Shown here in pieces: positions 1 through 64,000 of a DNA stretch of 64,000 nucleotides. How positions within the stretch are numbered: the stretch's first letter is position 1; each line of letters begins with the position of its first letter. The notes beneath the pieces are model-generated. The model was not told where the DNA came from. It saw only the letters and a list, made by a program, of their open reading frames with translations, and made no database searches. The position numbers and the translations under genes are program-made. The DNA is from Pestalotiopsis fici W106-1 (Eukaryota > Ascomycota > Sordariomycetes > Amphisphaeriales > Sporocadaceae). The stretch spans positions 496,001-560,000 of the forward strand of contig NW_006917098.1 of the NCBI RefSeq assembly GCF_000516985.1, given 5' to 3'.

Positions 1-1869
1 CTTTTTTATTCCGAAAAAAATTGCTTATTTTAAATTAGGAATTTTTTTAAATTATATTTATATAAAAAATTTACGATTTATTTATTACCGGCTATTTAAA
101 AAAGGATAATATTTTTGCGATAATATTAAGGTATTTTTATTAGCCGGGAATATTTAAAGCAATACGGAAATTTTATGCTAATTACGATATTTATAAGCGC
201 TTTAAAATTTAGCGCGAAAAAAAAAAGCGGCTTTTTTGGCTTTTTTCCTTATATTAAACCGGTTTTATTCGGAATTTTTTATTGATTTTATAATAAAGCT
301 TTTTACGAAAAAAAAAAACTTTTATTTTATAATAATAATCGTAAATTGCTTAGCAAAAATAATTATAGCAAAAAGTATAAATATTATAAAAGCGCCTAAT
401 TACGCCCGGCGTTTTATTAATTATTATTAAAAGTTTTACGGTTTTTTTCGAGCTATTATTTTTAATAAAAAATCGAATTAAATAAGCGATTTTTAGGCTT
501 ATTTATGCAAAATCGTAAATATTAAAAAAAGGTTATTTATAACCTTTTATTTAAAAATTAACAATTCGATTAAACGTATAAATTAAAAAATTTAATTATA
601 TTTTAAAGCTTTTATTTCGTACGCTTAATATAATTGGCCCGAATTTTTTTCTTTTATTATATTTGCTATTAATAAATGTAATATTTCGATTAGCGCTAAT
701 CCCTTTTTTTTAATTTATAAATATTACGCCGAATTTATAAAATAAATATTTCCGTTATAAAAGCTTTTATAAAAAATGAGTAAAAAGCAAGCTAAAAAAT
801 TCGTAAACTAATAAAAAAAAAAGCTAAAACCTAGCTTAAGCTATAATAGCAGCTATATAATAAAAAATAAAAAATATAGCAAATAAAAATAAAAAGCTAT
901 AAAAACGATTTAAAGCTAAAAATTTAGTATAGCTTAAGCTTAAAAACCTAAAAATATTATAAATATTTAAAAAGCTATTTTAAATTAATATAAAATATAA
1001 AATTAATAAAATTATTAGCTTATAAATAATTAAGCTAAACGTATTTAATAAAATTTAGCTACGATTTTATATAAATTTATTATAAAAAATAAGCGAAAAT
1101 CCCTTATCGTTATAAAAAAGCGAAAATTAATAACCGCTTTTAATATTCGATAAAAAAATTTTATAAAAAAAATAAATCGTTAAAAAAACTTTCCGTATAA
1201 AATAGTATTTTATAAAATAAAAATTCAAACGAAAATTATTAATAAAATAGCAAAATTATACAAAACCTACCTAATAAACCCGAACCGTATTTAATAATAT
1301 ATAAGCTTTAAATAATTTTAAAGCCCGATTCGGCGTAAATAATAAAATAAATAAATAAAAAAAGGCTAAAATAAGGCTTTTAATAAAAAAAAATAAAAAG
1401 CTATTATTAAAACAGCTAAAAGCAAATAATTAATAAAGGCTCGAAAAAAAAGGCTAGCTAAAAAAAAAACTTAAAAATTTAATTAATAAAATGCTTTCGC
1501 TTTTTATCGGAGTTTAAAATTAAATTTTTAATTTATTTATATTTTCCCGTTTTTATTTAAAGGAAATATTAGGAATTTTTTTATTTATTCGAAAAAAATA
1601 CCGGCTATACGCAATAGCCGGTTACGCGCTTTTCGATATTAAATTAATTAATTAAATACTTTTTAATAAAAGCTTTAATATCCTAAATATATCCGGATAG
1701 CGTTTTTTTCTTTATATTAAAAAAATAACGGCTTATTAATAATTATTAAGGATTTTACGTTTTAAGTTTTTTATTCGTAATAAAAAATATATTATAATTA
1801 AAAGAATTTCGGGTTTTATAATAAAAATTGCGGAAAAAAAGCGTTGCGTAAAGCAATTAGGGTATAAGC

Positions 1870-1937
1870 GGCTATTATAGCTTAGTGGTTAAAAAGGGAG
1901 TTTTTAAAAATCTAGGGTTTAATTCCCTAAAAAGCCC
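1870..1937 (+). pseudogene. decayed tRNA-like relic (tRNA or tRNA-derived SINE)
   Basis: A near-complete A box (TAGCTTAGTGG, 1878-1888) is followed by a perfect T-arm: stem TAGGG at 1913-1917, 7-nt loop TTTAATT, stem CCCTA at 1925-1929. The acceptor arm GGCTATT (1870-1876) pairs with AAAAGCC (1930-1936) with one mismatch. The T-loop reads TTTAATT where the consensus is TTCGATT, so both changes are C-to-T or G-to-A, as RIP would cause. The D and anticodon stems are not intact and the total is only 68 nt, so I infer a dead tRNA or the head of a tRNA-derived SINE. Confidence 0.5.
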
Positions 1938-1955
1938 AAAAAAAAGGTAATATTA

Positions 1956-2002
1956 CGGGTGCACCCGATTTTCGGCACCGGATATATAATTAATCCGGTA
2001 CC
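1956..2002. repeat. clustered palindromes at the RIP-block edge
   Basis: A perfect 12-bp palindrome CGGGTGCACCCG lies at 1956-1967. It is followed by a 10-bp inverted repeat (GGCACCGGAT 1974-1983, ATCCGGTACC 1993-2002) around a 9-nt AT loop. The two arms differ at one base, a G-to-A change of the kind RIP makes. This may be the end of a transposon or LTR; no target-site duplication was identified. Confidence 0.45.
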
Positions 2003-2100
2003 TAAATAAATTACGATAAAATTTACGCATAGGAAATAGCTTCCTTTTATTTAAGCTAATTTATAAATTATATCTAGCCATAACTGCGTAACTACACGCA

Positions 2101-2736
2101 CTTAATAAGCCTATTACACTACTTTGGTCAAGTTTCCGGGCCCGCAAACTTATGGGAGAACACTGCGTCCCGCAGCTCTTCTGCTGCTTAGGTTTTCAGC
2201 CTTGGGGGGCCAGAGGTATAGTGACTGGGGATTGGGGATTGGGAATTGGGGACAGGAGGCAACGGGGTCTTTAACTTTAGACTTGAGCAGTAGTAGCGAA
2301 CAATCAAGACTGTGGACAATGACACTTTGAATTAGACGTGTGTAGTATAATGCCATAGATATTTCTGCAAATCATTTCCCTGGACTCTCATTATCGCCTC
2401 TTCATTGTGGCGTCAAGCCTCACGACTGGCATCCAAATTCCTGCATTACGTGGTTCCATGATCAATTCTGGCTTGTTGGGGCTGGTTATATGGCTGGTCT
2501 TGTGGGCGAGTATCTGCGAAGGATTGATGTAATTTGACCGTGTTCGAAGACGAAAGAAAAGAATTGGTAATAGAGTTGTGTTGCAGCTACAAATTCTTGG
2601 TCAACTTGATCCCAGTGACTAAAAAGGACATTAGACATCAGGAAAGCTTATCCAAAAGCGGCTGCTGAAGCCCGCATGATAGGAGCTGAGACGGGGCATC
2701 AAATACATATATATCAAACAGTATATACCTGCGTAC
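2101..2736. other. intergenic, boundary of RIP block and gene space
   Basis: Ordinary base composition returns here. Short overlapping frames on both strands (2124-2356) do not look coding. The only structured element is the G-run motif listed separately; the rest is downstream sequence of the Zn2Cys6 gene. Confidence 0.6.
2227..2251 (+). other. potential G-quadruplex / GGGGATT tandem
   Basis: Four runs of three or four G (2227-2230, 2234-2237, 2241-2243, 2248-2251) are separated by ATT, ATT and AATT loops. This fits the canonical G-quadruplex pattern. It is a degenerate GGGGATT tandem about 130 bp inside the RIP boundary. Confidence 0.6.
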
Positions 2737-4104
2737 TTATAGTATGACTGCATCAAGGTTCAGCCCTGCAAACATCTGATACCATGACAAAACCTCGGGT
2801 CGACTGGCCCAAAGTCTGTCCAGAAACACACCAGCAGATTGAACGGAGCAGAACTTCATATCACGGTGAATTGCACTCACTAGATTTCTCACTTTGCGTC
2901 GATAGCCAAGCGACTGAACGTGGGCACCAGTAATTAGTAGTGGAAATATGACGCAGTTGAATACCATTGTGGGCTGGACCATGTCAAGAATGCAATCCAG
3001 ACAGGGAAGAACATGCTGTTGAACAAGAGGATGCAAGGTAGGTAGGCCACAGACGGCCCTTCGGAGATAGATAAGCGCCGCCAGCTGAAACGCGCGGATA
3101 AGGCTGAAGGCATTGAATATTTCAAGGCTGTTCTTCGTAGCGGTTTTGCTTCCACCTTCGTGATTGCCCAAACCTCCCGATGTCACTGGAATATAGACCG
3201 GGTCAAAGAGTGCTTCAAACTCTAAGATCCGGTCAGTGTCAGGGCCTTCTCCCTTATTAAGAAGCCCGACCTGGTATGCAATCATGCGCGATATGCCGCT
3301 GAATACGGATGCGAGAGAGGAGCGGCCCAAAGGGTCCCGACTCCACCATACACAACGCTTATCAACAGCGAGCCAAAAGGCTGGACCATACGCAGGAGAA
3401 CCGCCTTTGATCATAGTGGTGGTGAGGTCCGCAGATGCAAACTCTGAGAGAAGCATATGAAGCGGCTCAGGGCATTCGTCCAGGATAGCCTCTATGCCGC
3501 CGAGGCCTGCGATGATGGCTCTGACCCCGGCATGGTGACTTGCCGTTGAGGCCATGTCCAGCGTGCAGTCCATGTAGCCGCCGTGAAAATACAAAAAGAG
3601 CACGGCAAGCAGAAGAGACACCGGTAATCTGTCACCACTTTGGCAGTGAGTGTCCAGCTCGCCTCGAACCGCGGCAAGGCATTCAAGATGCTTCGATTTA
3701 AGCATACGACGATCATTTCTGCCGTCTTGAAGAATCCGATGGCCGTCTGAGATGACACAGATTGCAAGTAGCAGCACACGATGCTGGAGGGCCATTACGA
3801 TTGGTGGGGAGCAGGGCTCGGAGGCAGTAGTAAATAAGGGCCACAGGCGACCGTGGAAATATTCCAGAGCACGCTTCTCGTTTACCGCCAAAGAGGTCGC
3901 ATGGTAACTGCCCATGTCGTTGGCTTGGTAGACAGCAGGTATTGAGGTGGCCGCCTTGGAGTTCCATCTGATGCATTTCTCGCCATAGTCGCAGGACGCG
4001 CCAATCAGGGAGCACCGCACGCAGCCCGGTTTGCCCAGATCACATCGAATGCGACGCTTCTTGCAGGACCAGCAAGAACCGACGACCGTTCTCACTCGGA
4101 CCAT
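2737..4104 (-). CDS. Zn(II)2Cys6 transcription factor
   Basis: 455 aa in a single exon. Residues 11-38 form a textbook fungal binuclear zinc cluster with spacing CX2CX6CX6CX2CX6C (CWSC, then CDLGKPGC, VRC, SLIGASC). The basic run KKRRIR between the second and third Cys would contact DNA. The rest is a helical region typical of fungal-specific regulators, with no coiled coil obvious. It is a nuclear DNA-binding regulator of unknown target. The ATG at 4104 is the first one before the cluster and leaves the usual short N-terminus. It is transcribed away from the MOSC gene on its upstream side, with about 790 bp between the two starts, so a shared promoter region is possible. Confidence 0.88.
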   Translation of the reverse strand: MVRVRTVVGSCWSCKKRRIRCDLGKPGCVRCSLIGASCDYGEKCIRWNSKAATSIPAVYQANDMGSYHATSLAVNEKRALEYFHGRLWPLFTTASEPCSPPIVMALQHRVLLLAICVISDGHRILQDGRNDRRMLKSKHLECLAAVRGELDTHCQSGDRLPVSLLLAVLFLYFHGGYMDCTLDMASTASHHAGVRAIIAGLGGIEAILDECPEPLHMLLSEFASADLTTTMIKGGSPAYGPAFWLAVDKRCVWWSRDPLGRSSLASVFSGISRMIAYQVGLLNKGEGPDTDRILEFEALFDPVYIPVTSGGLGNHEGGSKTATKNSLEIFNAFSLIRAFQLAALIYLRRAVCGLPTLHPLVQQHVLPCLDCILDMVQPTMVFNCVIFPLLITGAHVQSLGYRRKVRNLVSAIHRDMKFCSVQSAGVFLDRLWASRPEVLSWYQMFAGLNLDAVIL

Positions 4105-4896
4105 GAATATACGAGGTGAAATTTCGCATTCCTCGTAGAAATGAGGAAAAATCTTGATAGCAACGCTGGACAGGCGGTTTCACAATGTTGAACAGGTAAG
4201 TTTTCTCCAATCTTCTCGGCAATCTGATCAATGAAAACCAGTCACCGTGATGATTTTAGCGGGGACCAAATGGGGCCCTGGGGAAGAGACGGTAGGGAAA
4301 TATACACGGTTCCGCAGATTTCATAGACTATCGGCTTGATATTGCAGCCTTTGAGTCAGTAGCATGATGAAGGCGCCGATAGTAGCAGGCCGAAAGATGG
4401 AATGGACGGCGGTTGGAGGGTGGAGATAGTACGGGACAGAGGGGGACGTTGATGCCGGGCGAGGACGCTACCGAAGTGGTCAATCAAATTGCCGTATGCG
4501 GCATAGTCAAAGCTACCTCATACCTAGGTACCTGTAGATGCCCCCCTTCCCCACGTTCACGGTTCCAGTTAGAACAGTTGAAGCGCTATCTAGTAGCATT
4601 CATAGCACGCAGATCACTGCAAATGCCGGTGCATGGTGCAACCCATCAACGTGCGCTTACCGCAGTCTACACTAATGCAGTTACAAGACCTGAAAAATAT
4701 CAAGAGGGGCATGATTCCGAGGATCGCTCTTACGTAGTTGTTGCAGCCAGCAGCGGGATATACCCACAAAGCAGCAGCCTCTGCCCTACACTCCCATTTC
4801 TTAAGACTTTCTGCCGGAGAAGCCTTCAAACCCAACATTCCGAGGTGCCCTTGCCGAAATGACTGTTATTCAAGAATAACAGCGCCGTCCGTGATC
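4105..4896. promoter_or_regulatory. divergent intergenic region, TF / MOSC genes
   Basis: About 790 bp between two divergent starts. It holds a perfect 10-bp palindrome TACCTAGGTA at 4521-4530, a motif that recurs upstream of other genes in this window. The 149-codon frame at 4413-4862 has no recognisable protein character. Confidence 0.45.
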
Positions 4897-6221
4897 ATGA
4901 TTCAGGAATTCTTCAACGTCGGCACGAGCTCTGCGCACGTGCAAGTCGCTGTGGTTATAGCAATCCTTGTCATTGCCCTTGTCGTCACCTTCTCGCAGAA
5001 ATCCGGGCCTCCCCTCGAGATTTCTCAGGTCAGTCGACCTCTCTTTATCATTGCGATTTGCGTTTGAGAGCTCGAACGACTGATCTTGTGGCGACGTAGC
5101 TTTATATCTATCCCGTCAAAAGTCTCCGGGGCTGCCGGCTTGAAAAAGCTTACATTGGACGCTATGGTCTCCTTGGCGACCGCACATTCTGCTTGCAGCG
5201 CATTCACCGAGATGAGGACGGAAACTTGACCAGGCATGAGACTATGCTGATCGGTTACTATCTTCAATTGGCTCTATTCAGGACTGCGATAGATCTCAAG
5301 GATCAGGGCGAGAACATGGCAAACGCCCAGATCCGTGTTTCTTGGCATGGTGCTGGCTCCGAGTTTGGTGCCAGTGATGCCAGTGTCGACTCGGATCAAA
5401 GCATACAGTTTCCTCTCGTGCCGTCTCTTGAGGGCCGAAGCGAAGTGCAGGTGGACCTCCACGGAAGCTCGTGCGCAGCCTATGATATGGGCGACGAGAT
5501 CTCCCAGTGGTTCACGGATCGCCTAGGCTTTGAGATAAGACTTGTACACATTGGTAACGGTTCTCGACCTGTACTTGGTACCCTGGCCCCTCACAGTCGG
5601 GGCGGCCTCAAAAAGGCTCGATTGGTCAGGAGAATTAGAGCAACCGTCCCGTTCCTGGCGCAGCCGGAAGAGCGGCTTGCCTTTAACGATATCGCCCATT
5701 ATTTGGTCGTCACCGAAGAGTCTAATCGACAAGTAAGCTCGCGCCTAGATGGGGACAGCACCATGGATGTGACCAAGTTCAGACCAAATATTGTGGTCCA
5801 AGGGTCGCCAGGCGCATTCGTCGAAGACTATTGGGGTGAAATAACGTTTGACGGAGGCATCGAGATGCCACTTACCGCCAACTGCTATAGATGTCAGAGC
5901 ATTACTGTTGACTACGACACTGGAAAGACTGCCACTGATGATCGAGGCGCGGTCTGGAAAAAGCTCAACAAGGACAGAAGAGTCGACAAGGGGGCCAAGT
6001 ATAGTCCCGTCTTTGGGCGATACGGCTACTGCTTCGAATCCACAGTTGGCAAGGAACTATTCGTCGGTCAAACCGCTCAGGTAACTTATATCAACAAGGA
6101 ACGAACGCACTTTGGTATGACTTCCCTCCTCCAATACCACATATGCCATCGAGGGCTGACTAGTGACCATTCAGACTGGCCGGCTTTGACTACTTTTGGC
6201 GTGACCCAAACAAAGAAATAA
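4897..6221 (+). CDS. MOSC-domain protein, mARC-like molybdenum enzyme
   Basis: Two exons, 4897-5028 and 5100-6221, joined in phase 0 by a 71-nt intron (GTCAGT...GTAG), give 417 aa. Residues 14-34 are a hydrophobic segment suited to membrane anchoring. From residue 45 the exon-2 start reads LYIYPVKSLRGC, the MOSC N-terminal beta-barrel signature, followed by GRYGLLGDRTFCL. The C-terminal MOSC domain has FRPNIVVQG, then a CYRC motif. In mARC proteins that Cys region binds the molybdenum cofactor. Family knowledge suggests an outer-mitochondrial-membrane N-reductase working with cytochrome b5; that role is inferred. The ATG at 4897 is chosen because it begins just before the anchor, and the splice restores the PVKSLRG motif exactly. 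Confidence 0.85.
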
Positions 6222-6410
6222 AGCTTCCCCTGAGTAGCAGCCACAGGCAGGGGAGGTCGAAATAATGTTCCAATTCTATTCTTTCTGGCTCATCTTACCT
6301 TTTCTCTAAGCTGCTATCGACCTTGTGACTTCAGGGGCACTAAGAATCATGCACTTGAATTTTAAATTGACCATCTCGCTCCTGCTTCATAATCTCACAT
6401 TCATGATAGT

Positions 6411-8043
6411 TCAAGGACGGTCAATACTGCAGTCCCGTCCTCCTCCTCCGTGTCCGCCCCCGCGATCGCCATCTTTTCCACGACCACGTCCACCACGATT
6501 ACCAGATCTGGGTTGAGGATCTCGGTGCGGTCCTTGGGCTTTCCGATGGTTCCTCTCTTGAGACGTTGCATCCCAGAGATTCTTAATTTGAAGAAGCTCG
6601 CAAAACGCCACTGTTTGAGGATTTGTGTATTCCCTGGGTTGCGAATTCACTGTCTCAGGGTCTCCTGGGTTATGTGGAGGGGCAGTAAGTGTGAAGTTTT
6701 CGGGAACTGTAAGCTTGTCTTGAGCCACAATGTGCTCGTTTACCCACCTACGTTCCTTGTCGATCATCTCTGTGTAAACGTTCTCGCCTTCGTTGGCTGG
6801 CATCTTGGCGTCACGTTCCCCAATGGTGAGGTATTGGTGAAAAACTCGCGTTATTGCAAGCCACTCTGGATCGTATTCCAATATGAATTTCTTGGAGGCT
6901 GACTTTGAAGCAGCAGTAGCTGGCTTAATGTAACAGAGCTCCAAGTGCTTCTTCCCCGGCCCGCACTTATCTAAAGCCAGAAATTTTGTCTCGGTGTTGA
7001 ATATGGTTGCAGGCACAGATTGCCCGGGAATACCTGGAGAAACTGCGGATGGCGCAACGGATGACGGTTCAGTGGACACTGGCCTTGGCTTCTGTTCTGA
7101 ACTCGGCGACGCTGGCGCCATTACCTCGAACCGTTTCACGGCCGAAAACGTACAGTGCATATGGGCCGAAAACCAATACAGCGGCCGTAATCGGTCCAAA
7201 ACGTACGTGGCTGCGGGACTTCCAAGTGTCCCATCCAGGCTTCCCCGTTTGAAGAATGGCTTTATCCTCCAAAGAGCCTCTTCGTCACCGTATCGCTCGA
7301 TACCTTTCGGCCAATCGTGACTGAGACCAATGTCCACCTGCTCTCTGATAAGGAGGAGTTTGCGTACATCGAACTCGCGAACATGATAAAAGCTCTTGAT
7401 GTCATTGTGGTTGGAGTGGTTAGAGTGGTTAAAGGGTAGTCGTTCGATATGGGGTTTATTGTAATCCGGGTCGTTCCAAATGCCACTCATGCCAGCGATC
7501 CGAATAGGCCCAAAACGAAGCACATTGGCGGATCCAAGGTAGTAGATATTAGGCGCTACCCAGCCGCCATAATATAATTCCCATGAGTGTGAGCTGGCCT
7601 CGTGGTTACCTCCGATAAAGATGGTAAGAAACGGCGCTTTGGTCCGGCCGCTGTAGTATTCTGGAAAATCACCAAGCTTCCGGTACTTGATGGGAACGGA
7701 CATTACTGTAAGATCTGCTGCGTTACGCACGGCCTGAAAGTCGCCCCCAATAATCACAAGGTCCACACCATCCCAGCCTCGACTTTCTGCGGCATTCTGG
7801 ACAGACTGGTAGATTGAGTCAAGATGACCGTGTCCCTGAGAATAGACGTTAGATTTTGTTTTCCGTCAGAGTTCTAGTCCGATAAAAAGGATTCAGACGT
7901 CACGGTTGGTAGTGATGGTCATAGACACAGCGAGGCTTTGTCAAGCTCCCTAGCGCTACATGGTTGTTAAAACTTACGCAACCTTGAACAGCGACCCTGA
8001 CCCCACCAGATTCTAACAAGGACGATTGATGAAGTTCCTCCAT
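6411..8043 (-). CDS. dbr1: RNA lariat debranching enzyme Dbr1
   Basis: Exon 1 8043-7978 and exon 2 7835-6411, intron 142 nt, phase 0, 496 aa. Dbr1 cuts the 2'-5' bond of excised intron lariats in the nucleus. The metallophosphoesterase motifs are all visible: GCGHG at 21-25 (Cys replacing the usual Asp, as is normal for Dbr1), GGDFQAVRN from 52, GGNHE near 97-101, LSHDWP and SAHMH. The Dbr1-type C-terminal domain follows, then a low-complexity RG/GGG tail (about the last 45 residues) that could bind RNA. The short first exon supplies the first metal-binding motif, so the spliced model is needed for activity. It runs tail-to-tail with the MOSC gene, with 189 bp between stops. Confidence 0.93.
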
Positions 8044-8814
8044 TGTGAAAACAAGATGCTAAGGAGTTGAGAAATAGGTCTCAATTTTTTCTTTTTGCTT
8101 TCGCGTTCGTTTGTCTTCTTGGGCAATTAGAATGGTGATGGAATGCAGAGTAATCTGCTCGTAAGGTGGATCCGTGCACGTTTATGAAGCTAGCTGAGCG
8201 CAAGCTGGGCAAGATAAGATCTGAGGGTAACCTCTCAACTTGGATCAAGTTAGGTGGTCATTCTCATTTAGACAAAATGCATCAATATCTATAGATAGGT
8301 ACATGGGTATATAATATAGGAATATTGCACAATTGGCATCGGCTTTGATAAGCCAGTCCCCTGAGGCAAACAGAGTCACGCAACAAGGATCAGCACCCAT
8401 TGAAGCCAAGCCCCGGTAAGAGTCACTTCTGAGTCACATTTCCACCATCCTTGTTCTATTGAAAGATCTCCATGCATTAGTCGTAAAGTCTTTGCAATGT
8501 GACTGTACCAGTGCCACTTTGTGAAGTTATAGTCTGTATATCTAATCCCCGCTGTGGAGAACTATATCGTCCTGCATGATTGCGTACTGTTGCATGCTGC
8601 TCGTCACGTGTTGGTTGAGGTATCCCGTTGCACGCGAGGTCGCAGCGTAACAGTACCGGCTATTCAGATCAAGGTAACAACATGAAATCCAGAGCCTATC
8701 TCAGAGAACATACATACTAGCAGGAACTGCCTCCCCTCCAGCACGCGACCCAGCTTCGCAAGTTCAACTTGATCTCCTCCCATCCGAGGCAAGCGTTTTC
8801 GCGAGTCCCTCATA
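8044..8814. other. intergenic, upstream of dbr1
   Basis: Contains the dbr1 5' flank and the downstream flank of the aldo-keto reductase gene. I see no coding frame, RNA gene or repeat in it. Confidence 0.6.
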
Positions 8815-10108
8815 TTAATGATCTATGAAGGACTCTTGTATCGCGTCAAAGCGATCACCTATGGGTTTGGCAGAATCGACGATTGTGCGCATTTCCTGCA
8901 ATTCCTCTTGGCTGAAATCAATGTCTCTGGACGCCCAATTCTCCTCTAGCCGTGCAACCTGAGTCGTTCCGGGAATGGCGATCATGCCCTGCGCGGCGAC
9001 CCATGCGAGCGCAATCTGAGCGACGGTGCATCCTTTCTTGGTCGCTAATTTCTTGATTTCATCCACGATTGCCTTGTTCTTGTAAAAATTCTCGCCTTGG
9101 AACTTGGGTACTAAACCGAGAAGTCGTTGGTCATTACATGTTCTCGAGGTCCAGAATGTGAGGCAGTGAGGGCAATGCTTACCGGTGCGTCGGAAATCGT
9201 CAGGTGCAAAATCGTCTGGCGACTTGAAGTCAAAGTTGTCCACAAGCCAGCCATGGCCGAGCGGGCTGTATGCGACGAATGCTACATCCAATTCCTTGGC
9301 TGCCTGAATGACACCACTTTCTTCATGCAAAGTCTCGAACGCAGAGTATTCTGACTGAACTGCATCGATCTTGGCAACTAACACCAAAAGTTAGCAGATT
9401 CATTGTCGTTGCTAGACTCGATCAGATCCCACTTGAATTGGCTTTTCGAAGTGTCGTTGCAGAACATTCTGAAAGACCAATGTACTTGGTCTTTCCCGCT
9501 TTGCGGAGGTCATCCAAGGTCGTGATTGAATCAACCAAGGGAGTATCTGTGCGGGTTCAGCGATAGCCATGGCGTGTGGTGCTTGTAATATGCTTACTGG
9601 GATCCATTCGATGCAAATAGTAGAGATCGGGTGCAAAGCCAAGTCTCTCAATGGTACCTTCAAGGTAGGACCTGATGTGGGATGGGGAGTTGTTGATACC
9701 TGGTGGCCCACCCAGAACTTCAAAGCCACATTTCGAAGCAACTGTCACGGAACGGTCAGCTGTGTCAAAGTACATCATGACTTTGTACGGACTCACCAAA
9801 GATCTTGTCTCGAACGTTGTGCTTCCTGATGAATTCGCCAAGTAGCTTCTCATTCAAACCCGCTCCATAAGCAACCTTTCTCGTCGGTTCAAATCAGCAT
9901 ATGCCAAGGCAAGGTTTTTGACGCGAGGATCTAGATGAATCCGACTCACAGCGGTATCCCAAAAGGTGCATCCAAGCTCTACCGCCTTCAAAAGGACGGG
10001 CTCAGCTTCTTCATACGTAAGATTGTGTCCCATGTAGGAGGTAAGTCCCATGGCACCGAAGCCAGGGACGGGGACCTGAGTCTCGCCAAACCGGAGTGTG
10101 TGCACCAT
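8815..10108 (-). CDS. aldo-keto reductase (AKR13/YakC-like)
   Basis: Six exons (10108-9950, 9875-9797, 9741-9598, 9546-9433, 9377-9183, 9110-8815) with five short introns give 328 aa, the normal AKR length; every phase closes. It is a cytosolic NADPH-dependent carbonyl reductase with a TIM-barrel fold. The catalytic tetrad is visible: Asp in FWDTA, Tyr in VAYGAG, Lys in VASKCG and His in YYLHRMDP. The cofactor-binding C-terminal part [15 protein letters not shown] is also present. The start at 10108 gives the usual [10 protein letters not shown] beginning; an in-frame ATG ten codons upstream (10138) is possible. The substrate cannot be told from sequence. Confidence 0.9.
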
Positions 10109-11310
10109 TGTGATGTCAGGTAGTTTGAGAATGTTCACGATTAAGATCTTGTGAAAGTATAGCCTAATTCTATATTTGAAGAAGAGAGATGGTCTTTATA
10201 AATATTGCAATGAGATGAATACGGATTCGGCGAATGCTCAGGTGGCATCAAAGGACAAGGGCATGGTTAATAATCAGATACCTATCTTTTACATGCCAAG
10301 CCTCGATATCTACCTACGTACGGACTTGGCATTAGTAGTCTTGTGGGCATATCCTGAAAACTAAGGAAGTTTACGGCTTCCATAGAATCCACTGATGCAC
10401 TTGAGGGACCCCACAACTGGAGAATTGCGCAATGCATTATAGAACGTTTTTAAACTTTTCATGGCGTTAGTGATATCTCCGCGTTCATTACGTCCGAGAA
10501 GTATCCACAACAACCTCTCTTCGCAATAGATATCTGTACTGGAAGGTTTCGGGCGGGTTGAATGCCCCGACAGATTAATCGCCGAGGCTAATACCAAGAA
10601 CCGAATATGGAGATGATTGCGAATCGTATTCTTATTGCCTGATCCGTGAGATTGTGGGCAGTAATTAGTGTACGTCATTTTCATCCACTCAGTAGTGGAC
10701 TATTGTTGTAAAATCAAACACATGACTTTGATTGAGATGTTTTCACTAGCTTAAAGTCCGCTCCGTTGCTTCATCGCTATTTTCCAACCCCAGGGCATCC
10801 ATTCGTGAGCATAGAGAAGAACACAAATATGCTTTTTTAAATTTGCTGATGGTTCGTTACGAAAAGATAGTTGAGACCTTCATTTCCCCAGATTGGTGAA
10901 TTTGGCCAAGGAACTTCCGGGAAGACAGAAGGGGGCCGCGGACTGATTAGTTAGGGTTCGTGGACGATCAGTCTCTAGTTGACAAGGTTGTCTGGTGGTG
11001 TAGCCTCAAGAAGCTTATGCACGATGGGGTCCCGTCCTTCCAAGTCTCCGAGTACATGTTGAATTTCAGAATGTCTCGAATGGCTTCTACTATTCGATGC
11101 AAAGGACTCATTGAAGTCGATGTATTGCTTTTGGCTTTACTGTTGCTGGCCTCTTTGTATAAATGCTCGCAAGTAACTCTCCATTCGGAACCAGGAGTCC
11201 TACCCGTCATAGGCCCTAGCAGCGAAGGGACCGCATATTTCTACTTTAAATTCAATCACCAGCATTTGGAAGCCGTTCCCAGTGAGAATTCTATTCACCC
11301 TCTCCTCTAC
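10109..11310. other. intergenic, no gene supported
   Basis: 1.2 kb between the AKR start and the end of a PAQR gene. Open frames of 62-120 codons occur on both strands (for example 10960-11322 + and 10361-10684 -) but overlap each other and show no domain. The 10361-10684 frame has a protein-like centre and could be a gene remnant. Confidence 0.45.
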
Positions 11311-12508
11311 TCAGACAGATAAGCATGTTCTATGGAAGTAATTATAGTCGAAAGCCTCTAAGATCCCAACCAATTGGGAGACAGTGGCGAGCACCACCAT
11401 TACATGAAAGATCTGGTGTGAGCTGCCCCATATGTTGAATTTGCCTGGATATCGACTTTCGGGAAATTTGGTCTGCAGAACTACATTAGCGATGATTAGC
11501 TGCCATATGTAGCAGGGAGTCGGAGGCTCACTGCGTAAAACAAAGTTCCGAATAACAGAAAACCTCCTTCAACAAGGTAATATGGTAGACCAGATTGTTT
11601 CACCATTTGCGACCAACCAAATATGACGATTCCATGTATCAACGGTGCGAAACCAGACGCGCCAGTCGCCACAAACGTAAGTGTCCGGAACACCCGAAAC
11701 TTTCGATGCTGAAATCTGGGATTTACCATGATCAAGATGGTAATCGTTCCAAGGACTCCAATCTGCCAACCAAAGTCAGTGCCGGGTGAGATATCCACAG
11801 GGCACATTGGATTTTACTCACCATGGACCAGTATATCTTGCGTTGCGTAGGTTCGCACCAGAAAATCACATAAATTCCCGACACAAAGTCGCCCACTGTC
11901 AAGACCATTATTCCTACCAGATCCAGCCGCAGCCAGAACTTTTCAACCTTGTTGGAGTGGTTCATCATGGTGTGGTATGTTGTCGACAGCCCCAAGCAGA
12001 TGACGGCAGTCAAGAGGAATATGGTAAATATGACATAATCAGTGGCTGTGATCCGGGAGTATTTACTTGCAAGGTACTGCAGAATGTACCACTCGCCGAG
12101 GAGAAAACCGATTCCCGGTATGAAGTGGGAAAATATATTCACCGACTCGTTGTGGAGGTAGGACCAACTGCGGAACGAGACCCGAGCCGAGCCTGAGATC
12201 GGACGGTAGCCATGACGGATATACTCGTTATCTTGGTGCCATTCTGGTAGCTCGTCAAAGGAGAGTAGAACTGGGGATGCCTTGCGCTCACTGGATGTGG
12301 TTTTTGAAAATCTCTGACGGAGAAAAGCTTTTACTGACTCTTTCGAAAAAGAATCCTTCAGCGGCTGTGGGGGCGTAACTGGAAGTCGATGAGCAGACGG
12401 TATCGCTGTCGCGTCTGGTGACAACGATGGGGTGGGGGCCAGGACTTGGAGGGGGGGAATGGATAATGAAGAAGACGGGCCTTCCATTTTCTCTTCAAGT
12501 TCCCCCAT
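11311..12508 (-). CDS. PAQR / adiponectin-receptor-like membrane protein (copy 1)
   Basis: Three exons 12508-11822, 11762-11532 and 11472-11311 with two 59-nt phase-0 introns; 359 aa. It is a seven-helix hemolysin-III/Izh family protein. Visible family motifs are LPEWHQDNEYIRHGYRP before the first helix, NESVNIFSHF, the Ser/His site STTYHTMMNHS and the last-helix SSHQIFHV. In PAQR proteins the conserved Ser, Asp and His residues bind a zinc ion and support ceramidase-like activity; in fungi these proteins affect sterol and zinc homeostasis. The first ~90 residues are a Pro/Ser-rich cytosolic tail missing from copy 2 (19551-20627). Middle-exon length (231 nt) and both intron positions match copy 2 exactly, so the genes are paralogues. 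Confidence 0.9.
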
Positions 12509-13855
12509 GGCGCATTGAACGTGCGCCGCTGGCCGTACTCTCGACGCGCGCTGGATAACAAGAGTATAACAAACGGGTTGAATCCCGCTACTGTCTCCTT
12601 AACCCCGTCTCCCTCTAGACATCAACGACAGTGGGGAGCGTCCTGGTACAGAGCCTTATGGACTCTCCGCACCACACTTCTCTGTCGGCTATTCCCCTCT
12701 GGGAGTTCCCCGCTGACGGGTTAAAAATAACCTCCACAATTGACAATATTCCACGCACACCATACGGTTTCTGGGACGCTGCGCAAGGCTCGCTGACTTG
12801 CTGAAGAGCCCCAATGAAACGGGTGGCAATGCGAGGACGTTTTCCCGTTGGTATCGAGTTAAGAGCTGACTTTAGCGCGGTGTCGCGATAGCCAGGACAG
12901 GAGATACAAGCAGGATCTGACATAAAGAGTGAAACAAAGATGGTGCTCTTCCTCGAAACTATTGTGTGTGAGAAAAAAAGAAAAAAGAAATGATAGCCCT
13001 TCCTGTTGTTTTCCGTCGTGTCACGCGAAGGGTGCCACTCCCCACGCTGCGCGTGTCAAGGGAGGATTGGTACCTAGGCATGTGAGCGGTATTGACATGT
13101 ACCTACTTTGACGCCCTCGCAACCCTTCATGTATTTCTCTGGTGGCATGATTTGCCCTTCAGACCGACAGTCCCCATTTTCATTGTCCAACAATTGCAAC
13201 TTACTTGGGAAGGCCCGGCTTGCATTGCACCCTTTTATTCGGTCGTTCCAGCAACTTATCTGATACTTGTAGATGTCCAATTGCAATGTCTACTCCAGCA
13301 TTGCTTTTTTGCCTACAGCCTGACATGCCACATCAAACAGGGGTCCTTGGGGGGTGTCGTCCCCCGGAGATTCCTTTTTCTCTTCACATGGGTACCGAGA
13401 CATGATTGATTCTATAACCACACCCCTGCGACTGTTGAGTGAAATTCAATTTCAGGGGTCGTGTTAGTCCTAGCAGGGATCTTTGAGCTTCGGTTCCGTT
13501 GCACCAAGGGTATATACTCGGGACGGATTCGGAGAATGTAGATGTAGGTACATGTACCGCGACATCCTCGTCTCAAATTGGACGAGGCGCTGACTTCTGC
13601 AGCTCGCAATTCGGAGACAGGGCTGATTCAAAGCTCTCCTTTCCCCTCGAGTTTTGGTTCACTGCTATATATTTTGGAATGGCAAATTTTCGTCTTGCTC
13701 AAGCAGCAATAATTCATGCCATGTTTCGAAGAGTCGAACTGGTCTTTACCTAGACATACAAAACTCTAGCAAGCCCTACAATAATCGTATAGAACGCGCC
13801 GGCACCGACCTTGGGCCTTTTTCTCGACGCCTATCACTAGAGCTCTATAATCTGA
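12509..13855. promoter_or_regulatory. divergent region between PAQR copy 1 and the NLR
   Basis: 1.35 kb shared upstream region. It holds TACCTAGGCA at 13071-13080, one of the recurrent TACCTAGG motifs. Frames here are short and overlapping, and none is supported as a gene. Confidence 0.45.
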
Positions 13856-16800
13856 ATGATGGCGTCCAATGAAGATTACTCTGTGGGATGGGCTTGCGCA
13901 CTACCAACAGAAGTAGAGGCAGCCAAGGCGACACTTGATCGCATTCATGATAACCTACCTCCGGATCAGTACTCAAAGGACAACAACTGCTACATTCTGG
14001 GGAGTCTCCAAGGCCACAATGTCGTTGTGGCATATCCGAAATCCGGCGTTTACGGCGAGACGTCGGTTGCAGACGTAGTCGCGCAGATGCACGCGACCTT
14101 CAAATCTATCCGGTACAGCCTCCTAGTCGGCATTGCGGGAGGAGTACCAAACACGAAGGAGGATGTTCGCCTTGGTGATGTCGTCGTCAGCAAGTCAACG
14201 GCTGGTAGGCCGGGCGTTGTCCAACTCGACTTGGGCGAGAGGAGGCGAGCTGAAGATCAGCTTGTTAGCGACAGGTCCTTGCTCCAACCAACACCATTGC
14301 TTCTCACAGCCATGGGAAAGACTGAAACAGCCACAATTTTTGAAGAAAGCAAGATATCCCGGCTCATTTCCGAGATCATGCAGAAAGATCCCGAGGCCTT
14401 TGCCCATCCAGGCCCTGAGCAAGACATCCTCTTCGAGCCGGATTATGATCATGCAGTCATTGAAACCAACGAAGACGGATGCAACCATTGCAATCCGGAC
14501 AGAATTCTACCCCGGAGACCACGAGACACTCAGGACCCCGTAGTACATTATGGTCTCATTGCTTCTGGTCGTCAATTACCGCGTCAAGCGACAAATCGAG
14601 ACAGGTTGGCGCAAAATCAAGGCGTTCTATGTTTCGATACCGAGACCAGTGGCCTAAAAGATGCCGCGCGGTATCTGGTCATCCGCGGAATCTGTGACTA
14701 TGCAGATTCGAACCGTTCAAATATTTGGCACGCATATGCAGCGGTGGTTGCTGCAGCATATGCAAAAGAGGTCTTGTCGTTCATACCCTCGGTTTCCAAG
14801 ACGATCTCGCAGCCAACAAACACCTATCCCGAAGCAGTGCCGATTCTCGATGCTTTACTATTGACTAGACCCGAAGTTGATCGAAAGTCTCTTATTGCAT
14901 TGAAGGGACACAGAGTTGACGGCACATGTGAATGGCTCATACAGCATCCCAGTTATCGAAAATGGCTAGAGGACCCCAAGCTTCCAGTCCTCTGGGTCTC
15001 AGGCGGTCCTGGAAAAGGGAAAACAATGCTAGCAATCTATATCACGGAAGCGCTACAGCCCGTGATTGACACTGCTAACGACGTTCTTCTATATTACTTT
15101 TGTTCCAACCGTGATAAGAACCGAAATTCGGCAGTGACGATAATGAGAGGCATCATCCACCAATGGATCGACCTACATCCGCATTTGGCACAGGAGATCA
15201 AAGGCGCTTTCGAGGGAACTGAAACAACTAAATACACCGTTTCGAGCTTCGTCTCATTGTGGAGAGTATTCTTGACCATGCTTCGGCAGAGTAGGTCTTC
15301 TCAGGTAGTCTGCGTCCTGGACGGTATGGATGAATGCGAAAAAGAATCGCTCAGACAGCTTCTCGATGCCGTTGGAAATCACCTGTCCAGCTCACAGGAA
15401 AGCGCAGGCCCGCGACTGAAGCTCATTGTCCTCTCTCGACCGCAGCCAGCCGTGTTGGAGAACAAGCTGGGCCAATACCAGCAGATCAAGCTGGATGACT
15501 CCAAAACCGAGACCTCGAATGATGTCGAGAGATATATCTTGGCCAAAGTCGCGGAGCTGGCGACCGAGCAAGACCTTTCAGAGGAAATGGTTGCGCGAGT
15601 TCGCCAGGCGTTGTTGGAAGGTGCTGATGGTACCTTTTTGTGGGTAGGTTTTGTTGCCAATGAGCTTCAAGGCAGGAGTTGGGGCAAAATCAATGAGGTT
15701 CTCCTTCGTGTTCCCAAAGGCCTGGGTGGAGTTTACCAGCGAATCCTTCAGCAGATTGACGACAAGGAGGCGCTGGTCCCTATCCTTCAATGGGTTGTGC
15801 TCGCGGCACGACCCCTTACAGTGGAAGAATTGACAGTCGCAACGGGGATCAAGCCGTCTGGTAATATTCCGGCGACAGAAGTGGTCAAGCGACGACTCAG
15901 ACTCGGCGGGCTACTGGTAAAGATTGAAGGAGACGTGGTGAACCTGGTCCATGAGTCAGCAAAGGAGTTCTTTCAAAGCAACCAGGTCAACATCAAAGGG
16001 ATCAACATGTTTCACATGACCCAGCACACTCACAGGGTCTTAATGCAAACCTGTCTGTTACACCTTGAACATGGATATGGCGCCTCTCGAGGGACCACGG
16101 AGAATTCTGGCCCTGATCCTTTATTGTCTTATGCCAGTCAATACTGGCCTATGCATTTCCAGCACGCTATAGGTGTGATTGATCAACAGTCCGAGTTCTC
16201 TCGCCCATTCTTCGACGTGGAATCTACCATTCGCGAAGAATGGTGGAAAGTTTATTGGGAGCTGGAAAAGAATGGGGGAAACCCGCCCTCATTCACACTC
16301 CTGCATCTCGCTGCGTACCTGGGCAATATAGAGTGGGCTAGGCTCTTGATCAGCGAGCGTTCCCGGCTCATTTCGCGCAAGGACAACTATGGTCGGACGC
16401 CGCTTTCCTGGGCTGTCAACCAAGGCCACCGCGACATGGTGGACTTGCTCCTTGACCATGGTGCTCGACTCAACTTTAAGGATCGAAGCACCCTGACGGC
16501 ACTCCATATTGCCGTTACTGGACAACACAAGGACGTCGTGGCTGTGCTGCTCGATCACGGTGCCCGTCTTGAGACCAAAACTGAGCATAATGACACGGCA
16601 CTCATTCGCGCCATTCAGGCCAATTCCAAGGAAATCGTCCAGGTGCTGCTTGAACACGGAGCTCGTGTAGACGAACTACCCACTGCGCCGGGAGTTACCC
16701 TACGAGGACCTGCAGACCCAATGGACGAGCGAGTGGAGGAGATATTGGGCCTTCAGGAACAAATATTCCTCGCGCGCTACAAGCAGGCGTCGCGCAAGGT

Positions 16801-17854
16801 CGAAATGGTCATGAAAGCCTTTAGCCTTTCCTTTCGCTTTCCCCTTATTTTCCAGCTGGTGACGCTGTATTTGAGGTCTGTGGCGTTGGGCCGTTGGGAG
16901 AACCTGTCTGTGCTCCAAGAGCTCGTGCGGGAAAACCGGACGGACGAGCTGCGACGATGGACCGAGAGACATCGCGAATTCTTTGTCCAGGTCGTCCTAT
17001 CCAGGAACCGCGGGAGGTTAAGGGCCATCTGCGAACTCCCGGAGCGGATCTTGAGCGAGGTCGCCCCCAGCGATCTTCAAGCACTGTTGGTCATCTCCGT
17101 CATGGTCGGTTCGGAAGCCAAACTTGTGGCTTGCCGCGAGGGGTGGAGAGAGGGGGATGCCATCACATCAAAGACCTTTTCCAATTTTACTGCCCTCGCC
17201 TACAACAGGGACGCGGAGGAGTTCTTGCACCAGGGCGTCCGCGATTTCTTGAATGGCTTCGACGTCAGTGTCCAAACAAGCAACCGGCAAGACAATGCAG
17301 CACGTACAATGGTGCTCTTGACGTCGCACATTGCCATGATTGAGAATCAGCAACCCAAGCCGATTGAATACTTTGCCAGGGTCATTGCAGAGTTCTTCGA
17401 AGGGTACATTGACAGCAGCTACGAGGTCGAGCTATTCAATGATGCAAATCAGGCATGCGCCAATGAGCTGAGCTTCATCGGCAAGGAAAAGGACACCAAA
17501 AGGCTTCTTCTCTTGCTGACGAGCATCGTTGAAATCGCTCAGCGTTCCCAGGAGAAGGGGCAGGACCGTTTCCTCAACATACCCTCAGTATCCTGTCTTC
17601 TTCTCTGCCAAGAGGATCCCGCCGCTCACCAATGGCTCATCGGTGAGGGCATTCCAGCGACCATGAGTGCCTTGATAGCAAAGCAAGACCCAGGACCGCT
17701 TCAGAAGCGTGCGTGCAAAACCTTTGTGGAGTGCCTAATTATTGGAAAGCAATATGGCTTGTTACTGTCCACGGGGGCACTCAAGTCTAAAGTCAAACAA
17801 AACCTGCACGCCTTGCCAGAAGTTGAAAACATGATGAATCGTATTATTGGTTAA
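13856..17854 (+). CDS. PNP-NACHT-ankyrin NOD-like receptor
   Basis: 1332 aa in a single exon. Residues ~8-305 are a nucleoside-phosphorylase-like (PNP_UDP) domain: WACALPTEVEAA, LLVGIAGGVP, and VIRGICDYADSN near the end. NACHT follows: Walker A GGPGKGKT at 383-390 and Walker B LDGMDEC at 488-494. About four ankyrin repeats lie at ~810-940 (LLHLAAYLGN, TPLSWAVNQGH, TALHIAVTGQH, TALIRAIQ). The last ~380 residues are helical and unfamiliar. Fungal NLRs of this design sense non-self and trigger regulated cell death; the PNP head is the presumed effector. Where the family usually has an EMEAAGL-like segment, this protein reads FDTETSGL, so nucleoside-binding chemistry may be altered. The frame is intact, which argues for a working gene. 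It lies 3.9 kb upstream of the protease/gasdermin pair. Confidence 0.92.
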   Translation: MMASNEDYSVGWACALPTEVEAAKATLDRIHDNLPPDQYSKDNNCYILGSLQGHNVVVAYPKSGVYGETSVADVVAQMHATFKSIRYSLLVGIAGGVPNTKEDVRLGDVVVSKSTAGRPGVVQLDLGERRRAEDQLVSDRSLLQPTPLLLTAMGKTETATIFEESKISRLISEIMQKDPEAFAHPGPEQDILFEPDYDHAVIETNEDGCNHCNPDRILPRRPRDTQDPVVHYGLIASGRQLPRQATNRDRLAQNQGVLCFDTETSGLKDAARYLVIRGICDYADSNRSNIWHAYAAVVAAAYAKEVLSFIPSVSKTISQPTNTYPEAVPILDALLLTRPEVDRKSLIALKGHRVDGTCEWLIQHPSYRKWLEDPKLPVLWVSGGPGKGKTMLAIYITEALQPVIDTANDVLLYYFCSNRDKNRNSAVTIMRGIIHQWIDLHPHLAQEIKGAFEGTETTKYTVSSFVSLWRVFLTMLRQSRSSQVVCVLDGMDECEKESLRQLLDAVGNHLSSSQESAGPRLKLIVLSRPQPAVLENKLGQYQQIKLDDSKTETSNDVERYILAKVAELATEQDLSEEMVARVRQALLEGADGTFLWVGFVANELQGRSWGKINEVLLRVPKGLGGVYQRILQQIDDKEALVPILQWVVLAARPLTVEELTVATGIKPSGNIPATEVVKRRLRLGGLLVKIEGDVVNLVHESAKEFFQSNQVNIKGINMFHMTQHTHRVLMQTCLLHLEHGYGASRGTTENSGPDPLLSYASQYWPMHFQHAIGVIDQQSEFSRPFFDVESTIREEWWKVYWELEKNGGNPPSFTLLHLAAYLGNIEWARLLISERSRLISRKDNYGRTPLSWAVNQGHRDMVDLLLDHGARLNFKDRSTLTALHIAVTGQHKDVVAVLLDHGARLETKTEHNDTALIRAIQANSKEIVQVLLEHGARVDELPTAPGVTLRGPADPMDERVEEILGLQEQIFLARYKQASRKVEMVMKAFSLSFRFPLIFQLVTLYLRSVALGRWENLSVLQELVRENRTDELRRWTERHREFFVQVVLSRNRGRLRAICELPERILSEVAPSDLQALLVISVMVGSEAKLVACREGWREGDAITSKTFSNFTALAYNRDAEEFLHQGVRDFLNGFDVSVQTSNRQDNAARTMVLLTSHIAMIENQQPKPIEYFARVIAEFFEGYIDSSYEVELFNDANQACANELSFIGKEKDTKRLLLLLTSIVEIAQRSQEKGQDRFLNIPSVSCLLLCQEDPAAHQWLIGEGIPATMSALIAKQDPGPLQKRACKTFVECLIIGKQYGLLLSTGALKSKVKQNLHALPEVENMMNRIIG

Positions 17855-19550
17855 TGGGCACCCACATAGCGTTCCTGTATGAGGAGTGGTAGTGTAAGAT
17901 GAGAGCCATGTAAAGAGGAATACTTGGGCCTGTTTGTACATCTCCTAAGCTGTAGCTTTTCTTGTAACTTGATTAATTGACATTGGTGATTACATGAGAC
18001 CTTGCGACAGTAGCTACCAAAACACTCCACATATACATACTCGGGCTTTCCTAGATATTTACGTCGTCTTGTCAAGGGCTTCTGGACTGTACATGTGATG
18101 GATTATTGCTGGTTTTGATATAGTACTTGATTTAAACGCGAAAACTCTACTAGGCTAACATACCTAACTCAGTAGGTTAGTGGGTTAGTAAAATCTGCTC
18201 GACTATTAAGCCTAGACACCCGTATCTATAGTACTGAGTACAGAGTATACTAGCCTGAATTTAGTGTGGACATCCCAATTCTGCGAAATGGCGCTGGCAA
18301 TATATCACGACAACTTGCAAGGGCGGCGAATATATGAGTACAGTACATATGGGAGACTTTTCAGGTAGTCTGAATTCCAGAAGGGGCGCACTTGTGTTGA
18401 GCACAAGGGCTGTATAGGAATCTCGTGGATCTTCAAGGTCTTTTTTGGGGGCATTTTTGTGCCAGAATGGGGGACCATACTGTTAGTCGGTAGATTAGCG
18501 GGCATCACCCCCCATTGATACCTTGTAGACAAGCCCCCCCACCCACCATGTTTTGGTCCCCAACCAACCATTAGTGGGTACCAAGCGCTATCTTTCGGCA
18601 CGCTCTTGCCGGAAACAAGCAACAGGAATAGTGCACATGTTTCCACTGCCAGTTGGCACTTGGGCTGACGCCCACATCCATTTCGGTTCCTGGATCCAGG
18701 CTCGTAAGCCGACGTGGGGTCGCATACATTGATCTGCTCTTTCGTATTTGCACCATTGATATTTTTGGGATTTGTGCACTTTTGTCTCAAGGGGTACGAC
18801 GGCCACCTTACATAGTATGGATTTTCACAAACCTTGCTTACTCGACCTAGGTTGGCGACTTTATTGACCAGGATGCCTGCAAGCGTCCAAAATTGTGCTG
18901 GCACCAACATGCCTCATACTCCTAAAAGAGACTCTTCCAATTATGTGCCCGAATGTCAGAATCTTAGTGAGACGCCCCGCAGAATCATGGTAATATATTG
19001 CGATATAGTACTGAGCCGTACCGCAAAAGTAGGAGCTCCACACCAAGCTCAGGCCAGTGTAGAGTGATATATCGCGCAATAAAATATTACTGAATGATCA
19101 ACGATCAACAATTTCGAAATAGACCATTATATAAAAAGTTGAGTTGTTGAATTTGAGTCGAAATGCACGCCCTAATTGTACAATCCAGATCAGATGGAGT
19201 CACCACAGCCGCGACTACCACTGCTGAGTGTTGCATCAGTGTAGTTGCAAAGTCATATCTAGAGAAACGTAGAGGGCAAAACACATAATATCTGAGGGCT
19301 CTCCAAATATTGCCGACTTCATTATCTAGCATAAATCCTGCCATCGCTATCTCTGTCTATGTAACTCTCTGAATGGAAACGAAAAGAAACCTCGGTCCCT
19401 CGAGAGGGTTGTTCATATAGGTACTCCAATTGACTTTCCAAACTTTCCAAAGGGCTGACTCATCTTAGCCACTTGGTCTCCTGCCCGACCACAATTGCTT
19501 CGTGAGATACAGACACTAGATTTAAGATGAGTCCAAACCCCAATACAAGT
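17855..19550. other. 1.7-kb intergenic region
   Basis: Between the NLR stop and the end of PAQR copy 2. It contains an imperfect inverted repeat (18990-19006 against 19066-19090, both carrying TATTAC/ATATCGC-type segments) about 60 bp apart, possibly a small hairpin or mobile-element scar. The 201-codon frame at 18305-18910 (-) has no family signature and was not accepted. Confidence 0.4.
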
Positions 19551-20627
19551 CTAATTCGCGCGATCGATGCCCTTCATCTCACACACATCCAGCGTGTGGG
19601 ATGCTGTGAAACCTTGCAGCAAACCAGCCAGATGCGAGCACATTCCGCCCAAAATAGCGACATGAAAGAGCTGATGAGAACTACATAAGAGATCAAACTT
19701 GCCGGGCGCAAAACGCTCCGGAATTCGGAACTGAGGGGTTGTTAGAAATCTTGACTTTTGGGACGGAATACATGAAAGTCTAGACTTACAGCGTATAGCA
19801 TCACTCCGGAACCATAGAAAGCAATTTCTCCTAGATACCCCTTCATTCCCGCGTACTTGAGCATATATTCCAGCCCGTATCGCTGAGCTCCGTGCAGCAG
19901 AGGTATAAAGGACGAGGCGCCAAAAGCAAAGAAGGCGCCCACCTTGACTCTCCTCCAGCGTGGTGTCTTCAGCTCTGGGTTCGAGATAAGCACACCACAG
20001 GTAGTACCAAATGTCAAGTTCTGGAATTCTTGTCAGTACATCATTACATTCGTATGAGCTGTCAAGAGAAAAACTCACAATGCCCCAATGCAAGTACTGC
20101 AAGGGCTCTTCGCAGTAGAAAATATAGTTGATGCCGGAGCAGAATGTGCCCACTATGCAAATGATGATACCGAGCATGTCCATCCCGTGCCAGAACTGTT
20201 CCACGCGATGCGAGTGGCTCTGCATCAGGTGGAAAAGTGTGCTGAGGATCAGACAGATCTCCGCACACCAAAAGAAGAATCCGAACATGTTGTAGTCCAT
20301 GGCTATGACGTTGAGGAACTGAGGCTCACCAAGGTATCGCATGGTGGCAGTTGCGATAACTGGAAGAACCAGAGCACCGATCAGATGCGTGTATATATTG
20401 CAAGTTTCGTTATGGACAAAGGTTAGGCTGACGAAGATGTCCCAGTAATCCCCCTTTTCCGGCCGATAGCCACTAAGGATGAACTTGTTGTCCCATTGCC
20501 ATTCAGAAATCTCTTTACACGTCACAGTTCGCCCTTTGGCTTCTTGCTGAACTGTGTGGTTGTTTGTTGTGCTCATGTCGACTTCTGGTACCCGTCGCTG
20601 TTTGAGCTCTACTGCTGGTCCGGACAT
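19551..20627 (-). CDS. PAQR / adiponectin-receptor-like membrane protein (copy 2)
   Basis: Three exons 20627-20079, 20020-19790 and 19730-19551, with 58- and 59-nt phase-0 introns; 319 aa. Motifs parallel copy 1: SEWQWDNKFILSGYRP, NETCNIYTH, STLFHLMQSHSHRV, the third-exon RIPERFAPGKFDL and SSHQLFHV. Seven hydrophobic helices are expected; the probable location is the endoplasmic reticulum or plasma membrane. The middle exon is 231 nt, identical in length to that of copy 1. It has a shorter N-terminal tail than copy 1. One frame stays open through both introns for the whole span, so an unspliced transcript would still read through (see findings). It is transcribed divergently from the S8 protease gene. 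Confidence 0.9.
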   Translation of the reverse strand: MSGPAVELKQRRVPEVDMSTTNNHTVQQEAKGRTVTCKEISEWQWDNKFILSGYRPEKGDYWDIFVSLTFVHNETCNIYTHLIGALVLPVIATATMRYLGEPQFLNVIAMDYNMFGFFFWCAEICLILSTLFHLMQSHSHRVEQFWHGMDMLGIIICIVGTFCSGINYIFYCEEPLQYLHWGIVSFSLDSSYECNDVLTRIPELDIWYYLWCAYLEPRAEDTTLEESQGGRLLCFWRLVLYTSAARSSAIRAGIYAQVRGNEGVSRRNCFLWFRSDAIRCKSRLSCIPSQKSRFLTTPQFRIPERFAPGKFDLLCSSHQLFHVAILGGMCSHLAGLLQGFTASHTLDVCEMKGIDRAN

Positions 20628-21731
20628 GATGCCTATCTGCAGGTACTTGAGTTGAACTCAAACAAAGAAAGGGTGTTGAATTGCTGAGAACGGGAAGAGT
20701 AAAGAATAAATATGGCGAACGAGATGCAATTGAAAAGAATTCAGGTACAGATTGCAAACTCGCGGTTGGAAAGAAAAAGAACAGGTACTGCTGCTGTTGG
20801 CTGAAGGGTACAGTGTTTTGGTGGGATTGGACTCGTGCAGCACTAAATCATAGGAGCCTCATTTGCAAAGTTGATGGGATGCAGCAGTATCAAAGGACCT
20901 GCGACACTAGCAACAAGATGATTGTCGAGGTTAATACTTCGGCGCGGATGAAAAGAGGTAAAGAGAGAATGAGAGAATGAGAGAATGAGAGAACTCAAGT
21001 CGCTTATCTACGAGTAACGCGACGAGGCTGCGAAGGAGAAAAATTTCGAGGCCCAAGGCAAATGGCGATTGCCCATGTACAGTACCTTGTAGTACCTGCA
21101 CCTCTCCAATTTGGAGTGTACGACGCTGTAAATGATCCCATTAGCTGGACAAACGCAGAAGGGCTGGGCATGCATACATTCATCCCTGCGACCAATCGCC
21201 AGCAGATGGTGAGACAGATGATCCTGCCCCCTGGTTGCCCAGCTTTGGTGCAGGTATTTGGGGGTGCGCATTTTGAACAATGGCGATTCGCTCGTCTTCA
21301 GCCCAAAGACAGCAGACCACTAAACCTGCTTGCTTGACAAGAGATACAAGAGCCTTATGCTGCTGCCACTTTTGAGATGGTGGCTCAGCTTTTACAAGGA
21401 TCTGTACTGTCTGCCAGACTTGAAATGGAGGGTCGGAGGACCGAGGTTGGTGCTGTGCCGCAAATTCGAAGGTAGCTGACGGATCGTAATTTTGCTTATT
21501 TCCGGGCAAGCCACCACCAGTTCGTCTGTTCTGGGAAGGCTGCACCGCTTTGACGGTCAGCAAAGGATGATACACCATGCGACCCAAGACTTCCTGAGGT
21601 TTGGGGTGTGAATGTAGCCCAGCCTGATTTGATACTTCTGTAAATATGTATGCAGAACGCTTCCGCTCATTGCACGATGTCTTCCCGCGCCCCAGTGGAA
21701 TTTCGAAGTCTATCAGCTTTAATGCGCAATC
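20628..21731. promoter_or_regulatory. divergent promoter region, PAQR copy 2 / S8 protease
   Basis: 1.1 kb between divergent starts. A GAGAGAATGA-type tandem lies around 20964-20997. The 210-codon frame at 21180-21812 (-) runs through the protease first exon and has no domain, so it is taken as a shadow. Confidence 0.45.
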
Positions 21732-24700
21732 ATGGACGACGCTGATTCCCAAGGCTTGTTGAAATCCATGCTTGGATTCTTTGGTCGAAGGCGCCCAGAA
21801 AGGCCGGTGCATCCGGTATCACTGAAATCGCGGACGCGCGAAGCCTGGCTGCGAACGGACTCATTTCTGCAGCACGATGAATTCGACGAAATGGACCCGG
21901 AGCGCATTGCGCAAACGCTTCGCGCGCTTGAAGGTTATGTTCAAACCGACTCTGGTCTAGAATCAGATTCCGTAAGTGCTCCTGCAAACTCGAGTCTTTG
22001 ACGTTCTTCGATGTTGCAAAACGGGACGCGCTATCTGAAAACGTCTTGAAATTTGAACATAGTACAGTCTAAGACTCTAACGCGAAGTCACTGAGTAGGG
22101 TTTTGAACATGATGGGCCGTATCCGAAGCTTCAGACAGTGCGTCGCATGATTACACGGCCAAACTACGATCCGCGCGCGGACTCAGGCGTCGCCATTCGC
22201 GTTAGCAAACGGGGGCGAGAGAGCGACGATGTCATTCAACAACTTTCGCATTTGGACAGAGATGCGAAGAAGCGCCGAGTTTTGCCTCCTCGTGAAGAGC
22301 CGAGTACTGCGTCCAATCTTGAAGACCCCGATGCCGACTTTGCCGTGTCGATGAGGAGGCACTTGGTGTCCTTGGACAATGCGTTGCGAAAACACTGGGT
22401 TTGCGTTTGCCAGAAGTGCTCAGGGTTGAGCGTGAGACTGTCGCTGCCAGAGCGCAAGAAAGATTTAGGAGCGGATATGAGCTTTGAAGTATTCTTTGGC
22501 GTGCGGTCCCTACCCGCGACTGCATTGCAAGAAGCAAAAATCACGGTCAAGTGCGCTCTCGAACCTTTGTGGCATGACTCCTACTTGCTAACACTTTTGA
22601 TGCAGAGGCATGCATGATCATAGATTGAGAAGCTTATCAGAGCCGACACTTAGCAGCCCAACCGAGTTTGCCCATATATGCCAAAGCATCACAGAATCCC
22701 TCGATCAGCGGAATTGCTTGCATTTTGCTCTTGAAGGTGGAATATTTCAGAGGCTTCGCCCACAACCAAAGACCTTTGGCAGTGATCGAGTGTCTCGGAC
22801 GGTATCGTTGTCCGCTTTGTTCAACCGTCAGCAAGAATTACCCGGCGGTCGATCTGCACTGCCACTCAAGGGGAAGCGAGTATTGGCTCTTACACTGGCT
22901 ACAGCCTTGCTTCCTTTCCTGGAAACACCGTGGCTGCAACCTTCTTTCAACCACTCTAATATTCAGTTCTTTGAGCCACTCCAGGATGGAGAACTCCCCA
23001 ACATTACGAAACCTTTCCTGGCTCTGGAGCACATTCCAATCATCTCAGCCCGTAGTACCAACAATGGAGACAGTTCTCAAGCCTCTAAACACATGGTTCA
23101 TCCCAACGCCAGTGTGTTGGCGCTAGGCATACTCCTGTGTGAGCTTCATTATTGCACACCAGTGGAGCTGATGCAAAAAGACGCGACTGCGCCCAGGAAC
23201 GTCAACACTGATTACTATACCAGTCTCGACATGCTCAAGACTCTCGAACATGATGCCGGTGTGGATTACTATCTCGCTACAAAGGCATGCCTGCAGTGGG
23301 AGTACTTGCCCCCTGGACAGCATGCCGACTTTGAATCTGTGAGCGTCCAGCGGCTCTTCTATCAGAATGTTGTCAAAAGACTCGAGGCCGAGATATTCAA
23401 ATCCTGGAGTATTCGACTCGAAAACCTGGGCTCGTTCGATTCTAAACAGAATGAACTCTGCTGGGGCGATTTCGGCCGAGAAGTCGTCCGCTATCATACA
23501 GGCAAAGCCGACATCTCTGATGCAAGCAACGGAGCACGGGCAAATCCGCAGCGTTCCATGTCTGACACCGCGCCAGTGAGCTACACGTCCCTCAACTCAG
23601 ATGTGGTATTACGGATGTCGGCAGAACCATCTTCGGGATTGCACATTCATTCACACGTCGCTGAGCCTTCAGAAAACAGCTTGTACTTTTTTGATGCAAG
23701 CCACCAGACGGGTCCTGCACAAGAGTAAGGTCTTTTAAAAAAAAAAAAAAAAAAAAAGTTCCTAAGAGGTTGCTTACTGATGATGTTCTAGGAGCCCACT
23801 TTCGAAACAATGGATGGAAAGCCTTGTGTCTTCGGTTTATCGCCACGTTGTCCCTTTTGATCAACTGGAACCTGGGGCCAAACCGGTGCGAATAGCCATT
23901 TTGGACTCCGGATTTGACCCTCAAAATCCACTCCTAAGGGAAGATCGTGGACTTGACCCACGAATCAAGGATGCGCGAAGTTTTGTGAATGGGACAGAGC
24001 CACATGACACTCAAGACGAGATCGGGCACGGCACTCATGCCCTGGGTCTCTTACTGCAAGTTGCATCATGTGCTGAGATCTATGTTGCCAGAATTGCACG
24101 GCGGGAGACTTTGGATCCCAACACATACAATGACATTGCAAGGGTGATTATGTATGCCGCAGCAGACCTTTCGGACCGAGCTAATTTGTCCTGCTTTCTC
24201 TAGGCCATCAATTACGCAGTCTCTGAATGGAAAGTGGACATAATATCAATGTCATTCGGGATTCGCGAATACAATCAGCCTTTGACAACAGCCATATCTA
24301 ATGCTCTGAAGCATGAGACACTGTTATTCGCTGCGGCATCAAATGATGGAGGAAATTCGGGCAGAGCATTTCCAGCTGATTATCCCCTCGTCTTTTGTAT
24401 ACACTCAACCGATGGAAATGGCAACCCTTCCTCCTTCAACCCGACAGCGCATGACAAAGACTTCAACTTTAGCTTACTTGGAGAAAATGTCTCGTCTCAC
24501 TGGCCAACGGGTAAGAACGGCGACGGTCAACCTGTCAATATTATGTCGGGAACATCGGTCGCGACACCGATTGCTGCTGGACTGGCCGCATCAGTTCTTT
24601 CTTTTGCCCGACAGCAGGACGAGCAAGCCGGCCACGTCATTGCGGAAGCCGACAGGCTGGGACCGTGGATGAAAGATATTCATTCAATGGAATTGGTATT

Positions 24701-24830
24701 CAACAGTATGGTTCAAAAGAGGCGGGCAGGCTACGACTACATCACGCCTCATACACTTTTCGAGGGGGGTTTGTCAAGGGAGCGTGTGTATGAGAAGCTC
24801 AAGGATATGCAAAGGAAAATGTATAAATAG
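21732..24830 (+). CDS. DUF7580-like / subtilisin (S8) protease, HET-Q2 type
   Basis: Five exons (21732-21971, 22099-22550, 22606-23724, 23792-24143, 24204-24830), 929 aa; all phases close. There is no signal peptide, so the protease is probably intracellular. Residues ~80-600 resemble the fungal DUF7580 region (CVCQKCSGL..., then HPNASVLALGILLCELH, a degenerate kinase-like helix). The C-terminal subtilase keeps its triad: Asp642 in ILDSGFD, His683 in GHGTH and Ser839 in SGTSVATP. In Podospora the related S8 protease HET-Q2 cleaves and activates the gasdermin-like HET-Q1. Here a gasdermin-like gene lies tail-to-tail 84 bp downstream, so I infer it is the substrate. The intron before the protease domain contains a 21-base A run (23737-23757). 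Confidence 0.85.
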
Positions 24831-24914
24831 AATCCTAGGAATGAGTTGGCTCGATATCTAATCAGAAATGCTTAAATGTTGTCTCGGTCGTATTTCAAGA
24901 TACATTGAATACGA

Positions 24915-25745
24915 TCAAGGGCGGGCGCAATAGACATTGCCGTTCTCAGTCACATCAGAAACGGCCCGAGCAGTCTTGATATCAGCCCCATCCACGTCCT
25001 CAATCAAAACACATTCGTCATCTTCTCCCTCTCCACCAACGCCCATGAACGCGCCCTTGTTATACTCTTCAAGCTTCAGTCTTCGCCCAAACTTAAGCCT
25101 CTTCACGCGGAATGCAAATACGAATTCCGACTCGCGATTGGACTCGGTCGCGTCGTCATTTGCTCTGGTCCAGTGGCCTTTGGGTCCCAAGGTTATACCA
25201 AATGAAGGCACATCAATACCAAGATTCCCATTGACTGCCGTGCTGCGCGAAGTTGAGTATTTGATCTTGGCGCCTTGGACAAGCTTGATACCCGTGACAA
25301 GAAAGAGCGAGCTGGAGGGTGCAAACTTTTGTTTGGGTTCCCTCAGCCACGCCTGCACGGCCGGGACCTTGACGGCCTGTTCTACGTATTCTTGCGTTGG
25401 CTCAAAGGCCAACGTCGTCATGGCGTCAAAGGCGAAGACACTCGCCGTCTTGTTGGCATGATCAATGTTCAGCTCGGAACCCAGGGGCAGTCCAGCGGTG
25501 GCCAGTTGCAGAAACTGTGCATAAACACCAAACCCGAAGCTGTTTTCGGTGGAAATGGTCTTTTTCCAGTCCGTTTCCACGACGGGTGGATATGCATCAG
25601 CCACGGCGACGACGTTCCCTCTATTCAGAGGGAATTGTGGTGCGGAAGTGGAGCGGATTATAGATCCAAGACAAAGCGGGCCCGTTGGTGGTGGATGTAT
25701 AAAATCAGATGTCGGGCAGAGGAAATACAGCTTTGTAAAAGACAT
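24915..25745 (-). CDS. fungal gasdermin-like pore-forming protein, HET-Q1/RCD-1 type
   Basis: 276 aa, no intron, no signal peptide. The opening (CPTSDFI, then a PPPTGPLCLGSIIRS segment) matches my memory of fungal gasdermin-like proteins of the RCD-1/HET-Q1 group. In the family, the N-terminal part forms membrane pores and kills the cell after proteolytic release of a short C-terminal piece. The last ~43 residues, after a KGAF motif ending at Phe233, are acidic and different in character, fitting a removable tail. The start at 25745 is preferred over an in-frame ATG 11 codons upstream because that stretch is only Lys-rich UTR-like sequence. The frame is intact. Convergence with the S8 protease gene leaves 84 bp between stops, so the 3' UTRs probably overlap. 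The family call is from recognition, not a search. Confidence 0.78.
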   Translation of the reverse strand: MSFTKLYFLCPTSDFIHPPPTGPLCLGSIIRSTSAPQFPLNRGNVVAVADAYPPVVETDWKKTISTENSFGFGVYAQFLQLATAGLPLGSELNIDHANKTASVFAFDAMTTLAFEPTQEYVEQAVKVPAVQAWLREPKQKFAPSSSLFLVTGIKLVQGAKIKYSTSRSTAVNGNLGIDVPSFGITLGPKGHWTRANDDATESNRESEFVFAFRVKRLKFGRRLKLEEYNKGAFMGVGGEGEDDECVLIEDVDGADIKTARAVSDVTENGNVYCARP

Positions 25746-26476
25746 GGCTTGGGGCGTCTGGATTTTTTTTTTTTTCAATAAACGAGAGAAATGGTTGACG
25801 AATGATTATTTTCTAAAAGAAGAGAGCTTGTAATACATGCCTCAATTCTGTGAGAACTTGTTACGAAACATGGCCAAGAAAGCAGACCGCAGAGACGAGG
25901 CTGCGCCCATTGGCATTTGGTTAGGGCACCCGGATTGCGGCAGGCGGTCCCAATTGATCTAATCTAGGACTTTAGGATTCCCAACTGTCTGATACTACAT
26001 ATGCAGTGCATGAATGGATTCCATGCACCCGAGTGGGTGTGGTGCAACACCATGATCAACGCCCACGGCTGGTGTCCAGATAGAAAATATTGCAGGGACT
26101 CCCAAAGTACCTACTAGCCAAGCGCCAGGCCCCGGGTGCCAACGAAGCTACTGGGAACTAGCCTAGTGCAGCCGCCGATCGCTAGCGGTTAGCACATTTT
26201 ATACCCATATCTCACCTCATATACCCCCGTACTTGAACCCTACTAAGTACTGGTGAGAAGGTTGAGGCTGGGCATAAACCCGCGATTCGGCAATCCAAGA
26301 CACAGGGCGTCTTGACATTACCCGATACTTTTGAAGTTCGCGCGACAGTTATCATAGACTTTAGAACGCTGTGTCGACACGAAGAAACTAGGAACGGCTT
26401 CCTGGATCTTGGCCCTCGTTCAGAAGCACTGGACCTGCCGACCGCCGTATCGCACCTGCTTTCTCTCTCTGTCTCC
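25746..26476. promoter_or_regulatory. divergent promoter region, gasdermin / ankyrin gene
   Basis: 731 bp between divergent start codons. A T13-type run sits close to the gasdermin start. No coding frame is supported; the open frame that begins at 26312 is an upstream extension of the ankyrin gene without an ATG. Confidence 0.5.
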
Positions 26477-29400
26477 ATGGAAAGTCTCGATCGCGCGCGA
26501 GACGAGTCGATGGACGATGTCTTCCTCCAAGATGATCTCAGCCAAACCATCGCAGAACACGCAACACGATGCCAGTCGCTATTTCACAAGTACATGGTCA
26601 GGCCAGAAATCGTGCCAGATCCTACCATCATGGATGACCAGCTGGCACGCTTTTCTCTGTGGGCATCAAACATGGATGTCTACGGGCCACTCAATGTTTC
26701 GCTGGACTACCGACTCCGATTCAGCCCCACGGCTGCGGAAATCATACATCAGCTCCTTGATATTATTTGTGATACCTTGACGTCTTGTAAGTATTTTCTG
26801 TGTCAAATTCGGGGAGATTGAACGTGAAGGCTAATACGAGTATATCGACCACAGTAAAGCCAATTGACCACCGCCCACCGCCACAAACTACAAGCAGGAA
26901 GAGACAACGCATTTCCGCACATGGAGACTCCGAAGTAATGAGGAGGGGCGACGATGATGCAAGCGATTCGGACAGTGACGTCGACTCAGCAGAAGGAAAC
27001 ATTTTGAAGATTACCGAGACAATTGGCGGGACATTGACCCGGCTCTTTCGTCTGTCCAACGCTGTGCGCAAGTCGGCCAAAGCCAACCGAGCCCGCAAGA
27101 TTGAAAGATACCAAGGCGACAAGGAATCAAACGATGCCATAGCCGAGCTTCGTATCTACACTGAATGCTATATTCGTTTCCGATTTCCTGAGGCACCGGA
27201 TGCGCTTCGCCTGGCATTGGTAGAAGCCAATGCGCTGCGACTCCGACGGCTTCATTATCAGCGTTCCCATCGGAGGCGCATCGAGTTGAGCATTCAGACC
27301 CCGCAATCTACGCCGGCCGTGGTTCAACTCCCCAAGATGACGCCAGCTGCACCGACTGTTCGTTTTGCTCCGGGCCCCGCGGTGCCAAAGTCTACGACCA
27401 CCAGCAAAATGTTGCGGCCTGCGCCGGTTCCAGCAACGAATGCAACCACTGCCCGACAAACTGCTGTGCAAGCCTTTTATGCCAAATCCACAACTGAGGT
27501 TCCGCGGGCGAAATCTGCTCTCGTGAACAATAATTTATCGTTCCCTCCTATGCCTCCAACAAAACAGTGTCCATACTGCGGCGTCATTGTCGAGTTCAAC
27601 AACACCAAAAGGCCATTGCTGTGGCAGTAAGCAGATCGGTGTTATCTTTTTGTGGGGATATGCCGGCTAACATATACTAGAAATCATGTCATTGGAGACC
27701 TGGAGCCATTCATTTGTGTTTTTTCACAATGCTTGGTAGAAAGTCAGAACGGTACCAGTCCGCTCACATTCGAAACGTCAAAAGCTTGGTCGAGCCATAT
27801 GCAGACTGCTCACGGACATACGTGGGAGTGCAGGGCTCCTTCACACGACCCAATGGTCTTTGATCAAGAGACTCACTACCAGGAACATTCTATTCAGGAG
27901 CACGGCGTGCCAGAGGCGTACGCTAGGACTCTCAGCAGTGCTGCCCGAAGACGAACCCATGAAAAGATACTGGAGTGTCCATTCGGCGACGATTTCCAGT
28001 CCTCAGAAAATACTGAATACAGTACCGTCTTCTCGAGCGATGCTCTTCAGGTGCACGTGGCCGCTCACATGAAAGAAATCGCACTGCTTACACTGCAGAA
28101 GCTTCCCGGGGATGGCGATGAAGATACGGACGACTTCAAGAGTGACCAAGTGGATGATGATGGGCCGGGACTTGGAATTACACGTGACTCCATGGACAGC
28201 CTGCTAGGCGACGAAGACCTAGACTTCTCGGACGACGCTACTATGGCTTCAGATAGCAGTATGAGTCACGACGATGAAGGCAGCTCGGAGATGACGAAGC
28301 TTCACTTTGCCGTGCACGATGGCAATCTGCCCTTGGTTGAGTCCTTGGTCCGTGAGGGTGCCAGCTTGAGCAACCGAGACAGTGCCGGCAGGACAGCGTT
28401 GCATGTCGCTGTCATGAAAAAGTCCCATGACCAAGCTATAATGGACTTGCTCCTGAGCGCCGGCGGCAAAGACCTCGTAAATTTAGGTGATGAAAACCGC
28501 CAAACAGCCCTGCATTACGCAGCAGAAAGAGGCCTCATCGAGACCATAAACATTTTAGTCAGCCATGGTGCAGACACAGGTACCACTGACAACTTCGGGT
28601 TTTCTCCATTTCTTTGGGCTGTGGTCGCTGGACAAGTAGGCGTCACTGAAAAGCTGTTAATTTTGGGCGCCAATGTCAACTCATTCAGCGCAGATGGGAA
28701 GTCTGCTCTCGCTTGGGCCGCCGGTCTGGGGTATGATGGGATGACCCTTTTGCTCTTGGGCCATGGTTTCAGCGCCAGGACTTCTCAGATCCAAAGTGTG
28801 TCGTTGCTGCCTTTGGGGGAAGCATCAGCTTTTGGCAACCATATTATTGTAAGAGCCATCCTCGATTCTGGTGCAAATCCAAACGATCGTGATCGTGATG
28901 GTTGGTCTGCCATACACTGGGCAGCAGAAGAAGGCCATTTAAACATTGTGGGTTTATTATTGAACAAAGGAGCCAATGTCAATGCTGTTAGCTCCTATGG
29001 CACATCACCATTGCACTGCGCCGCAAACGGAGGACATGATTCCATTGTGAATCTCCTCCTTCAATCAGGAGCCGACCCGCTCAAGTCGACATGTCACGGG
29101 TGGACTGCACTGCATCACGCAGCCTTTATGGGCCACTCTCGCGTTGTCCAGTCCCTCCTACAATACGACGGCATTAGATCCAGTGCCTCGCAGCAGGATA
29201 ACCATGGTTGGTCTGCTCTCCATTTGGCCATCCATAGTCGAGACACGGATACTATCCATCTCTTACTTGACAGGTCTATCATTGCAGAACCCCAGACCTT
29301 GTTCGATGAGAGTGGCCTTACTGCGGAAGAATGGTTAGATTTTGGACCCATCAGCCGCTCCCAGAAAGCGCGAGCAACGGGTAACTTGGCTTTTAGCAAG

Positions 29401-30000
29401 TCACGCTGTTGCAGGGCAGTGACAGGATTGCGACGAGCCGTTACCAATGGCACGGGCAACATTCCAATGATCAAACTATTCTTGACATTGGGTCATGATA
29501 TTAACGGCACAGATTCCGGAAGAAGGACGGCGCTCTACTACGCTGTAAAGAGACGCATGCTTCCTGTAATAGACCTCCTTCTCAGCATGGATGCAGATCC
29601 CAACATTCTCCCAGTAGGGCGCAGAACGTGGGAAGAGTTCATCTCAGACGCGGAGGTTTTACTACGACTCAACCGAGCAGGCTATCAAACTCAGGATGCC
29701 GATCCGGAGATAGAGCACCAAATCAGACTCGCATTTGGACCGCATAGGCGTCCGTCTATGCCGGATCCATCGGTCTCTTTTGAAAGTGAGGAGCCACTCT
29801 CTCGAACGAGCACTCAATTGCCGATCCGATCTGTATCGTTTCCATCCGTCACGCCTTCCTCAACGCCACCTTTACCAGGCCATTCGGCTTCAAATACACC
29901 CACTCTCTCACCTGCATCTGCGCAACAGACGAATGACAACAAGCGCAAAGCGAGTTCAGGGAGCTGGTGGAGAAGGGCTTTTAGAACTTCGAGCAAGTAG
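26477..30000 (+). CDS. zinc-finger and ankyrin-repeat protein
   Basis: Three exons 26477-26786, 26855-27626 and 27681-30000 give 1133 aa; phases close. The N-terminal ~100 residues are a helical domain of the kind found at the head of fungal NLR-like proteins (CQSLFHKYM, LARFSLWASNM). A Ser/Asp-rich linker and a basic region follow. Next comes a Cys/His segment with CPYCG, ICVFSQC, WSSHMQTAH and WECRAPSH, resembling tandem C2H2-type fingers. About ten ankyrin repeats follow (TALHVAV, TALHYAAERG, SAIHWAAEEGH, SPLHCAANGGH, TALHHAAFMGH). The tail is Ser/Pro-rich and ends in SWWRRAFRTSSK. There is no NACHT or other nucleotide-binding site. It shares a 731-bp promoter region with the gasdermin gene, so co-regulation is likely; the function is otherwise unknown. 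The first in-frame ATG after a stop-free lead is at 26477. Confidence 0.82.
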
Positions 30001-30819
30001 GCGATCTCGTCTGTTGCATTGCTATTTTCAGAGAGCCGAGACAGATGCTCTCCATTCTTACCTACGTAGTCTAGTACGGTAGCCGCACATACAGATACCT
30101 GTGTTCACTCATCTACCCCTTGCCTCCCAACCTCGTCACTTTCCATTGGCAGCTCTTTTATCAACAAGGAGAAAAGGAACGCCAAAATGGACGCTCACAT
30201 GAACAATAACCAAACAGTTTAGAAATTTCATGTATACACACCAATAATAGTACTCATGTCCTCGCCAAATAGATCCAGATCCAGAAGGTAATGTATGAAA
30301 CTTAGAGCTTGTGTATAGTTTACCTGCAATTATGAGTTCAGCATTTAGTATATACTTTGAAGGTTGGGGTTTTCTATCATTTCAACACTTAATTGTCTGT
30401 TCTCGGATCAGATGTCATTGAAAAGTTCTTTGACACTTCGAACCAGAATGCTTTGAAATGATTACAGGGCGACACTGTGCTGTGGACGCCTGGCAAAAAG
30501 GTTGCCCAAAGTTGAACCCACTTCTTAGTTCCTCCGACCTGGTTAGGGAGTTAGTTGCCCCGGCTCGGAAGAACTACAGAGGACGGACTCCACTAACCTT
30601 AAAACATCAGCCCCCCAAGCTGAAGTTCCTCCGGCAGACAAGGCACCCGCGATTACCAGTCGGAACTCACCAGCAATCTACAGCCTGCAGGGAAGCAATC
30701 AGTTGCATGATACCTGCACTGCGCAACGAATCGGACATTGTGCCGACAATTACAGCCGTCCAGGCTTGTCTTTACAAATGCAACCAGACCCCTTTCACAC
30801 GATCTAATTGCTGCTCGCA
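30001..30819. other. intergenic, upstream of Zn2Cys6 gene
   Basis: Between the ankyrin stop and the next start. TACCTACGTAG occurs near 30060. The 160-codon frame at 30458-30940 is in a different frame from the regulator that follows and shows no domain. Confidence 0.45.
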
Positions 30820-32955
30820 ATGTCTCACGAGTTGCGTTCGAGGGCGGAGAATGCACAAGGCCCCCTGCAGAGACGAGTCTGCGACCAATGCATCCGGTAC
30901 GACTGGTTTGTGTACTGTGATTAATTCCGCATGTCTGTAACGTAGAAGCTGACGATTGTCGTCACAGACGCAAGGTGAAATGTATGCAATACATGGACAT
31001 TCCGCGGCAACCAAAGCTGCCATGTCTTGCGCCCTCACGTAGCTGGTTACTAATCGTCTGGCGACTGCTGTAGGTGACCTTGCGAAGCCCGTATGTTCAT
31101 CTTGTGCCCGCCACGGACACAACTGCATATATACTTCCATAAAACGCAAGCCCGGTCCTCCCCGAGGCACACCTCGTGCGGGCCGTCGAATAGACAGGTC
31201 AGCTGCTGGCGAAACAAGCCAGCGTCCCGTCTTTGAGAGCTCCTCCAACTTGTGTGCGCAATCAGACTCTCATCTGCTGAATCAAGCTGACAATCTTCAA
31301 GCTTCGCCTAATGTTACCGACTCTCCCGCGACAATTGAATGTTCACTACCTAATCTGGGAGCATTCACTTCCGGGAATTCTCTTTCACCATGCACACCTA
31401 GGACGGAAAATTCTCACGATTCTAGGGGGTTGACTGGCGTACATATATACCCATTCGAGAGAGAGCTTTTGTACAGCACCTCAAACCAGTCCCAGACCGA
31501 TCACAGACTTAGTACTAACCGTCGTTTTCCAAGGTTGAACAAGTATCTCAGCACGATTGATCAAGCCATTCCCTTATTTGACCAAACATTGACTGGCCAA
31601 AGTCCGGAGCTAAGTGATGAGCTACTTTTGGCAGTAGTCTTGATCACTGCCAAGGTCACGGAGTACAAATTCTCATCCGGGGATGTTGATGTGGATGGAC
31701 AAATTGATATCCTGCTCACCCGTAGACTTTTTGAAGAAAGCTCTGATCATGATGCTGAATCCCTCAGCCAGTTCCGTCTTGGTTGCATCCTAGCATTTTA
31801 CGAGTTTCACCAGTTTCCCGGACGACAAGCCTGGACGAGAATCACCCAGCTCACGCGGTCAGCATACTGGGAAGGACTAGATCGCCTCGACTCGGAAAAG
31901 TCAGCTTCAGCGGGAACTCACGAGAACATTGACTGCTGGCGGCTGGTCTGGTGGTGTATCTATCGGCTAGACACCTATGCCAATATCGCATCGGGAACGC
32001 CTTATCTCATTGATGAGGGCCGTATCAAGACTTGTCTCCCGTCCAAGTATAGTAGTGCCGAACAATTCCTACCCCCGCGTCCCGAATCTCTGTGGACGGT
32101 CATGTCTTCAATTACCTCCTCGCCATCAAGCGCATCGATTTTCAATTGCCACATGATTACATCTACGGCCACGCGACAATTCGGTCGGATTTTACAGCTT
32201 CGCGATATTGGGCCTACCCAAGAAATGAGCAGCCAGATTGTAGAAGCAAAGAAATGCCTGTCAACTCTGCAGCTAGCACTGCCTGCAAATCACACCAATC
32301 ATGGGCGAAATGCTTTCGAGGGCGAAACAAGATCCGCCCACCACGCTCGCATGGTCACGAACCTTCACTTGCTAATGTGCCGCTTGTTGGGCTCAATCAT
32401 ATCTTGCGCTATCCCGACCTCTTCTGATGAGGAATGGCTGTTGAGCTGGCAGATGATTCTCGAATCCTGCCAAGACGTTGTAGGAGTGGCCGAGCAATGG
32501 GACAGGGCCTTTGTGCTCCATGTGGACCCGGGGGTTTGCTTTGTGCTCTTCACGGCCCTAGCATTCCTCGATCTCCATGGCAAGGCCGGGGTTCTAGATG
32601 TTGAAATGAGTGGCCAAAGTCACTCTCATGGGTCAGCTGTGCTTCTGCTCCTGCTTGAACAATTTGCTGCAGTTTGGATGCTGCCCAAGTTGCTTTTATG
32701 TAAGCAGAATCAATTTTCCTTGATTATCATTGAAGACGAATCTCGTGGCTAAGATGACTTCAAGTGTCCTTCAAAAGCTTGACGGGATCTGTCCCTGGAC
32801 CATTAACACGCGATCAGATTGTTGCATTACTATGTCGATTTGAGACACCACTACATCCTCAGTGGCTTCGCTTTCTGACCTCGATATCGAGTATTCCCAC
32901 GGAAGGAGGTTCCGGAGAAGTTGTTTCTCATGGACCAGATTCACGCGAAATCTGA
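30820..32955 (+). CDS. Zn(II)2Cys6 transcription factor with micro-exon
   Basis: Exons 30820-30896, 30968-30981 (14 nt), 31074-32699 and 32765-32955; 635 aa. The zinc cluster is assembled only by splicing: CDQC in exon 1, RKVK in the micro-exon, and CDLAKPVC, SSC, ARHGHNC in exon 3 restore exact CX2CX6CX6CX2CX6C spacing. A fungal_trans middle region follows (WRLVWWCIYRLDTYANI). The last intron (GTAAGC at 32700) is less certain. Without it the protein ends at 32752 with 589 aa, but the spliced tail LSFKSLTGSVPGPLTRDQI looks more protein-like. It is a nuclear regulator of unknown target, placed just past the cell-death region. Confidence 0.8.
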
Positions 32956-33312
32956 GATACTGGCATAGCGTTGGTCCCATCAACGCGTATTGTTGAAGTC
33001 AACATCATGATACTGTATATATGGGTTGCCAATAATTTATTAAATGCTGGTTTCACAAGGAAGCATTGAGCAAGAAAGATGTGTAGGTAATCATTGGTTG
33101 TCCTTCGCGTCAAATGCGGTAGTATGGTCAACTTGTTCGGTCCTCCTGCCCACATCCATAGTTCCCCAACATATATGATCCTCCAGAGTGATCACTCTAC
33201 AAGATTGCCTACAATTGTACAGAAGGAGAGCAAGACTGGTAAAGTAGGGCCCAATTGCAACTCAATGACCAAGTGCGACAAGAGCAATGACGATATATGT
33301 TACGCCACCATA
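32956..33312. other. convergent intergenic gap
   Basis: 357 bp between the Zn2Cys6 gene and the tail of the secreted ribonuclease gene. I see nothing in it. Confidence 0.5.
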
Positions 33313-34114
33313 TTAATTTCCCCTAGGCCAGAATTGCACGGCCTTGTCTGCGAAGGCATATCCAATCACAAACTGCAAACCTCCCCGGGCAGCATGGTTG
33401 CTCAGCCATCTCCTATAGATGAAAGATTAGCCATCCAAGTATATCATAGTTGATCTAGAGGCTAGGTACTTACTGCCAGCTGCCGATCCCATTTGTATTC
33501 TGCAGCTCGATCTGATTCCAATCATTTGGTCCTGCTTCAAAGCCAACACGAAAGTCGTTGGCATTTTGGCGTGTCTCGTGCGCGATGATTGTGATAAAGT
33601 TCCCATTCCTGTCGAAAATGACTCTATCCAGACCGGGGCGGCCCTCAGTGTAGGTAGCATCGGGCAGGATTGGGTATTCGTAGAATATGGAAGTGTCTGC
33701 TTCTCCGGCATTCACACTGCTGACAAAAGTATTGTCATCGTAGTACCGATGGGGATATCCTCTGGCGCCCGATCTCCAGCCCGCCGTCATTTCTCCTGCC
33801 ACCCGCCGCCTATGTCCTTCGTCCACTGCGCGTTGTATGTCCTGGCGTGAATACCACCTAAAACGGTCCCAAGACTCGTTGCACACGACCATGCCATTTG
33901 GCAAGGGATTCGTTCGCTTGGAAAGACTCGTTACAGGGGTGGTGGCAAGGGCATCGTGCAAGTGATTTTTTGCATCAACGATCCAGTCTCTCACAACCGA
34001 GTGAGTATGACTAGATACAGTGGAGGTCTCGGGGGACCGCGATAGGAGGGTGTAATGTATCGGCAAAGCTGCTGCCAATGCCACCAAGGGCAACAATAAC
34101 TTGTTGAACTTCAT
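33313..34114 (-). CDS. secreted RNase T1/N1-fold ribonuclease
   Basis: Exon 1 34114-33474 and a probable exon 2 33409-33313 (64-nt intron), 245 aa. An N-terminal hydrophobic stretch (about residues 5-19) is a signal peptide. The catalytic signature of the T1/N1/U2 guanyl-preferring RNase family is present in order: GYPHRY (His122), FYEYPIL (Glu146), PGLDRVIF (Arg164) and AHE (His179). The protein is extended by ~90 residues ahead of the fold, ending near a KR pair (66-67) that could be a propeptide cut. In fungi this fold includes nutritional RNases and ribotoxin-type cytotoxins. The missing long basic loops argue for the RNase side, but this is inference. The exon-2 acceptor is ambiguous: TAG or GAG three bases later. 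GAG gives the better tail. Confidence 0.78.
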
Positions 34115-34899
34115 TCTTTCTGGACAAATTGAGATGGTTCTTTCTGGGCATGGGAACTCGTCCAAGACATAAAACACTGAAAATGGCGAGATATATGCAT
34201 CACTGTCGAGTAAAAGGTACGATAGTGCCGGCTGCACCGCACTCACCAGATCCAGTGTAGCCAGGGGTACCTAGGCATTACCAAGTCATCAATATACACA
34301 TGATCAGATTCCACAGTGAGTTATTGTTTCTATTTTAGGTAAGTTTTAAGATATCAGGAAGTACATTATGCGACACGTTTATTCTGAATATACTTGGCTG
34401 TTTCTCTCGTGGCCCGTTTATCAAACGACTTTAGTCCAAGTACAGATGCCCAAAGTTGATCTGCCGGCCCACTTCTGGCAACAACTAAGGGTAGCCTTGT
34501 GAGTATAGTATAGCATCACGCACTAACAAGATTTCCCTTTGCCCGAGTGAGTCGACTCGCCTTGCTTTTGGTAGTGCGGCTCCACATGACTACCTACCTA
34601 GGCTTGTGCCGGCGTTTTTCTTGAACCATCCATCTACGAGTGGAACAATCCTTAATAATTACAGAATTGCCCCGTGCTTCAGACTCAATTGATCTACGAG
34701 GGATAAATTTCTTCATTCTCGTCTTGGTTATCCTGGCTACCAACAACACCAATCCGTTTTTTACCGCAGTTCTCTTTTTGATCGGGCTGTGGCGCTTATA
34801 CTACCATCCACACAAACCACCACGGCGTGAGGCACCAGGCTCCTTCACGGCCCACTGTCGATTAAGTTCACTTACTACCAACGCGCAAACCAACACACA
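34115..34899. promoter_or_regulatory. divergent upstream region
   Basis: Between the ribonuclease start and the 280-aa hypothetical. It carries two TACCTAGG copies (34268-34277 and 34595-34604). An open stretch at 34640-35032 is in a different frame from the hypothetical gene and is not accepted. Confidence 0.45.
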
Positions 34900-35742
34900 A
34901 TGGCCGAAGTACAGCTTGGAGAGGGGGATCCAAGCCATGAACTCTACGCCGAATTACTGCCGGTGTACCAATGCGTCAACAATTTCCTTCGAGATACATC
35001 TTGCACAGCAGATGATACCGCAGCTACCCTGACCGATGCTAGTCAGTGGAGTCAAAAGACACTCGAGGTCTACTGCTGGGATCTCGGTTGGATTTGGGTT
35101 AGCAAAATTCTGGAGATTCCGGCCCTCCACCCATTGCTCAAGAGGCTTATTCAACTTTTGTACGCGATTCAGAAGCGTCCCGCTCCTCGTGGCGAGGATT
35201 CAGACTTTTGGTTCTGCCTCCCACGATTCTTTGGGCAATTGAATGAGTTGAACAGCTGGAGAGGCCTTTACGACTGTGTAGTGGATGATCCCAAGGACCT
35301 GTACACGGCCGGCGAATGGGCGAGCGTGAATAGCTTCCAGTCTCTGTGGTATAATGACCAGCCACTCCCGGTCGCTTGCGAGGACGTCGAAGGCTATTCG
35401 TTCTTCAGCCCGCATCCCCAACACGGATTGGGGATGCTGCGCACCGCTCTGGAAATCACCCCGAAACATGTTTCTCTGAACCAGGTCGTTCCCGCCGCTG
35501 CAGTGTGGATTGTCAACGCTGGCCGGAAGTTCCACGAGCGTTGTCGGCTGAACAAGGACCTGGGCGCGGACAGAATCAGCCGCAGGCCCTACCAGGTCCC
35601 CGACGAGTTTTACAAGGGTGAAGACACGTATAATCTAGACCGTTGGAAGTTCTGGAAGTCTCGATTCGGCGAGCTTCAGAATGATGAAACACTGGAGGAG
35701 AGCACAAGGCAATGGGCGGCCAGAGCCTATACAGCCATGTAA
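34900..35742 (+). CDS. hypothetical protein, possibly DUF3632-like
   Basis: 280 aa, single exon, no signal peptide or membrane segment. It is rich in Trp and aromatic residues (WSQKTLEVYCWDLGWIWV, FWFCLPRFFGQLNELNSW, LDRWKFWKSRF). That pattern recalls fungal helical DUF3632 proteins of unknown function, though I am not certain of the match. The codon pattern and uninterrupted frame support a real gene. The start ATG at 34900 is the first in frame. Confidence 0.6.
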   Translation: MAEVQLGEGDPSHELYAELLPVYQCVNNFLRDTSCTADDTAATLTDASQWSQKTLEVYCWDLGWIWVSKILEIPALHPLLKRLIQLLYAIQKRPAPRGEDSDFWFCLPRFFGQLNELNSWRGLYDCVVDDPKDLYTAGEWASVNSFQSLWYNDQPLPVACEDVEGYSFFSPHPQHGLGMLRTALEITPKHVSLNQVVPAAAVWIVNAGRKFHERCRLNKDLGADRISRRPYQVPDEFYKGEDTYNLDRWKFWKSRFGELQNDETLEESTRQWAARAYTAM

Positions 35743-36393
35743 CTAGAAGAATAAATGGAAATGTCTCTATGGTCAGCTGAAAGATACTTGTGGATATACG
35801 GTGGCTCTACTTCAGTAACCTACCCTTGCAGCGGCATTTTTTGTCAGTCCTGTTAAAGAAAGTAAATCTTAAGCTTAATGTTCTAGGGTCCTGCCGAATA
35901 CCCCACAATGGCGCGATTCCTGTAGTGTAGACCTCAGCCGTTCTCAAGCCATGATATCCGTGCATATATTCGGAATAGCCGTTAGGCAGTTTTGACTAAT
36001 CAAGGCGAAGATCAGACTAAATAAGGCCATTAGCGGATTTGACCCGTTGAAACTAGACTTTCTGGGCATACCTTGTCATCCAAGGTCATTCATCTCGACT
36101 GAAAAAGAAAATCGGCCCATCTACTATAAAAGTCTGATAGGGCTGACAATCTCCACAGGGCCTCCTGTTATGAAAGACGGTGAGATTCTTTCCCAGGCAA
36201 CATTCGGGAACTAGTCCCGGTGCAATAGAAACTCCTATTAACGGCATCGTTGTTTTCATGTATCTGGTCTTTTTGTACAATTGGACCTTCGTATACTCTT
36301 CTCTCAAGTCCTACGAGCTTTCTTGGTTCCGACTCAGTGTGCAAATCTTCATTCATTTTACCTGACCCATTTCACATCTATTGCCTTGTCAAC
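35743..36393. other. intergenic
   Basis: 650 bp with the 3' flank of the hypothetical and the 5' flank of a secreted protein gene. No feature recognised. Confidence 0.5.
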
Positions 36394-37180
36394 ATGCGCA
36401 GCTCAGTTGGCTTCGTCGTAGGACTGCTTGCCGCGGTCCTCCAACCGGTGACGGCGAGCTATGGGAACGCCTCCAGCCCATATACCACAAACACAACCTC
36501 TTCAAGCCAAAACGCGACGACTTTTGCCAACGGGACGGCGCCCGTATCCTTTGCCATTGCCCAAGACTGCCAGATTGCCGCGGATTCCATGCCCTTTGCC
36601 AACGTGAACTGCTACTACAAGTGGGACAACACCAACAGCAACAACCACCTCAACTATGTGGTCCAGATCAGCGGCACCGGTCAGCGGCAGGCGGGGTGGT
36701 GCGACGGCATCGCGGCAAACATTCACGGTCGCTGCGGCTTGTCGGGCAGTGAAGTCCCGGTCAAGAACTGCGGTACCGACAACGACCACACCAAGGCCTA
36801 CGGATACAACTATGACAGTAAGTACCAAAAAGCCCTTTATTACACTTTTTCTTTTTCCCCATTTCCATGTATTTAAGACAACCCACAGCTAGGCCTGGGA
36901 AACAATTGCACAATCTGTGATATGTGGACCGCTTGCCTGAAATTCCTACTCGATCGGGGAAAGACGCTGACATATTTGTTCACTTTTAGCGGGTGAAGAC
37001 ATTGACATGTACGGGATTGACATGAATTTCTGGATGATGTCGTGGGCCGCGGGTGAGGACAATCGTGCTTGTGTGGCATACGCGATCCGTGACGCGACGT
37101 GTAATACTGTCAACTTGGGCGACTTTGCATGCTACAATTCCGAGGACAACTCTGACTCCAACGAGGATTATGAATCTTAG
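36394..37180 (+). CDS. small secreted cysteine-containing protein
   Basis: Exons 36394-36817 and 36990-37180 join in phase 1 to give 204 aa (junction NYDTGEDIDMYG). A signal peptide is evident: MRSSVGFVVGLLAAVLQPVTA. A Thr/Ser/Asn-rich spacer with several N-glycosylation sequons follows (NAS, NTT, NAT, NGT). After it comes a compact region with about eight Cys (DCQIA, VNCYYKW, WCDG, RCGL, KNCG, RACVAY, ATCNT, FACYN), likely disulphide-bonded. The 172-nt intron is long for this window. A 24-nt internal exon after the CTAG at 36883-36892 would also keep phase, so the middle is uncertain. It could be a cell-wall or effector-like protein; no family recognised. Confidence 0.7.
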
Positions 37181-38191
37181 CTGCAACCGAGAGAAGACGT
37201 GAAGACTTACCGGTGGTCCATTCAGATCGTTATATAGCAATTTAAAAAGCCATACGCAATTATTACAGCTTCAGTACATGTGCAGTTGAGAAATGATCTG
37301 GGGTCAGCATTGATCAAGTTGAGTTACCACGTAAACACGGAAGAGAATTTCACAATCATCCAATCGGTGCAATTCTCCTGACATTCCAGCGCCTGTAGAG
37401 AAATTGTGGTGAACACAAGTAAATTATGCTTGGCCCCTTTTTATCGAGATAGTAACCTGTCTGGAGGATAAATTATATCTCTAATGGAAAAGCTAAACGA
37501 ATGACAATACCTTTCTGTCGCTGTCATCTTCTATGCTTCTTCATTCCCTATCAAAGCATTCTAGAGCAGACAGAGTAGCTCCATACCCAATCTGAACAGA
37601 CATCAAATACACTTGCAAGATTTATCTTGAAGAATTGGATTATGGATGCCAATATCATTTCATGGTGTGAGCTGAACTCGAGTTCTAGAGTGATTACGGA
37701 TTTCGCTCATGGTTGAATTCGGAAACACGGTGCTAGAAAGTAGGGGGGAGGAGCATCACGTGATCTTGAAAGCGCCCGGCGCATCAAATGGACTGATGCT
37801 GGTCGGGGGCCACATGCAGTTTCTGGGCCCCACTAAAGTACCTACGTAGCTTGCCGTAGCTGCCAACTTGAACCTGCGCGGTTCTCGACCAGATTGGATT
37901 GACTGACCCTTTTGCGCAGGCGCCGCCCGGACACGCCTCGAACCACTTGTGCAGGTCAAGTGCCAAATCCACCTGCAAGTTTGTCCAAATTATGCACCTT
38001 TACTGAGGACTTTGGTTTCTGCTTGATTGCTTGATGACTGCTCAGCTCCATGAAAGCACTCTTAGGCTTCAGCTTCAAAAATGACTTGAGCGGCTGCGGC
38101 CAATCAACAATTCTGCAAATCTGCAAACAATAATACATCATCGCACGACGCTTCATGCTCAGATACTTGGGACTGAAAGATCCTTGTCAAA
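37181..38191. other. 1-kb intergenic region
   Basis: No supported gene. Short frames at 37756-37978 and 37956-38156 (-) overlap one another and lack domains. Confidence 0.45.
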
Positions 38192-40005
38192 ATGGGCAGG
38201 CTAGGACCCTTGACCTCCATGGCATTGGTAAATATTGTCCATCTCCTATCTTCTCTGTCCAAAACACCACGATTGACCTGATCCCCCAAAAGGGCCGTTC
38301 GCCCTACGACGACGTCGTGGAAGGTACCGGCGAGGATGATCCTCACGAGCCCCCACGCCAGTACGACGAAAAGGGCCGCATCATCAACCCAGAGACGAAG
38401 CAAAGGATCAAGGATGTCATTCGCGCCCACAATGAGGTGATGGAGGTCATTGGCGTGGCCGAGCCCGACTCCACGGCCGAGACCGAAGAAATGATCATGG
38501 CTCGTGAACACCAGATATATGAGACGGAAACCGGCCACACTCTGCTCAACCTTGGTAGGACCCTTGGTATTTTCGGTATCTGGGGTGTCCACGGCGTGCG
38601 CCAAAGAATCATGGTATGCCTCGACTTGGGAAAATATTCTTCACCAATTCACCACAAGACTTGCTGACTCCATAACCCCCTTCCCCCAGCTGTACAAACC
38701 ATATTCAAATGTACAATTTCTGCAGCTTATGCAGTATGAGCGCGAACAGCACACGCTCAGTCGGTTACTACTGACTGGTTTGCCTCCTTTCATTGTAATG
38801 CAGGGATTACACTATTCGCGGTTGTCCATAGATTGGGTAATTGAAAGACGCTGGTACGTTCTCATGGTGTTATCATTACTGAAGATCTTGGCTCTAACCA
38901 GAACCAAAGGTTGAGATTTGGGTTGTCATGGTGCCAGTTCCATCTGCACCTTTTCTTGACCATGCAGAGATTAGGTCTCATCTCGAGCTCGAGCTGGTTC
39001 CCCGGATTGAAATTTTTCATCCCCTTTACGGACGCTTCACCCATACCAGCTCCGCCAGCCATTGGCATAATTGGTCCAGCAGCCGTTGGAACTTGGGTCA
39101 ACCGTTTGGTGGTGAACGTAGCCCCCTATGCTGCCTTTTATCTTTGTGGCAGAGTCTGGAACTGGATCCATATCGGCATCTGGCCGCATATTCACGCACG
39201 ACTACCCAGACCGGCTAGGAACGAACACTTGATACCTCGTACGTCGATTGAGCCGAGGACACCCTTACCCGAAGACGGATGGCAGACTGCAGGCGAATCG
39301 CCGACCCTTGGCGCTGCCGATAGGGAAATCCGCCACGGTCGGAGTCCTGAGCAGGACGTACCCACTTTGCAAGCCCTGGAAGGACAAGCCTCCGCTGCCG
39401 ATAATGGCATTGCTCTAGGTGCGGTCAGGAGGCAGAGCACCTTTTCGAGCCGAGGCGGCGAGCAAGATTACGGCACGGACGAGGAGGATGCTGAAATGGT
39501 GAATCCAACTTTGATCAGCTTTGACGTCGACACAAGCGAGTCTAATGAACAGCCTGCCGGCGTATGGTCGGCGGAACTACGCCCGAGCTTTGGAGGGGAA
39601 GGTGGACAGCAGCCTGCTCACCAACCTGTTTACACGGTCAATCCCCTTACGAGCCTTCCAGCCATCCTGGCGACCGACATTGTGACAAACTTTATCACGT
39701 ATACCATCTGTACTCCCTTTGATACAATGGCTATACGATGGGCAGCACGATCATTTGCTGAGCGACGTGGCCTTGTTCTTGATGCAATGTACCAAGTCAG
39801 CCTGCTGGATGGACTTTGTTGGCGGACTGTAGGCAACATCCTCGGACTCGAGATTGTCAGACTTATGATTTCCGGTGAGATCTGGGCTACCTTTAGTATC
39901 ATATCCCAGTGGCTTCACGTGACGGAAGATGAGTGGAAAGAGTTCCATCAGGAGGAAGAAGAAAGAGAGGCTAGTTTCCGCATTCCCACCCCTGACGCGT
40001 TCTAG
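38192..40005 (+). CDS. conserved multi-pass membrane protein of unknown function
   Basis: Four exons 38192-38227, 38293-38613, 38690-38853 and 38910-40005 give 538 aa, all phases consistent. The start MGRLGPLTSMAL is followed by a soluble charged part (residues ~13-100). Hydrophobic segments follow (for example GLISSSSWFPGLKFFIPF, APYAAFYLCGRVWNWIHIGIW). A long acidic/Ser linker separates these from another pair of helices (LPAILATDIVTNFITYTICT, GLEIVRLMISGEIWATFSII). The layout suggests an organellar membrane protein, but I do not recognise the family. An alternative start at 38155 without the first intron would give a different N-terminus; the spliced version is cleaner. Confidence 0.75.
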
Positions 40006-40380
40006 AAGCTCGCCCGGGGATTTTACTTGGTCGGTCCATTAGGCTTTGACGGATTGACACCATGATGGGGTCAAGGAATATCGAGTGCTGTATGAACCTG
40101 CCTGTTCTCGCATCACTCTGCAACATGACCAACAGCGCATTGCCCTTGAAACGGGGAATAACTTTGCAAGTGTTTTCTATAGCCGCCATTGAAATGAAAA
40201 ATAAGGTCAATTGAAATGGTATCCGCTAATTAAACGTATGCCTAGATGGATCAGGGAATCTGTCTCTCATGATTTTGCCTTTTTCAGAAGAAGAAAAGGC
40301 CGTTCTATATCTCTCTAATAAATGTTGCATGAGCAACACCTCGGCCCCATACTCGGGGGATCAAATGAACGCGATTTATA
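40006..40380. other. convergent intergenic gap
   Basis: 375 bp between two convergent stops. No feature recognised. Confidence 0.5.
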
Positions 40381-42810
40381 TTACTCTCCTCCACTCCTAC
40401 CCGGTTGAGTTCTTCGACTCACAGTGCTTGTGTTGGTGGGGACCCGGGCCATTTCCACATCATTACTCTTCTCTCTACTGGTCTCTGGGCCAGCGCGCCC
40501 ACGCTCCGCCCTGTCCTCGGCGCTCTTGCGACTGCCGAAAACAGCCTCGCCGGCTCGAGCCCGTCCCGTCCCGTCCGACGACGACGACGTGACGCCCTCG
40601 TCCTGCGGCTGCTGATGCTCAGAGTGTCCGTACGAGCCGCCGACACTCTCGAGGGTAAACGGACTGGCCGTGGGCCCGTCGAGCAAACCGAGCTCCTCGG
40701 GGGTAAAGAGCCGAGGCAGCAGGAGGGCGCGGACGGGGATCAAGGCCAGGATAAAGACGGGAAAGCCAATGGCGGCCACGGTCTGGGTTATGGCAAAGGT
40801 GGCGCCAAAGCCGACGAGCTCGAGGGCGACGAACCACCAGACGGCGGCGCGGCGGCGGATGCGGCGGAGCGGGTGCGAGGGCGGGGTGAGGGCCTTGTCA
40901 CGGCACAGGAACAGGATCTTGGCCGTGATGCCGTTGCCCTCGAGGGCCTGGTAGCCCATGATGAAGAAGAGGCCCGCGAGCACGGCCTGCGGGATCAGGT
41001 GCAGCACCACGAGCAGGGGCCCGCTCATGGTGCCCAGCGTCAGCAGGCCCTGGGCGAGGTTCGAGACGCGCTGCTCCACCACGTGCGTCGGCTTGTACGA
41101 GTAGTGGCCCTTTTCCTCGCCCGCCTCGTCCGTGTCGGTCACGGCGACGGTGACGCAGAGCGACTCCGTGTGAAAGGGCGCTTGCGGGATCAGGCCGTTG
41201 GGAAAGGGGAGGCCCAGTAACCCGGCCACGCCCGTGGTGAGACCGAGGAGGAAGAGGTCCCAGTGGAAGCCGGCGGGTTTACGGAGGGGAAACTCGGTTC
41301 CCTGCGCAATCAGGGATGAAACTGTAAAGATATTAGATGCGAGACTCTTCAAAGGCCTGTGCCAACGAGTGCAACTTACCATTGTGATCAAACCAAAAGA
41401 GAATGGTGAGCAAGATGGCAAATGGGATAGCCAAAAAGACATCGCTCACGGGTATGTCCCAGAAATGGATAAACCAGCCACGGTCAGCGGTGGGAAAGAA
41501 GCTCTTGCTGGTAGGCAGCTTCTCAAGCTCAATCTCATTCATGCGGCCAAAATGGACAAAACCAGTAAAGAAGATGACGGTGAGCGGGGTGCCATAGTCC
41601 TTGAGAAAGACGCGAACGGGATGCCAGAACAGGGGGCTGGCGCCGCCGAGCTCGCCGCAGGCATAGGCGATCATGAAGACTAGCAGGGCGACGGCGACGG
41701 ACAGGTAAAAGGGGCTGTCGTTGCCAAACCGCTCCAGCACCTGGATGCCCTTTTGCAGGTAGATGCAGGCGACGTAGAAGCCGAAAATGTCGCAGGGAAA
41801 CCGCGTCACGTACTTGAGCCAGTTGCACGAGTTGGTGATGGCCAGGATCCAGTGGAAGATGAGGGACCAGATGCCGATCCAGCACATGAAGGCGAGGTAG
41901 TTTGTACCTGTGGGGTTCATAATGTCGTAGACGGTACTGCAAACTGTGATTAGTATTCTGTCTTCATGTATAGTTGGATGGGAGTAATGAAATCCTCTTA
42001 CTAGTTGAATACTGTAATGGGACCGGTAACACCCACAATGACGAGCGGTTGACAGGCCAGAAGGGAAAAGACGACAGCACCTAGCACGGAAGCAAGAAGA
42101 ACCTCGTTGACACCATACTGCATATCTGTCTTGGTAAACATGTCCAATGAAAAGGCCAATGCCGGCATGATACTATAGCAAGACTGATGTTAGCGGTCCG
42201 TATCGAAACGCAGTGTGCTAGATAGACTGTCCCCCCGCGTTCAATAACGAGGCAGAATAACCGTTCTTGGAAAGGCGCATCAATTGCTGCAGACCACTTT
42301 GGCGGGAATTGATCTTTCCCGCAAGTCTGCAGCCGTGCATAATGAGTTTGCGTATGCCTGTTTCTGTAACGCAACGAACAGACCGGGACAGACAACTTAC
42401 TTGGCAAAATACATATACACGGTGGCCGGCACAACACGATAATCCCAAGCATCAGCAAAATCGCTCCAGTAGTACGGGGCGCGCCGGCGTATATCATTGA
42501 TCATGCCGCGGAAAAGGTGAATCTTCCACCACTTGTCAGGTTTGACATTATCCTCGTCTTCGTCTTCTTCGTCTTCTTCATCATCGCCGCCATCATTGTT
42601 TTGCTCATGTGCGCCGCCGCCGCCGGCTGTTGATGGTGAGCCACGAAGCCGGTGGGTGTGGACAAGATTCTCGAGCGGCGATTTTCTGCTGCTGTTGCTG
42701 TTGCTGCCCGCCGTTGCGGAGGCGGCGGTGCCCGTAGTAGCTGACGGTGCGCCGCCTCCCGGGTCAAGTGCCGTGGGCAGCTTCAATGAGTTTGTATCTG
42801 TGTTTGCCAT
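40381..42810 (-). CDS. bor1: Bor1-type borate / anion transporter (SLC4-like)
   Basis: Exons 42810-42401, 42172-42002, 41936-41380 and 41321-40381 give 692 aa; introns 228, 65 and 58 nt, phases close. It is a plasma-membrane or vacuolar exporter of borate, in the bicarbonate-transporter fold. The SLC4/Bor signature is plain: FRGMINDIRRRAPYYWSDF, then IMPALAFSLDM, LLACQPLVIVGVTGP and GLPFPNGLIPQAPFHTESL. The N-terminal ~95 residues are low-complexity with a Gly-rich part and an acidic Asp/Glu tract. The last ~110 are Ser/Arg-rich and probably regulatory. The first intron is unusually long for this window. Start at 42810. Confidence 0.92.
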
Positions 42811-43208
42811 TGAATTGTTCTTAAAAAAAAAACTTCAAGAAAACAATGCTGCAAAACGACGCCCCCCGCGACGCTGGCGATTAGTTGGGGTCAATTCCTC
42901 TTCCCCCTGGCAGAAGAGCGGATTGTGACTGAAAAGGATGTCCCTTGGTTTGGCGGCGTTGATATCTATGTCTTGACTCTTGACCGCTCCGGGGCTGGAG
43001 TCCGGATATAAGCGCGAAATGATTAGGCGGGATGATGATAATAATGACGGGAGGGCAAGTCTCTTCTCATTAAACAAGGAAAAGCAGCTCTTGACAAGTT
43101 GGAAATATTTCTTCTTTTACTGCCGTGAGTAGTATTTGCTTTTTCAACAAGTACCAGAATTAATTCATGAGAATAAAAACAAACAAATGCGCCGTGGAAG
43201 GCGAAAAA

Positions 43209-43226
43209 GAGAGAGAGAGAGAGAGA
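43209..43226. repeat. (GA)9 microsatellite
   Basis: An uninterrupted GA dinucleotide run in the bor1 upstream region. Confidence 0.85.
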
Positions 43227-43771
43227 CTCGACGAAGACTCGAGTAATGTGGTGACGAAGAGACAGTCAATAATCGTACCTGGTGTACCTTACGGGCCTGG
43301 CCTAGAGAATGTTAAATAGAACGGCTTGGCCCTGTCAAAAAAGAACTCCATCGCGATTAACCATAGACAACCCCCAATGTGCCGTCGTATGCCCAGCTTT
43401 TTAGCGTCTCCATTTTTATTTTTTTCTCCCTCTCTTTTCTTACTTACATATTGCTGGGGTCTTTCTTTCGAGTGGCTCTAGGTTCAATATCATGCCGACT
43501 CGGGGGTTCGCATATTGTGGAGAGAAGGAGACATGAGACCGTGGCCACTGTCTCGTGCGGTGCAGATACTGGTGAATATCTTGGTCAAATAAATATATAC
43601 GAGATATGATTTATACTGTCTTGGCAAGTTTATTCTGCCCCTTACACGAACACATCAGCGCTGCAAGTGAGTTGTTCAAATGTTTCCATGGACTGATGAC
43701 TGCTTCCTAGTGAAATCAAAGACCCTCAACCTTAGCTTATCCCCACCTCAACCTGCCTGCAGTGTGGGGCG

Positions 43772-43799
43772 AATTTATGCTGCCCGGGCAGCATAAATT
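43772..43799. repeat. perfect 28-bp palindrome
   Basis: AATTTATGCTGCCC is followed immediately by its exact reverse complement, with no spacer. As RNA it could fold into a tight hairpin; as DNA it could be a dimer binding site or an inverted-element junction. It lies 480 bp past the m-AAA protease stop. Confidence 0.9.
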
Positions 43800-44279
43800 T
43801 TATGGGTGTTCTATAATCTCCATGAAAGATGTGCGGCAAATAAATCAGGAAACTTGTGGTGCTCCAACATAGTATACCACCAACTTCTGGCCCCATGTCT
43901 GGCTCTCCGGCTGTCGCTAAGGTTCTGGCATTTCTTTGTGTCGCCGCATGAATTTGTACGGAGTATTACTCTGAAGTAGCCGACATGCCCTACAAGATGC
44001 TCGTGTGTGATCAAGTATAGACCAGACTCCATTTTCCTATAATGAAATGTCTAATCTATGGAATAGTTTTGTGTAGTTTTTTTTACAATGGTACCTTGAC
44101 CACATTCCAATGCCACAATGCCAAAAAATACTTTACATGAGATGAGTTGGGAGCCTTTGTTGTTCGAGGACTAGACAGTTGATCCGCCCTCTCTCGTAGA
44201 AACGTTGTGTTGTGAGTCCCAGCCGTCAACGCCTTTACCCGCGCTCCAGCCAAGCGAATGCGCCTCCTACAATTACCGA

Positions 44280-47072
44280 TTACCTCCTGGACTCGTCTCC
44301 CTTGAGCTGTTCAAAGATCGCCGGCTGGGGTGGGACGCCTGGCGAATCTAGCCCGCCGCTGGGCGGTGAGGGTGGGATGCTCTCCTGGCCAGGGGTAGGC
44401 TTGTTTGGGTCTCCTCCAAAGTACTTGTTGAACTCCTCGCGGTCGTCGAAGGGTCTCTTGCCCAAAAGTCGAACCATGTCGTCTCGCGTAAGAACCTCCT
44501 TTGACAGAAGTTCCTCTGCAACAATGCCCACCTCCTTCTTCTTCTCAATGAGGAGATCCTTGCATTGCTTGTATGCCTCGTCGACAATGCGGCGCACCTC
44601 GGCATCGATAGTCTGGGCAGTCGACTCGGCAAACGGCTTCAAGAATTGGTTCTCGTCATTCTTAAAGTGGAGCGGTCCCAGCTTGTCTGACATGCCCCAT
44701 TGTGTGACCATGGCCGTGGCCATGTTGGTGACCTTCTTGAAGTCATCGCTGGCTCCCGTAGTCACGGTCGGGAAGTGCAATTCCTCTGAAATGCGGCCAC
44801 CCAGAGTCATGGCCATGCGATCGAGGAGTTGCCTCTCCGTCATGAGGTAGACATCACCCGGGAGGTACTGGGCATAACCGAGCGCACCAGAGCCACGCGG
44901 GATAATGGACACCTTCAATAGAGGATCGGCCCATCGGAAAAACCAACCACAGATAGCATGACCAGCCTCGTGATAGGCAACCGTCCTCTTCTCCTCGGGG
45001 CTCAGAACCAGGGACTTGCGCTCAAGACCACCAATGACACGCTCGATGGCTTGCTCAAAGTGTTTCATGGTGATGGATGGAGCATTGGCTCTCGCGGCTG
45101 ATGGGAGATTAGTAAAGCAAATTCAAACAGATGTGCTAGTCGTTTTCATAAAATACTTACCGACCAGTGCAGCTTCGTTGACACAGTTTGCAATGTCAGC
45201 ACCTGCGAAACCAGGTGTCAAAGCTGCCAATCTGCCGCTCAAATGTTCTATCTCCTCATTTGTGACAACCTTCTTCAAGTAGACCTTGAAGATATCCTGT
45301 CTGCCGGACATTGTGGGCCTGTCAATGTTGATGTGACGATCGAATCGGCCCGGTCTCATGAGAGCCTTGTCAAGGACATCTGCTCTGTTGGTGCCGGCCA
45401 GCACGACCACCTGCTCCGTCGTGTTGAAGCCGTCCATCTCCGTCAGGATTTGATTGAGAGTCGCCTCACGCTCATCGTTACCGCCGCTCCACTTGCCGCC
45501 ACCTTCCGATCGAGACCGACCGATGGCGTCGATTTCATCAATGAAGATAATACAAGGAGTGTTCTTCCGCGCGGTCGAAAACAAGTCTCGTACTCTGGAA
45601 GCACCGACACCAACAAACATTTCGACGAATTCAGAACCGCTGACACTGAAGAATGGAACGCCAGACTCTCCAGCCGTGGCCTTTGCCAATAGAGTCTTAC
45701 CTGTACCGGGAGGACCTGCGAGAATGGCACCACGGGGGATCTTGGCTCCCAAACGCTGGAACTTTTCGGGCTTCTGCAGAAAACTGACGAATTCCATGAT
45801 TTCTTGCTTGGCCTCGTCCATACCGGCAACATCGCTAAATTTAACCTTGACAGCAGACTCGTGATTGAAGCGCTTGGCCTTGCTCTTGCCGAAACCGAAC
45901 ATGCCGCCAGCACCGCCACCAGCTCCCGGGCCACGGCGGGAGACCCAGTAGAGCAGACCAACAAAGAGTAACGTAGGTCCAAAGGCCAATGCGATACTGG
46001 CGAGACCACTTTGTCCCTGGTAGCTGACGGGTATCCTCTCTGTCGGGGGAATGCCGAGTTCCTTTTGCGCCTCGTCCAATCGTCGCTCAAAGGCATCAAC
46101 GGAACCAATGGTGAAGTAGTAGTGGAAGCCAGGGCTTGTCGCAGCAGAGTCGGGGTACATGGAACGGGTGGCCTCTATATTCAGGTCCACTCTGACTTGG
46201 TTGCCGCTGACAACCATTCTCTCAACCAAACCCTTGTCCAAGAAGTTCTTGCGTAGCTCTTGCCATGTGATCTCACGGCTATCGCCAGTAAAGATGGAGT
46301 TGTAGATCCAGTAAGCGACAAGAGAACCAATGATTGTAGTGAGCCAGTCGTTGCCCTTGAGGGGGTTTTCTGGTGGCCCATTGTTGGGGCCAGAGCTCTT
46401 GCCCTTGCCACTGCCCTGAGAAAAGAACTGCGACCCGGTCGAAGACTTCTTGTCGTCTTCGCTCTTCTTACGCTTTTCTTTTTCAAATAACGTTTTACTT
46501 GGCTTCTCCCCCAGTTCCTTATCAAACATTCTTTCCGCAATATCATTGGAGAGAGAGTTGATGGATTTGATGTACTTGCCAGCATCCGTGAGGGTCCAGG
46601 TGCCGTTGACCTTTTTCTGAATGAGCTGCTGTAGATCCTTGGGAACGCCGGTAGTTTTCAGTTCCTTCACCACATCTTCCGGACCGTGTCCTTTGAACTT
46701 GGGCATCCACTTGAGGCCTTCCTTGGCGGCGTTTGCGAGCTCCTCGTACTCGGCATCGTTGAGGTAGACCCATCCTTCGGGCAGAGGCGGCCGCTGCTCC
46801 TGTTGCGCATCTTCAGCTTTGGCAGGCCCGGGGGATGAAGTGCTTTGGACCTCGGGTTGCGAATCTGATGCGCCATTCTTCTTCTCGGATGCGCTCTTCT
46901 TGGGATCCTTGTTTTCACTCGAGTAGTATCGTAGCTGCTGGTGGCGCGCAGCCCAGACAGCAGACGGGACCTGCGAGAACCGCGTCGTCCTCAGGCTCGC
47001 ACGCGTGTAGACATTGAGAGAGGACTTTGTGATGCGCGCAAGGCCTGTCGACCGCCGGATGAAGCTTGACAT
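44280..47072 (-). CDS. mitochondrial m-AAA protease (Afg3/Yta12 family)
   Basis: Exons 47072-45161 and 45097-44280, 63-nt intron in phase 1, 909 aa. It is an inner-membrane, matrix-facing ATP-dependent zinc protease for quality control and processing of inner-membrane proteins. A basic, Ser/Arg-rich mitochondrial presequence opens the protein. Two membrane segments (near [15 protein letters not shown] and [15 protein letters not shown]) bracket the intermembrane-space part. The AAA module has Walker A GPPGTGKT at 453-460, [11 protein letters not shown] and the arginine-finger region MRPGRFDRH. The peptidase site is HEAGH at 680-684. Afg3 and Yta12 are too alike to separate by eye. Confidence 0.95.
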
Positions 47073-47878
47073 GTCGGGCAGAGTCGACCGCGCCCCTTCG
47101 AACGGGGGAAGGTTATCGGATTTGGCGGGATATTATAGTAGAAAAACACAAGGCTTTTGACAAGACGGCGTTGGGGGCAGGTTGTGTCTCGATTCCTACC
47201 TTGTTAAAAGGCACAGGTCTTTCCGGTGCCTAGTGCTGCTCGCGGAGGGGGGGGGAGAGAGAATCGTAGAGGTTGACGTGGATTGAATGACTCCTCTGGC
47301 GCCTCGGACTTGTGGTAGACTTTAGCGGCATTCAGATTTCTGCTTTGCCTCCTTGAGCTTCTATGTGCTGATCAACTCATCATCGTTCATCCAGGTACTA
47401 TCCTGGTTTAGGACTAGCGTGTCGAGGCTCAACGTGCTCAACTCAGAGGGGAAAAAAGCCCACCCGCCGGACCCCGACTTTGGAATACAAATGTGGACCC
47501 CATTAACATGCCACCATGGAGCCACGTGATTCTATAACATAGCTCCCTCTTTTATACTTTGCATTGATGTTCAATACTTTGTGACCGTCTCTCCTGAAAA
47601 GAAGCTTACTTTTAAACAGTCAATTGGTGAGTGGAAATTGATATCAAAGGTTATAAATATTTACCAAGCACAATATACCGCCAGTCCCAGATAAACGCCA
47701 TTCGGCTGCCGCATCTTATATACCTACTCATAGTTCAACCGACCCATCAATTCCAAATGCTGCTTACATGCTTCTTCTCATTACTCATCGCTACTGCTCC
47801 TTTTTTTTTTCCCCCCTCCGACAGCGATTCTTCAGTCTCGTGCGAATGACTCCAAAGCTTTGTCATTACTCACGACCG
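47073..47878. promoter_or_regulatory. upstream region of the m-AAA gene
   Basis: 800 bp between two genes on the same strand, with a G9 run near 47250 and a T/C tract near 47800. No gene recognised. Confidence 0.45.
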
Positions 47879-50800
47879 TCATAAACCGCCATTGTTAGGC
47901 ATTGTACTTCCATTCTCAAAACTGGGATATGCTCCTCCGCTGAACTCGGCCCAGTCCCAGTCTATACTCATCGGCAGTTGCCATAGATCCTGCGGTAATA
48001 TTGCCGGTGTAAATCCAGGCGCATTCGGGTTCTGCAAAGGTGGCGATGCTATGGGTTGACCAAAGCCTGTCAGATCATGGAAATTATTAAAGTCCGGTGT
48101 GTCATATATAGGCCCCGCACTAGGATGATCTTGAGGCCACGCGTTGGGCCCGTCTCTTGGAGCTTGGCCGTTGCCCGAGTTTGCTGTGTTCATTGGACTG
48201 TTGTAGTTTGAGCCCGTCGACTGGGGAGTGTGACCACTCTGCATGCCTGGCGATCCCGCTGAGTAGGAGACGGACCCGCGTGGTTGCTGTTGCGGTTGCC
48301 TCTGCTGCTGGCTGTAATGCGGTGTTGGCGTAGTCTGTGATGTGGTGGATCGAGGCGTTGTGCTTGATTGCTGTGAGGCAGTCGAATTGCTCGGCTTCGG
48401 TGGATCTTGCGTCCTCCTCTTCCGCTTCGATCCTTCCTTCTCAGTCTTATCGATGATGGTCTTGGCAATGCGTTCGAACTCGGCGCAAACGCCAAGCATT
48501 CGATGTACCCCGCCGGTCTCTGCTTCCTCGCCGAGTGTTGACAGGAAAGTGACGACAATGCTCATGAGCCTGGTATCTGATCTTGCCCGTGGATCCAGTG
48601 GATTTTGTAGAATATTGCCGAACAAGGTCATAAGTGCTGACACTGGGAAATACAGGGCCAACCTGTTGCCAATTAGCGATGATTGCATAACGAAAGATAC
48701 TTGACACTCACCAGACGCATTGGTTATCACCCTGTGGGATGTACTTGAGCAGTGAAATGGTGGCACGCGCTGAAGATGCACACAGAGCAGCGGAAGCAAA
48801 GACTCGCGGGTTCAGAGGTTTGGCGTTAAGGCCCTGGATGGCATAGTTTGATAGCCGGCTGGTCCAATATCCTCGATGTACCGACATACGGTGGATTGTT
48901 GTCAAGCAGTTGTAGTAGGAGAAATGCAACATGACAATGTGGAGTATGAGCGGCGTATGGGAGGCTTTGATCTCATGCTCTGGTCTGAAATCGATCGGAA
49001 TGCGGTCTTTCCAGTCCTCAAGTGCTTTGTCAAGCTCACCAATTGTGTTGAGTAACTCACCCTCAGAAAGCTTGGCAGCTTTCGTCGAGTACAGCCTCTT
49101 GTACACTTGACTTTCAATTGTGGTCAGCTCGCACATGACTCTGAAAAGGTTCATTTTGCCCTTTCCGTCAGCCAAAGGAATGTTGCCGATGTTATCCGCT
49201 GGTTCAGCAGCTGGAAGTTCGACATTCATATCATCGTCATCCTGGGCCGGCGGTCTGCCAGAACGGAGACAGAGGTCTTTGTCCAGCATATATGCAATCC
49301 AGAAGACTCGTTTCCTTTGCTCAAGTTCAATAGGGTTTAGGTGGAAGCCGCTGCCGCTCTTGTGAAGACCAATGCTGTGAGATAGCCGGATTGCGGCTGC
49401 AATCAGCAGGAACGAAGGTTGGGGGTTTGGAGTTCCCTGCATGAACAAGGCCATGCCAAGCAATGCTTGTACGCTGAGTAGATCGGTATTCCGCATGGTC
49501 AACTCTGTGAACACGCCCATGGCATTCTTCATGTATGCCCAAGCCTTGTCGTCCTCTTCTTCTGGAACAAGCTTGCTCATAACCCGCAGGCGATGGGCGG
49601 TTGCCAACACAACATTAAGACTCGCCCACCATCCAGATCCCTCATATGGTTCGTTGGAATACTGCTTCTCAACAAGGTGCATGAAAGTAGGTTGATGGAA
49701 AACTGGAAACATGCAGTTGAAGTTCTCGAAATAATCCTTGAGCAAGGACATGGCTTCGGGTTTAGGCGGCAGTGGTATGTAGACAGGCCGCCGGAATACA
49801 TCCGCGAAAATCTCGGGCTTCCAGCGGTTCCACTTGTGATCGTCAATGGAGACTTCAGAGATCATGTTCTGAAAAGCATCGTTTCCGGTTCTTTCATTGA
49901 CCCATTGAATGCCTTTTGGCGAAAATATCGAGAAACCGGACGATGAGCCTAGATGATGCTGTTAGATTATATTTTGCAAGCAGCTCGGCACGACAGGAAA
50001 GTAAATCTTACCAAAATAACGTGTCTCTCCAGATTGGTTGGTGACAAGCGAGCACATCATCTCTGACAAGCCCTCCACGTCTTCCTCGGTCTTTTCCGGG
50101 GCAACCGACGAATTTCGCCTCTTGTCCTCGCCCTTGTCTTTTTGGGGTTCGGGCGAGGTCAATGAGCTTTGCGGGGTGGAAGCAGCGCCTTCATGGATCG
50201 AAGTATCTTGTGATGGTGATGGCGGGTTTGAAGTAGCCTGAGAAGCTTGTCTCGACCTCTGTTGTGCCTTTTCGGCCAATTTCTTTTCCAGAGTGCCCAG
50301 GTCCGTTGCGCCATCTTCATCATCCAAAAGCCCTGAAAGATTCGTCAGCCCTGTGCAATTGGTGCGTATACCCGAGCCCCGCGGTTTGCAATTGCGAGCA
50401 AGTGGCACGACGCAAGTTTATGTCGCTGGGTTCAATGGGTCAACTCACCCGCAAGTCGTAACAGACTTTCCATGCGGCCCAGTCTATTTTCGAGTCCCTC
50501 GATATATTTTGCGCTATGGGGATAGTGAGTAACTGCTTTAGCATGTGAGAATGGGGTCTTGTGTCTTACCCTTTCGGTGGGCTTCGCTTCTTCTCGACCT
50601 GTGTGAAGACACATTCCGTCTTGTAATTGATGCAGTGCGTACATGCCGGTAGCTTACCATCGCACTTGATTTTCTTCTTCCTGCACATATCGCAAGCCTA
50701 TAACACAAGATCTCTGCTTAGCCTTTTGTCCAACCACTTTGCCATGGAGCTCCCAGTACGGTAGGAGCACTTGAATCCGGTGGAGGCTCTCACTCACTCT

Positions 50801-51001
50801 TGCTATCCTCCTCCTCTTTGCGTCCTGATCATCGCCGAGCAGCGCCGAAGGGTCAAAGGCCATCTGTAGCTCGGGCGGGAGCATGGGGAGACCGTCGGGC
50901 ATGCCATAACTGCCAAAGATCGGGGGCGGTTGATTTGTCAATGGCGGGGCATGCATTCCAGGAATCTGGAAGCTATTCGGATCGACTCGTAGGTGATCCA
51001 T
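47879..51001 (-). CDS. Zn(II)2Cys6 transcription factor, 912 aa
   Basis: Six exons: 51001-50798, 50697-50570, 50513-50449, 50332-50012, 49948-48712 and 48662-47879; every phase closes. A Pro-rich N-terminus precedes the zinc cluster [22 protein letters not shown]...ECVF (exact CX2CX6CX6CX2CX6C). A linker and short coiled coil ([18 protein letters not shown]) for dimerisation follow. The fungal_trans domain has [20 protein letters not shown], a [22 protein letters not shown] motif and [14 protein letters not shown]. The C-terminus is Gln/Ser/Pro-rich (QQQRQPQQQ) and probably activating. It is a conserved-looking nuclear regulator; the orthologue is not identified. Confidence 0.9.
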
Positions 51002-51967
51002 TGTGGGCCAGCCTTTGTCGTGTCGGTCGTTTGTAGGTGGTGGTGGCGTTGTCTCTTCTTCTCCTCCTCCTCCTTCCTGGCAACTCCTGAGATGTGTGTG
51101 TCCCTCCTGTGCCTAGCTTTACTTTTTTTGGTGGATTACCAATACCTGGAGCTGCGCAGACCAATGCAAGCGCCGGGAGCCGCGGGATTCGTCGCCTTTG
51201 GAGATTGCTGGGTTTACAATGTGCAATAATGTCATGAGTCTCTTTTAGCACATGTCGTTCCCCCCAAAAGGTCGTGAAAATGTTATCAAGAAACAAATGT
51301 GGTTTGCAGTGTCGTCGGTTCGAAGGAGAAAGTAGAGTTGGGTTTCGCACTACTATAATTGGGGATCGATCCACGAAATCGGGGCCAGGAGGCGGGCGAG
51401 CAGCAAGTCAATCAATGGCAAGCACGCAGCACCAGCAGGAACGTGGGAAGTGGGTTACTTGGGAAAGATGGGGAAATCGCACGGGAAGAAAGAAAGAAGT
51501 GGGTTAGTTCAAAAGGTGCTAGGACTTGGAAGGTACAAAGTAGTAGTGTAGGCAAAGGGTGGTCTATTTTGTACTGCTAGGGGTGTCAATGATACCTGTA
51601 TGTATCCTCAGGTCGGTAATGTAAGGTAAATGGACGGAATACCTTGTATGGAGTAGTCGAGAATCAGGGCCAAGACTCGAGACTACCTGTTTTCAGCTGG
51701 AGGGGGGACGGGGGGACAGATAAATGACAAGACGATAGAACAAGATACAGATAGATGGACGCAACGGTACTACATTAGATAGATGAGCTGCAGAGTACAT
51801 ACTCCGTAGATACATGAAATACATACAGGCAGCGACGAGAAAGAACAGCTAAAACAAGATGCTACGCGCTAACACCTACATTGTTCCCTTGCACCACTAA
51901 CATGATGCTGCCCCTACCTTTTCCTTTACCTTGTCCTTCCCCCCTTCTTCTTCGTCTTCTTCGTCGT

Positions 51968-52165
51968 CTAACCCCCTTGCCGACGTGAGTTGATGAATTC
52001 ATTGTGGCTGAGCACGTCCGACTCTGCAGCGGTTGCAGCTTTGTAGAACTCCAACTCTGGGCCTCTGCCTACAAGGGATACACTTGTCTGGCGGTTCGAA
52101 AAAACCATTAGCGAGCGGGATAAAGTTAAGATAATCTGTAGCAACTGTACCGTGCAAGCCGGCAT
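51968..52165 (-). CDS. doubtful small protein gene
   Basis: An open frame of 65 codons. If a GTACAG...CCAG segment (intron of about 60 nt) is removed in phase 0, it gives a 44-aa peptide with a regular, charged sequence (ELEFYKAATAAESDVLSHNE). No family is recognised and no signal peptide is present. It may be chance. Confidence 0.22.
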   Translation of the reverse strand: MPACTVQLLQIILTLSRSLMVFSNRQTSVSLVGRGPELEFYKAATAAESDVLSHNEFINSRRQGG

Positions 52166-53581
52166 TGGTGGAGCGGGTTTCCTATCTCCCTTGTTAAAGT
52201 CCGCGCGACAAAAGCCCAGTCCGGGTCCAGCCCCAGCCTAGCCCAGCACCGCCAAACGACAATGTGACTGCGGTAAGAAGTCTTAGACGTCAGCAGCCTC
52301 CATGCGCGGTTATTTTAGATTCAACTTGGTAATCAAGACTCCTCTTAACTTAGTTTAGGTCTATACTATTACTACTACCTCTTGTTACCAGTGGCTGGCG
52401 GCGTTATGCTTCTCCTCTTCTATTTTCAGCGCAGTCAACAATATCTGGAATCATAACTTGAAGTTTCTGTAGATGCTGGTATTGTACTATCCTATCGCGA
52501 CGAAGGGGTGGTTTTCAGGCACGTTGGCGCGCCCCTCCCTCCCAAGGAAAAAAAAAAATTCATCGACCCCGGTTTCGAGGGTCGGTGCTCCAAGAGCGAC
52601 GATCACGCCAAAGCATCTACAATAGTGCCCAAGTCTTCGCCTATTGGCTGGGTGTCTCATATTCGCACTGACATTCCGGGAATGTGTTGAAGCATTCAGG
52701 GTAGTAATACTACTTACTCCTGGACTCTGGATGAGAATTAGTTGAAGCAGTGGTTTGTGTCTTGCGCAGTTATACTATACACCCCAGTTGATGGCCTCGA
52801 TCTATTCGTGGTAAAATTGACTTTGTACAAGACATGTCAGTGTCCGTATGATAAAGAAGACTTGATGCAATATATTGTCAATTTGATATAGCAGCATTCG
52901 TCATATTTGCATTATCGTATGACTTGCCGTGACACGGACGCTCCCCGCGATGAGCAGCCTTCATATCGAAAGATGATGCCACCTCCGTGCGAGCAAAACT
53001 CTTCTCTTGGATTGGAGGCCTTCTTTTTTTTTCTTTCGTTTGCATTCTCATTGTCCTCGGGCACTGATTTGGGCTTTGTCTGAGAGGTCTTGGGTGAGGG
53101 CCCCCTGTGGAGGGATCAACTGTCACACCACTTTGAGAAGAGCGCTGCCGAGTACCGAATTGCGCCGCCTCGACCTCGCCCATTGATGCACAGCACGGCC
53201 GGTTCCACGGTTTCTTCACACAATGGTTCCTGTTTTCTTGTCCCCCGAACACTGCTCGAGCATTTAGATTCTCTATGTCTTGGTATATAATAAATACATG
53301 ATCTTCTCTCTGCAAAGGACTGTAAGCAAGTGGCAGCGCCGATTTGTAACTAGACATGTCTCCAGGGCTGGACTTATAGCCCCCTTGCCGGACCGCCCCT
53401 CTTACCATATGTAGGCATTGAATCTGGGTCAGAGCCAGTCAGATTTTAGGACGGGGGGAATGGACGCCGCAATGTCGCTTTCCGAGAAACCCGGGTGGTG
53501 AACGGCATGCGATGGATCTTATGGGAGGTTATGGTCGACTTGGCGCTTTGCATCTTCTCAAACAACCCTCTTTCCACCCTA

Positions 53582-53617
53582 GTCCGTCTGTCTGTCCGTT
53601 CGTCCGTTCGTCCGTCG
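53582..53617. repeat. degenerate tetranucleotide array
   Basis: Tandem GTCC/GTCT/GTTC-type 4-mers (GTCCGTCTGTCTGTCCGTTC and on). A low-complexity tract without coding support. Confidence 0.7.
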
Positions 53618-54926
53618 GCCTGACCTCCATGGGAGTAAAGTGGTTCGTTGCAAGCTCAATGCCGTCCGAACCATTACTTCAAGATAGGGAACTTATAGGC
53701 TGCATCTCACAAGCAGGACAATTTCAAGAGTAGGTTATTCCTTTCTCTCGATAAGGCTGCTTAACTTCAAAAGTCCAAAAGATGCTTCATCTGCTCTTTC
53801 ACTATAGGTAGGGCTGGAAACCGGAGCCGTAACTTTCGGTAGTTGCTACGAGAGCACTGTTCGCATCAACATACGTATGCGCCATTGGAAATGGAGATTT
53901 TAGAAATGAGATCGCAAATCAGGGTACGGAAGCAACTGAACATGTCACGCCACGTGGGTCGAACAATAGCCCTCATGTTTTCCCTTCGCTAATATGGATT
54001 CAACCCCCGACTGAGCGTTTCTCAGTTCCAGCCAGGCCAAATGTCATCCAGGAAACAACACGGTCACAAATAAGTAAATTTAGTACGTAGTAGTTGAAAA
54101 TCTGCTTGTTTCTTTCTCCTGGCTTTTTCTTCCCCAACCCACACGGCCAGATTTGTCATTGCGCGCAAGCCCATAGCGGTGGCCCGCCCCGGGTGGTCGC
54201 GGAGGTTGATGGTATCTTCCTTTCTTCCCCCATGCGTGTTTCAGGACCGTCTCAAGCGGCTTGATAAAGGGACGGTAACTCTCCGCTTCCCTGTCCCGGC
54301 AAGGGCCCCGTTCAAGTCTCGAGTTTGTAGATCGAAACACGAATGTTATCACGAATGATTTAAGGCGTCGCGGAAGTCTCTTTTATCTCGTGGATCACAC
54401 GTCCGGGTCCCGGAAAAAGAGCTACCGCAGCAAGTCATTAACTTTGAAAGTTGACCAAAAAGAGCAACGGGCAGATGGATCCATGCCAGTATTGGCTGCT
54501 GTATTTCTAAAAGAGACCGGCTTGATCGGATTCTGGATTCAGCTGATGGTCTGAACCCTGCTGAACATGTGAACTGAGTGCAAAGATGTGTATTATCATG
54601 GGACGATTAATCTTTAGATTATAGACAGCCTGAGGAACAAACGTTCCCTCGGCAAGTAGTCTTCATTTTCCTACACCCGGCGGGTATAGCTGGGTCGCTT
54701 TATATGTACATGACAAATCGCCGCCGAATCGTGGGCGGTGGCAGGCTTGACACAGCCTATTGGGGAATCCTCCTCTCATGAAAAATGTTCACTCAATTAT
54801 CAAACATTAAAACGCCATTTCCATGCCGCAGGCATATGAACAAAAGCCAACAGAATGCCAAGCGGTATCATCGAGGTCTGAAAGATATACAAGCAAATAC
54901 GCGCGCTGCAAGATCGTGGGTTGGTA

Positions 54927-56742
54927 TCATATTTCTTCGGTAAATCTGGAGCCGGAGCCGTGCGAGGGATCATATATAGATGAGCCATCCGCCGAGGCAT
55001 GGGAACGGCCCACGGGATCCCGCGGAGGTGGTGACAGACTTGGCGCGGCGAAATATGAGGCCTCTGTGATTGGCATCCGGGCTGGGCCGGCGTGGAAGAC
55101 TGGTATGCCACTTTCGGGACGCATTGGTGATCCTACTGCCAGTCTCGGCATGTCGGGTCCTGCTAGAGAGCCTTGGGAGTCGCGATAATACGATCCCTCG
55201 GTCAACATTGTATCGCGCACATTGGACGGTTCAGAATATCCATCACCTCCGTGCTGCAGAACTGAGGGCAGTTTCCTGCCTGAGACCTTTTGGAACCCTC
55301 TTTCCGTGCTTCCTGAAGCAATTGTTCGCTGAGAACTGCGTTTACCGGTCAGACTTGCCAATGCTGACTGAACGGCAAAGGGAGTTGATCGTTGGGACAT
55401 CTCTCCCGCGCCACCAGGCGAGTTGGGTGGTCCACCATTGCCAATGGCGCGGTTACCAGCCCCGGGAAGACCGCCATTTCCGTCGCTGAGTCGCATTCCA
55501 TGACGCTTCTTGTAGCGAAGAAGCATCAAAGCTGCGATTAGAATAAGACCTAGGCCAGCGACTGCACCTATAACACTCCCCGCGACAGTTCCTGCTGATG
55601 CTGAATTCGAATTCGAGTTGGACGATGAGCCAGAATCGCTGGTAGAAGTTGCAGACGCTGCAGAGTCACCAGTGGCTGCGCTTCCGCTGCCATCACTGTT
55701 GTCGCCGCCATACCCCAAGCCGGTCGCTGAGCTTCCATCACTGGTCCTCGTCGAGGTCGCTGTGCCGGTTATTGAAGCAAATGTTGAAGAAGAGCTTGAG
55801 TAAACACCAAGCGTTGTGGTGTAAGTGTCATTGTATAAAATTGTGCCAGACGAATGAGCGAGTGTAGACGTCGTCAGATAAGAAGTAAAAGCCTCAGCTG
55901 TCAAGGTGTCATTTGAAGTAGAAGAAGCGGAACTTGACGCTGTCTCGGAAGAAGAAGCTATAGCACGACGATTAGATCAAATAGAACAATTCCGAGCAAG
56001 ATGCAAGCCCAAAGAAAAATCTTGACAAACCTGTTGTAGTGCTGTTTGCAACGCCAGTAAAAGTGGGAAATGCAGAAGTGGACAAGGGAGTGGAAGTAAT
56101 TGAAGCGAAAGATTCGACAGTCGGAAATGAAGAGACCATCGAGGAAGAGGATGCAGCGTCTGCGGATGAAGTTGATTCTGTTGATGATGATGCAGTTTCT
56201 ACTGCCGACGCCGGGTCTACTGAGGACGCGGTCGCTGGAGAGACAGAAGATATGACTGTGACAGCATCGTCGGCGGAGTATGTCGTGGAGTCGGGCAGGC
56301 TCTCGATGCCAAAAGAAGCGGTAGCGCTGGCGTCGACAATGATGTCGGTGCTGCTGGTACTGCTGGCGCTGGTGCTACTGATAATGCTACTAATGGCGTC
56401 GGGCTCGCTCTCAATCCCAACCGTGGTGGGCTCCGCCGTGAATTGCGTCGTGGTGGGCTCCGAGGTTTGCGTGGTGGCGCTCACAGTTGCGCCGGTTGAG
56501 TCGATGTATTGAATGACGGAAACGGTTTGAATGACATGAACGACTGATGCAGAGGTGGTGCCACTATCGCTGTTACTACTGCCGCTGTCGACAACGGAAG
56601 AGCTGTCGTCGGCCTGGCGTTGATGCAGCCTCTCGTGGTTGTGATGAGAACGAATGTGGTTGTTGTGATAATTTTGGTGGTGGGAAGAATCAACTACGTC
56701 TCGGGCCTGAAGGAGTGAAGACCCCGAAACTGAATCGGTCAT
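54927..56742 (-). CDS. Ser/Thr-rich single-pass membrane protein (Mid2-like design)
   Basis: Exons 56742-56031 and 55957-54927, 73-nt intron in phase 1, 580 aa. The first ~380 residues are extremely Ser/Thr/Ala-rich, fit for heavy O-mannosylation. One membrane span follows (VAGSVIGAVAGLGLILIAALML), then the basic stop-transfer RYKKRHG and a ~190-residue Gly/Ser/Pro-rich cytosolic tail. This is the design of fungal cell-wall stress sensors (Mid2/Wsc-like), but no WSC domain is present. No signal peptide follows the start at 56742. The text QARDVVDSSHHQ near residue 13 looks like sequence just after a signal cut, so an unrecognised upstream exon may be missing. Confidence 0.75.
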
Positions 56743-59700
56743 CGCGCGTGGCGGTGAAATTTGAATACGAGGTTGAAGGAGTGTGTTGGATACGCTGGGA
56801 CAAGGTGCTTGCTGAATGCTGACTCGTCCGTCGACCGAATGAGTGTGCGCGCTATGTGGGTGGTGTCGATCGTCCGGGTACTTCCATCCTCGTGCCTATT
56901 GTTTGCCTCCCTCTGCTCTGTTGGGTCTCTCGACTCGATTGGACGAAAAAAAAAAAAACTGGGCGACTCGTATGCAGCACACTGTTGGTCAATACTCTGG
57001 TTGGTATTGTGGCTGCCTTGCAATGGACGTCGAGTAATTCTTCTTCTTTTTTTTCTTTCTCTCTCTTTAAATCCCTTGATCTCTTAAAGATTTTGTATAG
57101 TCGTCACTCCTGGGGCGCGGAGACCTGTCATCCACATCACGACGACTCAACGGTCGGTAAGGGGGTCGAAAGGTTTAGAGAGAAAAGAAAGGCAAAAAGA
57201 CAACAGCAACAACAACGACAACAACACGGGGGTCGGAGGGAAGGACACGGACAGAGGAACCAAAAAAAAAGAGGGAAAAGAAGGACAAGAAGCGAGAATT
57301 GCCAGACGACACGACTGCTGGGGGCACGATTTGATAATATGTCATGGAAAAGAGAGAAAAGCCGTTTTAATTAAAATGAGCAGACGTGCCCATGGGCCGT
57401 GGGCCACTCTTTTTTTGTCCCTTCTCTCGCTCGCTCGCTCTGTCTCTCTCTACCTCTCTCCTCTCACTGGACACTGGGGGGGAACGGGTGCACTTTTACT
57501 GCTAGGGTATTGCTGTTTTGTGACGGTTGTTTGGTCACTGAGTGGTTCTTCTTCTCCTTCTTACTACTGACTACTACTGTACTGTGACTTTACCTTCGCT
57601 TCTGTCCCCTGCTGCAGAGGGACACCAGAGAATGGATGGGATGGGTCAAGTAAAAGACTGCGGCACTATGGAGATAGATGGGCACTTACGACGCAGCGAG
57701 ACCAAGTGTTCATTTCGCTTGCTAAACCATGGGCCATCTCTTCCCTTTGAGCCAGGGGTCGTAAACAACGAGCCAAGCCAATCCTAACAGGGGCCAATCA
57801 TGGAGCACCGGCCGGGGGTGATGCCAAGCCCAGCAAAAAGCAGAACATCGACTCGGCCAGGGTCTTCCTGGTGGTAGGGCGCCCTTTTCTCCTGTCTCAT
57901 TGGTTACGAAATCGGGGATCTGAGCAAATACTGTAATAGACCTTCGCTCGGTTTGCAGAGCCGGACATTGGATAATCCTACTGCACAAGTATTAAAGTCG
58001 CTATTTTGCTCGTGCTCGCTACATGACTTGCTGTCTACTGCTGCTTTCCCCCCTTGGCCATGGTCATGTTCCATTGCATCTGGTTTTTTTGATTGGATTT
58101 GAAATGATTGCATAGGAGACGCATTTGATCTGTAGACCAACGAACCAGCACGTACCTGGACTAATGCTGGTGGTTTTCTCACCTACCCTTGAGGCAATGT
58201 AGTAGCGTGCCCGCTCCGTCCGCTAAGCGGTGCCGTACCTGGACTACCCAGAGTCCCAGACGCTTTCTGGACTGATGAAGTGGGTGTGGTGCATTGTTTC
58301 CACGGAATATGTTGGTAGATTGCGCCTAAAAATAATGTTCCCTAAAACCTTTAGGCAATACTATGTAGGCACAGACGACGAAACCATCGTGTGTTTGCTC
58401 GTGTGCAACCCACTCCTTTCCCTTTTCTCTGCCCCCGACTTGCAGGAGCTTGCAACGAGCTAACCCAACCCGAGGCAGAGTTCGAGGTCTGACGGCTTCC
58501 TCATTCGTCGCTAGAAGCATGCAGACACCGCAGATTGCCGTGTTCGACGCACGATGCACAGCAGATACTAGCGGCGGCGGCACGACAGACGGACGGCGCT
58601 CAGTGCTGTAGGCTGTTGAACATGTACATTTGTACTCTAACTGGGAGCGTGTTGGTGGGTTCACTCTTGTGTATGAAGCTGCTTACTTGGCTGCTTGCTC
58701 GTTGGAATATGTACATTAGTAGGTCAGGATCGCACCTACATACCTACCTTACACAGTACGTTACAGGTAATATAGTTAGTTCATGTAATGTATCTAGTAG
58801 GTGGTAATAATGCACTTTTAATAGGTTGGTAGCAGTAGGCGCTCACCCTAAGCACTTCCACCTGAGGTGGCCGTTGATGTTTTGTGCTGCAGTCATAGGC
58901 GCCTCGTATTCGCCCACTAAAATAATTCCTCGTGTTGAGGCTGCAGCCAGGTAGTACCCGTACACCCCAATTCTTATTCTTTTCACCTGCATCCATACAT
59001 AATCGTGTCTCCTAAGCTGCAGGAACGGCATCTTCATCACCTTTCAGAGGCCAAGGTTGGATCCTTTATTATTCATAGACTACTACTATGAATATTGTAC
59101 CAAGGAGTGTATGCTCTCCATCATTGGTCTGGCCTCTTTTGTGCATTCTCATGTACAGTGTTCGGTCTTCCCCGGGGCGAGCATAATCTAGTATCCTCCC
59201 GTTTATCCGCTTGCTCGTCATCGCAACGCAATGCAGCAACGCTTATCCATGAGGGAGGCCCATGAATGTTGATCGATCGCGTTTCGGCGGTGGTGTCCCG
59301 AACTATCATGTACAAAGAATGTAGGACATCTGCGATTTTCACAAATAAACAATCAATCCATGGCCCCAACATAATCATACACGTCGCCAATGGGCGCAGT
59401 CAGTCTCCAGTCTGGAGTCCAGATGAGGCAGGCCCCCCACCCGTTTTGCTTGCGTACCTGGTCGCTAAAAAAAAAAACGCAGGACAACTTGAGGACCGTT
59501 CCAAACATGCGCCTACTGTGCACAATCGACCGAGGTTTAGCGCCAGCGTAAATTCAGTCGCCAGGACCGGGTTTGTTTGATGTCAGTCGGTTCCTCAAGG
59601 GGCCCCCCATGAAGCCGGAGTGGACCACTGCGCCGTTGCTCTTCATTTACAGATTGCATGCTTTGCAGGCAAGCAGGCCATTAACCCAATGACATCCCAC

Positions 59701-61446
59701 AATTCATTGAGCATTCTACCCGCGGAACGTCATGATCAGCACTCGTGGGAAATCATCCTGAGTCAATGCTTTCAATCGTGAGATATGAAGGATCGAGAAG
59801 AAGGAGAAATAGAAAAGTAGACGAGATACTTGGGCACCCTGAATGTCTCAAACACGTCTAACGGTCATGACTTAGTAATCTGCATAACTCCAAAGTTCAG
59901 ACGACGTGGGCGAGAACGCGCAATCCCGGGTCTTAGGGATGGCATGTTATGACCAGTTATCGCCCCGGTACTTTTTCTTTCTTCCCTTTGTCTGGGGACA
60001 GAGAAAGAAAACGAAGAAGAAAGAGGAGGAAGAAAAAAAGTCCCGACTGATCGGCCTAGCTCCCGAGACCATGCTAATAGATTAGAGTGCTACCTCAAAC
60101 ATTCTTGGCATCGTCGCTAGCAGGAAGACGCAATTTCCTTCATCACATGGTAACTGCTTTTGTTGGTAGCGCTCGGTCGCATGTTTTTTTTCGTCCCAGA
60201 CAGCCAGGGCCTGCTTATCGTTGCATTGGTTGTTTTCAACATGGTCTCCAAGTGTTCTGGACCAGTACTACAGTATGCGGCTGACTGACAAGGCTCCTGG
60301 GTGGTGAATCACCTGGATCGGCACAGATTCTTTGCATCAAGATACAATAGTACTGAGCATGTCACAGTCACGATGAAACGCTGATAGTGTAAAGAGTCGT
60401 CAAGTGCCGAGATGCTATCAAGTTCGCGATTTCTTGTTTCGATAGGCACTTGTAGTAGTGGCCTACCTTTCAGGAACTTCTCATCAGCCACGGCAACACC
60501 ATCCCCTTCTGCGTCTAGATGATTATCCAAGTGTTGGTCCAATGTCGATCACAAACTTTTAGGTCTGCCTTACCAGGCGACATGAAACACAACCGGCCTT
60601 TCTGAAGTACGGAAGGTCTTTGCAAAGAAGCCACCCAGCCAGGTAATTGACATGATCGTGGCTATTTGGCGTGCTCGGGACTCTTTGTGACATTATACTG
60701 TGTTGCGTTGTGCGACTTGGTCTACCCAAGCCTCGATTGGCTTTTCTATATATCTGACCGCAACGTAACGTGACTCAACAGGGGTTGAGAAATTTCCTAT
60801 GCAGTTTCTTCGTGATTAGTCTTGTATAATACGCGGGACTATACTCTGTACACATTTTTATTTTTAATCTTGTGAATTGTACTTTTTAGAAAAGGGACAT
60901 CTAGTCAATTTATACTTCTTACCTAGCTAGGGAAGTTTCATTCCGCAAGTAGAAAATCAAATCATCCTGGATGCCCGACTACCATATCCGCATCCATATA
61001 GTATCTCACTTCAACTTGAGGGCAAAGACGTAGCATATGCAGATATCATAAACATGATCCAACACAACTTTACATCCCAAATTATGTCTAGTACTTGGCT
61101 ACAGCAGCGATGATTTGCAAAGAAAGTTTACAATCGCAACAAGCATGCTCTTTGCTATATTACTGAATGAGATGAATGTTGCCCAGATGAGCCTGCTACA
61201 CCGAAACTAGTCCTGTCAATATCCCTTGCTCCGCCGAGGTCTGAAAAGCTTTTGTTTCGAGATGCTATACCTAGGGTATCTTCTTTTTCTGTCGTCCTCA
61301 TATACATGAGCACTCGCAATGCGCTGCCGCCGCCAAGCGGGCTTTGACAAGATTTCCCACAACGCCCAAACGCCGTCGAAATGCTTTCAACGAAAAAAAA
61401 TGGAAAAACCAATACTCAAGTGAAAGAGAGCTCGCTCTGGCTTTTC
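56743..61446. other. 4.7-kb gene-poor stretch
   Basis: Contains an AT tract near 56945, a CAA-type microsatellite (~57200-57227), a pyrimidine/TCGC tract (~57423-57466) and A/T-rich patches. Many overlapping short frames occur but none has a domain or a convincing splice partner. I found no tRNA or 5S motif. Confidence 0.4.
57200..57227. repeat. CAA-type microsatellite
   Basis: Interrupted CAA/CAG/GAC triplets in the region upstream of the Ser/Thr-rich membrane protein gene. Confidence 0.7.
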
Positions 61447-62128
61447 TCAGGCAAAGGAGACTCTCTTCTTCTTGGGCTTGACGGCCCTGCTACCAGACGT
61501 GACGGCTTCCTTGACCACGGAGTCGTCGGCCGCGTCGGCGCTGGGCTTGCCAATGCTTCGGTTTCTCTTCCTCCGCAGCGACTCCTTGGTCTCGTCCAGC
61601 CTGGCCCTCTTTTCGGCTTCCTTCTTCTCGGTCTCGACCCGTCTGGCCTCGCGGATCTCCTCAAGCTGTCGCGCCTTCATCATCTTGGACTCAATCTCGC
61701 CCTCCTTATCCGCCTGGACCAACGCGAGGATCGTGTTCATGCTCTCCTATAAAAGAAGGTTTCGTCAGTATTTACACGTCAAGATTTGGTCTCTCCAAGA
61801 GTGGAATAAAGGAGAATGAACATACACGATCATCCACAAAAACCTTGCCCTTCTTCTTTCCCTTGGGCTTTTCCACACCAATCGGGGTGACCGTGTTCAG
61901 CTTGGGGATATCGAGCTCCTTTTCCGAGTAGACCTTCTTCTTCCTCTTGGCCAGTAGGGCAGCGAGTGCGCCCTTGCCCTTGGGTTTGGAAGACGGCGGC
62001 GGGCCCTTCTTCTTGGATTTTACGATGCCATCGGGGGGGCCACCAGACTTGGAGGCCTTGCTGTTGCTGATGCCCGAGTTTTTGGTGGCATGCTTGTTTT
62101 TAATCGTCTTGGTCCTTGAAACACCCAT
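61447..62128 (-). CDS. loc1: 60S ribosomal subunit assembly/export protein Loc1
   Basis: Exons 62128-61826 and 61746-61447, 79-nt intron in phase 0, 200 aa. The protein is small, very basic and nucleolar; it acts in large-subunit assembly and, in yeast, ASH1 mRNA localisation. Visible marks are the Lys/Ser-rich N-terminus, the core VYSEKELDIPKLN and TPIGVEKPKGKKKGKVFVDD. Then comes the splice-restored R-ESMNTILALVQADKEGE, and a long charged helix (ARQLEEIREARRVETEKKEAEKRARLDETKESLRRKRN). Length and order agree with fungal Loc1 as I remember it. It is transcribed divergently from his3. Confidence 0.88.
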
Positions 62129-62621
62129 CTTGATTCTTGTCTCCGCGAAAACAGTTTGAGCGTGCGCAAGTCGAATGTGTTTCGGTTCGGCTGCTGTCGG
62201 TTTTTGCTGGCGATCTTTGACGAGCCGACCGCGAAATGGGGAAATAATTTTTGGCGGACCTCTCTCTTATCGATAAGGATGAGCTCTGCCCCCCGTAAGT
62301 CGGGAGGGGCGCCTACGGTACGTACCCAGGCCTGCATCGTAGGGGGTCTTGGGGGCAGAGTTTGAATCCACCGCTTCTGGCGCTGACGTTGGCGGGGGTC
62401 TTTCGGGTGGGAGGTGAGACACAGACAGAGCTTGAGAAGGTAATCGGCCGCTATCCGATTAGCGGAGAGCGATTCTAAAAATTATACGATCCGGTTTGCT
62501 ATGCGATCATATGCCGCCTCTTTCTTTTATTATCTACACCTTCTGGAATCACATTGCGGCCCAACCTCTCGCTATCCCTCATAGCCTTTGAATAACCACA
62601 TACAAACAGCATTTCGACACA
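62129..62621. promoter_or_regulatory. bidirectional promoter loc1 / his3
   Basis: 493 bp between divergent starts. I see no TGACTCA-type amino-acid-control site. Confidence 0.6.
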
Positions 62622-63401
62622 ATGGGCTCCGAAGCACCGAGGACTCGCTGGGCGGCGCTCGCCCGTGACACAAACGAGACCAAGATCCAGCTGGCTCTGA
62701 ACCTCGACGGCGGTGACTTTCCTCCCGACACAGACGCCCGCCTCATCTCCGAGACGGATGCCCACGCCAGTCAGGCAAGCAAGTCACAGACCATTTCCAT
62801 CAACACGGGCATTGGTTTCCTGGACCACATGCTGCACGCCTTGGCCAAGCACGCTGGTTGGAGTTTGGCCATTGCCTGCAAGGGCGATCTACACAGTGAG
62901 TGCTTTTCTTTGCCTTGGATTGTATTTCTAGAGGCATCAATTCAGAGGTTACCAGCCATCAACTAACCTGCCCATCTTTTACAAACAGTCGACGACCACC
63001 ACACAGCCGAAGACGTTTGCATTGCCCTCGGATACGCCTTTGGCAAGGCGCTCGGCTCGGCCGCGGGTCTGGCACGTTTCGGATCGGCCTACGCGCCACT
63101 GGACGAGGCGCTGTCGCGGGCCGTGGTCGACCTGTCGAACCGACCCTTTTCGGTCGTGGAGCTGGGCCTCAAGCGCGAAAAGATTGGCGACCTCAGCTGC
63201 GAAATGATCCCCCACTGCATCGACAGCTTTGCCCAGGCCGCCCGCATCACCGTCCACGTCGACTGCCTCCGCGGCTTCAATGACCACCACCGCGCCGAGA
63301 GCGCCTTCAAGGCCCTCGCTGTGGCTGTCAAGGCCGCCACCAGCCGGGTCGCTGGCAAGGAGGGCGAGGTGCCGAGCACCAAGGGAACGTTGAGCGTATA
63401 G
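62622..63401 (+). CDS. his3: imidazoleglycerol-phosphate dehydratase
   Basis: Exons 62622-62895 and 62989-63401, 93-nt intron in phase 1, 228 aa. It catalyses the sixth step of histidine synthesis, imidazole-glycerol phosphate to imidazole-acetol phosphate. Manganese-binding signatures are present: [18 protein letters not shown], splice-restored [18 protein letters not shown], and the second-half repeat [16 protein letters not shown]...[22 protein letters not shown]. Length matches fungal homologues. The start [13 protein letters not shown] is the first ATG in frame. Confidence 0.96.
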
Positions 63402-64000
63402 ATAGAGAGTAGGGCAGGATATGGCGAGGACGGAACGCTTGAGAGCAATGGACATGTGTAATCAGCTATATATTTTTTATTTATATATACCAGAAAAGGA
63501 GACGGGCTGCATTGCATCTGAAGCAGGGTCAGGGAGGAAACATTGAGCATTGAATATGAATAAAGGCGTTATCTATGGGTTTTATCCTAGAGTTGAAGTT
63601 GAAAACTATTTACAAATTGGAGACGATTTTCTGCATGGTTGTGAGATACCATATTTTGTGAATCAACTTCGGGATCGATCAAGTAATCTTATATCCCGTG
63701 CTTCGTACGGCTTGACAAGGGGATGTGATACAATTGTAACATACTTAGCCAATATTAAATCATGCCGCTTTATTTGTGAAAAAGAAATTTTCTGTAAGAA
63801 AAATCCCAAGGTTGTTGGTTATTGGGCAATAATACCACTACACACCTAGACAACAGAACAAGGTCGGATCAGCATTCTTCACACATCGGGCTTATGTATG
63901 CTGTCAGTATTCGCTTATCCCAGATCAACCAATGACTTTCAAAATGATTGCAATCGCTAGACAGTCTTATTTATCTAGAATATATAACCAAATCTGCAAG
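63402..64000. other. intergenic to window end
   Basis: AT-leaning sequence after his3. A 99-codon frame (63550-63849) has unremarkable composition and no domain, so it is not called. Confidence 0.45.

Follow-up and report, generated by a model that had tools for sequence, protein, structure and literature searches.

Fungal gasdermin genes are commonly found next to protease genes. According to the available sections of PMC10197012, PMC12881547 and PMC10989679, about 80% of them cluster with a protease gene and about 60% with an S8 protease gene. The same sections describe Q2-like (Q2L) S8 protease two-gene clusters (Clave et al., 2022), in which a short-tailed gasdermin adjoins a multidomain S8 protease; the fronts named there are ANK, TPR, WD40 and NLR, and a figure legend adds "other predicted kinase-like domains", with DUF7580 unnamed. 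They also present the het-Q1/het-Q2 idiomorphs of Podospora anserina as a probable derivation from a pre-existing pathway, and RCD-1 of Neurospora crassa as activated by a second allele, with no protease. For HET-Q1, cleavage is reported at Phe238 of 278 residues (PMC10989679, in the part available). How gasdermin-activating proteases are regulated is a question whose study is urged in a 2025 review (PMC12881547, in part).

The locus described here is a cassette of this known kind, and both its control domain and its history are unusual. It was found in a 64,000-nt stretch of DNA (the window, meaning the whole stretch analysed) from Pestalotiopsis fici W106-1, a fungus living on tea. New here are DUF7580 as a degenerate kinase, the gasdermin residue Phe233, a Phe-Phe-Asp island in the protease linker and the similarity of the cassette across fungal classes.

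Organization of the cassette

The cassette consists of a protease gene on the plus strand and a gasdermin gene on the minus strand, convergent and both intact. They lie tail to tail as described in the original prediction, and the 84 bp given there is the distance between the two stop codons. The features of the region are as follows.

21732..24830, plus strand: Q2L protease gene PFICI_10858, 5 exons, 929 aa
21732-21971, 22099-22550, 22606-23724, 23792-24143 and 24204-24830, plus strand: protease exons
21732..22323, plus strand: N-terminal region of the protease, residues ~1-155, covering exon 1 and some of exon 2, modelled as helical (low confidence)
22327..23503, plus strand: DUF7580 region (PF24476), residues ~157-530, split by intron 22551-22605
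23678..23707, plus strand: linker island SLYFFDASHQ, residues 589-598, conserved within a variable linker
23723..24827, plus strand: S8 subtilase region, residues ~604-929, triad D642, H683, S839, split by introns 23725-23791 and 24144-24203
24831..24914, no strand: gap between the convergent stop codons, 84 bp
24915..25745, minus strand: fungal gasdermin gene, single exon, 276 aa then TGA, RCD-1 match and gasdermin fold
25047..25049, minus strand: codon of gasdermin Phe233, candidate P1 cleavage residue, 43 residues C-terminal of it
13856..17851, plus strand: neighbouring NLR gene (PNP_UDP - NACHT - ankyrin, from Pfam), open frame of 1332 codons
26237..29997 (extent approximate), plus strand: ankyrin-repeat gene (from Pfam), divergent from the gasdermin gene, three open frames

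The protease introns measure 127, 55, 67 and 60 bp, each with GT..AG borders, and the joined exons translate into the deposited PFICI_10858 protein (P0121) with no letter differing. With open frames and this agreement between gene model and deposited protein, a decayed gene is ruled out.

The gasdermin

The 276-aa protein, earlier called gasdermin-like, is a fungal gasdermin of the RCD-1/HET-Q1 family. In single-sequence phmmer searches it matched N. crassa RCD-1-2 (8jyz_B) at E=2.6e-11 and RCD-1-1 at E=7.8e-10, and RCD-1 was matched by the gasdermin profile at E=8.3e-12. The expected gasdermin N-domain fold was also recovered: for a low-confidence model (pLDDT 57), the top Foldseek match was the RCD-1 pore (E=7.9e-11), followed by animal and bacterial gasdermins. 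RCD-1 shares the gasdermin fold and is the closest solved relative of the P. fici protein, which differs from allele-activated RCD-1 in having an adjacent protease. The PADLOC bGSDM model matches weakly (E=4.3e-4), and no Pfam family matches at E<=10; PF26164 is pre-annotated for some relatives, three of which gave no match at E<=10 when rescanned.

Relatives above the threshold numbered 307, and comparisons were drawn from the best 120. Phe233, which is followed by a C-terminal tail of 43 residues, is kept in 118 of these 120 rows among the matches listed (the window's own included). It matches the reported HET-Q1 cleavage residue (F233/276 in P. fici, F238/278 in P. anserina) and is a candidate protease site.

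The protease

The predicted subtilase with Asp642, His683 and Ser839 behind a DUF7580-like front proved to be PFICI_10858, in which Pfam recognizes DUF7580 (PF24476) at residues 164-494 (E=2.7e-29) and Peptidase_S8 at 636-857 (E=1.8e-23). These two domains are all that Pfam returns at E<=10; neither NACHT nor NB-ARC was found in the protein. With its S8 domain, complete triad and a gasdermin gene within 10 kb, the protein classes as Q2L. The triad is near invariant (D in 100, H in 99 and S in 88 of 106 core rows), most exceptions being gaps from truncated models. Subtilases make up the best 50 structural matches in both Foldseek and VIA, and the PADLOC subtilase model matches at E=6.4e-8. Among the matches listed (best 120 of 126 relatives above the threshold), PF24476 is annotated in 115 of 120. 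The presence of DUF7580 and S8 in 52/52 proteins of a smaller alignment is not a rate, because its members were chosen largely for having both Pfam domains listed.

The N-terminal region is poorly conserved, with a median of 53% identity with the P. fici sequence (n=94). Within the variable linker, however, the SLYFFDASHQ island stands out, with F593 kept in 100/101, D594 in 101/101 and A595 in 101/101 rows. In the model (pLDDT ~59 in this region) it aligns structurally with the propeptide of pro-Tk-subtilisin, and its Phe-Phe-Asp may be a candidate substrate-mimic latch plugging the protease cleft, or else an autoprocessing site. The Phe of this putative latch recalls the Phe of the gasdermin candidate cleavage site.

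DUF7580 as a degenerate kinase-like domain

On profile comparisons, DUF7580 is a degenerate protein-kinase-like (pseudokinase) domain, its ancestry being traced through a transitive link. The bridge is provided by the second domains of two kinase genes, L046 and L047, which match both PF24476 (7.7e-11 and 2.7e-7) and Pkinase (0.039 and 1.2e-5). With hhalign, the E-value was 1.5e-8 between DUF7580 and the bridge and 2.6e-13 between the bridge and a profile of nine kinases, three further ones having been left out owing to stops. Direct comparison of DUF7580 with the kinases gave 0.0019, or 4e-4 with a wider alignment, against 0.074-0.68 for the controls, the lowest of which was S8 against kinases (0.074); by global alignment, DUF7580 against kinases gave 0.92. 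Matches of the L046 bridge domain to PDB kinases are weak (best 0.0038, with nanobodies at 0.03), and no direct Pfam kinase match to DUF7580 was found in 52 relatives. In structure searches, the best 50 Foldseek and VIA matches of the protease model, all subtilases, include no significant kinase, and the kinase met in a viral structure library was non-significant (E=0.18, rank 13).

The placement of the HRD and DFG motifs rests on the wider profile alignment with kinases, by which both are missing: the catalytic loop reads WLQPSFNHSN, with Ser in 88 and Thr in 10 of 106 core rows at the position of the HRD Asp, and the DFG region reads KPFLALEH. Lacking these catalytic motifs, DUF7580 looks like a dead protein kinase. 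No paper on DUF7580 was found in the open-access literature searched.

Bacterial gasdermin-protease defence systems likewise combine a pore former with an adjacent protease, at a very distant sequence level; we know of no bacterial system of this type reported with a kinase-like front. Pseudokinase control of a membrane-killing module is shared with MLKL (PMC12881547, in part), whereas in P. fici the pseudokinase and a protease form one protein, and the pore former on which that protease would act is another.

Gasdermin-protease pairing in P. fici and other fungi

A genome-wide search of P. fici yielded six gasdermin loci, the window's included, and at 6/6 a subtilase gene lies within 4 kb; a seventh gasdermin locus came to light next to a subtilase. 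DUF7580 is located 5' of S8 on the same strand at 6/7 of these loci, in a single open frame at L017 and L019. At L020, a DUF7580-S8 gene has no detectable gasdermin within the 8.5 kb examined. The original prediction had stressed the coexistence of both partners in one haploid genome. Both are indeed intact and adjacent, yet the emphasis on this did not hold: its own statement that many fungal gasdermin-like genes neighbour protease genes agrees with the figure of about 80% in the available parts of the reviews (PMC10197012, PMC12881547, PMC10989679), which together with the 6/6 loci of P. fici rules out coexistence as a novelty. Coexistence is ordinary, and it is the arrangement of HET-Q1 and HET-Q2 as alternatives that is derived and exceptional.

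The pairing extends to other fungi. Species pairs, 30 in number, were assembled by eye from two tables, with Metarhizium anisopliae and Trichoderma virens left out (different assemblies); in the pairs of Aspergillus wentii and Zymoseptoria tritici the two genes come from different assemblies. In at least 28 species the contigs bearing gasdermin and Q2L have equal lengths; these are cases of linkage rather than a frequency because the pairs were matched by eye. The two proteins also co-diverge (Mantel r=0.76; 0/9999 permutations as high).

These results bear on whether the pair serves allorecognition in the manner of HET-Q1/HET-Q2, with alternative partners carried by different strains and united by fusion. 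The two protein families are identical to those of P. anserina, and the two gasdermins resemble each other in length (276 and 278 residues) and in where the Phe lies (233 and 238). Yet no alternatives at one locus were seen, both partners being adjacent in the one genome examined; the protease has 929 aa against 388 aa reported for HET-Q2; and the strong sequence conservation would differ from that of diversifying het loci. We regard a het function as highly improbable.

Evolution of the cassette

In a set of ten species that represent four classes and were selected among the short-branched members of one lineage, Q2L identity is 85-93% irrespective of class; the same lineage also has longer-branched members in Zymoseptoria, Sarocladium and Emericellopsis. 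For the control gene DBR1 (all rows Sordariomycetes), identity is 63-74% when genera of Hypocreales are compared and 78-84% inside Trichoderma, so that the cross-class identity of Q2L exceeds that of DBR1 even within Trichoderma. The DBR1 copy in the window is a diverged second copy, so the comparison also included the other one from P. fici. Both gene trees are incongruent with class; AU tests of class incongruence gave p 0.0005, 1.7e-10 and 0.0003. Some taxonomic signal is left: the gasdermin tree (57 of the 120 rows listed, omitting unnamed rows and many congeners; bootstrap not settled) has 15 class changes where shuffles give 22.5, and the Q2L tree (89 of 106 core rows; quick method) has 20 where shuffles give 34.6.

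From the protein trees and the one control gene, horizontal transfer appears to be the best reading of the cross-class similarity. Its main competitor is that a very conserved cassette of ancient origin, perhaps already present as two or three paralogues, was inherited vertically and lost very many times, with no transfer. It would accommodate the taxonomic clustering retained by both trees and the presence of more than one copy under some species names (Xylaria scruposa, Fusarium oxysporum and F. mundagurra, possibly different strains). The divergence between P. fici and Seiridium, moreover, is about as for DBR1 (Q2L 85%, gasdermin 83%, DBR1 81%), and the P. fici copy may have descended vertically since Seiridium. 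Base composition is also ordinary for the window, with no foreign signature (GC3 0.52 for Q2L, 0.56 for gasdermin and 0.51-0.62 for seven other window genes). Identity, however, does not track relationship: Periconia and Pyrenula, of different classes, share 93%, against 88% for Periconia and Pyrenophora of the same order, and mean identities within and between classes are nearly equal (gasdermin 0.762/0.756, Q2L 0.691/0.683). In addition, Annulohypoxylon is placed among Trichoderma with moderate support, and the linker and N-terminal region of Q2L are conserved only moderately. We consider purely vertical inheritance unlikely. Carriage by a Starship was rejected, as the three DUF3435 captain matches in the genome include none on the cassette's contig.

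Horizontal transfer remains our favoured account. Transfer of fungal gasdermins was absent from titles and abstracts among the matches listed in the open-access literature. A bolder version is conceivable and put forward tentatively: a mobile eukaryotic immune cassette, made up of a pseudokinase-gated subtilase with a substrate-mimic Phe-Phe-Asp latch and its gasdermin, would have dispersed as one unit through the Sordario-, Eurotio-, Dothideo-, Leotio- and Lecanoromycetes, and in one lineage its identity would have stayed at 85-93% over four classes. If the cassette does move between fungal classes, fungal cell-death immunity would have mobility in common with bacterial defence systems.

Proposed mechanism

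Most likely the protease is kept restrained, and DUF7580 is the best candidate for its regulator. The original prediction had also pointed to a nearby receptor, and the sensor could be the NLR gene at 13856-17851 or the ankyrin gene, with DUF7580 a mere scaffold: the PNP-NACHT-ankyrin gene is intact and only ~4 kb off, and the ankyrin gene adjoins the gasdermin gene. DUF7580, however, accompanies the protease at 6/7 P. fici loci and in 115/120 relatives among the matches listed, and the unit linked in other species is the gasdermin-protease pair, which makes a neighbouring sensor improbable.

We therefore consider it probable that the locus is a two-gene gasdermin cassette in which a pseudokinase-gated protease frees a pore former, and which has undergone repeated transfer from one class of Pezizomycotina to another, its two genes moving jointly among relatives. 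The gasdermin would be a latent pore former, kept inactive by its C-terminal tail of ~43 residues. In the sensor-protease, composed of the N-terminal region, the catalytically dead kinase-like DUF7580, the linker and the S8 protease, the pseudokinase and linker would hold the protease off at rest, perhaps through Phe-Phe-Asp lying in the active-site cleft like the end of a propeptide. Once the pseudokinase half reads a cue, the released protease would cut the gasdermin after Phe233, and the N-terminal part would form membrane pores and kill the cell. The conserved architecture joins a pseudokinase gate to candidates for the latch and the cleavage site, which makes regulation directly testable in yeast. 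A hypothetical autocleavage after Phe593 would leave a 336-aa S8 fragment, near in size to the stand-alone HET-Q2 (388 aa reported).

Gasdermin-Protease Cassette in Pestalotiopsis fici

The arrangement of the protease-gasdermin cassette is ordinary and of a known kind, but this version of it is unusual: putatively pseudokinase-gated, strongly conserved, patchily distributed and apparently mobile. It lies on a contig of 2,632,308 bases in a genome of 51.7 Mb (20 contigs), and consists of:

21732–24830 (+), five exons: Q2-like protease (Q2L), DUF7580-linker-S8
24915–25745 (−): gasdermin

Rechecking of the gene models confirmed the coordinates originally predicted for both genes, the 84-bp gap between them, the 276-aa length of the gasdermin and the numbering of the protease triad (Asp642, His683, Ser839), while the DUF7580 label of the protease front proved right (Pfam, E = 2.7e-29). 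The five joined exons translate to a protein identical with the deposited PFICI_10858 of strain W106-1; at the sequence level, the exon structure agrees with the deposited model. Comparison with RCD-1, as originally proposed, yielded a match to the Neurospora crassa protein (E = 2.6e-11), and the best structural neighbours of the 276-aa protein are fungal, animal and bacterial gasdermins, albeit from a poor model (pLDDT 57).

Other features of the window are:

1–4000: AT-rich start (GC 0.349 vs. ~0.50 elsewhere)
11735–12598 (−) and 19554–20657 (−): separate HlyIII-family matches, one on each side of the NLR-type gene listed next
13856–17851 (+): intact NLR-type gene (PNP_UDP-NACHT-winged helix-ankyrin, 1332 aa), ~4 kb from the cassette

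Pairing of Gasdermin and Protease Genes

A protein search of the whole P. fici genome revealed six gasdermin loci, the window's own counted, and one more (L019) came from a profile search of 18 stretches selected near S8 genes or near the six, giving at least seven. No DUF7580 was detected at L022; at the other six loci it is positioned upstream of S8, with both on one strand. A single open frame covers the two domains at L017 and at L019, and they are presumably fused at L016, L018 and L021. Four loci are arranged tail to tail and three in tandem. For a further DUF7580-S8 gene (L020), no gasdermin was detected in the 8.5 kb of sequence covered there. The original prediction emphasized both partners coexisting in one genome. 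They are indeed present and adjacent, but this is nothing special: an S8 gene lies within 4 kb at all six loci of the whole-genome search, and published reviews place ~80% of fungal gasdermin genes in clusters with protease genes, ~60% with S8 proteases (PMC10197012, PMC12881547, PMC10989679). Coexistence is thus the rule, not the exception.

Linkage of the pair extends to relatives, of which at least 28 species show, by eye, the same-sized longest contig for both proteins, the species pairs having been matched partly on that size. Across 30 species, the Q2L and gasdermin distance matrices are in agreement (Mantel r = 0.76; none of 9999 permutations as high).

DUF7580 as a Putative Pseudokinase

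No Pfam kinase family matches any of 52 Q2L relatives. The link is provided by two P. fici genes (L046 and L047) in which a genuine kinase domain is followed in the same frame by a second domain, forming a tandem kinase-pseudokinase arrangement. These second domains match DUF7580 (E = 7.7e-11 and 2.7e-7) and, over the same region, Pkinase (E = 0.039 and 1.2e-5). In profile comparisons the bridge domains were connected with both DUF7580 (E = 1.5e-8) and nine P. fici kinases (E = 2.6e-13). Directly, DUF7580 matched kinases with E = 0.0019 (alignment of the 52 relatives) and, in kinase register, 4e-4 with a wider alignment; forced global alignment of the two gave nothing (E = 0.92). Controls were S8 vs. 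kinases (E = 0.074), DUF7580 (0.19) and bridges (0.34), and reversed kinases (0.51 and 0.68). The strand/helix order of the protease model fits a kinase by our reading. In structure searches with this model, subtilases filled the match lists.

The catalytic loop reads WLQPSFNHSN in P. fici; of 106 core rows of the listed Q2L relatives, 98 have Ser or Thr in place of the HRD Asp, and DFG is not retained. Given these losses and the kinase profile link, we designate DUF7580 a putative pseudokinase. The idea of a kinase-like protease front has a precedent, as a legend in a 2025 review speaks of "other predicted kinase-like domains" in fusions with gasdermin-linked proteases (PMC12881547); our literature search did not find DUF7580 named as one.

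Candidate Cleavage Site and Latch

Phe233, ending the motif KGAF, is present in 118 of the 120 gasdermin rows listed (of 307), the window's own included; the exceptions are one Leu and one Val. HET-Q1 of Podospora anserina has 278 aa and loses 40 residues upon cleavage at F238, according to a review (PMC10989679), compared with 43 that would go after candidate site Phe233.

Sequences near the Phe233 position in P. fici gasdermin paralogues (by eye)
L016: KGALLD
L017: EAALLHGDD
L018: RGKLGS
L019: RGAFLHGDD
L021: KGATFGLD
L022: HRATFEVG

The candidate site is therefore hydrophobic in most paralogues, but not invariably Phe.

Conservation across the listed Q2L relatives is highest in DUF7580, where median identity to the P. 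fici protein is 75% (n = 98). S8 comes next with 68% (n = 87), while the linker has 54% (n = 97) and the N region 53% (n = 94). The linker holds one conspicuous conserved island, SLYFFDASHQ, with F593 in 100, D594 in 101 and A595 in 101 of the 101 rows that cover these positions; of 14 remote relatives, eight retain the Asp and six the Phe. Structural alignments to unprocessed pro-Tk-subtilisin start at model residue 589–590 vs. chain residue 64–65, which lies within the propeptide, whose end runs into the cleft; model confidence around the island is low (pLDDT ~59). Short of proof, this suggests that the island is a latch mimicking the substrate, or else a site of autoprocessing, and shares the Phe preference of the gasdermin site. 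If so, the freed protease half (336 aa) would resemble HET-Q2 (388 aa according to PMC10989679). Such a likeness would agree with the published view (PMC10197012) that a rearrangement at the origin of het-Q1/het-Q2 left a constitutively active sensor.

Cross-Class Distribution and Probable Horizontal Transfer

In the gasdermin tree (57 of the 120 listed rows), single clades were rejected for Sordariomycetes (AU p = 0.0005), Eurotiomycetes (p = 1.7e-10) and Dothideomycetes (p = 0.0003). Both gene trees group Aspergillus wentii, Hypoxylon NC1633 and Kalmusia, of three classes, with strong support, and Annulohypoxylon falls among Trichoderma in the Q2L tree with moderate support. Residual taxonomic signal is found in the gasdermin tree (15 class changes vs. 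22.5 in shuffles) and the 89-row Q2L tree (20 vs. 34.6). Within one lineage, Q2L identity is 85–93% among ten chosen species from four classes, with cross-class Periconia-Pyrenula (93%) exceeding same-order Periconia-Pyrenophora (88%); longer branches, e.g., Zymoseptoria and Sarocladium, occur in the same lineage. Gasdermins likewise share 84–93% identity in a chosen set of seven species from three classes. The gene of the lariat debranching enzyme DBR1, the single control, shows 63–74% between genera of Hypocreales and 78–84% within Trichoderma. Horizontal transfer best explains the cross-class identity and the tree pattern.

For the P. fici copy itself the transfer signal is weaker, because identity to Seiridium (Q2L 85%, gasdermin 83%) is close to that of DBR1 (81%) and identity to the main lineage is lower (72–75% and 76–81%, respectively). 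Neither gene has a Neopestalotiopsis or other Pestalotiopsis copy among the named matches listed, although both groups have DBR1 entries; thus, the distribution looks patchy, to which database gaps and rows without species name could contribute. The window also carries a DBR1 copy:

6414–7865 (−): second, diverged DBR1 copy (PFICI_10853) that shares 69% identity with PFICI_03366, the other copy

Its closest relatives among the matches listed are Neopestalotiopsis and Pestalotiopsis entries.
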